Shown here: in pieces, positions 1 to 64,000 of the stretch
Position numbering within the stretch: the stretch's first letter is position 1
Layout of the letters: each line of letters opens with the position of its first letter
Assembly: GCA_950295325.1 (NCBI GenBank)
Contig: OX485806.1
Location: forward strand, 46,681,169 to 46,745,168
DNA from: Polytrichum commune
Lineage: Eukaryota > Streptophyta > Polytrichopsida > Polytrichales > Polytrichaceae
Reading direction: 5' to 3'
Length of the DNA stretch: 64,000 nt
Made by a program: the position numbers and the translations under genes
Notes under the pieces: model-generated
Databases searched by the model: none
What the model was told of the DNA's origin: nothing
What the model saw: only the letters and a program-made list of their open reading frames with translations

Positions 1-1140
1 GTCCGTCACGACACGACCTGACATGACGGCACGACACCGTCATGACGTCGCGATAGATAACCCTGGGTGTTAGCTTCGACTTGTCCAGGTTAAGGATGGG
101 CAGGAAGAACTCTAACACCCTCCGCTCTCTAAGGTTCCGGCAGTTCCCGGGGTGGAAGCCATCCTTCGGATCCGCGTCCCCTCTAAATTTTCCGGCGAAC
201 AGGCCATCGCGGCGGCCGGCCCATCTCTCTACAATTCCCCTCGGGAACCCGTAGACCCTGTTCCAAACATCCGGAGTCCAATTATCCGGATCCCTCCTCT
301 TGGTCCCTAGCCACTGATTACCTCTCTCAAACTTGAACTCCTGGAGGGTATCTTCCGCCCGGAGGGTCCAGGGTTTGGCGAGCAACCCCGCACAGCCCAT
401 AACCCGGAGATCCTCCGCTAGCTCCTGCAACTCCCTATCCTCCCTTGGAATTGCAGGGACGAGGGCTTTGAGCGGAATCGGGATGGGTTCCCTCTGATCC
501 TCTTCCTGTGTTTCCGGCAGATTCCTCTCTTCTCTCAACTTCCGTCTCAATTACGGAAACTCTCTCCCCTCCGGGTACCCTCTCTTCCGCTCAACTACTA
601 CGGAGTCCCGGCAAGCCAACTGCCGGTGACTGGAAATTACGGAGTCCCAACAATCCAACTGCTGGCGGCTCGAAAAAAAAAACACAGCCTCACCACTCGT
701 TCCCTCAATAATTTTTCTCCTTGCAAAAAGTGGGGAGGAGAAGGAAGGGACCCTTAAATATCCTCCCCCCCCTCTTCCTTCCCCTGTTACCGTTAGGGTT
801 TAACGGAAAACGGTTGCCAATCGTTTTCCGACGGTTTTCCCCCAACCGTCATAAATCCGTTGTAACCGCTACTTCCGGACCGTTGGTTAATCTTGGCGCA
901 ACCGTTACTTGGTCCGGACCAGCGGTTCGGACCATGATTAAACAGTCCCCCTAATTCAATTTGACGGACCGGTAATAATACTCCTTTTTATCCTTTTTAT
1001 CGCGCAAGGCGGATTTAGAATGCCCTATTTCCTAGTACAATTAATTTATCCTAAGAGACCCTATTATCCTCATACAAGCAGGGTAAAATACGGAAAATGA
1101 ATCCGTATTTCCGTATTTCCGTCGAATTTGGACTCCCACA
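1..1140 (-). mobile_element. Partial gag-bearing retroelement (family of 44298-48255)
   Basis: This stretch runs off the left edge of the window and matches, block after block, the right-hand part of the insertion at 44298-48255. Shared landmarks are the segment with 'gggtgttagctt' near 65, the 'ccatccttcggatc' segment, the 'caccactcgttccctcaa' leader near 690, and the terminal 'ggactcccaca' ending at 1140. Sense is the minus strand, as in the fuller copy. The visible parts are the outer terminus, the leader and the start of a gag-like region. It looks broken and moderately old. The homology is read by eye. The superfamily (an LTR-type element without a visible pol) is inference. Confidence 0.6.
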
Positions 1141-2404
1141 ACCGGCAGTCCCGGTCAGCCTTCCTCCCGTGACCTCCCAGTCCAGTAGCCACCAGCGTCT
1201 GTAACTGATCAGCCTTAAGCCCAACAGCTAGGCCCTTCCTCCTGGTTTATACCCGGCCAATACCCCGACCAGGTTGAAGCTCGGACTTACACCTTCTGGG
1301 GTAGCTGATACCCGGAGGCTTCTTCTGAACTAGAGCGAGTGTTGTTCCAGGTCTTGGCTAGTGCCTGCACGGCTAAACCTCCCTTGACATCTGGTCGAGT
1401 CATCCCCGAAGGGGAAGAGGCCAGCAGGTAACTCCTAAACTCCTCAGAACTCTAGAGCAACATCACTTCCTTCCAACACTGGTTCAGATCACACTCTGAC
1501 CACTCCAGCTGCCATGCTCCCATTCCGATCTAGCACCTCCACAATATTGTCTTTCACCCTAGATCTTCCGCGCCTCCCCAGTTGCAACCAAACCAGAATT
1601 CCCCCTTCACTGATTTCAACCTTAAATCACTAATCCCTCTCAACACGTAATTTTCCACACACTCACAGAGAATCCCACTAACTCACCAACACTCACAGCC
1701 AATATGTTGAGCTGATATGTGCTGCCCTGGATGGCACTGAATGCCAATCAAACCTTCCACCTCACGAATTGAAATCCCCGTCATCGACCATTAGGACCCT
1801 GTCTCCTCACTTCCTCACTTCCACGGCTTCGGCACCAATGCAGGCTCCCCGATGTGCACACCTCCACTGGCCTTGCAATGGTTGTTGGTTTTAATCTCCA
1901 CTGGTATCTCCATTCCTCCTTCCTCTCACATCAACTAACAATTGTCTGGGCAGCTAGCTTCTTTCCTTCCACACCCAAACATATTCGCGGTTGCTCCAGG
2001 GCTCTGCCCTTGGCAACTCCCCCTGTTCCCCCTAGCTTCGAAGAAGAAATTTTTCTCGCCGCCAGCAACCTCATAACTGCCAACTGCCTTGCTCCCGAAA
2101 ATTGTTAGGGGTATTGTACCCCTTTCCCACAATTAACACTACCTACCCCTTATTCAGACACTTCCGCTGCCTATATCAATCACTTCCAACCCAGCCGTAA
2201 GGCTTAAGGTTTTGGATTCGAAGAGTTACTAAGACCCTCAAATAAACTTAAAATTCACCTACTAGTTGATTTCCCAAAATCCTCTTTAACCATAACACAA
2301 TGTTCCTAGATCTAAAATCTAAGTGCCAATGTCAAAACAAAGCTTCGAGATCACACCTTTTATAGTTTATATTTTTTAATAAAAACACCAATACTAACTA
2401 CTCT
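1141..2404. other. Unassigned stretch, possibly LTR-derived
   Basis: This is moderately GC-rich, C/T-skewed DNA directly abutting the retroelement terminus at 1140. I see no domain-bearing reading frame. Its texture, with many 'cctccc' and 'cactcacc' blocks and a change to AT-rich sequence near 2200, resembles the LTR-like stretches at 26.9-28.3 kb and 52-55.5 kb. No terminal repeats or target duplication were found, so it is left unclassified. Confidence 0.3.
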
Positions 2405-4394
2405 GTGATCATTAATCCTAAGACACATATGAGCATCTCATTTTGGGCTCATAACATCACAAAAAGAGAAGGCGACAAATTTGCCCGTTGTTCCAAATGC
2501 GAGAAGTTGAAACGCCTTCAAGATGCACACACGATGGGGACAGAGTCCTATGCAACACATCAAATGAACTATCTCAAGTATATGAACATGCAAGAGGCAC
2601 ACCGTAATGATTACTACACAAATAGAGCTTTGTCCATTTCCAGGCCCTTGGAGGTCCTTACAATCATCCATGACAAAATGGACCATGCCAAAACAGTCTC
2701 ACCATGTTTTGCAAATCGAATAAAAGCTACGGACGGTTTTTTTTAAGCTACATGTATCGGTTACAGGTGAATTTGAAAACAATTGCATTGCATTGCATTA
2801 CCTAAACACAATTTTGTGCTTCTAGGGTTGTACTTGGGGCCATGGATGTGCACCATGTGAAGAAAAAAAATTATAGTCGAATATTAAACCGTTAGGTTGG
2901 CATTGCAAGAATCATTTCATATGGACACAGTGATGTCAAGTTTTCTCATTATGCTCTTGATTTGTATCCAACGGATTCAAACCACACGATAGGGTCACTT
3001 GCAAAGCTTTTATGTGATTTGGAGAAGCCGCCGTCCTAATCTTCAAGATTGTTATTTGAAAACTCAGGGTCAACACCTCTATATGAAGCGGTCTTGGATG
3101 GAAAAGATGTATGCTTGCACTTGTTGCCGGAGCCACCAAGTGAAGATGTGATTGCCACGAATTTGCCTCCAACTCTGCGTGTCCAATTGGACAATTGTGC
3201 CAAGGACAAAAAAAATAGATATGTTTTTGCATATTAGTCGTTGTTGGTTGCGAAAGGCATTTTCAAGGAAGTGTTTGTGTCCTTTTTGTTGGTAGGACAC
3301 ACGCACGATGATATTGATGCATCTTTTGGGCAGTAGAGCATGAAGTTGCGAGAGGAGGATTTTCCAACAATCCCATTGTTGATGAAGTTGTACATGGATT
3401 TGGAGAACGTTCCCGTCATCCCCCATATGATCGAAGAGGTTCCCGACTTCAAAACATTTATAGAACCGTATATTCGAAGTGGAGCTCACCGATTGATCGG
3501 GATACGAAAGCATAACAATTCCGGTTCTACATGCGTGACGATGGTGTCCCGGCCATGCAATACAAGTTGTTGTGCACGACACAAGACTGGAGCCCACCGG
3601 AAGGTCTCCTTGTATGACGCGTTGATGGGGAGGGAAAGATGATGTTGCTAGACGGGAAGCCTAAGCCTTGCAAACCAATACCCATGAAGAATTTGAAGGA
3701 TATTGTTAAATGCATATCAAACTTCATACAATATTGGGAGAGTTTGAGGGTAGCGGATGTTGGTGGATCATGTTGGCTTCGTTACGGGAGTTGGATACAG
3801 TATTGGACACGTGTTCGTGGCACCTTGGCAAACCTTCACCAAGATACACCCCTTACTTTGAGGAATGGGTTTTGGACACAAACACGTATCAATGTACAAG
3901 CTTCGGAGGCTAGTCTTTTGGGAAATGGAGAGGTTCGAGAGGAGTTTGATGTGGACGACCATTATGTCGGGCCTGCTAGTAGTCGTCTCCCACCATCTTT
4001 TTGCATTGCAATGGATTTTCATGAAGGCTATATGTTTATTTTGCGTCCTGGAGATGAGACATATGCAAAGCCAATGTGGGTGGCAAGAGCTTTGTCCAAA
4101 CCAAATTTTGTAACTTCCAGCCCTCATTTTCGGCAAATTGAGGTGGAGTACTACCGACTGATGGCACGGAATGAAGATGTGGTTTGGCATTACACGGGCT
4201 GGGATACAAATCCAAAATTTTGGTGGAAAGTAGATTCGGAGCACGGTCCATCTTGGATAGATACAAATTTCATATTCATAGCATGGAAACCACAGAAAAA
4301 TCATAGTGGATCAGTGTCCATCCGTCAAAAGTACATAACTTTTGCTAAAGACAACCTTGTTCGGATCGAACATGAAGCATGCCACGTTGAATGA
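2405..4394 (+). pseudogene. DUF7869-like transposon-associated gene, decayed
   Basis: The reading frames read in order as a protein type I recognise from plant transposon-like genes (DUF7869-like, RNase H-fold core suspected). An N-terminal part with CSKCEKLK (a CxxC pair) and IIHDKMDHAKT lies at 2405-2746. Next comes VQLDNCAKDKKNRYVF (about 3178-3230) and then FLLVGHTHDDIDASFG (about 3280-3333). A long C-terminal part at 3639-4394 contains DDHYVGPASSR, FILRPGD and HFRQIEVEYY. It is broken. In the 2890-3640 frame there is a TAA at 3037, and TAG stands in place of an expected Trp codon at 3235 and again at 3334. Frame changes occur near 2750-2890 and 3500-3640. The conserved LDN and GHTHDDIDA acidic/His residues remain. 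The family name is from memory; whether it belonged to a DNA transposon or to a domesticated gene is not decidable here. Confidence 0.6.
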
Positions 4395-4819
4395 GAAGTT
4401 GGTATGATTGTGTTATCATAATAATTATAGTTCCATATGTAATTGTAGTAGTCACATATTAGTCATATGTGTGTTCCGCAAAATAAAAGTAGAGTGTGGG
4501 TTGAACTTGGGAACGCTCCAACTCCGTTGGAGTTGGATGAATATCCATATGCAATATTTCATAACAAATGTGACTATTATTTTATTATTTTGTTTGGGAC
4601 TAAATTGTTGGGTTGAATGAATATGCATTTTTTGCACAACGCTTCCAAGGTCGTAGTATCTATATTTTACTTCACATGCTAATAATAGACAATATACTAT
4701 ATGATTTCTTTCGTGAGGTTCGTTTCAAGTGCTCTACCCTTGTGGTTCTGTTAGTGAAGTTGGTTTCAAGTGCTCTACCCAATGTGCTTATATCGCCAAC
4801 CATTGATTTTGGGATATTA

Positions 4820-4930
4820 GAGTGATAATATATTTGAGATTGTTGACAATATAATTTTGGGCGAATTCACGTTGTTGCAGTCCATATATTAATTTGAGAC
4901 AAGAGAAAGTCTCAAATTAAAGAATATAGT
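4820..4930 (+). repeat. Hairpin-bearing dispersed repeat, copy 1
   Basis: It begins 'gataatatatttgagattg' and closely matches 8625-8735. The core is a perfect 12-bp stem at 4889-4920: TTAATTTGAGAC, an 8-nt loop AAGAGAAA, then GTCTCAAATTAA. The second copy keeps the loop and changes both stem arms together. Similarity continues weakly to about 5030, so this may be the head of a longer (LTR- or MITE-like) repeat. Confidence 0.7.
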
Positions 4931-5084
4931 GTTAAAGCCCTTTAGAAAATCTTGTGTTGGAATAGAAAACTCTAGCAAGAAAATATGAATCGGAGTTAAA
5001 TTGTTTAGTTCCCAACCGATGGTTGCTATTATTTGGAGCGAGACAACTCTTAATGAACATCTCTAATTGGAAGTAGACGGATTT

Positions 5085-5268
5085 AACTAGAAAAATGGAT
5101 GAATGAAAATAGTTGGAATTAAACAATTTCAACTAGAAGAATTGATGTGTGAATATAGTTAAAATTAGACAATTCGAACTAGAAGAAATGATGATTGGAT
5201 CAAAATGGAATTAGATAGTTCCAACTAAAGAATTGTGAATGAGCCAAAACATTAAAAAAAATCATAAG
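5085..5268 (+). repeat. 46-bp tandem repeat, about 3.5 units
   Basis: Units begin 'aactagaa' at 5085, 5131 and 5177, with a shorter unit at 5223 ('aactaaag'), a spacing of exactly 46 bp each time. Each unit follows the pattern aactagaa...atgaatg...atagttggaattaga..att. The copies are visibly diverged, so the array is old. Confidence 0.7.
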
Positions 5269-5831
5269 GTGAAAGGATATATGAATATTGATAAGAAAAA
5301 AATGGTCTAAATTTAGTAAGACTTGAGACTTCTAAGAATAGTTTTTAAGATACTATGGATAAAGATGGGTTTGACTAAGAATGCCTTTGGGTATATGAAA
5401 ACCCTTGGAAGAGGAGATTTTGTTTAATCTTTTCTATGGTCTGGAGGTTTGAGGTCATAGCAATCACAACATAATAAGTAAATTGTAATTTTTTTTAATG
5501 TACAAAATTTGGAAATTCTCAACATTGGTGTTTTGCATCCTAATCCAAAGAGGGATAAATCTTCTCCCATATTGTTTGTGTGAACCAATGAAGAGAAGAA
5601 AAAATAATAAAAGGCAAAGCAAAGAGAGCATGAGATCATCTCACTCTAAGCATTGTTCATATGTCTTTGTATAGGTGTCTATGCTTGTGCAATCTTATCT
5701 CTTATTGATTCCAATATCATGATACTATTATACTTATGTAAAAAAAATGTGATAATCACACATTTTCAAGTAAACAAGTTTTTTATCGATTCAACAACCA
5801 CCTTCACACCAAAACTCAAAGAAATAAACAA
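5269..5831. other. Gene-free AT-rich stretch
   Basis: There are A-rich segments, short random reading frames and no recognisable domain. The 3' half leads without a clear boundary into the satellite array that starts near 5832. Confidence 0.5.
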
Positions 5832-6808
5832 AAGGTGGCTAAGGGGCACAATCACACATTCTCATCACCTTGTTGTGACCAATTCAACAACCTTCATCAC
5901 ATTTTGCACATCAATTATTTTAGGTGTATATATATATATATAATCAAATAACATATCTTGACACCAAAGGTGGTCGAAAGGCAAAATCACACATTTCAAA
6001 TCACCTTGCTTTGACCTATTTAACAACCTTCTCCAAACTCTGAAAACCCAAATGTGTAAGTGATAAGACCTCTTGGGAGTGAGGTGGCAAAGAGGCACAA
6101 ACATTTTAGACTCACCTTGTCATAACCACCTTGAAGCCCAAAAAATTGTATGTAAAATAACACAGTTCAGCATCAAGAAATGGCCGACAATCACAATCAC
6201 CAATACATTAATCACTGAGTTGTGACCAATTTCACAACCAACTTCACACTCCGAAAATCCGAAGTTAAGCAGTATGATGATGTTTTGGCACCAAGAGGTG
6301 GCAGCTAGGAGTTTTTACACTTTGAAAACCCAAAAGTTGGAAAATATCAATTTTGGCACCGAGAGGTGGCCAAGATTGAAAACCACACATTTTCAAATCA
6401 CTGCATTCTGACCTATTCAATAACCTGCCTCATACTTTGAATATCCAAAAGTTGAGAAATATAACATAGTTTGGTGTTGAGAGGTGGCCAAGAGGCACAT
6501 CGCACAATTTTGCATGACCTTGTTCAACAACCTTCTTTGGTCTTGAGAACTCAAAAGTTCATAAAACAAAACCTTTTAGGAGCAAGAGGTGGCCGAGATG
6601 TAGAATCACATATTCTTGAATCACTTTATTGTGATCAATTTAACAACCTTCCTCATTCATGGGAAACTTAAAAGTCAACAAAATAAATTAATTTGACAGC
6701 AAGAGGTGGCCAAGAGGCACAAGTATCAATATTCAAATCATTTTGTTGTGGCCAATTCAACAGCCTTACAAAACATTTCAGTTCCCAAAGTTGAAAAATG
6801 ATAAATAC
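5832..6808 (+). repeat. Degenerate satellite array, about 9 units of roughly 117 bp
   Basis: Units start with 'aggtggccaagaggcacaa' or close variants at about 5832, 5968, 6080, 6177, 6295, 6363, 6481, 6586 and 6703. Each continues with 'cacattttcaaatcacctt', 'tgtgacc', 'caacaacctt' and '..tgaaaacccaaaagttg'. Unit length ranges from about 68 to 136 bp because of internal deletions and insertions, including a TA microsatellite at 5926-5942. The units are strongly diverged from each other. Confidence 0.85.
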
Positions 6809-7789
6809 CATTAAGGATATAAACACTAAACATGAAGGTTATGAAATTAGTCACTCAACCCAAACAACACTTTAAGTCACAACATATGGTCAACAATAAA
6901 ATAGATTGACAAATGTAAATGTTGGCCTCTCAAAGGAAGTATAAATAAGAGTTTTTTTACTCATGGGCTAGTTTTTGGTGATGGATTCTATGTAAATAAA
7001 ACATAATCAATCAAGTTCCCAAATGAAAATAATAGGATGTTTATTTATTTATTTTTATTTATTTTGTAGAAAGAGGAAGGAAAGGGGGTTATAGTGGGAG
7101 GAACATCTCTCGGAAAATCAACAAGGTTGGATTTAGAGTATGCATATGTTAAGGATGATGGATGCGGATGGTTGATGTAGGTAGTGATTGCAAGCATTAG
7201 GTGCTTTAGAAATTAGATCTCATCGTAAATGCCAACATGGAAGTTTGTTGAAATTGTGAAGGTGCTCAGAATCCTTCTTTTCATTGTTTGTTTTGTATCT
7301 TTCACATTGTCTCTATATGATGACAATTGCTACTCCAATCAAAGTAACAACCCACAAGACTTTGTCGTGTAAATAATGATCGTGTGTCACTGTAGCTCGA
7401 GTACCAGCCACCACTAACAAATACAAAAAAAACATAGTAAAAACACACATAAACAACACACCTCCACATGCCCCCCTTAGTTGACTATGAAGTCCCGCCA
7501 AGCAGCTAGGACCAATGCCAATCCAAAAGGCACGAATAATGAAGAATCGCTCCACAACCAATGAGTGTGGCGAATGTCATTTCAAAGACATGTAGGCTGG
7601 ATGTAGTGTGAGCCCCATCCTTAACTACCTCTGATGTTTGGCCATCAGATTCCAAAGAATTAATTCCATCGCCTCACGTTCGATTGCATTTCCAAATCAT
7701 AACTCTTCATTTTCCATTTGGGCATACACAACATGGTGAAAACCACACAGGATCATTGTGTACAATTGGTAGAAGCACTAGGTACCAAA
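6809..7789. other. Unassigned AT-rich stretch
   Basis: I see no gene. A minus-strand hydrophobic frame at 7313-7561 has no recognisable family and no supporting context. A TTTA-rich run lies near 7040. Confidence 0.4.
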
Positions 7790-8600
7790 GATCCTCGACA
7801 ACAAGGACAACTCCACTGTCAAGATGGTAGAGAAGTCAAGGGTGGCCTCAAGCATGCCATGTGCCAACCACGTTGACATTGATCACACAAGAGCATAGTA
7901 GCCGCTCATTTCTTCTCTCCACACACAAAACATGGAAGACCCTGGCACGACGGCCAGTTCAAGATGAACTGCACCCTCAATAGGTAGATGACCTAGGGCA
8001 CAGTTTTTGGATTGCTCGCGACATTCCCTACCATCCTTGCCAACAACAACAAACCACTCGGCAACACCACCTTCACCCAAAGGACAGTGCGCCCCGCCTT
8101 GACATCCAATGTCGTAGGCGCCTCACGTTGGAGATAAGCATAATCCCCCTGCCGGAATCTCCGCAATTGAGGTCGGTAAGCACCACTGCAAATGTGTGCA
8201 TAAAGCAATGGACAATTTTTCCATGGCCTTAGACATGGCCCTCTAGAATAATTGATCCCGATCGTGCAAACACTCTGCTCAAATGTTTGGATCATCCAAG
8301 TCCACAACATGAGCTAGTTTTTCCTAAATAAAGTTCGGGAGTATAGGCTCACGTCCATACAACAATTGATATGAGATGTAGGACGCCAAAGAGGTGACCT
8401 ACTAAATCGATAGCCCATAGCAATCCAAGGCAACATAAGGTCCCAATCCCGATGGCTCCCTCGAATTAATCCATATTTCCTCAAGCCACACTTGGTTGTC
8501 TGACCAATCCATTCAGCCAAGCCATCCACCTCCGGATGATCCCGCAAGGTGGTACGGTGATCTATAAGAGCCTTAGTGCAAAACCCAATGTATTTATGTC
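7790..8600 (-). mobile_element. Ty3/gypsy integrase relic with PHD-like tail
   Basis: Minus-strand frames show integrase-type signatures such as HRDWDLMLPWIAMGYRFS (near 8420-8470) and LLYGREPILPNFI (near 8335-8375). A region after the core carries RRFRQGDYAYLQ (near 8130-8160), and then the first half of a PHD-like zinc finger, CDQCQRGWHMACL, near 7850-7890. This matches a Ty3/gypsy pol 3' region of the kind that carries a PHD finger after the integrase. The copy is broken by several breaks, lacks its other parts here, and appears old. Confidence 0.75.
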
Positions 8601-8624
8601 GGCCAACTGGGATACCAGAACTGA

Positions 8625-8735
8625 TAATATATTTGAGATTGTTGACAATATATTTTTGGATACTTCATGTTGTTGTGGTCCATATATTAATTTGAAATAA
8701 GAGAAAATTTCAAATTAACAAATATAATATTCCTC
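8625..8735 (+). repeat. Hairpin-bearing dispersed repeat, copy 2
   Basis: This matches 4820-4930. The stem-loop lies at 8687-8718: TTAATTTGAAAT, loop AAGAGAAA, then ATTTCAAATTAA, again a perfect 12-bp stem. Relative to copy 1, two stem positions differ on the left arm and the two partners differ to match on the right arm. It lies between two oppositely oriented Ty3/gypsy relics. Confidence 0.7.
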
Positions 8736-8882
8736 TAGTTAATGGATTCCAACATTGAAGGTTTGAATATTTTAGTGATTGTGAATAAAGACCAAAGAAT
8801 CTAAAATGATTAAAATTGGAGTTGAGAAAGGTGTTGATCTAGAGTCCCAAATCCCTCCCTTCGTATCGCGATTGAGGCACGC

Positions 8883-10195
8883 ATGCGTATTTCCAAATCC
8901 ATTCAAGACTGCACACTCATGTTAGAGGGTCTCAACGAATCTCGACGCCTTAGCGCACAACATGTAGAAATGATGCATCGACGTCGTAAGGTTGCTTTTG
9001 ATAAGCAACACAAAAAACATAAATTGTTCCCAGGCACGTTGGTGATGTTCCAAAATGCAACACGGTTAGAATTTCCAGGGAAGTTTGATGCCCCTTGGCT
9101 AGGGCCATATTGGATGATGGCAACATATTCCAATAACTCCGTTCTGTTGACCACATGTCGCAACCCTTGCTAGGTCCCTTAATAATCTTGCCAATTTTCA
9201 TTTCTAGCAAGGGTTACGAGCGCTAACCCTTCGCATTCCGCCATGCTAATGGTTAGCTCCTCCTTCCCCGGACCTTATAGTTCATAGAGGGAACCAACCC
9301 TTCTACTTTGCTTTCGGGACTCCCCCCTTAATTGGTAACCCCCTTCTTTGATTTGGACTTTCATCCATGGAAGTCCCATCCCATGTTGATCATCGCGTTG
9401 CCGGAGCAACACTACAACAACCTGAAGCGTACTAGGCAATTATGGCCTGACATTGGGCCAAAGCCCATGGAGGTCGTGCCATTCAGCATCGGGTGGGTGA
9501 GGCCACACCACCTCACCCATACAAGCCTCTAGGACTCTACGCAAGGCCCCTACCCCACCGTCAAGAAACCTTTTGTCTCTCTACCAAAAGTTGGGGCCAA
9601 GTAGACATTTTCCCTTAGCTGCTGGGCCTAGAAGCCCCCAGCAGCTTCAGACCATCATAACGTCCTTGTATGATGTCTGATAGTAACAACCAACCACTTG
9701 ATCTTCATTTACGCTTCATGTAGATGCCGATGGACTTGTCACTTGCCCCATTCAGGCAAGTATTGACGAAGTTATGCCTGTTTGAACCTTGGCAGTCCCG
9801 GGAATCACTCCCATGCACTGCTGTACCAGGGCGATGTCCCGGGACAACGCCCCACTCAAATTGCCATAACTCCTAGCTCACACCTCCGATTGAGGTGTTC
9901 TTGAGCATTCTAGAATCACCCTGCCATGAGCTACACATAGCTCATGGCCTTACCCTCATGCCTTCTAGTCTCCGTGGGTGGGAGGCGTTCCCAACGCCCG
10001 GAGCCCTCACCCACACTAGGATCACTTGGGCCCTCTCACCAACGGCGCCACAAGTCCGGGGTGTCACTCCGGGGTCCCCCTTGTGCCCATGGTGTTTTGG
10101 GCACTCCTCATGGAGAGGTGCGCGACACCACCTTGGATGGCATTTACTTTCCAACCCGTACTAATGGCGAGCGTTGTAAATCCTATAAGGTGTAA
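8883..10195 (+). mobile_element. Ty3/gypsy pol C-terminal relic, split by a solo LTR
   Basis: The plus-strand frame at 8883-9156 carries the region that follows a Ty3/gypsy integrase (LFPGTLVMFQNATRLEFPGK, then FDAPWLGPYWMM). A short last part with FPTRTNGERCKSYKV lies at 10148-10195, just after the solo LTR at 9157-10127. The same two motifs occur close together on the minus strand at 55628-55810, which identifies the family and shows that the LTR landed inside this relic. The copy is broken and old, and older than the LTR insertion. Confidence 0.75.
9157..10127. mobile_element. Solo LTR, copy 1
   Basis: The ends are TGTCGCAACCC and GGTGCGCGACA, so the termini are TG...CA with a 6-bp inverted match TGTCGC/GCGACA. 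The flanks are 'ccaca' and 'ccacc', a 5-bp target duplication with one difference. It is near-identical in organisation to 21242-22217 and to the shorter piece at 58487-58975. No coding content. It carries a near-perfect 24-bp palindrome centred on 'gtcccgggac' at about 9830-9853. The element looks whole as a solo LTR. The parent superfamily is unknown and the age moderate. Confidence 0.85.
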
Positions 10196-10560
10196 TTTTT
10201 TTTCCTGTTGTATTTTACTACCTCTAATGCCATACTAACATTATGTTTTCCCACCAAAAGTCCATTTTGGGGTTCGTAATCATCCTAAATAATTAATTAA
10301 AAAATATCAAGTTAAATAGATTGATAACTACCATTAAAATTATGACCATGCAACCCAATAGAACATCATTTGCTAACATAGCTACAAATTCTTGGTCTGT
10401 TACATTCACAGAGTGTCCCGCAGACTGCCGACTCATGTGAGCCACTCGAATTGCTCACGGTTTGAACTAAGGCCCATAATCTACAAAAATAAGGAAGTTA
10501 GTGATTAGACTAGTCGATATATAGATAGCTATTAGGTTTTGAGACATTCGCTTGTGGATG
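10196..10560. other. No gene seen
   Basis: AT-rich sequence following the Ty3/gypsy relic, with nothing recognisable. Confidence 0.4.
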
Positions 10561-10640
10561 CGAGTTATGTACGAGACTGGTATGAGGTCCGGACCAACCC
10601 GGGTTCGAATCCGGTTGGTTACGTTGACTGGTACTATCCC
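10561..10640 (+). repeat. tRNA-like (SINE?) fragment
   Basis: A perfect RNA polymerase III B-box-like word, GGTTCGAATCC, lies at 10602-10612 inside an arm-like inverted repeat (accaacc...ggttggt). A weak A-box-like word (acgagactgg) lies at 10571-10580. The A-B spacing is short and no cloverleaf forms, so this is more likely a SINE or tRNA-derived fragment than a tRNA gene. Confidence 0.4.
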
Positions 10641-11873
10641 AAATTGAGCGGATAAAGCAAGAATAATTTACAGGCGGATGTAAAAAAAAGTTACTACGCG
10701 GGTGTGCGTAAAACCTTTTCAATTATTTTCTATCTTCTAGAAACATGTTATTATTTACCCGCGTGAAGTAGTCAAACCGCTTGTGGTTGGGTTAAGATTC
10801 GTGGACTAAGTAGAAAAAAAGTCAGTAAATAGAAATTAGATTTAGATCAATTAGTCATTATGAATAAATTTAGACTATGAATAAAGAACAATGAAAAACA
10901 ACGTTGAATGAATGAAGGACAACGAATGACAACGTCGAATGGATGAATAACAATCTAAGAGAACGTCAAACGTAAGACAACAGCGAACAAATGATGATAT
11001 CAAATGGATGAAATGTCAAACGGATAAAGGCGTAAACGTAAGACAATAACGAACGGAGGATGACGTTAAACGGATGAGATGTCGAGTGGATGAAGGCCGT
11101 TGGATCAAACGGTTGGGAAACCAAAACCGTTGGATCTAGGGATTTAGATAATGACGGCTAGGGTAGTGGCAGCTATAAATGCTAACTGTTAGATGTAGGT
11201 ATGACTTGATCTACGGCCAAGAAGACTTGGTGGTTGGAAGAGGTAGTCCCCCAAAGAGATCGCGGTGGTTCACTTCTCACTTTCACTCTTGTGGTTGGCA
11301 TTACTCCTCTCGCTCCCCCCTTTCCATGTAGGTAGATGCAAAGAGTTGTTGAAGGATAGAAATAGAAATGATGGACAAAAATGTTTATGAACCCTATGAA
11401 TGTTGAATAATAGGGTTTTTGAAACCTATTAGTGTTGAATAATAGGGTTTTTGAAGTCTAGTGAAGAAAGATGTTATTGTCTAGTGGTATTAACTTTAAT
11501 ATCCTAAGTTATTGGATATATAAATTGTTATTTAATATTTTACTCCATTAGTTATTGCCTTAGTCTATACACTCGTTTATGTGTTAGTCTTTGTATTATT
11601 ATTAGATCAGTCCTCTGTACTAATCTACTATCTTACTCTCTTGCATTACATTCTACAATGGAATTTGCATTAGTCTCCTGCATCAATCTGTTGCATTAAC
11701 CCTCTATATCAATCTCTTGCATTAGATTTTACATGAAACTTTGTATTAGTCTCATGCATCAACCTTCTGCATTACTCTCAAGCACTATGTTTGGCATTAT
11801 TCCTCTGCATTAGGTTCCGTGTTAGGCTTTGCGTTAATGTTTTGCATTCGTGCTCTATATTCATATTCTGCGT
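10641..11873. other. Unassigned, with degenerate short repeats
   Basis: 10,900-11,100 contains loosely repeated words such as 'aacgtcgaatggatga', 'acgtaagacaa' and 'gatgaaatgtcaaacgg', a decayed short-period array. 11,630-11,840 repeats 'ctcttgcatta' and 'ctgcatcaa'-like words. No gene was seen. Confidence 0.45.
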
Positions 11874-11980
11874 GTTATGCAGTAGTGTTCTACATGTTAT
11901 GCAGTAATGTTATGTGTGTTATGCAGTAATGTTCTATGTGTTATGGAATAATGTTATGCGTGTTATACAATAGTGATCAG
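11874..11980 (+). repeat. 22-bp tandem repeat, 5 units
   Basis: The word 'gttatgcag' and variants start exactly at 11874, 11896, 11918, 11940 and 11962. Each unit reads roughly gttatgcagtaatgttctatgt. The period is strictly 22 bp and only base substitutions separate the units. Confidence 0.85.
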
Positions 11981-14503
11981 GCCGTACATTAGTTTTTGAC
12001 ATCTTAGGAATAAGGTCATTGCTTGGAGGTACTGGAGTAGTACACCCATCTGGCCAATCTTGTAGGTTGTTACTCCAAGCGAAGTAACAATTGTCGCCAC
12101 ATTCATCTACCAAATTTAAGCATCTTTACAACTAGATCAAAGACAAAAATAGTTGTTCGATTAAGAAAACTAACCAAATTAAATTAACCTCATCTATCTT
12201 AGTTTGAAACATGTTATGACAAGATGGAAAATCAAATTTTAATAGTATGACACCACCTTTTTTCATTTAAATTTAAGTATAAAAAAGGTTGATGACTTTA
12301 CATATACCCTTTTAAACTCATATTTTAGTCAACCCATCCAAACTTTGATCCAGAGACTTTTTGGATAATTCAATTGTCACCATTAATATCACTTTAAATG
12401 TAGATTTTTTTGGTTACATTTGAGTTATATCCATAATGTGAATGCAACCACCAATATTGAATCTAAAATGGTGTTTGAAATTGGATTTCTACCACATATT
12501 TTGAAACGCCTCCTTATGTTGGGTTCAAAACCCTCAAAATTTTGACCCTAAATCCTAAACCAACAAAACCCTACATTGTCTGATTATGGATTATATCAAC
12601 CACGTTTTAATACAATACATCAACCAAAAGTTATTTGATTGGCTCGGATTTGGAGGATTGACCACTTCAATGGTAAGGTGAGGGTTCTAAAGCTTCACAA
12701 AACTTCAAAATCATGAATTCATGAACCTGAATTGAGTATTTTTTTGGTTTGTTTTAACATTTATTTAACAATTGCATTGTGAGTCCTTCAATCGCAAACA
12801 TTTTTATTTTTATTATTATTCTTAAAGTCTTAATTATTTTAATTTAGTTGAAGGTAAGCCATGTATGTGAAGCAACAATTTAGTTTAGTAATACCTACCA
12901 AAGGGGTTGCAGTAGAAACTTGTCTTTTAGACTTTCTAGAATGCAAAAATATGTGGTCATCAAGTGATCATCATACTACAGTCAAACCAAAGTACTACCA
13001 CATTATAAAGTAAGCTTGTAGATTAAAAATTATTATGTTTATGGTATCTATTCAATAGATGCCACCATAATAGAAGAATATATATATATATATATATACA
13101 CAAAATTTTATTTTTTTTAAATCTCACAAATGCTCATCTGTACCTTACATATACTTAAAGGGGTTTTAAGTTGCCTTAAATTTTTGTGTAATAAAAAATC
13201 CCATGTATCAGAATAATCTACAAGCAAAAACAACCAACAAATACACATCTATTTTAGTTACCAAAAAACCAAATTTGTTATAGAATTATAATGCAATAAT
13301 ATTTATGTGTTTAATTTCTCATAAACTATATCTTTCATATAGTTACCACCTTTTATTTGCAAGTATATGTATCACAAATTGATTTTTTTTCAACTAGAGT
13401 GCTCATTCATTTACAAATATTATATAATCAAATGTCTTGCACACATCATAATGATCATTTTAGAAACCAACCTCCATTTTAACTCATGTATTTTGATAAT
13501 GATATAAATTCCACCATAGTAGAATAATTTACAAACCAATTGTGCATTTATTTATCAAAAATAAAAATTGGATTTTGAAATTCAATTTATTAACTTTAAT
13601 GAATTTCTTGTATTAAAGGTCCATGTTCTCACTTCCAAAGGATGAAAAAAAACATTATCTAGATTACATTATTTTCCATGAGTTATACTAAAGTTTGTGC
13701 TAATGGTAATATATCTTGAACCATGCACATTATGCGGATTTTTTTGTTTTGTTTTCAATAGGTAGTAATACTTTGAATCCTTTCATTCTGAGTATATTTA
13801 AGTAGAGATTCATTGTGATGATAGATGAACATAGATAAATCTTACTGGAGTATATGTTTAAAAAAAAAGAATTTTTAAAATAAAGAAATTTAATTCTCAA
13901 TTTCAATACAACCCAAATAATTCAAATTTCAATTACAGTTATCAAGTCCATAATATACCCACCATACAACCTAGAGAAACCTTTCTTACAAAGCCTTCAA
14001 TTATAAATTCACATGAATTACAAATGTATGTAGTAATCCCATTTCACAATTATGAAGAATTCTATATTTTCCAATAAAATATAATAGTTAATATTCCAAA
14101 ATCATCTTTACCAATTATAATATTTTTCTAGAATATTTCTTAAAATATGTGATTAAGAATGTATAGGATAGTTTTGAATATCTAAGAAATTAAATGGGAT
14201 AGGGGTTTGTAAGTTTTGTTTGTCTTATTTGAAAAATCCTCCAAATAATACCTTGATTGTCCAAGTCGCAGTATATAATTTGAGTATTTTGTGTGATCCA
14301 AAATTGAAGTCAGTGAAAACATTTTTGTTGAAATTAGTTAGTTTTTGTGAGCCTTTTCCTCCTACCAACGTGGACGTTTGGCCCTAGTGACTTATATTCA
14401 TTGTGTTATAATATCTTGTCGGATTGTACCCCACATGTCTCATTAAGTGTAGCGAGATGTATCAACATGACATGCTATTGGTATACCATGAACATGCAAT
14501 CAC
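11981..14503. other. AT-rich intergenic DNA
   Basis: About 2.5 kb of AT-rich DNA without a domain-bearing reading frame. A TA microsatellite lies at about 13078-13100. Nothing else was recognisable. Confidence 0.5.
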
Positions 14504-15297
14504 TAGAAGAAAATCTGTCAAAATCAGCTCTGTAGCGTTGCGGGAATCATAATGGAAACATTCACTGGTATTTGGTGGTAGAAATCAATTGGTGTAGTGT
14601 TTGATGGCCTAGTCAAAATCTAGGTGATGCATCTAATAATGTTGTTTTCAACCCCGTGGTCTTCTTTGGGTGACGATCCCCATCGTGGGGGTGAGACATA
14701 CCATTTGCCCATTCTACCACAATGGGTAGGATGGATTGGGTTTTGGGTGACATTCATCCAGTGCCCTTTTGGTAACGAACGGCAAAATTGGTGTACTTTG
14801 TGGTATGCACCACCTACCCACATTGGTGGACACATCAAGAATGCCACGGTCGTGGCTGCAAACATGCCTTTCACCTATCATGTGTTGACACGACCTTCCA
14901 CTAGAAGGAATCATGTCCAAATCAACCATGCAGGGTTGCAGGAATTTCACTGTAAATGGGTACCGATATGCGGTGGTAGTATTCCATCGGTGTAGTCTTG
15001 ATGGCGTAGTTAAAAGCCAGGTGATGCACCCAATAATGCTCTTTTCAAACCTTTGGGGCTTCTGTGGGTGACGATCCCCATCCAAGGGTGAAGCATACCC
15101 TTTGCCCATTCTACCACAATGGGTAGGGTGGATTGGGTTTTGGGTGACATTAGTTCAGTGCCCTCTTAGTAAGGTGCGCTGGAATTGGGTATTTTGTGAT
15201 GTGCACCATCTGCCCGCATCGGTGGACATACCAAAATGGCTACCGTTCTGGGTGCACACATATCTTTCACCTATTATGTGTTGACACAACCCACATT
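14504..15297 (+). repeat. Tandem duplication, two 397-bp units
   Basis: Matching landmarks are 397 bp apart: 'gttgcgggaat' at 14538 versus 'gttgcaggaat' at 14935, and 'gtgatgca' at 14624 versus 15021. The pair 'ctaccacaatgggtagg' and 'cacctatcatgtgttgacac' also recurs. Several units of divergence and small indels are visible. The units have no clear protein signature; the open frames across them look incidental. Confidence 0.8.
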
Positions 15298-15589
15298 GGA
15301 GTATATGGAGGGTATGACAAGTTACTCGTCCACGGGTGGTGCATACTGGTCATCAAACAAACCGATTAACGGTGGACATATTGGGCGGCATGGTGCACTA
15401 GCATAAACCGAGTTGGGTGTCGGGTCGGGTTCAGAGTACAGACAGAGGTGGCATTTGGGTACATACTCATCCACATGGTCACCACTACCGAATTCGCTTC
15501 CAATTGGCATATCCACACATGCCACGTCAATTGACAAGTGACCATAGAGGCACCATTCGTTACCCGTGAGTGGGTGGCGTTTAATAGGT

Positions 15590-15855
15590 GAGGGTAGGCC
15601 GGTGTTGACTTAGGCTCGGGTGTTTGAGGGTTAGTGTTGGGTGGGTGTTCTCGGTGGACGGGTTAGGGTCGGGTGACTGTTGGGCAGGCATCCTCGGCGA
15701 TGGGTTAATGTTGAGTGGGTGTTGGGTTCGTGTTGGGTGGGCGATGGGTGGGTGTTGAGTTCGTGTCGGGTGGGCTACCTCGGTAATGGGTGGGTGTTGG
15801 GTGGGTATTGGGCAGGCGTCCTCGGCAATGGGTTGGTGTCAGGTGGGTGGTCAAA
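15590..15855 (+). repeat. G/T-rich minisatellite with G-quadruplex potential
   Basis: Repeated variants of 'gggtgggtgttgggt' and 'ctcggcaatgggt' fill this segment. Runs such as GGGTGGGTGTTGGGTGGG near 15788 meet the simple four-run G-quadruplex pattern on the plus strand. Units of 30-60 bp are loosely repeated. Confidence 0.7.
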
Positions 15856-16587
15856 TTTTAGGGACTGCTCACCACACAATTAGATTTGCAACTTCTATAA
15901 TTATATTGGACAAGTATCCAGTGACAAAGGTCAGTTGCCTATAACTTAAATGCTTGTAGTGAATAAACGATCTCGTATTTTAAATGGACGAATGACAAAG
16001 ACACTCTACATCTCGATTCTGTTTTGAAAACTTGAAATGACAATTTGCGTGATACAACGCAATTGTTGATTGCACGAGATGATGATTTCCAAGGCCCCAA
16101 GCCATTCCAGCAAAGAGAATTGTTTCAAACAGAGTTGGAGCGGGAATCAACAATACACAACCAAGTATAACAAAATTAAATATATTACTACACAAAACCC
16201 CAAGTCACTCATAAAAACCAAACCAATATGTCCGTAGAAATTAGTGGAGTAGCTGCTGGTGGTGAACTTGAAAGTCTTCAAGTGGGAATATCCCTCCTTC
16301 CAAATCAACATGTCATGACTGGACGAAGAACAAAAAGGTATACATCAAAGTAAGATTAGAATCATCAAACTATAACTATTGACAAAGAAAATGGCATCAT
16401 GAGCACATTTGCTTTGAAATACAAGACAATAGATATTTGCAAACAGATTTCTGCCATGGTTGAAATGTGTGATGACAAGTGCCAATGTGGACAAGCTCCA
16501 AAAACATTTACGAGGAAGTTGTGTAAATTGCTGCACAACTTGAGGATGCAATGCCAGGAAAGTTCACTTTAGTGTAGTATGAGCTAA
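15856..16587. other. 3' flank of the ING relic, no gene seen
   Basis: Low-complexity-free sequence downstream (minus sense) of the ING pseudogene stop at 16588. No reading frame with a recognisable domain. Confidence 0.4.
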
Positions 16588-18734
16588 CTATGTGCATTGT
16601 ACCTCATTGTGGGTTCTCTTCATACTAGAGTGACCAAGTTTGCCTTCTGTTGGTACCTTTGGATGCCTTTGCTTTATGAAAGCAGAGCAATCATTACAGT
16701 ACCATTTGCTTTTGGGACGCTCTTTGATACTGATACAATCAGAGTGGAACCACTCAATTTTACACTACCATCAAGTACAAATCCAACATTCAGAACAACC
16801 ACCATACATATGGCCAAATGTAAATTCTCATTGCATCATACCTGTCAGATCATTCATTTTCAACATAAAGTGGTTTTTGCCATCCAATTTATTTTATGTA
16901 AAATATTGATGCAGGGCACTTACCTTAGGATAATCACAAGCTATCATCTTGCCATAGGAGACCTGCCCGTAGTAGCAATATGTGGGTTCCTTTGGGTCAA
17001 CAGGAAGGCCCAATTCCATGTTAACATTTGAGGGTATTGTTTGTCCTCCTCTGAAAATTCAGCACAGTCAACAAGTCAAATTCACCTTAGTAAATAGTGG
17101 GGCAGTAAGTGACTCACCTTGCTCCCCCCCTTTTATGAGGTTTAATGTATGCATAAGCATGTAGCCTTTTCCACACTCAAATCATTGGAAGGTTGGACCA
17201 AATTAAGGCCAAGACACATATTAAAGCCAAAGTCTTGACAACTAGCTGAAGATTGATTGCAAGGCAAAAAAAAAAACAAATATTGATTTTTGAAAGATGG
17301 GCATGTATGGATATTTTAGAAATTCTGGTGCTTACTTTCTACGACCAAATTTAATTCTATCTCCACCATCTCTACCACCTAATCGCACAACACCCCCTAG
17401 CCGTGGTTTTGCTGAAACAAGACCCCCTCCAGCTGCTTCTCTATGTACAAAAAACATGTGTAGACAAGTACATGGTAGGCAAAATTTCTTGTGATAACAT
17501 AACCATGTCCACAGTAAATTGGGAATGAGAGGATACACAAAAATAAGGTAGAGGAGAATGCATTGATTCCTAACTCACAATCAACTTAGGTTGGAAGGTC
17601 CAACTTAAGCACCAAACAAAGATTGAAAGATAGAAAGTTGGAAAAACTCACCTCTTCTAAGTTCCTTTTCAAATTTCTTCAAATCTTTGTCTAGCTGTTG
17701 AATATGGTTATTGACATGCAAAGCAAGTCCTCATGATCACTACAAAGTACAAGTTGTTGATATGATTGCAAATACCTCTCATTTATCTTTAATTATAGTA
17801 AATACAATTTAATCTTTAATTATAATAATACCTATAACAAAGATATGAATATTAAAGTTATGTGCACTAAGTAAAGCAGAGGACATATTTAAACCCAAAA
17901 TCACAGTATTGAGGCCTTCAAAACATCCACTTACCAGGTCATAGGTTTGGACGGCTAGAAACATCTTCTCCTCTGCCAGAATAAGGCATGCCTTATGCAC
18001 ACTAAGCACCTCATTTGAGTGCCGAAGTGCTACAGCATCTGCTGGAGAGTTTCTAGACTCCAATACCTTGTTCGCCTCTTCCAGTCCTCTTGAACATTGT
18101 TGTTGCATGTGCTTCTGTAGTGTTGCAATTCAATTTCTCTGATAATTCAAAAAAATGCTTATTTTTACTGGCTACAGTGAACATGTAAACAAAAAAATTC
18201 ACCTACCTCGTAACTGCATCTAAAAAAGCTAAGCCCCAAGCTATCAGAGGAGTAAATTTCCTTTCTGCCAAATAGAAAAATGAACCAAGATATAATTAAA
18301 AGACACAATCGAGCCAAGCACATTCTTCTCTTACGTATCAATCTGACTTATATGTGAAAGTTTTAGCACAGAGGAGAATGAATACATACAACTCACCTTG
18401 GAATTTTTTGTCCTATTCTCTCGGCAGTTGATAGTTCTTTTGTAATTCATACGATAGTGTTGCCACACCTGACCATACCAAACCAACAAAAAAAATTATA
18501 GGAACTATGCATCTCAGTGTGTTCCTAGGACCCTAAGGTTACAATGTGAAATTAAGAGATGGAAATGAGTGTTCACATCTTGATAATTCCTATGTAGATT
18601 CCTAAAGGGACACTGCTCTTCCTTTGAATCATGAAAAGTCAAATGTCTAACACGTATGGCAAGTCTATGGTATATAGGAATGAGAAAAAACACTCATCCA
18701 CAAGATCCGTGATCAGAGCTGTAGTGGCAATGAC
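16588..18734 (-). pseudogene. ING: ING-family (inhibitor of growth) PHD-finger gene, unprocessed pseudogene
   Basis: Eight minus-strand exons can be laid out with GT-AG borders and fully compatible phases: 18692-18734, 18397-18468, 18207-18264, 17935-18136, 17652-17715, 17336-17438, 16924-17050 and 16588-16764. They encode the ING N-terminal helical region (TDLVDECVATLSYELQKNYQ, AEEKMFLAVQTYDL, NNHIQQLDKDLKKFEKEL). A G/R-rich linker (GGRDGGDRIKFGRRK) and a C-terminal PHD finger ([30 protein letters not shown]) follow. ING proteins bind H3K4me3 tails and anchor chromatin acetylation complexes in the nucleus. The lesions are an in-frame TAG at 18413-18415, a TGA at 18130-18132, AT instead of AG at the acceptor before 17715, and Tyr in place of the second PHD Cys at 16969-16971. 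The most 5' exon is missing or unrecognised upstream of 18734, where an acceptor ends in 'gtgtcag'. Retained introns mean this arose by gene decay or DNA duplication, not retrocopying. Confidence 0.88.
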
Positions 18735-19024
18735 CTGACACAAAAATAAACATGTAGAAATGTCAGTGTTCCATCAAGAGATTGATGGCCAATGTTACCA
18801 AGCGAGTATAATGGCATTATAACAAATTTATAATGGTAGTGAGCAATGTTCAACAAAGTACTCAAACCCTAATTCTTTATTACACACACGTAGCAACAAG
18901 TCAACACAAAACATTTTTGCAATTTAGAATCACTGACCGGAGATTATTATACTATTAATTCCATAAACGTTGCTCAACTAAGATGCACTGGGAATCATGT
19001 AGACAGAGACTCTTGTATATTTTA
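18735..19024. other. 5' flank of the ING relic
   Basis: Minus-sense upstream sequence, where the missing first ING exon would be expected. I could not place it. Confidence 0.3.
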
Positions 19025-21241
19025 AAACTAAGGTAAGCAGGTGTTTGGGTCATACACATATTTTCCAGGCATATTTAAGCTCTGTACCCACTTCTCGTGT
19101 GTTGCGAACACACAATTAGTGCAAAATGATGGGCAATTCCAAATCGTGTCCGTGACCATTTTGCTCAAAAAAATTGGAGCTTGTATGAATTTCTTATTCA
19201 TTGTCAAAGTGAACATTCTTGATGACATTAAATGGTCATATGAAAGAAGAAGGTGTTGAATGCACATGAGTAAGCATGAAGGTTAGAAACTGTACTTGAA
19301 ACGTAGTCCTCTAAGTAGGTGATGTTGAGGAAGTCACTTCCCCTCCACCACCAATTCGTCGCAAAGATGGACACCAATGTCTTGGAAGACTGTCCACAAA
19401 TCCGATGCCTTTCCATTTTTCTAAGCAGTGTCGAACCTAATAGAAAGATAGTAGTCAGGAACTTCAACTTTGGTCACCAACAACCTCTGCCATGAGTTAC
19501 CTATGGCACTAGCGTAAGAAAATTTCCAACCATTACACTTGCAAATTAAAATACCAAGTTCCAAACCAATTCCCAAGACATTCATCGTCAACACCTCTTG
19601 TGCAAATTCACGGCCAGAAAGAACTACTGCTATTGATGTTGTTTTCTTTCTCTCACTCACTCTCTCTCTCTGTCTCTCTCTGTAATCTTGAACCTTCAGA
19701 GAATGAAAATCAAGGTCGAGGACGACTGCTAGCATCCCTCAGCTTAGCAAGCCAAGATGCTGAAAGATTGCTAAGGTATTGGAACACCAACATCTCCTTC
19801 ACTCTCCACCTCCACCTCCAAACCTTCCCCCTCCAACTCCGACAACAAAACCCTCCACGGAACGTTAATCCTCTCCTTCCCACACGCAAACCCCCATCCC
19901 CACCCACGCGAATCCTTTGCGTATTTGGAATATTAGTACCAATAACCACATTGCATGCGCAACATCATAGGAATTCCGAGACATATATTATGGCCTACTA
20001 ATCAAAAGACCTTTATTGAAGTGCTTTCTAAGTGTCAAATTTGTAATGTTATTTAATGTCCATCATTGTAAGATATCATACCCAAGCTAAAGTTTAAATG
20101 GCGACCTTATCGAAACACAAAAATATTACAACTTCCTCTCATAATCATATAATTTTGTTGCAAATATATGGAAAACAATGACGAGCTCTTTTAATATCAT
20201 GTTTATGTACCCAAAATAAATAGCGAGCGAGTGTCTTTAGTATACGGCAAAGCAATATAAAATCTTCGGTACAATTCATCTACTCCTTGCCATATAGTAC
20301 ATTTGAATACACTCCCTATCAACAAATTGGAAAGGTCATCGCATATCTTGAAAGCGACCTTTGCATTGGAACGCCTTTTATGAGCTTAAATGATGCACAC
20401 CTTCGCATTTAAATATGACCTATCAAAAGTGATAAAAATCTCAATACTCATTGTAGATTTTTCTCGTATGGGCGCAAATAAGATCATGGCCACACCGTCA
20501 TTCCTCGTTTGACATTGAAAAACGTAAGTTGCGGAGGCATGTCATCTTCTACTGTCACAAACAATGAACAATCCTCATAAAAAAACACGACCAACGTTGA
20601 CCTTAAACATTTTAGGCACAATACTCATGTCATGGAATGGTTCTCCAGCACAACCGGAAATAGTGCAACACTTGATTACTTTATTTCCCGGTTTGTTGAG
20701 ATGATATAAATCCACCAACTTTCCTTTTGACCATGTTCCCTGGGCGCATCAACAATGAAAAACATTGGCAAAAATGTTCGAAGAACAACTGATTGCCACG
20801 AGTCGCAATTCTTATAGAAGGGTTTTTTGGGGGATAGATTTGCCTTGTTGGAAATTACCTTTGGCGTTGGTTTACACTGACGGGTGGATGATATGATGTT
20901 GCCCTTTCCTCTCCATCCTCCGGTATTCTGCACATATATAACAATGCATCACATTGAATTATATGTGGGTAGGAAAATATTGTATAGGAAGGCGGAGGAG
21001 AAGGGACAAACGTTTTCACAATGACAAAAATGTGTAGTATTTACTTACATTCTTGGAGGTCACGATAAGAAATATCATTTTGGATTCTTTCGAATAATCA
21101 TTCTCTACGTCCAATGCCGCACAATTTGCAATAGTATTCTCTCGTGCATTGGAAGTTTTTTTGTTTTTTGTTTTTGGGACAACTAAAATGGCCTTGTTCA
21201 AGGGCAATGTAAACGTACAATCTGAACTAGGTGATATGGAT
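19025..21241 (-). repeat. Dispersed repeat family X, copy 1 (left part)
   Basis: 19,935-21,180 aligns by eye with 42,240-44,260. Shared segments include 'ttggaattcc...atatattatggcc', 'caaatttgt.atgttat', 'gtataggcgcaaatag', 'ccacaccgtcattc' and 'caatgttgaccttaaacatt'. Minus-strand fragments such as AILVVPKTKNKKTSNAREN (21,016-21,249) suggest decayed coding sequence, but I do not recognise the protein. Both copies are strongly diverged and gene-free in the ordinary sense. A CT microsatellite lies at 19641-19683. The right end is interrupted by the solo LTR at 21242. A DNA transposon origin is only a guess. Confidence 0.6.
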
Positions 21242-22217
21242 TGTCGCAACCCTAGTTACCCCCCTTCACAATTTTTGCCAATTTTCATTTTTAGCAAGGG
21301 TCACGAGCGCTAACCCTTCGCATTCCGCCATGCTAATGGTTAGCTCCTCCTACCCCGGACCTTATAATTTATAAGAGGGGAACCAACCCTCCTAGTTTTC
21401 TCTTTCGAGACTCACCCCTTAACCGGTAACCAATCCATAGATGTGAATTTTCATCCATGGAAGTCTAATCCTATATTGATCATCACGTTGCCGGAGTAAC
21501 ACTACAACAACCCGAACCATATTAGGCAACTATGGCCTCACATTAGGCCAATGCTCATGGAGACCGTGCCGTTCGGCCTGGGGTGGGTAAGGCCACACCA
21601 CCTTATCCATATAAGCCTCTTGGACTTTTGGCGGGGCCCCTACCCCACCATCAAGAAACCTTTGTCTCTCTACCAAGAGTTGGGGCCAAGTAGACATTTT
21701 TCCTTAGCCGTTGGGCGTGAAAACCCCTAGCAGCTTCACACCATCATAACTTCCTCATTTGACATCTGATGCTAACAAACAACCACTCCATCTTCGTCTA
21801 CACTTCACGTTGATGCCAATGGACTCCTCACCTGCCTCATTTGGGCAAGTATTGAGGAAGTAATGCCTATTCAAACCTTGGCAGTCCCGGGAGCCACTCC
21901 CAGGCCAATCCTGTACCAGGGCGTTGTCCCGGGACAACGCCCCACTCAAATTGCCATAACTCCTACCTCACACCTCTAATTAAGGTGTTCTTAAGCATTC
22001 TAGAATCAACACGGCATAAGCTACGCATAGCTGGTGGCTTTACCTTCATGCCTCTTAGTCTACGTGGGTGGGAGGCGTTCCCAACGCCCGGGGCCTTCAT
22101 CCACACTAGGATCACTTTGGCCCTCTCACCAACAGCGCCACAAGTCCCGGGTGTTACTCCAGGGTCCCCTTTGTGCCCATGGTGTTTTGGGCACTCCTTA
22201 TGGAGCGGTGCGCGACA
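21242..22217. mobile_element. Solo LTR, copy 2
   Basis: Same ends and organisation as 9157-10127 (TGTCGCAACCC to GGTGCGCGACA). The flanks are 'tggat' and 'tgaat', a 5-bp target duplication with one difference. It contains a perfect 24-bp palindrome, GGGCGTTGTCCC followed by its exact complement, at about 21918-21941. No coding content. It looks whole as a solo LTR, of moderate age, and is inserted in repeat family X. Confidence 0.85.
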
Positions 22218-24248
22218 TGAATTCATCTGCCCTTTCATCCATAGTAATTACATCATGGTCTACAGATGACAATCGCACTGCAATGGGTAGTGGTACTTGC
22301 ACATTCATGTCCAAACTTGGGGGGCTTAGTGCTCATAAAATATCCTTGCTCTGAGTTCCTGATTCCATCCATGTATTAAAGCGAGTGCGCTCTGCGACTT
22401 ATGAACTGCTTGCCCAATTTTCGTTACCTTTATGTGATCTATTATGCTTCGTGAATGAACTGAGAGAGCCATATGGGAATGTCTTCCATATCTTTGCGTC
22501 CGGGGTGCTTGATACAAAGGTTTTATCTCCATCTACCTTCGATTGGTATTGAGTATTGTTTTGTGTTTCCTTCAATTTGGAAACCATTGCCTCTGTGAGC
22601 GCTTTCACATTGAGATTCAACACAGCCAATTCGGAGAGAAGAACATCCAAATCCATCCAAAATGATTCACAGTCTCGAATCTTGCCTTCCAATGTTTCAA
22701 ACCGTGTGACCATGCTAGCAGAGATATTATGCAAATAATGAATGTGTGTTTGAAAATGGGGTTGTAATGGGTCAAGCCATGAATTTCACAACACATATTC
22801 ACCAATTCTTTGCATTTTTTAATACAAGCAACAAGGCCAACAAATCATGACAACAAAAAGAGATTCTAGATCCAGACAGGGTTTGGCTACGTGGTCCATT
22901 CCACCCTAGCTTGTTGCCTAAAAATGATTAAGTACACACCTATAAAAATTGGAGTAGTTCACCAAAGCATACCATTAATAATAAATTTGGATCCACACAT
23001 TACCTACTCCCATTGATTGTTCAATGTCAAAAACAACCTATGCTTGTCTTTTCACATGTATCAATATGCTAACCAAATAACTTTTTTACAGTGTGCATGA
23101 TACTATAATACAATGCCACCATGTGGGCTTAGTGAATGACATGTTATTAACAAACATTTTTTTTCCAAGTAAATATTGATTTCTAGTTGTCTTGTGTATG
23201 ATAAAATATGTCCAATGGAAGGAAGGAACTACAATCATCCCTCCCGATTGACTGTACATATTCAAACATGTAATATGAGCATCTAACCAGTCTTTGAGCC
23301 GAAAATTTGGGTGGATAGCTTACGGATTTGTCCTCGGACACCGAGGCATTGTGTGTGCCAACCTCTGCCAATGTGGGGTCTCGCATTAAACTCTTCATGT
23401 GCGACGACGTTAAGGATAAATATTTTAGCATTTTTGCACAAGCACAAAGAAAACATGGAAACGGACACAAACATTTGGGCAAGATCTCTGCATCATAGAG
23501 GCATTACAATACCAAACATGGTATTGTGCTAGCCTTCCCATATCGACCGTGGTGTGGGAGGTTTTTGATGCAATTCCTTGCATTCGTCATAGCCTGGATT
23601 CACCCAACTCCCCCTCGTGAAAACTGCAATGTTGAAATCCAACATCACACAATCTCCAATCACGTGCGCAATTTCCACCGCAAAAGCACACAAACTAAAG
23701 GCAGTTTCCGCAATTTGGAAAAAAATGAACTCATTTTTGACACCTTTTCAAATTTGGTCGACTTCTAGTACGTCTTCAACTTCTCCCACACACAAAGCTC
23801 TTCCCTAGGGGGCAATCCTAATCCGGTTTTGTAAGATACAACTTATGTAGTTTTCATGCACTTTGAGATGGCTTTCATGAAGCCCACCTTTGATATTTTG
23901 TGTCCAACCCACTCAAATTCAAACTCCACTTCTTCATGCAAACATGCAAAGTCGTCAAGAACTTGCAACCCGGCCTTCATAATAGATAAATAAATAAAAT
24001 TGTGCAAAAACCTTCAGAACCTCTAGAAATCTAAGACCAAGTCTGCTAGTTCATCAAGCACCCCCATACTATCACACCCAATGGCATGGGGGTTAGGCTA
24101 CGAGCCATTCTGTCGGCCTCCTCCGCTTTGTACACATGTTGGGCATTTTGCCTTTCTTTTCTGCCCGACGAAAGGTTTTTTTAGGTTTACGTTGTGTGCA
24201 CGCTATCCTCTACATGTCCACACTCGCGAGTTGTAGACTTGTCGGGGT
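22218..24248 (-). repeat. Repeat family X, copy 1 (right part), unassigned
   Basis: This continues the host repeat beyond the solo LTR. A minus-strand frame at 22399-22734 (ETLEGKIRDCESFWMDLDVL, then LSELAVLNLNVKALTEAM) is heptad-like and could be a decayed coiled coil. The corresponding place in copy 2 (48,478-48,750) also has a coiled-coil-like minus-strand fragment (RKLQSQLETMKKLIYEYEV). No family was recognised, and breaks are evident. Confidence 0.4.
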
Positions 24249-25260
24249 TTAAAGACTTGCTGCTCGGGATGTGGTGTCCTGAAGGCATAGCAACGGGACA
24301 TTGGGCTCGCCTTTCACTGCCAGACAACACCATCTATGGAGGTGCAGCCATGGGGTAAGGTCCACCCATATTGGGCCCCAACATTTGCAAGGGAGGAGTG
24401 GACAATCCAAGAAATTGCGTGTTGTTATATCCAATAGTTGGTCGATCATATCCAGAACGGTCGCCCTCATCGTAGAAAGCCCTCCGCTGCAAAAGTTGCA
24501 CCTGAAAACTGTCGCGATCCACATACACGGGTTATCTTATGCTTTCAAAATCCAGATGATGTCCTCTACGTTGTTGGATGGGCCTCGCAATGGGTGGCCT
24601 TGAAGGATGTGAAGGGTAGCCACTCGATGGAATACGTGCAGGGGAGGGCATGCCTCTCCATCCCCCACCATGTTGAGATGGACACCCGAGACCATTGTGC
24701 TCCCAATGCACCGCGTTCCAAGCCCCTTCTTGCCAATTTTGTGACCAAGCGCCCACCATATAGCCACCTTTGTCATATTCTTCATTGTCATGGCTTCAAG
24801 CCGCACGTTGTTGACTTCCTTGATAAGGTTGTCCCCGGGATTGTTGATGGATGTTGGGAATATATGTTTGGTCCTCAATATTTGCATACACTGGGTCCGC
24901 AATTGTTGCATCCAATATGGACTCTCTATATGCAATGTGCCCACATGATTGCCAACCTTGACGTGAAGGTGGTCCTTTCGAGAGATGGGGTTCCACCGCC
25001 CACGTTTCCATGCCTTCCTTCCTTGTGTTTTGCCATTGTGACAACAACTCGGAGCGTGGATGGTTCCTATGCGTGGGTTGCTTACATGTTGTCGCCTCTA
25101 TATCTTGAGGTTGTGACGTTTCCACCCGCGGGCGCTTCTCCAAAGGAAGCTACACCAAGAAATCATCGAGAAAGCAAATTAAATTGCAAACGCCCTTGGA
25201 TATTACCCACAGTAAGTACAAGAAGCACAACAGGCTCCAACCCAAGTGCCACTTTGAAAA
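24249..25260 (-). pseudogene. Decayed Gln/Pro/Gly-rich unknown protein
   Basis: Minus-strand fragments in successive frames have natural low-complexity composition: MEKRPRVETSQPQDIEATT (from 25143), then GGWRGMPSPARIPSSGYPSH (near 24,650), then YNNTQFLGLSTPPLQMLGPN followed by MGGPYPMAAPP (to 24334). The frame changes at least twice and stops intervene, so it is broken. I do not recognise the protein. Its position beside repeat family X makes a transposon accessory protein possible. The overlapping 275-residue plus-strand frame has an unnatural composition and I treat it as the antisense shadow. Confidence 0.4.
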
Positions 25261-26930
25261 TGTAGGGTTCAACTACCTCCACTTGTTCCTAGGGTTGACC
25301 GTATCGTAGTGACTTAGAACGTCATCCGGATTATGATGACCAAACTACCTAAATTCCTCGTCGTGCGTTATTATTGTCGTGCAGTTGTCTTTTCTTTTAC
25401 ATTCGGTAAGTAACCACGTAACCGTCTTCAATGAAACCAAGTTACATTCCATTCCAATTTTTTTTCTCTCTCAACTCTTATCTTTAGTCTCCCAATTGTT
25501 AGTTTCCAATACTGGAACTTATTTCCATTGAAACATGTGTGGATAGTATCTTAACAATAATGAAGTGGTTCTTAGATTATTTTTTTCCATGTAAAGGAGA
25601 TTTCCTCTTCACATATGTGATATTGCCTCTATTAATCTTCCATTTTCTTATCAACTCTTGAGAAGGCATCCTTGAGTTATTAACTCAATTTAGTCATTCC
25701 TCTTATAATAATCCTCTTCTCCTCGTGTGTCCTTTGGTTTCTCAATAATATAAATAACAATATATTTTTAGTGCAACCTTTTAATGATAATTCTGCGAGT
25801 ATCCAAATGGTCGTAAGTTTCTTCAAGCCGCCGAGTATTGAATAACAAGTAATTTTTTCTTCAAGTGACAAGTATCCAAGTAACACGTAATTTTCTTCAA
25901 GTGGCCAAGTGACCATCTTCAATGTATCTAAACAACCTCCTACGAGTGTCCAAGTGTCATTCTTCAAACGGCCAAGTAACCGTTTTGCACTTCTTTCCAA
26001 TATTATTTGTTCTTTTTATTTCTCAAATTGTCAATCTCACAACCAATTATGGATTCGCCACTATCTCATATGCAATCTATTTTTGGCACAGTCATAATAT
26101 ATCTCGGTCACAAATACAATTAAACACGGTCTATTTTTAGCACATATAGGATATAATTGACTGCATTTTATTTTAAACACAGTCATAACATAACCGATCA
26201 ATGGTTAAAGTAATATCATCATGTAATCAAATCAAAGTGAATAAAAAAACTCATTGCACTTCATTCCTTGTTCATAACTTCCCGTATTATATTCCAAAAA
26301 CATTCAAGTTATGATTTATTAACCTCTTAGATATTGTAAGGTATATAGAGTTCATTGATACTTAATGATAGCAGTTTATATCATAGAATAATAATATACT
26401 TGAAATTGAAATAATTTGATCATGGGGTTCTTCCAAATTATCAATCACCAAGCAACTTTCTTGTATTAAAAAAATTATGTGGAGGTTAGTTTTCATGTAA
26501 TACTTGTACGCATACAATTTTACATTCATCGCCTCTCTTTCTCGTACTCTTTATAGTTGCCTTGTGTATCAACCAACATTCTCACATCTATAATCTTTCA
26601 ATTTCAATTGTTAACACTCGTACTTAGAACCTTTCAAGTCTCACTTATTTTTTGTAATAATCACTTCGACATAACTCCTATCCACTGTTGTGTTTATTCT
26701 CACCTCATGTGAGTATCCAATTCCCCTCATCATATGTTTGACTACGTGAGCTCCACCCTTATGCGTCGTAATCCGAGTGGAGGCCCAAAGCTAACATGTA
26801 CTTAATTACCTTGCTATCATTGTAGAGTTAAGTGCCTAATGCCCCAACAGTTTGAATGCCTCATTCAAGACTTTATTTCCACAAGAAGTAAAGCAACAAA
26901 CATTCAAAAATGCCACCTCACTCATGAATG
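25261..26930. other. AT-rich intergenic DNA
   Basis: Loose 'caagtgaccatcttcaa' and 'ccaagtaac' words recur at 25,790-25,990, which may be a decayed short repeat. No gene was recognised. Confidence 0.4.
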
Positions 26931-28348
26931 TGGCACCCCCTCCATTATTGAGGCCATCACAACATCTTTAAACTATTATTCTAATTAATTAAACTACCCT
27001 AAATCACTTCAATCGCAAGTCCGACCCACAACGGGTTCAACCCAACCCCCTTGGAGTTTACTAGTTAATTCAACCCATGGCCTTTGAGGGGCCCACTGCT
27101 ACAATCCCAGCTGCTGCCTCAACCTTGAAACCATAGTCTACAGCTGCAAGGGCTACTTCGGACTCCTCGTCTCTCCCGGTTCAGTCTAACTGGCCACGCT
27201 AGTCTGCTCTTTCCCAACTCAGTCTAATAGGACACACTAGTCTCCTTGCCTTACAATCTCCCACTGGATTGCTGTCGGCCCAGGTACACGTTAGAGGCAC
27301 TACCCATCAATGTTGGTCATTCACAGCCCCACCCCGTGTTGCGGTGTCTGCCTCCTTCTTTGGAGTTGATTTCTTGACTGCCTCCGACTCATTGTGTGCT
27401 ACCCAACCTTCCAGCAAGAGGCGAATTGTGGCATAACTTGGTAGGTGATGATCCATCGATTAATGCTCAAATTCTCTTTCCGCACCCCAGCTGCTGCCTT
27501 AGCCTCAAAATCATAGTTCAATGTGGAACCGAATTCAACCCTCTACCTACTTTGCATTGGTGCCGCCCACTTGAGCTCGCATCCCAGGTCCCCTGTTCGG
27601 AGTGGAATTCCACCACGGCATTATACCCAAGCCATCCACCTCCTCCTCCATCCATCTGCCCGATTTCTCCAGCCTAGTGCCTCAGCCAACGGAAGCAGGC
27701 GCCCACCAAGTGTGGATCTACCACCTTGGCATTGAGCAAAACTTCCCCCTTGCGCTGCAGCCCATTCACCCATCCCCGCTCTCCATCCAAGCTCATGTGT
27801 TCACATCAAACTTCGCAGCCAATTCCTACCCCTCTCCCTCAGCTGCATTGCGGTCCTCCCCCTCAATCCAGCTACCAGTTCCTTCTGCCATTGGCCAGAG
27901 CTTCCACCACCTTGCGGCGCCGCTCTCCTCTATCTTCCCCCCTCCTGTGTTCGGTTGGCTCCCCCTGGTGGGCGGCCCTGAGCCTCTCCTTCAACCGATC
28001 CTGAATTCTAGGTCCTAATCCGTTTGCATAAGCCCCCCCTTCCTAAACAGCCACACTTTAATCCTAAAACAAACAATTAAACTTGGCTTAGACTAGGACT
28101 CTTAGCCACGGCTAGCCTAAATCACACCCCCACCTATCTAAGCCTTAACTAACGATCAATTAATCACTAATTCAATTCCCCCAGAGTCAAACCCCCTTAA
28201 CACCTAAACAAATCTTTAAACCCAAATCAAACTCAAAATTGAAAGCTTCACAAATTTTATCTTTGGCATATTCAATGTAACTCCAAAGCCTATGATTTTA
28301 ATGGTGTTAAGGTTAAGAACACATGTGGGCACCATATTGGGCTCACAG
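26931..28348 (-). mobile_element. LTR-like sequence (minus orientation)
   Basis: On the minus strand the segment begins TGTGAGCCCA and has GTGCCCACAT a few bases on, the same as the stretch beginning at about 55568 next to the Ty3/gypsy integrase relic. Shared blocks follow (a 'ttttgagttt' region and a 'gggggtttga'-type region). The far end at about 26931 (tgtggcacc) is tentative. No target duplication is evident. I interpret it as an old solo LTR or LTR fragment of that Ty3/gypsy family. Confidence 0.4.
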
Positions 28349-28979
28349 ACTCCATAAGCCATTCCTTCATAATTGTGTCTCAATTTCTATGTCAAGTTTT
28401 CCAAATCGATTTACTACATAAGCTACCTCGCTCTAACTTACGTAATACCTCATCTCATGTGAGTTACTATAAGAAATCTCAAGTTGCATTCACCATCACT
28501 CAACTTAACTATGTCTAAGCTAAAATTTTACTTTGCGTCCACCTTGAATAACTATGAAGAAGGTTGAATTTGAAGCTCAATAGCTTCACTAAGGTCGCAA
28601 ATATGTATTGTGAGGCCTCGTTTGGAGCCCGGGAGACATTTAAGGGTTTTTATAAAAGTGAGGCACCAAGAGTTTTGGAGCAGTTATTGGGGTAGTGAGA
28701 AAGAACCAAGCGGGGGGCTGGGGGAGAGATTGATTTGTCGACATGCTGCAGAACCACGGCGAAGCCCTAGAAGTTTCTAAAGAGAGCTGTTGGAGGTAAG
28801 GGGGAAAGAGGCCAGAGTTGAAGCGGCAACCCTGCTGCTCCTCGAACCTCTCTCCCCCTAGCCACCCACCTCTTGCGAAACTGAAGGGGCAAACACTGCG
28901 CGCTGATCCACCCCCACACAAATTTAAGACCCCCAGAGTCCGCCTAATAGCCACTCACTACACTTACAACCAAGCAAAC
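28349..28979. other. Unassigned flank upstream of the LINE
   Basis: The block 'gaggcctcgtttggagcccg' at 28614 resembles the ends of plant hAT/PIF-like miniature elements, but no matching opposite end was found. It may equally be the start of the LINE leader. No gene was seen. Confidence 0.3.
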
Positions 28980-29400
28980 CCGTCGTGAGAGACCGAACGC
29001 AGAAGAAGGGACTGCCGAGCGAGACCGAAAGAGGAAGGGCGAAGAAAGGAGCTGCACGACACAGCGAGATCTGCAACCAGCGGTGGAGAAGACTGAGTTG
29101 CAAGCTGCAGCGCGATCTACAGCTACAACGACGGAGATCTGCAACCAGCGACGGAGAAGAAGGAATCGCAAGATACTGCACAAGCTACAACGCGATCTAC
29201 AACTACAGCAACGGAGTAGGAGGGAGCAGCAAGCTACAAACCATAGCGCGATCTACAACCAAGCGACAGAGAAGAAAGGAAATACAAGCCACAACGAGAT
29301 CTGCAAACCACAGCACAATCTGCAGCTGCAACCGGGGAAGACGCCACCGAGAGAAGCCACCCAAGTTCCACACCAGCAGCCATAGCCGCGGGTAGAGGAA
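28980..29400 (+). repeat. LINE leader with monomer-like repeats
   Basis: This is GC-rich and repetitive. 'gatctgcaaccagcg.cgga' occurs at 29069 and 29133 (64 bp apart), and 'gcgatctaca.cta' at about 29112, 29191 and 29250. The words 'caagctacaa' and 'gacggagaagaa' recur between them. Tandem leader monomers that carry promoter activity are known in other LINEs; their promoter role here is inference. Confidence 0.55.
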
Positions 29401-29905
29401 TATAGAAAGATAGCTGCTATCATACCTCTTCTGAACATGCCGCAAATGTTTTGATCTCTTCCCGAACTTACACTCATCACTACCTCATACCAGTAGAGAA
29501 GGATAATAGACTTCCAGATCCCATCTCCAAACTTGTAGAAAGATACTTGACTTGTAGAAAAACGTTGCAATACTATAGAACAACAAGAAGACTGCGACCA
29601 ACGACATACTTGTGCTTTCTGTCGAAACCAATTCGGGGAGCTGCCGAAATTTGAATCAGTACTGACTGAGTGATCAACAGTAGAAGCGCCGTTGGAGGAT
29701 CTTACGCTGCCCAAGGAGAAGACCACTACAGTAACCGAGGAGGAAGATTATTGCTGCCCAGGGGAGAAAGCTGCCATTGCCAAAACTGTTGTCTAGCAAA
29801 CTGGACACCGAGCCAGAGAAGCAGCTGGAGCTCTTCAAGTCTGCTGCGGGTTGGGTACCCCGAGCACTGAGTAGGAGAGAGGTCCGGGCTTGATCATCTT
29901 TCTTG

Positions 29906-30589
29906 GTAAGTTTGCACGTTAATTTGTTTTCTCATTATTTGCACATAGGCACACACATAGTCTTAGACACATCATAGCATTGATAGATTTGTTAGGATAG
30001 TAAGCAAAATGAAGGTTGCATATGCAACCTACCTTGTTATCATTATGTGGCTAGTACTAGCCACACCATACTGGATATACTCTCATAGTGTCAACTCTCA
30101 CACCACATGGGAATGCCTTACAAACTCTTGCTTTAAAAACACATACAAGAACGTCATAAATCCAAAGGTATGGTATAACAACCTTAATGTCCATATCATA
30201 AATGAATGTTCCATTAGAAATAATGGATCCATGATAGTAACGGTAGATGCTTGTGCTTTTAGTTATACTTGCCTCAAATGCTTAGGAGATGTATGGAATG
30301 TTAGAGTTGTGACAAATCATAATCTACATAAGAGCTCTTACAACCAATTTGTAAATACTAATATGAAGATTCATATGAATAGGAAAAGGTGTTATCATAG
30401 GATGAATGCAAGTAGTACTCATACTAGTACTCATATGATGTTAGAACATGCAAATCACTTCTTCTTTCACTCTCAATTCCTAGGAGGCCCACAACTTAAT
30501 TTGTGGAAAGGAATTAGAGGAAAGAAAATAAGAAGTATATCTCATTCAAAACTAAAGTACAAAACGTTTGTTTGCTTTGCTTATATCAG
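29906..30589 (+). other. Probable GT-AG intron before ORF1
   Basis: The donor is CTTG|GTAAGT at 29906-29911. The acceptor is a T-rich run ending TTATATCAG at 30589, directly before 'a' and the ORF1 ATG at 30591. The intron would be 684 bp. The interior is also open in the ORF1 frame from an ATG at 30009 and begins with a hydrophobic segment (AYATYLVIIMWLVLATPYWI), so intron retention would give an N-terminally extended ORF1 product. Splicing is inferred from sequence only. Confidence 0.5.
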
Positions 30590-30590
30590 A

Positions 30591-32206
30591 ATGGCAACCA
30601 TCACTCCAACCTCATCATCCCGTAAGTTGTTTGAAAATGAAAATATAGATTCTACAAGTGGAAAACGTCTAGTGCTTGCTGTGGTATTGTCAAGTCAAAA
30701 GAAGGTCAAAGGAATAGTACCCACTGAGAGAATACGCCCCCCCTATTGGCTAGGTTTTCAAGCTATGAACACAATTGCAAAATTTGCTAACATGCCTCTC
30801 ATTCAAACACCTTCTTTCACTGAGTTAGTCAAAAAAGGTATGTGTGAGTCTGAAGCACATGAAATGGTGGAGTCATCTCCCTCCTTTCCGTTCGTTGCCC
30901 AAGAGTGGCCTTCTATACGAACGGATGGTAAGGAGGGAATGCACTACAATCTCACCCAGATTCCTTCGGATGTGGAAGTGGGTGACCATGGATTTGCTTT
31001 GGACTATCACATATCTATCCATTTTGAAATTGAAAGAATAGAATTGGATAGAGATGTGATACTCAACTTAACAAAGGATAGACTAAAAACAATGAGGATA
31101 GAGGTCGGGGAAGTTCTAGGAGAGCCCATAGCTGTCCTTTGTTTTCATGGGACCAAAAGATGGAGTGGAATATTAAACTCCACCTTAAAAACCCTGAAAT
31201 GGATGGATATGGCCTTCTCTGTGGATTGAGACCTTTCATCCTCAAGCTTGGCCAATTTACACATGCTATAGGCAAAGTGTGTAAATCCTTTGATACCATT
31301 GCAATTGCATCCATGCTCTCCGTCAAAATCACAACCCCGTCAATCAAGGGTAAAGAATGGTATGATTTGTTTGTAGAAATAGTTGGGGATGGATTTCGAC
31401 GGGGCCTTGACTTTGAAATAACGAATGTGCAAAAATCGGTGGATGCAGAGTTTGCTTGGATTAAAGCACCCTCTCCAGAGGAAGCCAAAAGAATTAAAAC
31501 ACTCAAACTTTCATTTTTTAATGAAATAGTAGATGTAAACTTTGCAAGTAATGAAAAACTCTCAGAAGATGATAAAGCCCGAAAGAATGCACTCATTCTA
31601 ATCGCCCGTAACCTCAATAAGGTAAAAACAACCATGCAAATCGAAGAAGGAATCCGAAAATGCATGGGAGAACTAAATGTTCTCGGTTTTTACTTTAGAC
31701 TTGAGAACGGGAAGCATACGGGCTCATGCAATGTCCAATGCCTCAACTCGTTTGTCTACAAGAAATTTGTTAAGAAAAATGAAAAAATATTTGGTAAATA
31801 TGTTGAATTTACCCCCCATCCAAAAAGTCTAGACGGGATAAATGCACCTAGTAAAGAAGAGCTAGTTAGACTTGGATTTTCAGACGTGAACACCGCACTT
31901 GCAAACACCATCCAAGCTCTGGAGAATGGACCGCACCAAAACATCACCAACAAAGATCTCAACAAAATAGTAGAAGCAGCGGTAAAAAAGGGGACGGATG
32001 AAATACGAAAGGAAATGGTGAACCTTAAAGATGAGATTGTGCAAGAGGCTAAGGTTTATGCCGACCATGTGCAAGCGGAGTCAAACAAGAATTCCAAGCT
32101 CCAAATACAACTCCTTCAAAGGCAAATGAAGATTACCTTGGATGCTATAGAAGCGGCTCATCCGGACATATCAGAAATTGAAAACAATATGGACTTGACA
32201 AACTAA
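30591..32206 (+). pseudogene. LINE ORF1, one frame change
   Basis: By position this is the RNA-binding ORF1 of the LINE. It starts at MATITPTSSSRKLF, just after the predicted acceptor. The first part reads to about 31145 in one frame and the rest (from about 31142) in the -1 frame: SWDQKMEWNIKLHLKNPEMD, YFRLENGKHTGSCNVQCLNS, EFTPHPKSLDGINAPSKEEL. The C-terminus has a heptad-like charged helix (EIRKEMVNLKDEIVQEAKVY). No canonical slippery heptamer is seen at the junction, so a single-base indel is the simplest reading. I do not recognise a named Pfam domain. Base composition is ordinary, unlike the A+C-rich ORF2. The stop is at 32204-32206. Confidence 0.7.
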
Positions 32207-32248
32207 TTTCGACAAACATCCCGGCGGCGTACAATTATAAATTACTTA

Positions 32249-32338
32249 TAGTATATTTATATACTAAAAACAAAAACAAAATTAAATTATTAATATATAC
32301 TAAAAATAAAACCCTACCTATAGTATTCATGAATACTA
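32249..32338 (+). promoter_or_regulatory. Twin hairpins in the ORF1-ORF2 spacer, ORF2 AUG in the second loop
   Basis: Two 18-nt inverted repeats share the same design. 32249-32266 reads TAGTATATTTATATACTA (7-bp stem, TTTA loop). 32321-32338 reads TAGTATTCATGAATACTA (7-bp stem, CATG loop, a perfect palindrome). Both are followed by A-rich sequence. The ATG of ORF2 (32329) sits in the second loop. The ORF2 frame is also open upstream to 32182, overlapping the ORF1 end. A role in reinitiation or internal initiation is inference. Confidence 0.6.
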
Positions 32339-32436
32339 AAATTCACAAAGAAAACCCCCCCAACACCTCACAAAAACAAATCTATTTACTCACAATACAA
32401 CAATATCCTAACCAATACAACAAAGTACACAATACG

Positions 32437-33036
32437 GCATCGGCCTACCGGCCTCGCCACAAAATAAAACTAACAAGATATATACACTACAACTCCCTCA
32501 ACCCCATCATTAACACAATCACAAAGCCTACCCACCAACATACTAAACCTATACACTACCTCCCAAAAACTACACAAAAAACAATAATTGCCTTACCTAA
32601 TCTATTTACAAGAAGTAAATATAAACTACTCGCCCTAAATAAACCTCACCTCAACATCAAACACCATCACAAACCCTATTTCAAACACCTATTAAACCTT
32701 CATTCAAAATACCAACCTCACCCAAAAGATACAATGGCCTCGGCCTACCGGCCTCGCCACACAAATAATAACACATACCACTTCATAAATAACTGGAGAC
32801 CTAACTCAATAACAAGCCAAAAATCTATAAAAAATACAAACTCACACTTCTCACCCAAACAAATAGAAAACATCATACACGCTATACCTAACTTCTTTAC
32901 TACAACCAAGTTCACAATCATAATATATCTAAAAACACACATGAAAAATCCAAAAACACTCCATTCCCACGGATACTACTTTATTAACAAACTAGAATTG
33001 CTAAAATGCGGGGACATAGAACCCAACCCCGGACCA
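32437..33036 (+). repeat. Tandem pair of 100-codon modules in ORF2
   Basis: Unit A is 32437-32736 and unit B is 32737-33036, each exactly 300 nt in frame. Both open with ASAYRPRH, encoded by an identical GC-rich block (cggcctaccggcctcgccac at 32441 and 32741) in otherwise A+C-rich DNA. Later matches are LPKTTQKTII..LPNLF versus SPKQIENIIHAIPNFF, H-x-H at position 76 and YF at position 81 of each unit. Unit B ends exactly on the Pro of NPGP. Unit A ends in YQPHPKD, a possible decayed equivalent. Confidence 0.75.
33001..33036 (+). other. 2A ribosome-skipping motif
   Basis: ORF2 reads LLKCGDIEPNPGP here, matching the 2A consensus D-x-E-x-N-P-G-P perfectly. In 2A peptides the ribosome fails to join the final Gly and Pro, releasing the upstream product and continuing downstream. 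The break would fall between codons 33031-33033 and 33034-33036. This would free a product of about 235 residues from the endonuclease/RT polyprotein. Function is inferred from the motif; no assay is possible here. Confidence 0.85.
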
Positions 33037-34275
33037 ATGCCTAACATCCTACATACACACCCTGCTACACACAAAAAAAGAGCCAACATCTACTTCATTC
33101 CAAACACTATAAAACTACAACCTGAATACCAACACATAGCAAACACATTTACCCCCATACTAAAAAACACACACCCACTACACCCTCAAGCAATAACCAC
33201 CTACCCGCATCTACATCAATATATCCAAACACAAAGGCAATCACCACTAACCCATATGCTATACGCTCTAATCATCACCATCCACCCCTCAATAGACACA
33301 TGCAATAACATACTAGCCCAACCCCAAAACTACCACTTTAATAACATATGGACGAACACACTGATTATCAGACTGGCCAACCTCACCAACCCCCCCGAAA
33401 GGCATATATCAACACCTCACCCCTACACAACTTTTGTAGGAAACAATCAAGATATAATATACCCAAAAAATTGAATACACACAGAGATATATGAATTTAT
33501 CCACAACCAAGATACTACACCAACACCAATCACCCTTCAAAATAAATTTCCCTTCCTCCCAAATCAATTGATCACCGAAGCACTCCGATGCCTAGAAAGC
33601 ATCAACGAATATTCACACCCACCCCCACCCCCAGCTACTCCCACACCAACCCCAAGAATTAACACAGACACCGAGCACGAAACAAACATAATAACATGGA
33701 ATGCGTTATCACTCAACACATCATTACCAAACCTACAAAGCCTAATAAACAACTCGCTAAACAACACAGCAATCATATATATCCAAGAAACCAAACTAAC
33801 CGCAAATAAATCTACAAAATACATACAAAACCTATTTCCAGAATTTAAACTCATTTTCAACAACACACATGCACTCACAAGATGCATACAACAAAGAATG
33901 CCCTATACCCCCGGAAAAGGAGGCTTACTCACACTTATCCACAAGAAATATGCATTCCCTGGGAATATCACCAAAATTCCCACGCCAGTAAATATATCTC
34001 CATACCTACAAATAATTAAAATAAACAACCATCCACTAATACCTTGGCTAATCATACACATGTACATGCCTACACACTTAGAAGACACATGCCTCATTCC
34101 ACAACTTAAGAACGAAATCACTAACCAAATCACTATACACCCCAATCACATGTATTCATTATGTGGGGACTTTAACCGAGATATCGCACTTAGAGGCAGA
34201 CAAATAACAACATTAACACCCCTCCACAAGCAGAAGATTACCAATGGAAAATTTTCACCGCATCACTCAACCTAG

Positions 34276-37200
34276 AATATATCCCAACTAACACTAGCAT
34301 CTCCAGACAAGGAGGCTATAATTATACATCAACAAGTCTAATAGATGGATTCTACATTCACTCACCAGACAACAACAAATTCATTTCTACCACAATCACA
34401 AACATGAATCTAAACTCAGACCATTATCCAGTTGTACTACATATCCCCCACAACACCCTTATAGCCAGATCCCCACCCCCCACAAACACGTCACCAACTA
34501 GAATACTAAATCCAATACCACCAGAAAACATCGAAAAATTCAACATAACATTCTTCGAAGAAAACTCTGCACAAATAAAAGCCCTTACCACCCTACTCGA
34601 AAACCACCAACACTTAAGGCCGGATCAATGGGCGGAAGCCTGTACAACATTCGACCACATTGTATACAAAATTTCAGAAACGATTGAAGAAACCTGTAAA
34701 GCAGACCCACTACCCAACCTTACGAACAGAACATCACAACAAGGTGGGTTTTTGCCACGCAAACTTGCGAGAAAATGGAAAAGACACCTCAACACATATC
34801 ACCTCATCAGGAAAACCATATACATTGCACAACACGATCCACTCTGGCAAGCACACCCCATCCTAAACGATATACGAAACCACCAACACACAAACATCCC
34901 ACACCCACCTGGTACAACGGCACCTCCTACTGAATGGATTGATGCCATAGCAACCATCGCAAAAAATGCAAATAAAGAAGCCAGGAAAATCACCACAAAA
35001 TACACCAAAGACTGCATTCTAAAGGCCGTATCAAAATACCGTCAAATGTATGAAAAAAACCCCAAAAAGATAAATCGAAAAGTCTTCAAGAACACTGAAA
35101 CCTCACCCCTGGACTCCATCATTGATAGACAAAACAATATATTAACTAACCCAGAAGACATCGCAGCAGAAATATACACGCAACAATCCATCAGTAACCG
35201 TCCTACAGTTCCCACATGCCAATATCAAAATACACACCCATTACACTGCACATGTGGAGTCCGGCAATATCCATGGCATGACTTAGACGGATATATCATT
35301 GACAAACGAGGAAAACCCCAAATCCCTCTACACACGTATTTTGACCAAGAAATATACGACTTTTGTCTTAAAAACCTAAGTAATAACAAAGCCCCAGGCC
35401 CAGACAAAATACCCAATTCAATTCTAAAAAACATGCCTCCACGCTTCCATAAATTACTCTTCTTATTTTTTAAACATTGTTATAAACAAAAACAAATCCC
35501 TGCATCATGGAAAACCAGTCTAACAGTTTTACTATACAAAAAAGGTAACCCATCACAACTAACAAACCATAGACCTATTGCACTAGCTAACACCATATAT
35601 AAATTCTACACGAGTACATTAACTTCTATCCTATCAGCGTATGGAGAAAAATACCAAATATTACACGATAGTCAAGAAGGGTTTAGAGCAGAGAGAAGCA
35701 CTTCTAGGCAAATCCAATTATTAATCGCAGCGCTTGAAGACGCAAGACTCACGAACCAAGATATATATATTCTTTACATTGACTTCAAAAATGCCTTCGG
35801 CTCCATTGATCACGCCAGACTTTTAGCCATAATGAAAGATCTGGGATATCCCACTGACTCCATAAATCTCATAGGAAACATATATTCACAATCCTCAACA
35901 ATATTCACTGGTGAACACTTCGGTAAAACCTTACCAATCCCCATTCAAAGAGGTACAATACAAGGTGATACCCTTAGCCCATATCTATTTATCATATTCC
36001 TAGAACCCCTCCTCAGATGGCTACAACAAGGGAATAATGGATACACTTTTGGTACATCTAAAATTACAATCTCATCAGCAGCATATGCAGATGACCTAGC
36101 AGCAATCGCCAATAAACTAGAGACACTACAAACACAACTCAACAAACTAGACAAATTCTGCGAATGGGCAGGAATGGATCTTGGAATACCCAAATGCGCA
36201 ATAACTGGATGCCCAAACAAATCCAAACTTCACCCCACAACCTTTAAAGCCCTAATCCAATCTACCAATATCAACTACAGAAACCAACCTATACCAGTCT
36301 TAAACCAACATGAACCATACACGTATCTAGGAATAAATCTTGCACCATCACTCAAATGGAAAACACAAATAAATACCACTACAGCTAAAGTAATAAAACA
36401 GTGTCAAGCCCTTGTAACATGCCCAGCTACTATGAAACAAAAAATAAACATGGCAGATACAGTCATACGTGCTGGAATAGCATACAGCTTCTACGCAGTG
36501 CCATACTCCATACCAGCTATCAAAAAACTCGATAAAAAAATCATAGCACTTCACAAAACGATATGCGGAATACCCAAATGCACATCTAACATCGCTACAC
36601 AACTCCCACACAATCTATTCGGAATCGAAGCATTCTCACTACAAAATGCCTATTTAAGATGCATTGGAGAACAACTACAAAACGCACTCAATGATAAAGG
36701 TAGAATTGGGAAAATATATGTTGGTCTACTTCAATTCATACTCGCCAAATATGGGGGCTCTAAGGAAATCACCCGCATTAAATACCACCACTGTGTTAGA
36801 TCACCCATCACTAGAACATTATTCTTGCTCAAACATAAAGCCGGAGTCCACCTAAAAAGTACAATAAACAATTTCCTACTAACCCCATCCCCACTTGAAA
36901 CTGCATGGATGCAGGAAGCACAAATGCTTCATGGCCTAAATTCCAACACCTCACTTAAATTACTACACAAACTACTTGTACATAATATAATCACACTAGA
37001 CCAAATTACCATGCCTAATGGTACCACTCTAATGAACCCGAACGAATTCAAAATCTACCACTTCACTCCTTCTAAACTTATCAAAAGCGCACTTAACATA
37101 GCTAATCAATTATTTTGCCACCCTCCTGGAAATCAATGCCCCCTACCATGCCAACAACACCATCCACTAAGATCCCTAAAAAATAAATATATAATAAGAC

Positions 37201-37325
37201 ACCACAATATCTTACCACACCCATCAACCGCCCCCGTACACCCCCTAACCTCCCCATCCCCCCTCTACCCCCTCCTCCCAACAACATGCTTAAAGACCCC
37301 CGACAATTCCCCATACACAAAATAA
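34276..37325 (+). pseudogene. LINE ORF2, reverse transcriptase part
   Basis: This frame is open from about 34200, and its own first ATG is at 34404. It begins with the end of the AP endonuclease (SDHYPV) and then carries a full LINE reverse transcriptase. Motifs in order are NNKAPGPDKIPNSIL, NHRPIALANTIYKF, QEGFRAERST, ILYIDFKNAFGSIDHARLL (near 35775), IQRGTIQGDTLSPYLFIIFL (near 35945), and AYADDLAAIA with YADD at 36084-36095. The catalytic Asp residues are all present. The RT copies the element RNA from the nicked target. The frame runs out at 37325 in a Pro-rich stretch, where the next frame takes over (37286 onward), consistent with a one-base indel in C-rich DNA. Confidence 0.92.
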
Positions 37326-40057
37326 TCGATCATAAACAAAAACAATCCAATGACCATAACGGAATAAAAAGAACAGTCACGTCGTACTTATGTCAATGGA
37401 CTACAACAAATAACAACACATATAACAAATGGCGAACTCAAAGGGACCTATACCCCTACTGTGAAGCCAACACATGTAATCACAACACAGACCTACTTAT
37501 TCATTACTACAAAGAAAGACAACACAAACTTTTTTCAAACATAATTAATGCCTACTTCTCCACAGAACAACATAGAGACACAAGATACGTCACACCAACC
37601 ACAATAATTCCACTAGCACATATCTCTATTAATGAATGCAACCCAGAAAACGACATCGAAACAAACTCTGATACCATCCAAACACAATTCGATGTCGCTC
37701 ACATATACGAAGACAATGGCCGACACCTCATTACCATCCCGAAAGCTAGACTAACATGGCTATGGAAACAATTCCAATTGGCAAAAAACAACACACACGG
37801 TCTAGAACCATCTACCCAATCGTTCGAAACTGAAATTGTTTGGTTATACCAAAGGTACAAATACCGTATCCCAAAAAATGACCCACTCAAACGAGCCCAA
37901 TATACAATACCAACCCAAATATTAGATCTCCTAATTACAACATTCAATATTAACCACTCATATTTTTCATCCCCAGTTACATGCCCCACACAATTCACCC
38001 AATTCTACTCACCATTCTCGCGAGACATAATATTTGGATCCCTAGGTAAAGCGTTTGACCATAAATGGCAAGGAATCGGTTACGCACACCCTCATAATAC
38101 AACAGACCTACAACAAGCTATTCACTGGGCGCGCATAGCGGCCCAAAATGATCCATATACAATCACTATACTTATATCTCCGGATACTAATTGGTACCAA
38201 AACTCCAACCCACACACAGGCCCATTCCCAGACACACACGTCATTGCCCATTTCGCCGCTGATACGATCACATATGAGGAACCCACAATACCCTCCGAGC
38301 TCAATACCACAAGAAAAGAACCATCTACCATACAAATATTTTGTATCCATCACCAAAACAATAACATAGGCACCTGCGAACAAATGAAATTAATAAGCGA
38401 CACAGCAAATAACCTCCAAATACTACAAAGTCACACACAAACTGCACCACCCACCCCTCTAAACACCACCGTTAACCCTAGTAAAAAATGGGCTAAATCA
38501 AACTACCCAAACACACCCCTACACAATAATATCCCCATCCCACAACTTCCAAACTACCAAACTAACTTACCGCTAAAATTCCACCCCCAATTTAGCTACT
38601 ACACGGACGGATCCTTTATAAAACCCAAAGAAATTGCCCCTGGGGTATGGAGAAGAGAAAGAGCTGGATACGGTATCTATAGCCCCAAAGGCTTAAATAT
38701 CGCCAAAAGACTCCATGGGCATCAAAACATACTACGTGCAGAAATGATGGCTATACACAAAACACTAAGAATCATCAATACAAAATTCCCTAATGAACCC
38801 GCATACATATTCACAGACAGTCTAAACGTATTATACCTACTCAATACACAAATTAAACACCCCACTCTCCACAATAGTCACCCCGACCAAACCACACTCA
38901 ACTCCATGGTAAAAATCCTCCAAGACCGTACACAGCCAATCACACTATACAAAGTCAGAGCACACGTCAACATTGACGGTAATGAAAAAGCGGATAAACT
39001 AGCAAAAGCCGGGTTAGAATTAGAACACAGAATTGCCATCCACCCATACGAACATGCCCACGCCATCCCGTACTATTACCAAAAGGACGTCTGGGCCTCG
39101 ATGGCAGACGTCCCAGACAAAGGCCCAGTAAGATTCTTAGAAAAACAAATTAAAAAATATGATAGGGAAACCAATATAGCAATCATGGCCACACAAACCC
39201 CCAACACGTGTAAATGGACAGAAAATAGAGACATTGACAAAGAACTGTCCAACGAATTCTGGACAAATCCCTTAATCACAGACAAACAAAAATCATGCCT
39301 TATTAAATTCCGTACAGGAACATACATGGGTAATGCTAGAAAACAAATGTTCTTCGGTCACCAGAGGTACCCCTCTATCACATGCCCTATATGCAATTCA
39401 AACGATCCAGACACTTGGCTACATGTTCTACTGAAATGCAACCAACAACATATACACTCACTACGAATTAAAAGACATAACAAAGCAGTCGGAGAAATTA
39501 GGAAGCTTCTAATCTCATCCGAAAAATCCCGATGTTTTACTCTCATGAATGCCGGTACCTTCAATAATAACCCCCAAGAAAATACAGTCCCCAATTGGCT
39601 ACTCCCCTGTACATGTAACACACAAAGATGTCATTGCAACGCAAGATTTCGACCTGATATACTCTGCGTTAAAGGATTACCATATCAAAATGACCCTCCC
39701 ATTGACATTGACCCTAACCTCACCATACAATTTATTGAATTCACATATTGTAACGACAGATTTTCCCCAGAAACAATAGAAGCAAAAAACAACAAATACA
39801 AACCTTTGATTGATAGTATTGCTTCCAGAGGATGGAAAATCGAACCACTTATTATCATCACAGCTGGGGCCCGAGCTACGGCCCACATCCCATCTATGAA
39901 AATACTAGAAGAAAATCTCAAAATACCCCTGGTTACCATCAAAAATACCTTTAAAAACATTAATACCATTGCAATACAATATGCCATGTCCATCCTCCTC
40001 CATAAGAGGAGAATTGAAAACCACCAACCGCTCCCCCAAAACTTAGACCCTCCATAA
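37286..40057 (+). pseudogene. LINE ORF2, RNase H, CCHC and RLE-like part
   Basis: This continues ORF2 in the -1 frame. The RNase H domain has the four acidic residues in their usual contexts: YYTDGS (near 38600), LRAEMMAIHK (near 38730), IFTDSLNVLY (near 38810) and GNEKADKLA (near 38980). A CCHC knuckle of the form C-x2-C-x9-H-x4-C follows at 39383-39439 and is trailed by RIKRHN, the arrangement usual before restriction-like endonucleases. The C-terminal 150 residues contain RFRPDILCV (near 39640), IQFIEFTYCNDRF (near 39728) and EAKNNKYKPL, matching the PD-(D/E)xK spacing of those enzymes. RNase H and CCHC are firm; the endonuclease call is likely but needs a profile search. ORF2 ends at a TAA at 40055-40057. 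Confidence 0.85.
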
Positions 40058-40107
40058 AACCCACCCAAAACAAAAAACAAAAAACAAAAAACAAAAAAAA
40101 AAAAAAA
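40058..40107 (+). other. LINE 3' end and A-rich tail
   Basis: A very short 3' UTR leads into repeated 'acaaaaa' units and a terminal A run ending at 40107. The tail is only lightly interrupted by C, which fits a fairly recent insertion. The flank begins 'cttatataatatttag'. Confidence 0.8.
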
Positions 40108-40129
40108 CTTATATAATATTTAGTATCTA

Positions 40130-40313
40130 TTTACAGCTCAGAATGAGGGATTGGTGCCGGTTGGTTGGTACAAATTCCTGCTTTTTACTCACTTGCAGCA
40201 CCAAGTCACGCGTTACATTTTAGACGATCATACGGACTCGACTGAAATCGAACCCGGAACGTCTTAACTCAAACATCCTCCCACAACCAACTGAGGAATC
40301 ATGACTTGGCGTT
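40130..40313 (-). mobile_element. tRNA-derived SINE
   Basis: On the minus strand, an A box TTCCTCAGTTGG (40287-40298) and a B box GGTTCGATTTC (40244-40254) lie 33 nt apart, the spacing of a tRNA-type RNA polymerase III promoter. The body runs towards the LINE tail, so SINE and LINE lie tail to tail. CCAAGTCACG near 40201 and CATGACTTGG near 40301 form an inverted repeat flanking the promoter. The exact 3' end is unclear. No intact cloverleaf is present, so this is not a tRNA gene. Confidence 0.65.
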
Positions 40314-40360
40314 CACTCTCATAACAAAAACACTAATTATACCTAAAAGGCATGCACCGC

Positions 40361-40382
40361 CGTGGGCCATGATCGGCCCACG
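40361..40382 (+). repeat. GC-rich hairpin
   Basis: CGTGGGCC, then ATGATC, then GGCCCACG: a perfect 8-bp inverted repeat around a 6-nt loop. Function unknown. Confidence 0.6.
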
Positions 40383-40594
40383 TTATTTGTTTCTCGGTTA
40401 CTATAGTGTCCATCCTCGAAAGAGGAGAGTAGTTTTGTCCCAGCTTCCCCATGTCCTGTGGGCATCGGGTTGTTGGCATTACGAACGGACACTCCATTCA
40501 CGCCGGCCCCTAAAAGGGACCGGAGTTTCTATCTATCTATCTGAGAAAGAACCACTTTTACAATCTTGCAACAATATATTCCACTCCAAATAAA

Positions 40595-41080
40595 AATTGC
40601 AACATACAACCACAACATACAACATATTTACATTTTTTGTGTACGTTCTTACATCCACATTTAACCACACACCACTTAAAATACAACTGCTTGAATAGAA
40701 AAAAATTACCATGAGAGGCTTGCTTACACCCACACTGTAGCAGAGTTGTTGTCTCTAGAAAATTAATTAGCACGGACAAGTTAAGAAGGTTGGATGTTCA
40801 CAACGATGGTCTGCTCCCGGGAATTTTCTTGATGGTTCTTAAGAAAACAACTTCTCCTGTTGTTGATGATTGTGCTCAAAGTTGATATGGTTGTGGGATT
40901 CCACGTGGTCAAACCCTCTCGCACATAAGAATCGCAAATAAGAATTGCAACAGACAACAGATATACGTTTTCTGTGTATGTTCTTACATCCACACTTAAC
41001 CACACACCACTCAAAATACAGCTACCTGTTTGGAAGAATTAACCAGGGGAGGCCTGCTTATACCCACACTGTAGCAGGTT
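40595..41080 (+). repeat. Direct repeat, two diverged units 335 bp apart
   Basis: 'gttcttacatccacat' at 40645 recurs at 40980. The flanks match as well: 'ttgcaacatacaac...', 'ttaaccacacaccac' and 'tacccacactgtagcag'. The words 'gtggtcaaaccctctc' (about 40903) and 'ctggtcaaaccctgtcc' (about 41086) extend the match. No coding content. Confidence 0.7.
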
Positions 41081-41339
41081 TCCACCCTGGTCAAACCCTG
41101 TCCAATCTTAGCTTAGAAATAACAAGGGCACTCTACTCCCTTGTATATCTACAATTATCTGCAAGCAGTCAAACGAGTTTCACACAGCTGACATTGTGGA
41201 ACTATTTCGGATCTACGGAAGGTGTCTGGGAAGCTATCCTGACCAAGTGAGTCAAAATCTCGAGGTCTGGTCATTCTATGGGTGTACAATTTGGTTTGAG
41301 TTGCAGCAAACCAGTTAGGCTAGTACACAAGTAGGTTAA
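41081..41339. other. No gene seen
   Basis: Short unassigned spacer. Confidence 0.3.
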
Positions 41340-44297
41340 TCTGGATTACTTCCGGTGATCGACTCCCCATGAGTTTTGAATGCACCAAATTAGAGTTGCC
41401 ACAATGTCTTTAATGCTATGGGGGCAACCCTTGACGCGGGTACATTTTTCTGCATCTGACAACATGCACCAAATCCCAATGTTGGTTGCATTGACCACGA
41501 CCCTCGCAGTGCAAACAACCATGGTAGTTACCAAGTGACCGCTCCATTCTCCAGAAGACTAAGTAATGCATACTCATGACTTCATTTCTCTGGAGAAACT
41601 AGTACCTTAATCTCTTTAAGGACAATTTATCTTGCTCTTAAATGGTCGGCTATGGTGATTGCGAGTTTTTGGATTACAAAAAACTGGGGTGACACTTTCA
41701 CTTACAGGTACATTTTAGCAACATCCATCGTGAAAGACTTGGTTGTGTTTATCGACACATGATAGAGAGATGTTGCTTTCGATTCTTCATAGAACATCAT
41801 CACATAGTTTTTTGGAACCATCTTTGTTTCCGACTGTATGAACATTGTAACCTTCAACTCCATGGATGCAACATTGCTACAACAAACTTAAATAAAGATG
41901 AAGGCCTATCCCATGCTTCTGTGCTTTAGAAATCGCACCTCACATCTATTATTCGTCAAACAAAACACAGCTCCTTGCCCCTTCTCGGCACTCGCTCGCA
42001 ACAAGAACCCATGCCAACCCATTCCAAACCCTAGTCAATCCACGCCAACCCACACCAAACCTTGCCAACCCATGTGTTGACCCACGCCGACCCATGCCAA
42101 CCCACTCCAATCCCCACCCCAACCCACACCAACCCGCTTGCCAATTTGTAATATTAGTTCAAAATCTAGAAGAAAATACCCCTTTGCAAAACACCAGTCT
42201 TGGATTATTCTTTGCAAAAATTCACATCTACATGTGTTCAAATTCATTGGTACCAATGACAACATTCCATTGCGCAACATCATTGGAATTCCAGTTAATA
42301 TATTATGGCCTAATAATCACAAAAATTTGTGAAAGTGCTTTGTAAATGCCAAATTTGTCATGTTATTGAATGTTTTTTATTGTAAAATTTCACACGCAAG
42401 CTAGAGTTGAAAAGGTGAGCTCATCTCAACACAAAAATAGTGTCATTGGGAAAATCATGTACAAATGAGTTGTGATCATAGGGTGCAAGTGACACGAAAG
42501 GCGTACCTCCATGATGTGGTTGTTATGAAAATGGGCATGTGGATGCTCCGAGAACTTCCACCGCCTCTCCATCATAAATGAAAGCACTCATGCACGCTAA
42601 GTTTGAACACAATGATGCTTCAGCAAAATTCCTATAAAATGAAAAATCTTGATGAATTTGGCCGTCATGTAAATAGGTAAAAAAATGCAATGTTGGGAAT
42701 GGGGAACAAGTTCACCAAATTGGGACAACAAGATTGACAAGTTGAGCCCTATAAGCCCATCTTCCACTGTCACCATCACCGCTAAAACTTGGTGGCATCC
42801 TCCAATCCCATCTTTGGAGGCAATGGCGGACGACCTCATGTTTGCATTGCGGAACACTTGCAAACCTTGCAAGTAGATCTACATCAAAAAAACTCAAACT
42901 CAATTGTTGCAAATCAAATTGGTTTTATTCATGTCAAGTTTTTCAATTTGCTCTAAACATGACATGAATACAAAACTCTTTAGTCAGGGGTTGTTTACAC
43001 CATGGACCATGAAGTCATCTGAGGGCTCTATAAAAGTGTTTATGAAACATATCCTCATTCGCAAAAATCAACAATAATGAGCATCAAGACTGTATTAATG
43101 AGCTTCATGGGCACATGTAGCACAATGCAAACTCTACCAGTCCTATCAGGACCCTTACATATCAAGAAAATTACATATTAAATAGCATTAAGTATGATCA
43201 TGGGCTTAACCACTTCAACAGTCCTACCATCACCAACATCACTCAACCCACTTACATAGGAAACCACCCAAATGATCTTGATGGCCTAACGAAGTCTATC
43301 AATCCTATTCTCACCAATGAAGCTCAACCAAATGACAAATAAGATTGTCATGCATTGATCATGTTGGCCACACATTCTTTAGCAACAAATTGGAAAGATC
43401 ATTGCATTTTTTGAAAGTTGTCCTTGCATTGGAATGTATTCTATAAACCTTGAAGATTCACACATGCATATTCATATATATTTTATTCAAAATAATTAAA
43501 ATTGCGATATTCATTCTAGATTTCTCTTGTATAGGCGCAAATAGGATCCTAGCCACACCGTCATTCTGCATTTTACATTGAGAAGCTAAGATTGTGGAGG
43601 CATGTTTTCATCCCCTGTCACAAACAATGGGAAATCCTCATAAAAAATATGACCAATGTTGACCTTAAACATTCCTTCTGCAATATTCAACCTATGGAAT
43701 AGTTCTCCAACACACCCGGAGACAGTGCAACACTTGGCAATTTTTGTGTCTCACTCATCATGATGGTATAAATTCACCAATTTTTTTTACCATGCTCTAT
43801 GGGTGTATCAATAATATGAGTATAGTCAATGTTGAGCATGAGTGAAACCGTTTAAAAAATAACACCTCGTCACAAAGTTCAATGTAGTGATACCTCAAAA
43901 TAATCATAATTATCACATAAGGGGTTTTTTGGGGGGATAAATTTGCCCTATTACTAACCACCTTTAGTGTTCATTTACATTGTCGAGTAGATAACCTGAT
44001 GTTGCCCCTTCCTCTTATTCTTTCGGCATTTTGCACATATATAACAATAGACCATGGTGTATTTTTCTGTGGGTAGGAAAAATTTATATAGGGAGGCGGA
44101 TGAGAAGGTATTAATTTTTTCATAGTGGCAAGAATGTATAGTTTACACTTACGTTCTGAGAAGTAGGCACAATAAATGTCATTCCAGGTTTTGTAGAACA
44201 TTCGTTTTCTATGCCCAATGCTTGATCCTTTGCAAGATTTTTCTTTATGCATTCAAGTTTTTTAAAATTACTATTTTGTGGGGGGGGGGAGGGCGAG
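41340..44297 (-). repeat. Dispersed repeat family X, copy 2 (left part)
   Basis: 42,240-44,260 aligns with 19,935-21,180 of copy 1 through many shared words (gcgcaacatca, ccacaccgtcattc, caatgttgaccttaaacatt, tgatgttgcc). Minus-strand fragments resemble those of copy 1 but are broken. A C-rich array lies at 41998-42135. The right end is interrupted at 44298 by the gag-bearing insertion, close to the place where copy 1 is interrupted by a solo LTR. No protein family was recognised. Confidence 0.6.
41998..42135 (+). repeat. C-rich 'ccaaccca' minisatellite
   Basis: Variants of 'ccatgccaaccca' are repeated about ten times with substitutions. The minus strand is G-rich and could form G-quadruplex-like structures. 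It resembles a mirror of the G/T-rich array at 15590-15855 but the unit differs. Confidence 0.7.
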
Positions 44298-47200
44298 TGT
44301 GGGAGCACACGAACACCAAAAATTCCGGATAGGCATTTTTTAATGCCTAATCCGGTCTGTTCGGATGATCCGAGTATCGTCCAGGGATTATGTGAAGTGC
44401 AGGGTGTCAGGGACACATTTTTTCTGCTTGAAAATCGACCACCGGCCGGGTTGACTTTCCGGATCCGGATAGTCATTTGGAAGTCCTTATTCCGGGACTT
44501 CCCTTCCGGAATGAACCTCTATAATTAAGTCTTACTCCTACATGCATCTTTCCTCAATACCTACTTACCTACTTCCTACCTCCATTGATGATTGGGTTCA
44601 TCCGGTGAAGACGTCCCTATATGGTCAGAATCCGGATTTCTCTCACAACTAGTCCGGATCGGCCTAATATTTCCTAGCAAGTCACACAGAGAATCCGGAT
44701 GGTTCCCGGAACTACAACGACATAAAAGTCAGGATTCGGCCGGAGATCTGTTAATCCGGGATAACTGGGCGATCCGTGCCACTTTCCGGATTATCCCGCC
44801 CAAAGACTGTGAGACCTCTTCAAAAGGTCGGATGGCGTAAGTCCGACACCTCCCTGATCTTACCCAGTCCTAACGACGGCTATCTCACATGGACGTTACC
44901 CAGGCATCCGGAATAATGAGGTTTCCTTCCCATTACACGCCGGAAATGACCTCCGGACCGGAATCCTAACTGTTCCGGATTCTCTCCTCTTTCCGACAGA
45001 CCAATCCGGCTACAACGAACTTAGGCTCTACTAAATCTGAGATAACTGGGCGATCCATACCACTTTCCGGATTGCCCCGCCCAGGATCCGTGAGACCTCT
45101 TCAGAAGGTCGGATGGCGTAAGTCCGGCATCTCCCTAATCTTACCTAGTCCTAACGACGGCTATCTCACACGGGCGTTACCCAAACATCCGGAATAATGA
45201 GGTTTCCTTCCCACTACACTCAGAAAGGATCCATAGTATTGTAGTCGGATCCGATCCGGGTTTCCTCTCCTTTGTCCTATCCGTACTTCCTACTCATTCA
45301 TTCCCTCTAGATCTGCAATATTCTCCTAACAATCCGTGCACAAAAAAGTCAGAATAGATGGAGAACTAGAGCTTTATTGAGTAGGGAGCAGCAACATACA
45401 ACATCGGAGAAGAGATCCCTTCTCAAGCTTCTTATTCAGCCTTAAGTAGAGGCCACAATCCCTAACTACTGGTGGTGGCCCAAGTGGCCACCCAGAAAAC
45501 CCCAAGTGACGAGAAATCCAGAAACGCGTCCTTCACGGAATTTCCGGATCTCGATCCGCTTTTCGCGCTGACAAAAATTTGAATTTACAGTTTTGTCAAA
45601 ACCCAAAAAGGGGATTTCCTAACTCTACCTACCTAATTCTGAACTACCTACTCCTGATCTACCTAATGCTAATCTGCCTAAGCCTAATCTAAGTGGTGCG
45701 GTGCTTCTTCAAAGTTGTCCCTTCCTTGGTTTGACTCGCGGGCCCGCTGATGGCAAAAGAGCCTCCCCCGGGGGTCAAAAGTCGTCGCTCCTGCAACCTC
45801 GTAAATACCCTCCTCATGTTTGGGGAAGGGGCGACCTCTTCTTCGGAATCGTCTGCCGCGGCCGGATCCTCTCCCGATCCGTCACCCGATCCGGATCGCG
45901 TTGCACCGGAAGCATTCTTCTCCTTTCGGGACCTCTGGCCAGGTGAGGGGTCACTTCTGGTGGCCCGCTCCTTGTTCCGGCCACATGAGACGGAAGTCGT
46001 CCGGGGATCCCTCGCGGACATCGCATGTGAGGGTGGAGGAGCCCACGGCTCCACTATCATGCAGTCAAGAGCAGGAACGGGCGAAACCTGCGATACCAGT
46101 GCCTTACCCCTATCCAGAGTCTTCGTCCGATCCGGCGTCCTCATCCTTTCCGGAGTTCTAGCCCTCTTCGGCATTCCGGACCGCCCTGACGCCCTACCGT
46201 GACCCGGATTCGGTGATTGTCCCCGTTCGGACCTGGCTGACCATTCTATACTTTTCCGTCGAACTAGGGATGAGCAGGGCCGTTCCGGAATAGGGGTCTT
46301 ATCTCGATCCGGAACTCTTCCAGATTCCGGTAGCTGGGAAGTTCCGGCTGGCTGACTGGGCCCCGCACCCGCCTGTGAGGCCAGAACCAGTTCCACCTCC
46401 CCAATAACCTCATACAGAGTGCCCATCAGAGATCCGGGTGGACTCGGATAGAGCATCCACCTGGGGGTACCACCTGGCAGTAGCTTCTGGATCTCCTTGA
46501 GCAGATCCTTTATCGAGTGGGAGTACTTTACCAGGATTGGGAGCGTTTGCTGGGCGGAAGACGGATCCGCTGACTCCATCAACTGGTCGTAGAGGTGTGC
46601 CTTGTTGACGATCTCTCCTGGATGGCCCACTAACTCCCGGACCCAGCTCAAAACCACAATTTGTTCCGCCTAGTACTTCCGGATTTCTTCGCTCTTCTGG
46701 GCGAGCTCCCGGGTCATAGCGGCCACCTGTGCCGCCAGCTATGCCTTCTCCGTCTCCAGGGTCTCCACTTGTTTCCGGTTTGTCCGCTTGGCCAACTCCC
46801 GGAGGATAATTCAGGGTCCACAATTGCCTAGGGCCCTGTTCACTCCCCGGGTGATGTGCTCCATCCGGAAGTACTGGTTGTGGAGCTCCGTCAACTCATC
46901 CCGGATGCGCTTAAAGGGGGCTTCCGGAAACTCAAAGGTGGAGAGGTCGATGTCTTTCCAGGGAATTTCCCGGCTGGGTCCTGCTTCCTATCGGGGCGGT
47001 GGCGAGGCGGGTTTCCGGACCTTCTGAGGAGACGAAACCAGAGGTGGTTCCAGAACCGCTGTGTCGCTCGAGTCCTCTGCTTCGGTCTCCGCAACTTCGA
47101 CTTCCGAACCAATCTTGTACACCACCTCATCTTCCGCTATTGTCAGCATGTCCTCCTCTTCTTTGTTGATGCAACCGTGGTGCTGGTAGAGGTGGAGGAT

Positions 47201-48255
47201 GTAAGGGGAAAGAAAGGAGGGTTTCCGACCAATGTGGGGGATGGATTTCTCTACATACTCCTAAATTAATCTACCCCAATTTACAGGCCGGACTCCGGAC
47301 ATGGCCCCGAACAGGGTGTTAGCTTGGGCTTTTCCGGACTAAAGATGGGGAGAATGAATTCTATGACTCTCCTCTCTCTAAGGTCCCGGCAATTCCCGGG
47401 ATGGAATCCGTCCTTCGGATCTGGGTCCGTTCGGAATTTCCCTACGTAAAAACTATCCTGGCGGCTAGCCCAGCCCAGACCTCCGACGTCCATTTCTACG
47501 GCTCCTGCCTCATTGTCCGAATCCACTGATTGCCTCTCTCAAACAGGAATTCCCGCAATGTGGCCTCCGCCCGGAGATTCCAGGGTTTGGCAAGTAATCC
47601 CTCGCAACCCATCCGACTAAGGTCCTCTATGAGCTCCTTCAGCTCGGAATCTCTCTTCGGGGTGGCCGGCGATACCGGTTTCACGGGAATTGGGACCTGC
47701 TCCCTCTCATCTTCCTCTCGCGCTTTTGGCATTTTACTTTGCACCCTCAATCCTTTAACAATCCCCGGCTTCTTCCCTCCGAAATTCTATCCGCTAACCA
47801 CTAAGGAATCCCAGCAAACCAGCTGCTGGTGACTCAAAAAACAGCTCACCACTCGTTCTCTCAACAATGCCGCTCGCGCAAATGGCTCGGAGAAGGAGAA
47901 AAATTCCCTTAAGTATTATCCCCCTCTTCCTCTAACAGGTCTAGGTCCGTAACCATTTCCTCCGCAACCATTCAGATTCCGTTGCAACCGTTCGGATTCC
48001 GGTGTAACCGTTTTCCGGACCGGACCGTTTCGGGCCGGATCGTTTAAAAACGATCTCCCCGAATTAAGTTCTGGTCCATCCAAATGGTCCGTTATAATCA
48101 TTTTAACGCGTAAGGCGGATGCTTAGAACCTTATTTCATAAAACAACTAACCTACCCTAGGAAATCCTACTTTGAGACCAATACCAAGGTATTATCCGGA
48201 TATTAATCCGGTTAGGAAGCCAATCCGGATTTTCGTAGATTTTTGGGCTCCCATA
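44298..48255 (-). mobile_element. Complete gag-bearing retroelement-like insertion without visible pol
   Basis: The ends are TGTGGGAGC at 44298 and GGGCTCCCATA at 48255, flanked by an exact 5-bp duplication, GCGAG (44293-44297 and 48256-48260). Minus-strand frames between about 47750 and 45690 look gag-like: FHPGNCRDLRERRVIEFILP near 47370, and a long serine/proline/basic stretch (REKNASGATRSGSGDGSGED near 45900). The sense 3' region holds AATAAA (complement at 45373-45378) and a tandem duplication. No reverse transcriptase or integrase was seen, so it would be non-autonomous. It looks broken by a few breaks (perhaps three or more) and is younger than repeat family X, into which it inserted. 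A partial relative lies at 1-1140. I could not find a direct LTR pair. Confidence 0.7.
44757..45230. repeat. Tandem duplication inside the gag-bearing insertion
   Basis: 'gataactgggcgatcc' at about 44760 recurs at about 45040. 'gtgagacctcttcaaaaggt', 'cctaacgacggctatctcac' and 'ccggaataatgaggtttcc' follow in both. The period is about 283 bp. The second unit is truncated. Confidence 0.8.
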
Positions 48256-49200
48256 GCGAGCAACATCAAAATTTTCCTCCATTGATTTGTAGAAGATTTA
48301 AAACATTGGGTGGTTATTCTTTAGGATTTGCGCATTTTCCGTGCACACAATTCATAGGGAACGTCTACCTCCTTCCCCTCCTAGTATTGCCATAGGTGTA
48401 TGCTGGAAATCTATGGGATTGTAGAGGAAATTTGTTTGGGTATACGCATATCTAGGTTTTTTCTTGATTTTTGCAAATTAAAAAAAAAATCTCCAATAGA
48501 ACATGTCATAATGAACCAAGGGGAGGACAATTGCACGGAGGTCTATTATATTTTTGTCCGGAACAACTATGTTTACAAGAGAGCGAAAAAGAATTAACAT
48601 TGGTTGAACGGAAAGGCAATTTTTAACAAGTGACCCTGATGAAAATGGAAACCCCAAGCAATCCATCATTTTCTCTACCACCAAAGAAACTTCATACTCA
48701 TATATGAGTTTTTTCATGGTTTCCAACTGGCTTTGCAATTTTCGGTTCACAACTGCAAGTTAACGGCCTATTACCACAATCTCAAGCTCAAGCTTCTCAC
48801 CTTCGGAGTCAAACATTACAAAAGGTGGACAACAAAAAAAGGTTTGAAGAGGTTGCCCCAATTTCTACTCCAAAAACCCACAATTTTCCTCCTACAAGCG
48901 GATCCCAATTTGACATACAAACAATAATGCAAGCATTAGTTTTACCTCACTCAAAATAGTGGAATAGGGGTTTCCCTCTTGGTCTTCCAAAACATGGCAT
49001 CGATATAGGTTGCACATGGGAGGATTAGGTATTTAATTTGAGGGTTTGGAGGACAACATGCGAGTATGACTGTGTAGGCAACCATTGACTACATGTCATG
49101 ATTCAAATTCAAGCAAATAGAAAGAAAAAACACCCACAATCCAAAAATAACAAAAAACCAAAAATTGACCCAACTCACATATTGGATTTTACATTTAATA
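48256..49200 (-). repeat. Repeat family X, copy 2 (right part)
   Basis: Sequence continues past the insertion. The minus-strand fragment at 48478-48750 (RKLQSQLETMKKLIYEYEV) is coiled-coil-like, as is the fragment at the equivalent place in copy 1. No named family. The end of the repeat is not resolved. Confidence 0.35.
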
Positions 49201-52086
49201 GTAGTTGGAGTCGTCTTTAGACCTTTGCAACGCATTTTTTGCGCTTAACCTTGGAGGTATTTGGTCGTTGCACAAGAAAACCTTCCTCCTCAACGCCCCC
49301 TCCCTCTTCGTCACTCTTTTCTTCCTTTGCGTTCCTTTTTTCCTACATGCTACCTCCACAGTCCCCTCTATCCTCTTTGTCCTTTTTTTTTCCACAACCA
49401 CTTGCCTATGCGTGGCCTCCCGCCTTTCTACCTCTTCTCGCCTTTGGTCTTTGAAGTTGGCCTCCCAATTCCCTCTTCCCTCATTTGCATGCCTCAATTT
49501 GCACTGCCCTCTCCCTTCGATGCACTAGAATCTTGGTTGTAAGGAGTCAGCGCCAAGAAGCTTGACCTTTCCACTTGCCTAGTCAACTCCAACGTCAATG
49601 AACCGTTATAAATTAACATGCCTAAACAATCCCAAACAACCAGGCTTGGACAATTTCTCCATGCAAAGGAAGGATTATACGCATACAACTCACACGTGTG
49701 GCCACATACAATACCCATGTTGACTACATGGCTAAGGTGGGTACCACATTCACCATGTTTGGTGACTGTCACCTACATGGCAACCGTGTAGGTAGACGAC
49801 CCATTACAAGTACTTGCAGGATGTAAGGCCTATGCTCATGTTTAAATTTCTTTGCCAATAACCCAATGATGATTAGATATTATTGTACATTATTGCGTTA
49901 ACAAAAATTATGCCTAAATTCGTGATAGTTTAGTCAATTAAGCATATGTGGACTTATTAAAACACTACATAGGTGTGACCAAAGTGGGTAGTCTTCATGA
50001 ATGCATACTTTACAATGTTTACAAACAACCAATGTGCGTGGATAAATTAAAGAGAGAGGGAAAAAATAAAAACAGGTGCATATTCCGATTCTACCCAATT
50101 CAAAACTTTGGTGCGTGATGACCTTCATGGAACATATTTCTTACAATTTCAAAACTGATGCCAATGGCCAACCACCACCTTTAATTGCACAAAACCTCAA
50201 AATATAGCGAAGAAATAACACCTATAAAATGTCTACAAAAACATATGATCATCAATTTCTCTGTTCAAATTGGTAAGGTCATTTGCAAATCACACCAATG
50301 TTGTTGAACAAGTCACTTGAGTTGAGATTATAGCAATTGGTTACTCTACTTATTGGGATGGCAACGTCAGTTGGATGGAATCACTTGCAATTGCAATAAC
50401 CATTTGCATGTTGTGTTTTTACGAGAAAATGGTTTATCTATGCGTATAAAAAAATGTTTGACGTAGTGCTATAGGGGTTCACGTACATATGCATTTGGAA
50501 TTTGTATTTAACTTCTTCTACATACATCAACAGGTAGACATTTTTGTGGAAGGAATTGGGCCCACCAACCTTGATATATATGACATGGTAGGATTTTTAT
50601 ATGAAACAATGTTAAACACCATGCATAACTTGAGAAAGCCATGGAATTCTCCAATATGCTTGTATAGACATCTACATATTTATGCATGTTTACATCCCTA
50701 TTTCAATTGTATTTTGGTGTGTTCTCTAACATAATGCAATAGATTTGTTGTAGAATTATTAAGCATATATAAAAACCCAATATACATACCACACCACCAA
50801 CATGGGAGACCCAACGCCTCAATGTGACTGAATGGATCCTATATGTGTCGCAATGTAGGATGAGAAATTATGGCATTGAGAGAAGGCCATGTATGCACAA
50901 CACCACATAAAATATGTGGTTTGCCCTTGCAAACTTTGCAAAGGGAGGAGTAAACACATGGCAATGGACACAACTCGAAATCATCTCATGGAAAATGAGT
51001 GACATACTTCTTCACAAGATGAAGAGGCCCAAGTGCGAGGGACAAATCTGGTGATGAATGGGATAACCACGTTTGTGGCGGTAGAGCCTCCTCCCCCAAC
51101 TTCCAGTGGACGAGAATGTTGGACTACAAAGGTTGTTTCAAAATGTGAATGCTATCTCACCCACAATTGTCCCTCCAACCCATGAACCTCATGGTGCAAT
51201 TCCTGAAGAATAATAAAACCTTAGAGATATGGCGCCAAATTGGGAAGATGTAGATTAGATGACCACGTTATAGAGGTTGTCCAACAAATCTAGACCATTG
51301 TGGATAATGTGCAAGCATAGGCAAGTTCTATGGAAGAGCATGGCAGAGTGATGGTAGAGATTGTTGCATCTACATCTAGATATCCACTTGGCAGACCTAA
51401 AATGAACGTCAGGATAACGGGTCCAAAGGACATGCCTCAAGATGTTATTGAGGATTTGAATATGATAGATGTTTTGTTGTCATGCCACCCCTTGTTTTTG
51501 GGGATCTCTGTGATAAAATTAGCCAAATTCAACCAAATTCTCTACCTTCAACATGTACCATGCTAAGGTGCTCATGGAGAAAGTCGGTGTGAGCCCGAAA
51601 AACATACTCATATGTTAATTAACCCTAATGCAAGCATTGGGAAAGAAAAGCAAGCAAAAGGGGTGAACCTCATCTTTAGGAAAAAAAAGAAAACAAAAAG
51701 TTAAGTGAAGTTACCATGTGCGGGGAGGTGGAACCTAAAAAGGGAGAAAATACCAACTAGAAGGGCCAAACCTGGTTTTTCTTTGGGGTGGCCCGAAAAT
51801 GCTGGGCAGCGCAAAAAAAAGGAGAAGATTGGAGGGGTCTTAGGAGGTAGGAGAGAGGAGAGCTTAGTATGCATGCGAGGGAAAGGGGCATGAAAATAGG
51901 AGGCGGAAACGTTGCCTCAACTTTGAAAGGGGAGTGTCTGAGCCATGATCATCCCTACCTTTAATTGCATCGTGGTCCAGGTGAGGGATCCCCCTTCCAC
52001 CCTTGTCATAAATCACCCATTACAATGTATGGCTTCCCCACGTCAATTGTTGAATTGATGCATTGAAATTTTTTTCTTTATTATAA
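49201..52086. other. Unassigned stretch
   Basis: No recognisable gene. A plus-strand frame at 51330-51566 (RVMVEIVASTSRYPLGRPKM) has natural composition but no family I know and no extension. Pyrimidine-rich sequence at 49,260-49,500 makes open frames on both strands that look incidental. Confidence 0.35.
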
Positions 52087-55000
52087 TTGAACCCACAAGC
52101 ATTCACAAATATTTGTAAGCCCTCACAAGCAACCCACACTCTATCCCTACCTAAATCCTATAACTTCAATGCTAAGCGGCCCCCCTGGAGGTTTTGGTGT
52201 TTAGATGCTAACTGTGTAATTAATTCAAAGGTGGCCTTAGGCTACAGTGCTAAATACCAAACCAACACGGCCTCGGGAAAACCCAGCCGTCCCCCCTCGG
52301 GCTTATTCCCAGCCGTTGATACCGACCGGCCTGTCACCCCTTCGGGGAAGCCTTCCAGCGTGTTCGGCTCCTCAGACCTCCCAACATTCTCCTCCTCACT
52401 GTATCGCTACCCCTCCTCGACACCCAGGCTCGCCTCCCCTGTTCGAGTTTGTCGAAGATGTTGAATCCGGCCTCTGGAAGGGTGCTAGAGGGTAGTCCAG
52501 CAGTCCAACGCTGATTCCTGAGGCCACTTCCCAACACAGTGATTTGCTGGTCGGCATTCGGTTTACTTAAGCCTAAGGACTTCCCGCATTGTTGGTCAGA
52601 GGTTGCTTTCCGTTGCTCTTTCGGCAGCTACCCATTCCTCTAGTATGCGACACCACCTACAATCTCAGTAGTGTAGAGACAACGCCCTTAATCCTTCCCT
52701 GTGAAGGTGCGAAATCCTCAACTGAGCCTCCCCTGGCACATTCAATTTCAATTCCTTCCGTGCATCCCTCCTTATTTGGCTCCCATTGTCACGGCAGTTG
52801 CCCGACTTCCTACCTTCCAGCATGCACAAATATCTTTCTCCTTTCCTAGTCGAATGGAATTCAGGTGAGCCAGCATTGAACCCTCGCGACTAAGTGATGT
52901 GGTTGTTGCCCAGCTCCGTCTCGCCTCCCCTGTCCCAATATACTCCCTTGGTGCGCTTCAAAATTACCTACCCAACCATCCTCTCACTCGGTTGCAATCC
53001 AACAACTTCCGACTCGGTGCATCAATCCTCACTCCTGTAGCAACCTGCATTGCCCAGGGTCTTCCTGCCGCATTTGGCACCGCCCTCTGGCTATCCCCTA
53101 CCGCACACTGTAGTTGGTTTTTGCTCTCACTTAAATAACCCAAAACCTAGGGTACAGACTCTCAAGTAAAGACTTAACTGGTGTCTATAACAGGCATTTG
53201 TCACTTCATAGCTCATTAATTAGACCAAAGGGTTGCTATCTTCACTCCAAAATATGTTTAATATGCTCTTTGCTATCTTTTTCTCTCCTATAATTCCTCT
53301 CACTGTGTCTCATTCAGTGGGGTATGTGTGTCAGTCTCAGTAGTAACCATCTCGTCATGAGATTTTGTATAACAATAGTCAAGAGAGAACAATAGTCTTT
53401 GAGTAACACAATTGTCTTTGGTAACCATTGGCCAATGCATCTTCAAATCAAAACAATTCCTTCATTATTTGGTCAATGCTAATTCCAATACAAAACAATT
53501 GTTTATTCCTTATCTTCGGATTTAATCTCTACTCACAACTTATGCAATTAACCATTATCAGTCAAGCTATAGTCTTGGTCGCCCTGCACAACCTGCGACA
53601 ACAACAACCAGGGTAGCACACAAGATAATAGTTGAAAGGGTTAAATCACATTCCATACTCAAAGATCTTTCCTCTTGATTAATTATCGATTATAAATTTG
53701 ATTAAGATGATATTAACTTATGCCTAGATCCCCTTAATAAACCAAAGTTTATCTTACTTAATTCACACTTAATCTCTCTTGCAATCCTTATTTTCTTTCT
53801 CCAATCAATTGATCAAAAGTGATTTCTCATCACTTCAGTTGATTAGGACTATCTCTCTTAAATTCCATTCTTCTTAATTATGAATTTATCAGCCTAAGTT
53901 CAGATTCCAATGATAATCTCTTACGACTGAACAATATTTATTTAATCTCTTCCTACCTTCCTCATGTTAACACTAACCATTCCACACGATGGTCTGACTC
54001 TTGGCCTCTCGGCCTCCTCTCAGCCTACAAAGAATTCCACCATAGCCAATAGTTACACAATATCCCAGTTAATGCTCTGCTGACACTTGGCCTTCTCTCT
54101 TTCTCTCCCTCTTCGTCCATTATCGGCAACCCCTCTCTCAGGGAGATTATAGTTTTCTTCCATTTGCTCTTATCAATCTCAGTCACCCTCTCACTCAGAC
54201 GATAGTTTAACTATGATCGTTCGGTCTGTGTGCTCATAGTTGTACGCCTCTTCACTCTTGGTAAACCTCTCATTACATTCTTATCTTTTCTTCAGGATAT
54301 ACTTCTCAATCCGAACATAAGTCACTCATAAGGTCAACCGATTACCCTTTGGACTTGCAGTTTCAATCAATTCAACTATGTACCAGTCCTCTCATCCGAT
54401 GATGGTTGCACAATTGTTAGTATCACTCGCCAATAGTTTCTCTTCTCGATTTCTCTTCCCTCTCAGATTATTCATTTACTCGCTTATCGTGATTCATCTT
54501 ATTCACTCACATTCTCCATCACTATTTATTCACAACTTCTCCCCCAATCCTTACTTACTCACGGTGATCCGAATGCACACAATTAGCACTCTCCAGTTCA
54601 TCCCTTTTTTTAAATCCCTGAATCTCTCCTCTTCAATCTCAGATTAATCTAATCTCTGCCCACATGGCTTCATCCTCTCTGGTTCACTCATACTTTCAAT
54701 CACGTCCTCAGTCTATCACTATTTCGATTACAGACGATAGTTATCCAGACTCACAAACAATCACACTATGCAAGACAATAGTTCGATCATTCTCGGCCAT
54801 TCATCATAACTCATAATTCAAAACAACAATAAACTTCAGTAGCAGATAGTGTCTCGCAATCGCTGCTTTGATCACTACATCTACCCTAAAAATAGTTAAG
54901 CGATTGACCTCGCACAATCTGTGTCGAGGGAGACTAGACCATTACTTAAACAATGCGCTCAAAATTATCACAGGAATGTCTGCCTTTGCCATCCTCGCCA

Positions 55001-55568
55001 GCCCTCTTACGGAGGCGAGGAAGACGATAGTTTCTATAACTACCTAAGGGCACCTAAGCCCGTGCCTATAGTTCTAACTACTCCCTATAGTTCAACTATC
55101 TTCATCCGACTGGATGAACTTCATCTATTTACTACCTCTTTGCTCACAGTTGAACTAAGAGACCAAAAATTTGGCTCACACACACCAGAGAGAGCGACCT
55201 TGGCACTGAGCATTCCCTCATCCTCTCGACTGGATCCTATAATTCAGGCTCCGTCCCAGTTGGGAAGGTCTCCCGGTCCTTAAACGAACAGTCCTCAAGA
55301 CTAAAACAAACTCAAACCCAGCCCTCAACCCTTAAAACTTCCATCACTCCACTCAACCTTAATTAATTCCACAATTTTTAAGAGTTTTTTTTTTGCAATA
55401 ATTCAACCCCCCTAAGCCCCACTAACATCTTAAGACTAACTTACTTAAATCGAATCCTAACCTTCCACTCTTTTTATTTCCCTTCATAAACTCAAAATGA
55501 CACTGCTCTAACTTTTTAATGTTTCCTTGGCCTCGCTGAAGCATGTGGGCACAAAAATGGGCTCACAT
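52087..55568 (-). mobile_element. LTR-like 3' region of a Ty3/gypsy relic
   Basis: Immediately beyond the pol C-terminus (minus sense) the sequence begins TGTGAGCCCATTTTTGTGCCC at 55568, like the LTR-like segment at 28348. The following C/T-rich DNA lacks genes, repeats words such as 'gacgatagtt' and 'acaatagt', and may be one long LTR or an LTR plus other debris. The left boundary at about 52.1-53.2 kb is not resolved. The element is old and broken. Confidence 0.4.
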
Positions 55569-56460
55569 AACTAGCGACCGTCAGGGGATGGATCTTGAGC
55601 CTCTTGCTTTGCAGGCAAGTGGTGATGTCAAGACCGGTACTCCTTGCACCGACTCCCAGACGTGCGTGTCGGGAAGCTTTCTCCATTCAACGTCTCCAAT
55701 TGCAACGAGTTGTTGGCGAATACCTCCCGAACAAGGTATGGCCCCAACCATACTGCATCGAACTTACCTGGAAATTCAAGTTTTCTAGCATCTTGAATCA
55801 CGACCATCATACCTGGTCGTAGTGCCCTCTTCTTGTGTTGTTTGTCGAATCTTATCTTCCTTCTTCTTTGGATGGCTTTGATGTGTTATGCTACCATCCA
55901 TCTTCTCTCATCAAACTCTTCCAAGGTTGTCAACCTATTTCTCAACGATTGACTATCCGTGAGACGCGACCGCACAACAACTCGTAATGACTCCACCTCA
56001 AACTCAATGAGTAAGGTGGCCTCCAACCCATACACTAAGGAGAATGGAGTGGCCTGTGTGGTCACCTTGAAGGTTGTTCTATAAGCCCACAATGCCGCTG
56101 TTAACTTGACGTCCCAATCCCTCTTCGAATCCAGCATTGTCTTACGAAGGATGCTCACCAATGTCCCGTTAACATGCTCTGTCTGACCATTGGTCTGCGG
56201 ATGATAAGGAGTTGTTTTCCTATGGTCTATCTTAAATCTATCTGTCAGCTCTTGAAACATCTCGTTTAGGAAGTGGGTGTCTCTATCACTAACTAGAATC
56301 TTGGGACACCCAAACCTTGAGATGATGTTCTCATACATGAATGTGGCGGCATTGGCGGCTGTGTTCGTTTTTACAGCTTTTGCTTCTGCCCACTTAGTCA
56401 AGTATTTTGGTATTAAAAGGGGCAGTGATGATGGTAGGGGCGTGACTGCAGTTGGGTGAT
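55569..56460 (-). mobile_element. Ty3/gypsy integrase and pol C-terminus relic
   Basis: The minus-strand frame at 55886-56401 is a Ty3/gypsy integrase core: KILVSDRDTHFLNEMFQELT, KTTPYHPQTNGQTEHVNGTL, ALWAYRTTFKVTTQATPFSL. The post-integrase motif RKLEFPGKFDAVWLGPYLV and the terminal FPTRTSGSRCKEYR lie at 55628-55810, the same family as the relic at 8883-10195. The upstream pol domains are absent from the window. Incomplete, broken, and moderately old. Confidence 0.85.
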
Positions 56461-57837
56461 AGGATTTTTATTTTTATTTTTTTCCTTTTGACCTATGTGA
56501 TTTGTGGCATCCATGAAGCTTCGAAGATGGTAGGGAGAACTAGAAGGAGAGGGGTGCACAAGGAATGCAATCAAATGCCATCAACACCTAAAGCGATCCG
56601 CATCGAGGAAGAAGAAGCGATGCCTTGATTCAACTTGTGGGGCAATCAAAAATTGAGGGAGCAACTCTTCGCCTTGTGACAACGGGCAAGCTTGGCCAAC
56701 AACGATCGTTGCAACGCGTCTCATTGCACCACTAACTTTAAATTTGACTTGAATCCTCTTTCGAGACTGGCCCTCAAACCTCTCTCCTCATTAGGGCGCA
56801 ACTTTACTCCCTCTATTTTGAGCCATTGGCTTCCATCTAAATTACTCAAACTTCTAGACAGACAAAAAGGGACGCATCGGGAGAGAAGAGAGTTGCATTC
56901 CTCCTGTGGGATCGGTGAAGGACAAGGGAGGGCCCAAGACACCACAGTGAGGTCTCAAATTCACGAAGAGGACGAAGAAGAAGCAAGGCAAAAATTCAGT
57001 TGATTCTTGCAGGGTGAGCGAAGCAGTTGCTCATCTTCAAAGGCCAGATACAGGAGGTAAGAGGATCTAGATCAGGTTATCTTGAGAGGTTGGATTGGCC
57101 TGAATAGTGGTCTTCATGGTTGTTGGAATGAACCACCGTGTGATGCTCTCCCCATCTATGCAAAAGGATGAGGATACATGGCGTGCACTCTCAATCGGTT
57201 CTGAAGGAAGTAAACTGGGAGCACAAATTGAATTCGGTAGGGGTTCCGTGATATTGGTGGAATTGAGAGGGTGTTTCTCATATCCATCATTATTATTATT
57301 ATTAGTAGTAGTAGTAGTAGTAGTAGAGCCGAGGGTCGTGTAACCAGGGAAAAACCCCAAGTGGTGAAGCCGGGGATTAATTGAATGGACACCAGTGCTT
57401 GATGAGGTTTTAAACAGGAGGATGGAGGTGGGAAATGAGCCGAATCCTCCGCTTGTGGAGGAAGGGCGCAATTAGGCTAGAACGGGGTATGAATTCAATT
57501 GATTCATAGGTTATAAACATTGTTGGTAATCAAACATTTGTGAATGCTCGCATGGTTTTAATAAAAAAATGTCATTCACACCATTTCTTTCATAATTAAT
57601 TAGAGTAATAAAAATGTATGTGAAAGTGATGACCTAGGTTATGTGACGGAGGATCCACCACCCGGAATAGGACGCAATCAAAGGGGGGTGATGATTCTTG
57701 CTCACAGTCGGCCATAGCTACAAAAACATACATGTTTACAAGAATGAATGTGTGTTTTTCCGAGGAGATGCAGACAAAATATGATAAAATATCTAGTTTG
57801 CAATACAAATTGATTCAAAATCTATGGAAATTCACAA
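56461..57837. other. Unassigned stretch with ATT/AGT microsatellite
   Basis: No recognisable gene. A compound trinucleotide repeat, (ATT)n then (AGT)n, occupies about 57286-57326. Glu/Lys-rich short frames near 56,900 look incidental. Confidence 0.5.
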
Positions 57838-59812
57838 ATGCCAGTGTGTATCCCAAGACACTCTATTTTAATATCAGGATTGTTAAGGTGGTCTCATTTG
57901 AATAAATCCACTAATGGCAAAATGCATGAAGTACACGACTCACAAGCGTGGCATGCAATTGACACTAAATTTCCTTCATTTGGAAGAGGTTTCTTGAACA
58001 TCTGCATGACGTTGTCTAGAGATGGGTTCAACCCATCCTCGTCATTTCTATGCCAATGGTCTCTTGGCCAATATTTGTATTTATATATAACTTGTCTCCT
58101 TGGATGACCACAAAACATTTTTTTGTCATTCTCGTCCTAATCATTCTAGGATAGCATTCACCAAATGGGGGGAACATTGATGTATACATGAAACCAGTCA
58201 TAGACCAACATGATATGATATGGTGGCTTGGTATATGGGTAGATGGTCATAGCATACCGCCAAAGCCCATAGGGTGGTTCAAACTCAGAGGATGCTTGAT
58301 GTGGACAAACAATGATTGGCCAAGATATGGCCTCCTATCTGGAATGGCACACTATCGCAACCTTAACTAACGTCCCTTGATATATCTTAATCATTTCCCA
58401 ACTCTAATAAGTGTCACGATCTAAACTTGCACATCACACACACGTACATAATTAGCTACCTATACCATGGACCCTTAATCTCATGGTGTTGCAACCCTTG
58501 TTAGAACCCCGTATTATCTTGATCATTTATTAATTCTAGCAAGTTCACGAGCGCTAACCCTTCGTATTTCACGATGCAAATGGTTAGCTCCCCATACTAT
58601 GGATTCTTTAGCTCATAAGTGGATGACCAACCCTCCTACGCATGCATTTGAAACTCTCCCCTTAATTGGTAGCCAATGGTTAGATGTAGACTTCCATCCC
58701 TACCTATCCGTCAAAAACCCCTTTGTCTCTCTCCTAAGAGTTGGGGTCAAATAGACATTTTCCTTTAGCCATTGAGGCTGGAAGCCTCTAGCAGCTTTAG
58801 ACCTCCATAACTTTGTTGTATAATTTCTACTTCTATTAAAAGACCGTTTTATCTACATTTATTCTTTGTGTATATGCCGATAAAATCCTCACTTACTCCA
58901 TTTAGGCAAGTATCAAGGAAGTTATAGCTATTTGAACCTCGACAGTCATGGACGCTACTCCCAGGCAATTGGACTAGTGGCATAATTGATGATTGTGGAA
59001 TATGTGCCACTACATCGCAAAGTATGGATAGAAGAGTTCATCGCAAGGATTATCGGGGAGCTCCTACAAAAAGTTGCTTATGATTGATGTTTATCTAGGC
59101 ACCTGCCTTCCAACCATATTCAAAATTTAAATGCTAGGATAAAATTTGTTTTATCATAACAAATTCAATGAACGCATTATAGAACAGAGAATATGTTGTT
59201 ATTTGAGTAGACTTCAAGAGTGAAGTGTATCTTAAAGCCCCTTGCTATATTTCCAACTTTGTTTGTGTGGATGAGAAAGGTTGTGTGGAAAGTAGAAAGA
59301 AGCATTTGGGAGATGTAGATATGAAAAAACTATGAATGCCTCCAAAATTGGTGTCAAAATTATATCCTAGGATGGAAGCATATGGGAATCATTATCAATG
59401 CGATGATGGATCCTCAATTGGAATGACAATTTATGATTGCGGTGTAATATTTATTTTGAGTGCGTAAGGTTTTGAGGTTGGAAAAATGTTGGGACAAATA
59501 CACTATGTGGGTGTCTTGAAGCACATACAAGTTATGGACTACAAAAAAATTGTTATATATATTGCCTTAATGGAATGCGATTGGGTGAGACATGGTGTGG
59601 ACATAAATAACCTACATACAAAAGAGATTAATATGGTACCTTGTTGGCCAACTTTTCATGCATGTTGGAACATCCACAAGATCATTTTATGTTGCCATCC
59701 TGGGTCCAATAGGTTTTCTATGTCGACGTATAGAATATTAAACCTTGGCGAGTTATATTACACAGACCGTGGACTACAAGCTGAAACATACGCACCATAT
59801 GGATAATTTTTG
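57838..59812 (+). pseudogene. CACTA transposase (TNP2 / DUF4216) relic, split by LTR pieces
   Basis: 57838-58370 carries the TNP2-type transposase core: SQAWHAIDTKFPSFG, LSRDGFNPSSS, NIDVYMKPVID, and LRGCLMWTNNDWPRYGLLSG. A frame change and stops intervene near 58100-58180. Reading stops being transposase-like at about 58352, where LTR sequence begins, and transposon coding resumes after 58975. The C-terminal DUF4216-type region lies at about 59,390-59,812 (HYVGVLKHIQVMDYKK, MECDWVRHGVDINN), with a stop near 59466. CACTA (EnSpm) transposases cut and paste elements with CACTA ends; no CACTA termini were located here. It is a decayed DNA transposon older than the LTR insertion. Confidence 0.8.
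58352..58975. mobile_element. Nested LTR pieces of the solo-LTR family (copy 3)
   Basis: 58487-58975 matches the first half of the solo LTRs at 9157 and 21242 (TGTTGCAACCCTTG, then 'cacgagcgctaacccttcg'), ending near 'ctactcccaggcaattg'. 58352-58486 is a more diverged second head of the same LTR (tatcgcaaccttaactaacg, then 'ttagctacctataccatgg'), so two heads stand in direct order. Both are incomplete and old. They interrupt the CACTA relic. Confidence 0.7.
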
Positions 59813-60856
59813 GTGATATTGGTACTCTTTACAATGTTATGCCGAATACCAAGGTGGGAATAATGTGTTGATATTCCTACATGTACGTGACGTAGAGGTT
59901 TGGCTACACCTCTTGCATATGTTGGCTTTGAAGACACATTGGCCTAGTTGAAGTGCCGTTTTTGTGGGGAATTTCTTGTGCCAAGGGTATAATAGGTGGG
60001 GTGGAATTAAACGATTCACAACATTATGCAATGATGGAAGGAGTTGGATGACACATGATAGAAGCCAAGTCATAACTCCGACAACATCCTATGAACGATG
60101 TGTAGTGTAAACATAATTAACAATTACAAAAATATCCAAAAATGTTGGTGTTCAAAGTCCAAAGGTGTTCCATACAATTGAATATAGATATGGAACATGT
60201 GAAAAATCCCACATACCTAAACCATCGCACAACATGAAAACACATAATCCACATGGCCAAATAGAAATTGGCATGGCTTGATTCTTCACTTAAAGTTGCA
60301 ATGTACCTACATGAATAGCAATGAACCATGGAAATTCCACCTATATCGGCCACACTTGTAGCAGTCACACGCTTATGTGACACAATTTTACACATGTCGT
60401 TATGGGGAGCAATTATGCGAGTGATTTTTTTGTGTACATGGCACGCCTGAGAACCATAACCCTACGCATTGAGGGTGGTCCTCAATGTTGAGGAGGCGGA
60501 TTGCGGATGTGAGTTCCCCGCATATTTATGGCAATTGTAGTTACCATGGGGCTTCTGGTCAACATCTCCCATTGTGGTTTAGACCCACAAATATGAGGCA
60601 ACCAAGGACACAAACAAAGCTCATGCGTGTAAAGGCAATGATGTTTCCTGCCACCTTAGGATTTTGCATAGAACAATATTTTCTGTCTATGTAGAAACTT
60701 GTTCACCTAGGAAAATCCATTTATGCTTGGGTAAAAGTAGATACAATAAGAAGGTGGCGGAAAGGTGCACGCAAAATATTAGCCAACACTCAAGATGGCC
60801 TCCAACATCGACACAAAAACCCTATATGATCATAATAATAAGCATAGAAATGCAAC
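59813..60856. other. No gene seen
   Basis: Possible further debris of the CACTA element. No domain recognised. Confidence 0.35.
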
Positions 60857-61565
60857 ATTGTGTGTGTGGAGACACTGTAGCCCCAAACATGTTTCCCCAC
60901 GCGGAGGGGTGGGTGGTTACCTTCTCATTGGTATCGTGGACCAGATGGATGAATGCCCAATTGGTAAGCTCACATTCTTCCTCCCCCCCCCCCCCAAGCT
61001 GGAAGAAAGGCCGGGAAGCAAGAGGCCGAAGGTGAGCGGGAAGCGAAGGCCGGTGGTGTGAACAAACGGCCAAGTGGATGAACGGGACTGAGGGGAACAT
61101 TGGTGAACGCATGGGAACGGCAACCACGAGCCGGCGAACGGGAACGAAGATCGGGAACGCAGGAACGACCACCGGGACCGGGGAACGTCGCGGCCCAGGG
61201 GAGCGTACGAAGCAAGGGGAACCAAGGGAACGTGCGTGGTGTAAAGGGGTGAGAACAGGAGCAGCCAAGGGAGCGACCCACCCGACTACTGTAAATGGAA
61301 ACAGGGTCTAGGCCGAGAACCGAAAGGGTGGTTAGTCCCTATTTATAGGGCACATGACCGAATTAAAGGATGAATGTAGGAGGATAAATGAATAAATACC
61401 TAAATAGATATCAAGGGGTATGTAGCTAGGAAAGACATTTTAATTAAAGTAGATTGATGAAATTAGACTTAGGGCCTTTAATTCAGACTATATTTAGATA
61501 CAGGGCTAATTTTAGCCGAAAGCTAACATTTACAAAAATCCATAAATAACTAAGATGTAAACACT

Positions 61566-61575
61566 ATAAAAGGAG
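61566..61575 (+). promoter_or_regulatory. TATA-box-like motif
   Basis: CTATAAAAGG, with a pyrimidine-rich initiator-like segment (acttcattcgcac) about 30-35 bp downstream. Consistent with a transcription start within the LTR-like region. Confidence 0.45.
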
Positions 61576-61665
61576 GCCCACTTAAGGGCCCTAATACACT
61601 TCATTCGCACAAGACGACTTCACATGAGTGTCCGAGCTCCCGAGCTTTGAAGCCTTGAGTTCGCA

Positions 61666-61816
61666 ATTGGCACCCGCGGTGCATTAGCTAGGAAATTGGC
61701 ACCCACGGTGCGGTAAGGTAAATAGATAGAAAAATTGGCACCCACGGTGCACTTAGGAGATTGGCGTCCTCGGTGCGGCCAAGCCCAAGAGAAGAAATTG
61801 GGACCCTCGGTGCGGT
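61666..61816 (+). repeat. Five repeats of a TTGGCACCCACGGTGC palindrome
   Basis: Near-copies lie at about 61667 (ttggcacccgcggtgc), 61696, 61735, 61761 and 61797 (ttgggaccctcggtgc), 26-39 bp apart. Each can fold on itself (GCACC...GGTGC) and each begins with TGG, as primer-binding sites of LTR elements do. The word resembles the TTGGCGCCCACCGTGG motif common after plant Ty3/gypsy LTRs. Confidence 0.75.
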
Positions 61817-61990
61817 AATAAACAATGTGGAAAAGCTAAGTGGAAGATTTCAAGTATGCCTAGGCGATTGTTGAAGACGTGCAACGAGCGATAGCTTTGT
61901 GGAGAGAAGTCAAAGTTAAAACAAAGACAATACATACGACTTATTGACATATTGCTAGCACTTAACGAGAAGGCCCCGGTGTTACTTTGG

Positions 61991-64000
61991 CGAATTTGAT
62001 TAAGGGGTTGTAAGGAGGGGAAATCACGACCAACTTGAGGTTAACTCGTAACTATTCTCCTCACACGTGCCGTATGGTAAAAACATCCGAACTTGGCAAG
62101 TCATTGTAATGAGAGAATGTGCGCTAAGCAAATCAAATCCATTAGGTAGTGTTCATTAAAGGGAAAGGATTTGATGCCTCAAGCCGGAATTGACACTTAG
62201 GCGTAAGCAATTGTAATTCCCACCACACCGTAAGATTGGACACCTAGATTAGCTCCATCGATAGGACTTGGTAAATCTAATCAATAGGTCGGCAAGTAAG
62301 GAGGTGATTGTGAGGAGGCTAAGTGTTGGCCTCGTCATCAAACCCCTATTATAGCGCCTAAGGTAATTGTGGCCTAAGGGAATATTCTGGGAATATTGCC
62401 AACCTTGCCCAAGATTGGGAATGTTCTAAGGAATTAACAATTATGCATTAAACCTTAGAGATTTGGCTCGAGAGCATACACCAATAACTAATTGAATGTA
62501 AAGAGATTTTTAATTATGTCAAAGTATCTTCCGAGAGCTAGGTTGTCTTGACTTAGCGAGGGAGTATGCTTGCCTTGTGAAGTATTTAGGCAATGTGGTT
62601 GAGGACTTGTACGGAATAGAAGAGGTTGCTTTGGGTCTTGAACGAATGATTAAGGATTTTATACGAGGTTACAAATCAAGATTGTGAGAATAAGAATTTG
62701 AATATAAATTCAAAACCATGAAAGATATTGTAGGTAGGAGATTTTAGATGGTTTCAAATCATGAGAGTTATGAACTTGAAATATGTTTTAGATGAATTCA
62801 ACCATGAAAGATATTGTGTGAGGATGTTTCTCTCGGGGAAACATTTAACCTTGACATTACACGTTTGAGAAACATTAACTTAAGGTCTAAGGTACCTACC
62901 CATTTAAGAGATTAGTTAAAAGGAACTACATACTGAGAGATATTGTAGAAGTGTTCTCGTTAAGGGCACTTTCGGGGAACATAAACTTGACAACTTGGAC
63001 ACTTTATCCCTAGGGATTTATAAAGTCTTGAACACAATATTCTTGATTAAGAAAAGTATTGTGTTACTAAAATCTATTTAAAGGTTTAGGAATACCAACA
63101 TTAGATTCCGGGAAACATGAACTTGCAATCTTAGACCAACTACTCTCAAGGATATTGGAACTGCATGTTACGGAATTGAGATACAGAAGAATGCAAACAC
63201 CTTCACGAGAAAAGAGAGAAGAGAAGATCTAATTTTGGTGGGAGTAACTTCCATGTAAACCGGTTCAGCAACGGGTTACACCGTCTGAGGTTGGATGGTT
63301 GAAGGTGACCTCCACACCAATTTCTAGTGTATATGCCATTCTAGGAGGACCTGAATCCTACATTCATCCAACTTGTGGACTGCCATTATAATTGCTTCAA
63401 CAATCATGGATTGCAAGAACAAATATGTTGAAACGCGGCGAAAAGTGCAAGCACCATCACTAAACCTCGCCCTTCATGCTAGAAGGTACATTAATTTTAG
63501 GCTTTGTTCGCTATGCATGTGCAATCCAAAGAAAAGCAGTCCATGGCAACATACAATGCTTCATGAAGGATATGAAACCACATAATGGTGTACCATTTCC
63601 ATCATATATAGAATGTCTCTTATTGGATGAATGATCATCAACCTTTGCCCAATGTAGATGCCAACATTGTGGGTGATCATTACAACAACAACATAGTTTG
63701 CATGTGATATGTTATTGGCAAACCTCATTTTTTTGAGTTTACAAAATAATTTGTTCTCCATGTAGACATGTGCAACAATGAAAAACCATATTCGAATGGG
63801 GCCATTGCAACAGAGAACAAGATGTGTTAGAGTCATGATGGAGAGGCCTCATTATAGGTACCTTGTACTACCCTGGGAGAGTACAAACCCATCAAGGGAA
63901 AGGAAAGGAAATGACCAAATACTTAGGCACTGGGGGGGGGGCCAATGAATCCTGACACTGGTGCCAAACCACCCACATATGGTAGCCCACCCTTGCCAGT
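61991..64000. other. Unassigned right end of the window
   Basis: No recognisable gene. Recurrent words (gagagatattgtag, 'gaaacatgaacttg', 'cttgaacacaatattcttga') at 62,700-63,150 hint at a decayed long repeat. A G run lies near 63932. Confidence 0.4.

Follow-up and report, generated by a model that had tools for sequence, protein, structure and literature searches.

The question raised by this locus is whether a LINE in a land-plant-like genome carries a genuine 2A (StopGo) peptide, and what such a peptide would separate. An earlier note on this DNA, a window of 64,000 nucleotides analysed here over its whole length, had reported a perfect D-x-E-x-N-P-G-P in ORF2 of the LINE, between an N-terminal region and the AP endonuclease. 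The motif and its placement were both confirmed, in an open frame at 32998–33036. The span proposed for it, 32996–33040, holds the real motif, but reading from base 32996 gives a different frame with stops. The peptide and the frame that carries it are located as follows:

32182–33471, plus strand: N-terminal open frame of ORF2, ending at TGA 33472–33474
32998–33036, plus strand: 2A/StopGo peptide LLKCGDIEPNPGP, L-L-K-C-G-D-I-E-P-N-P-G-P, 13 codons, in the N-terminal part of ORF2
33031–33033 (Gly codon) / 33034–33036 (Pro codon), plus strand: predicted skipped bond within LLKCGDIEPNPGP

The core DIEPNPGP (33013–33036) matches D(V/I)ExNPGP, the pattern of 2A/StopGo peptides, which has been expanded to (D/G/C/N)(V/I)ExNPGP (PMC12846837, PNAS 2026, in excerpt). 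In the available text of that paper, the upstream classes for cores with D as first residue (p12) are L-rich and close with (A/S/C)G. Compared by eye, ELLKCG, immediately 5' of the core, shows this context. A six-frame scan of the 64-kb window found no other D-x-E-x-N-P-G-P, and NPGP strings numbered two, LLKCGDIEPNPGP and CSPNPGP on the minus strand near 375, which has no D-x-E. Under a second-order Markov model, the expected number of D[VI]ExNPGP is 3.6e-5 on the plus strand of the window and 3.1e-5 on the minus strand, about 7e-5 in sum, and under the LINE's own composition it is 3.3e-6 on the plus strand. With the upstream LLx[CSA]G added, the expectations are 2.3e-9 (plus), 2.8e-9 (minus) and 4.6e-11 (LINE composition), for a longer pattern that was drawn up post hoc, with the motif already known. 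The frame holding the motif was considered coding sequence because it runs for 421 codons from 32209 without an internal stop, as against 30 and 24 stops in the remaining two frames. A second copy of the LINE family was looked for in the window, and none was found.

The first in-frame ATG past 32206 lies at 32329, which places 235 codons ahead of the Gly-Pro skip bond. This N-terminal part (32329–33033) has a predicted pI of 10.2, with 34 Lys+Arg residues against 6 Asp+Glu, a basicity that an A- and C-rich composition alone would favour. No known domain was found in the module by Pfam, and N-terminal pieces of the window gave no BLAST match to the relatives described below at 1e-3. The module contains a tandem duplication:

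32437–32736, plus strand: duplication unit R1, 100 aa, starting ASAYRPRH and ending QPHPKDTM, without 2A
32737–33036, plus strand: duplication unit R2, starting ASAYRPRH and ending EPNPGP, with the 2A at its end

The alignment of R1 with R2 scored 120, where the best shuffle reached 75, and without the exactly shared ASAYRPRH it scored 89, where the best shuffle reached 66; none of 1000 shuffles reached the score in either case. The local alignment ends immediately 5' of the 2A, and the aligned R1 is without one. A third unit after the 2A was also considered and was rejected, as its score of 65 fell to 40 once the overlap was removed, a value reached by 354 of 1000 shuffles. At the nucleotide level, an exact GC-rich 21-mer occurs at 32441–32461 and 32741–32761, a spacing of exactly 300 bases in a duplication that has diverged elsewhere, and the RNA of its first copy forms a hairpin (z −3.3).

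Downstream of the motif, the domain order is AP endonuclease, RT, PCIF1-like domain, RNase H, zinc knuckle and restriction-like endonuclease (RLE). This copy of the LINE is broken, by the TGA at 33472–33474 and by frame changes between 34194 and 34272 and between 37187 and 37322. L015 in the list is one of the relatives.

30010–32206, plus strand: upstream open frames, with a frame change near 31.2 kb
33475–34272, plus strand: AP endonuclease, first part (Pfam Exo_endo_phos, E 0.0058; 16.9 bits, below the 24.5 cut-off)
35544–36341, plus strand: RT core with AYADDLA (Pfam RVT_1, 6.9e-30), in the open frame 34194–37322
37790–38080, plus strand: PCIF1-like domain between RT and RNase H (PF12237, 1.1e-10; 2.2e-11 when excised)
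38594–39016, plus strand: RNase H (Pfam RNase_H, 2.6e-13) with D, E, D, H, D, aligned with L015
39383–39439, plus strand: zinc knuckle CX2CX9HX4C, 5' of the C-terminal nuclease, its Cys/His columns kept in L015
39650–39840 (end approximate), plus strand: RLE motif RPD...E...YC, aligned with L015
40067–40107, plus strand: A-rich 3' tail (AAAACAA)n, the end of the LINE

The AP endonuclease motifs were read by eye as NIITWN, IIYIQETK and SLCGDFNRD, followed by SLIDGF and SDHYPV in the next frame past 34194; at 1e-3, BLAST gave no match between this domain and L015, L002 or L001. By eye, the usual residues of an AP endonuclease are all there, divided by the frame change at 34194–34272. The best solved-structure matches of the RT were R2 RTs (1.7e-30). 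The PCIF1-like domain has AHPH in place of PCIF1's NPPF, its match to solved PCIF1 was only 0.12, and the structure model of this part was too poor for use (pLDDT 42). By alignment the domain also occurs in L015 and L002, with HP at the place of PCIF1's NPPF. Among the literature matches listed, none describes a PCIF1-like domain inside a LINE. The RNase H stretch VRAHVNIDGNEKAD retains the His. The RLE part had no PDB match, and its fold model was poor (pLDDT 33). A search for a target-site duplication gave nothing convincing: the longest word shared near the tail has 11 bases and lies inside the element. The upstream frames have no Pfam family above the cut-off and a nearly neutral GC skew, unlike ORF2. 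Their end at 32206 falls within the 200-base stretch in which ORF2's strong excess of C over G sets in. They are possibly ORF1 of the element, or possibly a separate or interrupted gene.

Relatives of the element were obtained from an alignment-based RT scan of genome contigs, which gave at least 10 loci; an earlier scan of genome contigs for LINE relatives had given no match. The closest among the matches listed were L001 (RT E 4e-85) and L002 (4e-83). The window RT is 37% identical to L002 in alignment and matches L001 by BLAST at 1e-91. L001, L002, L015 and L022 are taken as eukaryotic contamination in the reference bacterial bins G001 and G002, for L001 and L002 (GC 0.56 and 0.54) because they were found in bacterial bins whose titles share a sample prefix. 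L015 has a 3038-residue open frame with an AP endonuclease, RT, PCIF1-like region, RNase H, knuckle and RLE. Pfam at E 1 listed its AP endonuclease, RT and RNase H, with PCIF1 absent from the list, and the PCIF1-like region of the window aligned with L015 at 7e-7 and with L002 at 1e-5 (PCIF1 by Pfam 9.4e-6 in L002, below the cut-off), at the same place between RT and RNase H. The stretch from RNase H to RLE aligned with L015 at E 1.6e-26 over 513 columns, with no difference between the two in the R-P-D, the E or the knuckle residues. Support for the C-terminal RLE came from the relatives, the PDB search and the fold model having given none. In an RT tree of 14 rows, the window grouped with L001, L002 and L015 (85/98, the ultrafast bootstrap being under the program's own mark of 95 and a reference Dualen RT being absent from the rows), apart from two R2 RTs. 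Elsewhere, the viral collection gave no LINE relatives by single queries, by RT alignment against R2 or by lineage alignment, a tblastn search of plasmids with the RT yielded a single weak match, to bacterial sequence (29%), and surveys of the genomes around G001 and around G002 (150 in each survey) returned only these two bins.

The relatives also carry a protease. In L022 (3–4082), a contig of G001, a frame of 1360 residues includes a Josephin domain at residues 1060–1216 (1.6e-8) and, by eye, a second Josephin-like domain upstream of the first, GTHDCQVHAMNNLLG, with a weak match of 4.2e-4. The contig stops short of the AP endonuclease, and L022 was placed before it because of a 34% match to the L001 stretch directly 5' of L001's AP endonuclease. 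The Josephin match of L001 itself is weak (0.023), and by eye the domain is split across two frames. A worn Josephin domain was proposed by eye in the window between the 2A and the AP endonuclease (SPLTHMLYAL...IHTEIYEF), and the HMM test gave it no support: HMMs of the relatives' Josephin domains scored −0.6 and −1.8 bits on the window, values that 252 and 847 of 2000 shuffles exceeded.

The 2A itself was not found in the relatives. D-x-E-x-N-P-G-P was absent from the 26 loci examined, several of which are the same contig again and most of which belong to other lineages, and (V/I/M)ExNPGP was absent from bins G001 and G002. L015 has one NPGP, without D-x-E. This absence is informative for L001 and L022 alone because only these cover the sequence 5' of the AP endonuclease at length; L002 falls short of the AP endonuclease, and L015 begins about 80 residues before it. 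In the search for LINE relatives, a back-translated pattern matched 4 contigs, all of which encoded unrelated proteins on translation.

Judged by its predicted domains, the element is a Dualen-like LINE with the two-endonuclease plan of Dualen/RandI, a type that the earlier note had overlooked; on the same grounds it is not an ordinary plant LINE. Dualen/RandI elements combine an AP endonuclease and a PD-(D/E)XK endonuclease (PMC3636483 and PMC4640811, in excerpt). The window element has an AP endonuclease (Pfam 0.0058, below the cut-off, plus residues by eye) together with an RLE, and its RNase H (Pfam 2.6e-13) lies between the RT and the RLE, as in Dualen/RandI. The original description of Dualen reportedly included a cysteine protease in the N-terminal part. 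We use the term Dualen-like, which leaves room for strict membership, because this protease was tested for in the window with the Josephin HMMs and was not found.

The host was assessed from trinucleotide composition. In the flanks of the LINE (outside 28401–40110), CAG and CTG reach only 0.55 and 0.53 of the numbers that the Markov model predicts (z −10.8 and −14.1), CAA, CAC and CAT are not depleted (1.02–1.13), and TAG is in excess (1.24). Land plants typically methylate CHG sites, and the depletion looks like C-to-T decay at methylated CHG sites, a land-plant-like pattern. In stretches of 4 kb, CAG+CTG is at most 0.84 in 15 of 16, the exception being 44001–48000 (0.99), with 52001–56000 weak (0.82), and CAH is 0.97–1.19. 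The stretches over the LINE give 0.74 and 0.84, a milder depletion that is consistent with a younger insertion. By the same CAG+CTG measure, contigs of other origin (L002, L003, L004, L008 and L022) give 0.96–1.04, and a value of 0.84 alone is not distinctive because L015 also gives 0.84. CAG/CTG depletion with TAG excess may serve as a host-kingdom signature for eukaryotic windows. A further mobile element is present in the window:

55889–56467, minus strand: decayed Ty3-type integrase piece (Pfam rve, 1.8e-6, below the cut-off)

The integrase had no match in the viral collection. Repeats of one dispersed family, about 900 bases in size, lie at 9188–10115, 21275–22205 and 58519–58966 and are 67–95% alike over matched pieces. 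Rfam and tRNA scans of the window found nothing.

We consider it probable that the motif is a genuine StopGo (2A) peptide inherited from an active ancestor of this broken Dualen/RandI-like land-plant LINE, where it split a basic N-terminal protein from the replicase. During translation of ORF2, the ribosome would be stalled at NPG|P by the nascent LELLKCGDIEPNPG chain, which would be released after Gly before translation resumed from Pro. The first product would be a strongly basic protein built from the two diverged tandem repeats, each about 100 residues long; it may have been a partner that binds RNA, in the manner of an ORF1 product. The second would be one replicase with AP endonuclease, RT, PCIF1-like domain, RNase H and RLE, without a split between the enzymes. 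The motif lies at the border of the basic duplicated module and the enzyme part, which argues for this reading; against it are the single decayed copy, the lack of the motif in the relatives found, an R1 without 2A and an N-terminal module without a known domain. The motif, its frame, the duplication, the domain order and the CHG signature were observed; that the ribosome skips, how efficiently, and what the N-terminal protein does are inferred. The earlier note had the 2A release the modules of the replicase. This part of its interpretation was not supported, as a single 2A would detach no more than the basic N-terminal part and leave the enzymes as one protein. Its 2A motif in N-terminal ORF2, before the AP endonuclease, was supported, and the surrounding DNA has a land-plant-like CHG signature.

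Several other readings were weighed. The motif could be a chance string, never functional, in the low-complexity A-/C-rich N-terminal extension of a dead element. Its occurrence in one copy, its absence from relatives and its low-complexity surroundings without a recognised domain would fit; however, only about 7e-5 strings of the form D[VI]ExNPGP are expected in the window and 3e-6 in LINE composition, and the motif stands in the correct frame with a fitting upstream context, so we regard chance as very unlikely. Another reading accepts the 2A and has it chiefly yield fused and unfused replicase, with the N-terminal part tagging the non-skipping fraction for targeting or for RNA binding. Such a use is known from sea urchin NLR proteins, where N-terminal 2A sequences of 26 residues mediate dual targeting (PMC4981915, in excerpt), and the N-terminal part here is basic (pI 10.2). 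At 235 residues with two repeated units, it far exceeds the sea urchin sequences, and a mainly two-form replicase appears unlikely.

The window might also come from an alga, a fungus or a contaminant rather than a land plant, in which case the host novelty would drop and the LINE type would stand. Dualen/RandI is listed under green algae only in the available text of PMC4438587 and is reported from cryptophytes in that of PMC12747079, and no plant gene was identified in the window. Against such an origin are the CAG+CTG depletion in nearly all 4-kb stretches with CAH near expectation, the decayed Ty3-type integrase and the several repeat families, and we judge it quite unlikely. A further proposal builds on the preferred StopGo reading: in a land-plant branch of dual-endonuclease LINEs, StopGo may have replaced a Josephin-like protease 5' of the AP endonuclease, the protease being gone or unrecognisable and the 2A closing the duplicated basic module in that region. 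It is put forward because relatives have the protease and this element has the 2A, a comparison of one plant copy with one foreign lineage, and we offer it as a tentative possibility. If true, it would mean natural StopGo use in plants, within a new LINE lineage, and recoding instead of polyprotein cleavage.

StopGo peptides are widely used in plant biotechnology, and 2A is active in plant cells (PMC4981915 and PMC12371167, in excerpt). The available text of PMC12846837 reports no evidence of natural StopGo use by plant viruses and describes cellular use as rare. The claim that no land-plant LINE with a 2A had been described agrees with the literature matches listed, none of which reports one, Odon 2013 and Rao 2025 lying outside their coverage; none is mentioned in the excerpts of PMC8226300, PMC3747384, PMC8623073, PMC5348765, PMC11512398 and PMC5009743. 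A land-plant LINE with StopGo would mean that natural peptides of this kind do reach the translation machinery of plants. The range of 2A would also widen to include a dual-endonuclease lineage that PMC4438587, in excerpt, lists only for green algae, and protease and recoding could be compared as ways to split similar replicases.

The element can be set beside known systems. It shares with Dualen/RandI the AP endonuclease, the PD-(D/E)XK endonuclease, RT and RNase H, and differs in having a 2A, no detectable cysteine protease and a land-plant-like host; no Dualen in a land plant was among the literature matches listed. With plant L1 it has AP endonuclease, RT and RNase H in common. The RNase H of plant L1 is archaeal-like with Arg for His (PMC4640811, in excerpt), and the element is considered not to be a plant L1 because its own RNase H retains this His. 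It also carries an RLE, which plant L1 is not known to have. The R2 group has an RLE without an AP endonuclease, whereas the window element has AP endonuclease residues (by eye; Pfam 0.0058) and an RT apart from the two R2 RTs. Among the relatives, L015 has the identical domain order and L002 a PCIF1-like domain likewise placed; the differences are the Josephin-like cysteine protease, present in L022 and weakly in L001, and the 2A, found in the window element and not in the relatives. In known 2A LINEs the 2A reportedly stands before the AP endonuclease, and the 2A-bearing animal clades are reportedly Rex1, Crack, L2, L2A and CR1 (attributed to Odon 2013). The animal and trypanosome 2A non-LTR elements (Ingi/L1Tc) share with the window element a 2A core in the element's protein and separation within a single frame, but the window lineage has two endonucleases, RNase H, a PCIF1-like domain and a land-plant-like host.
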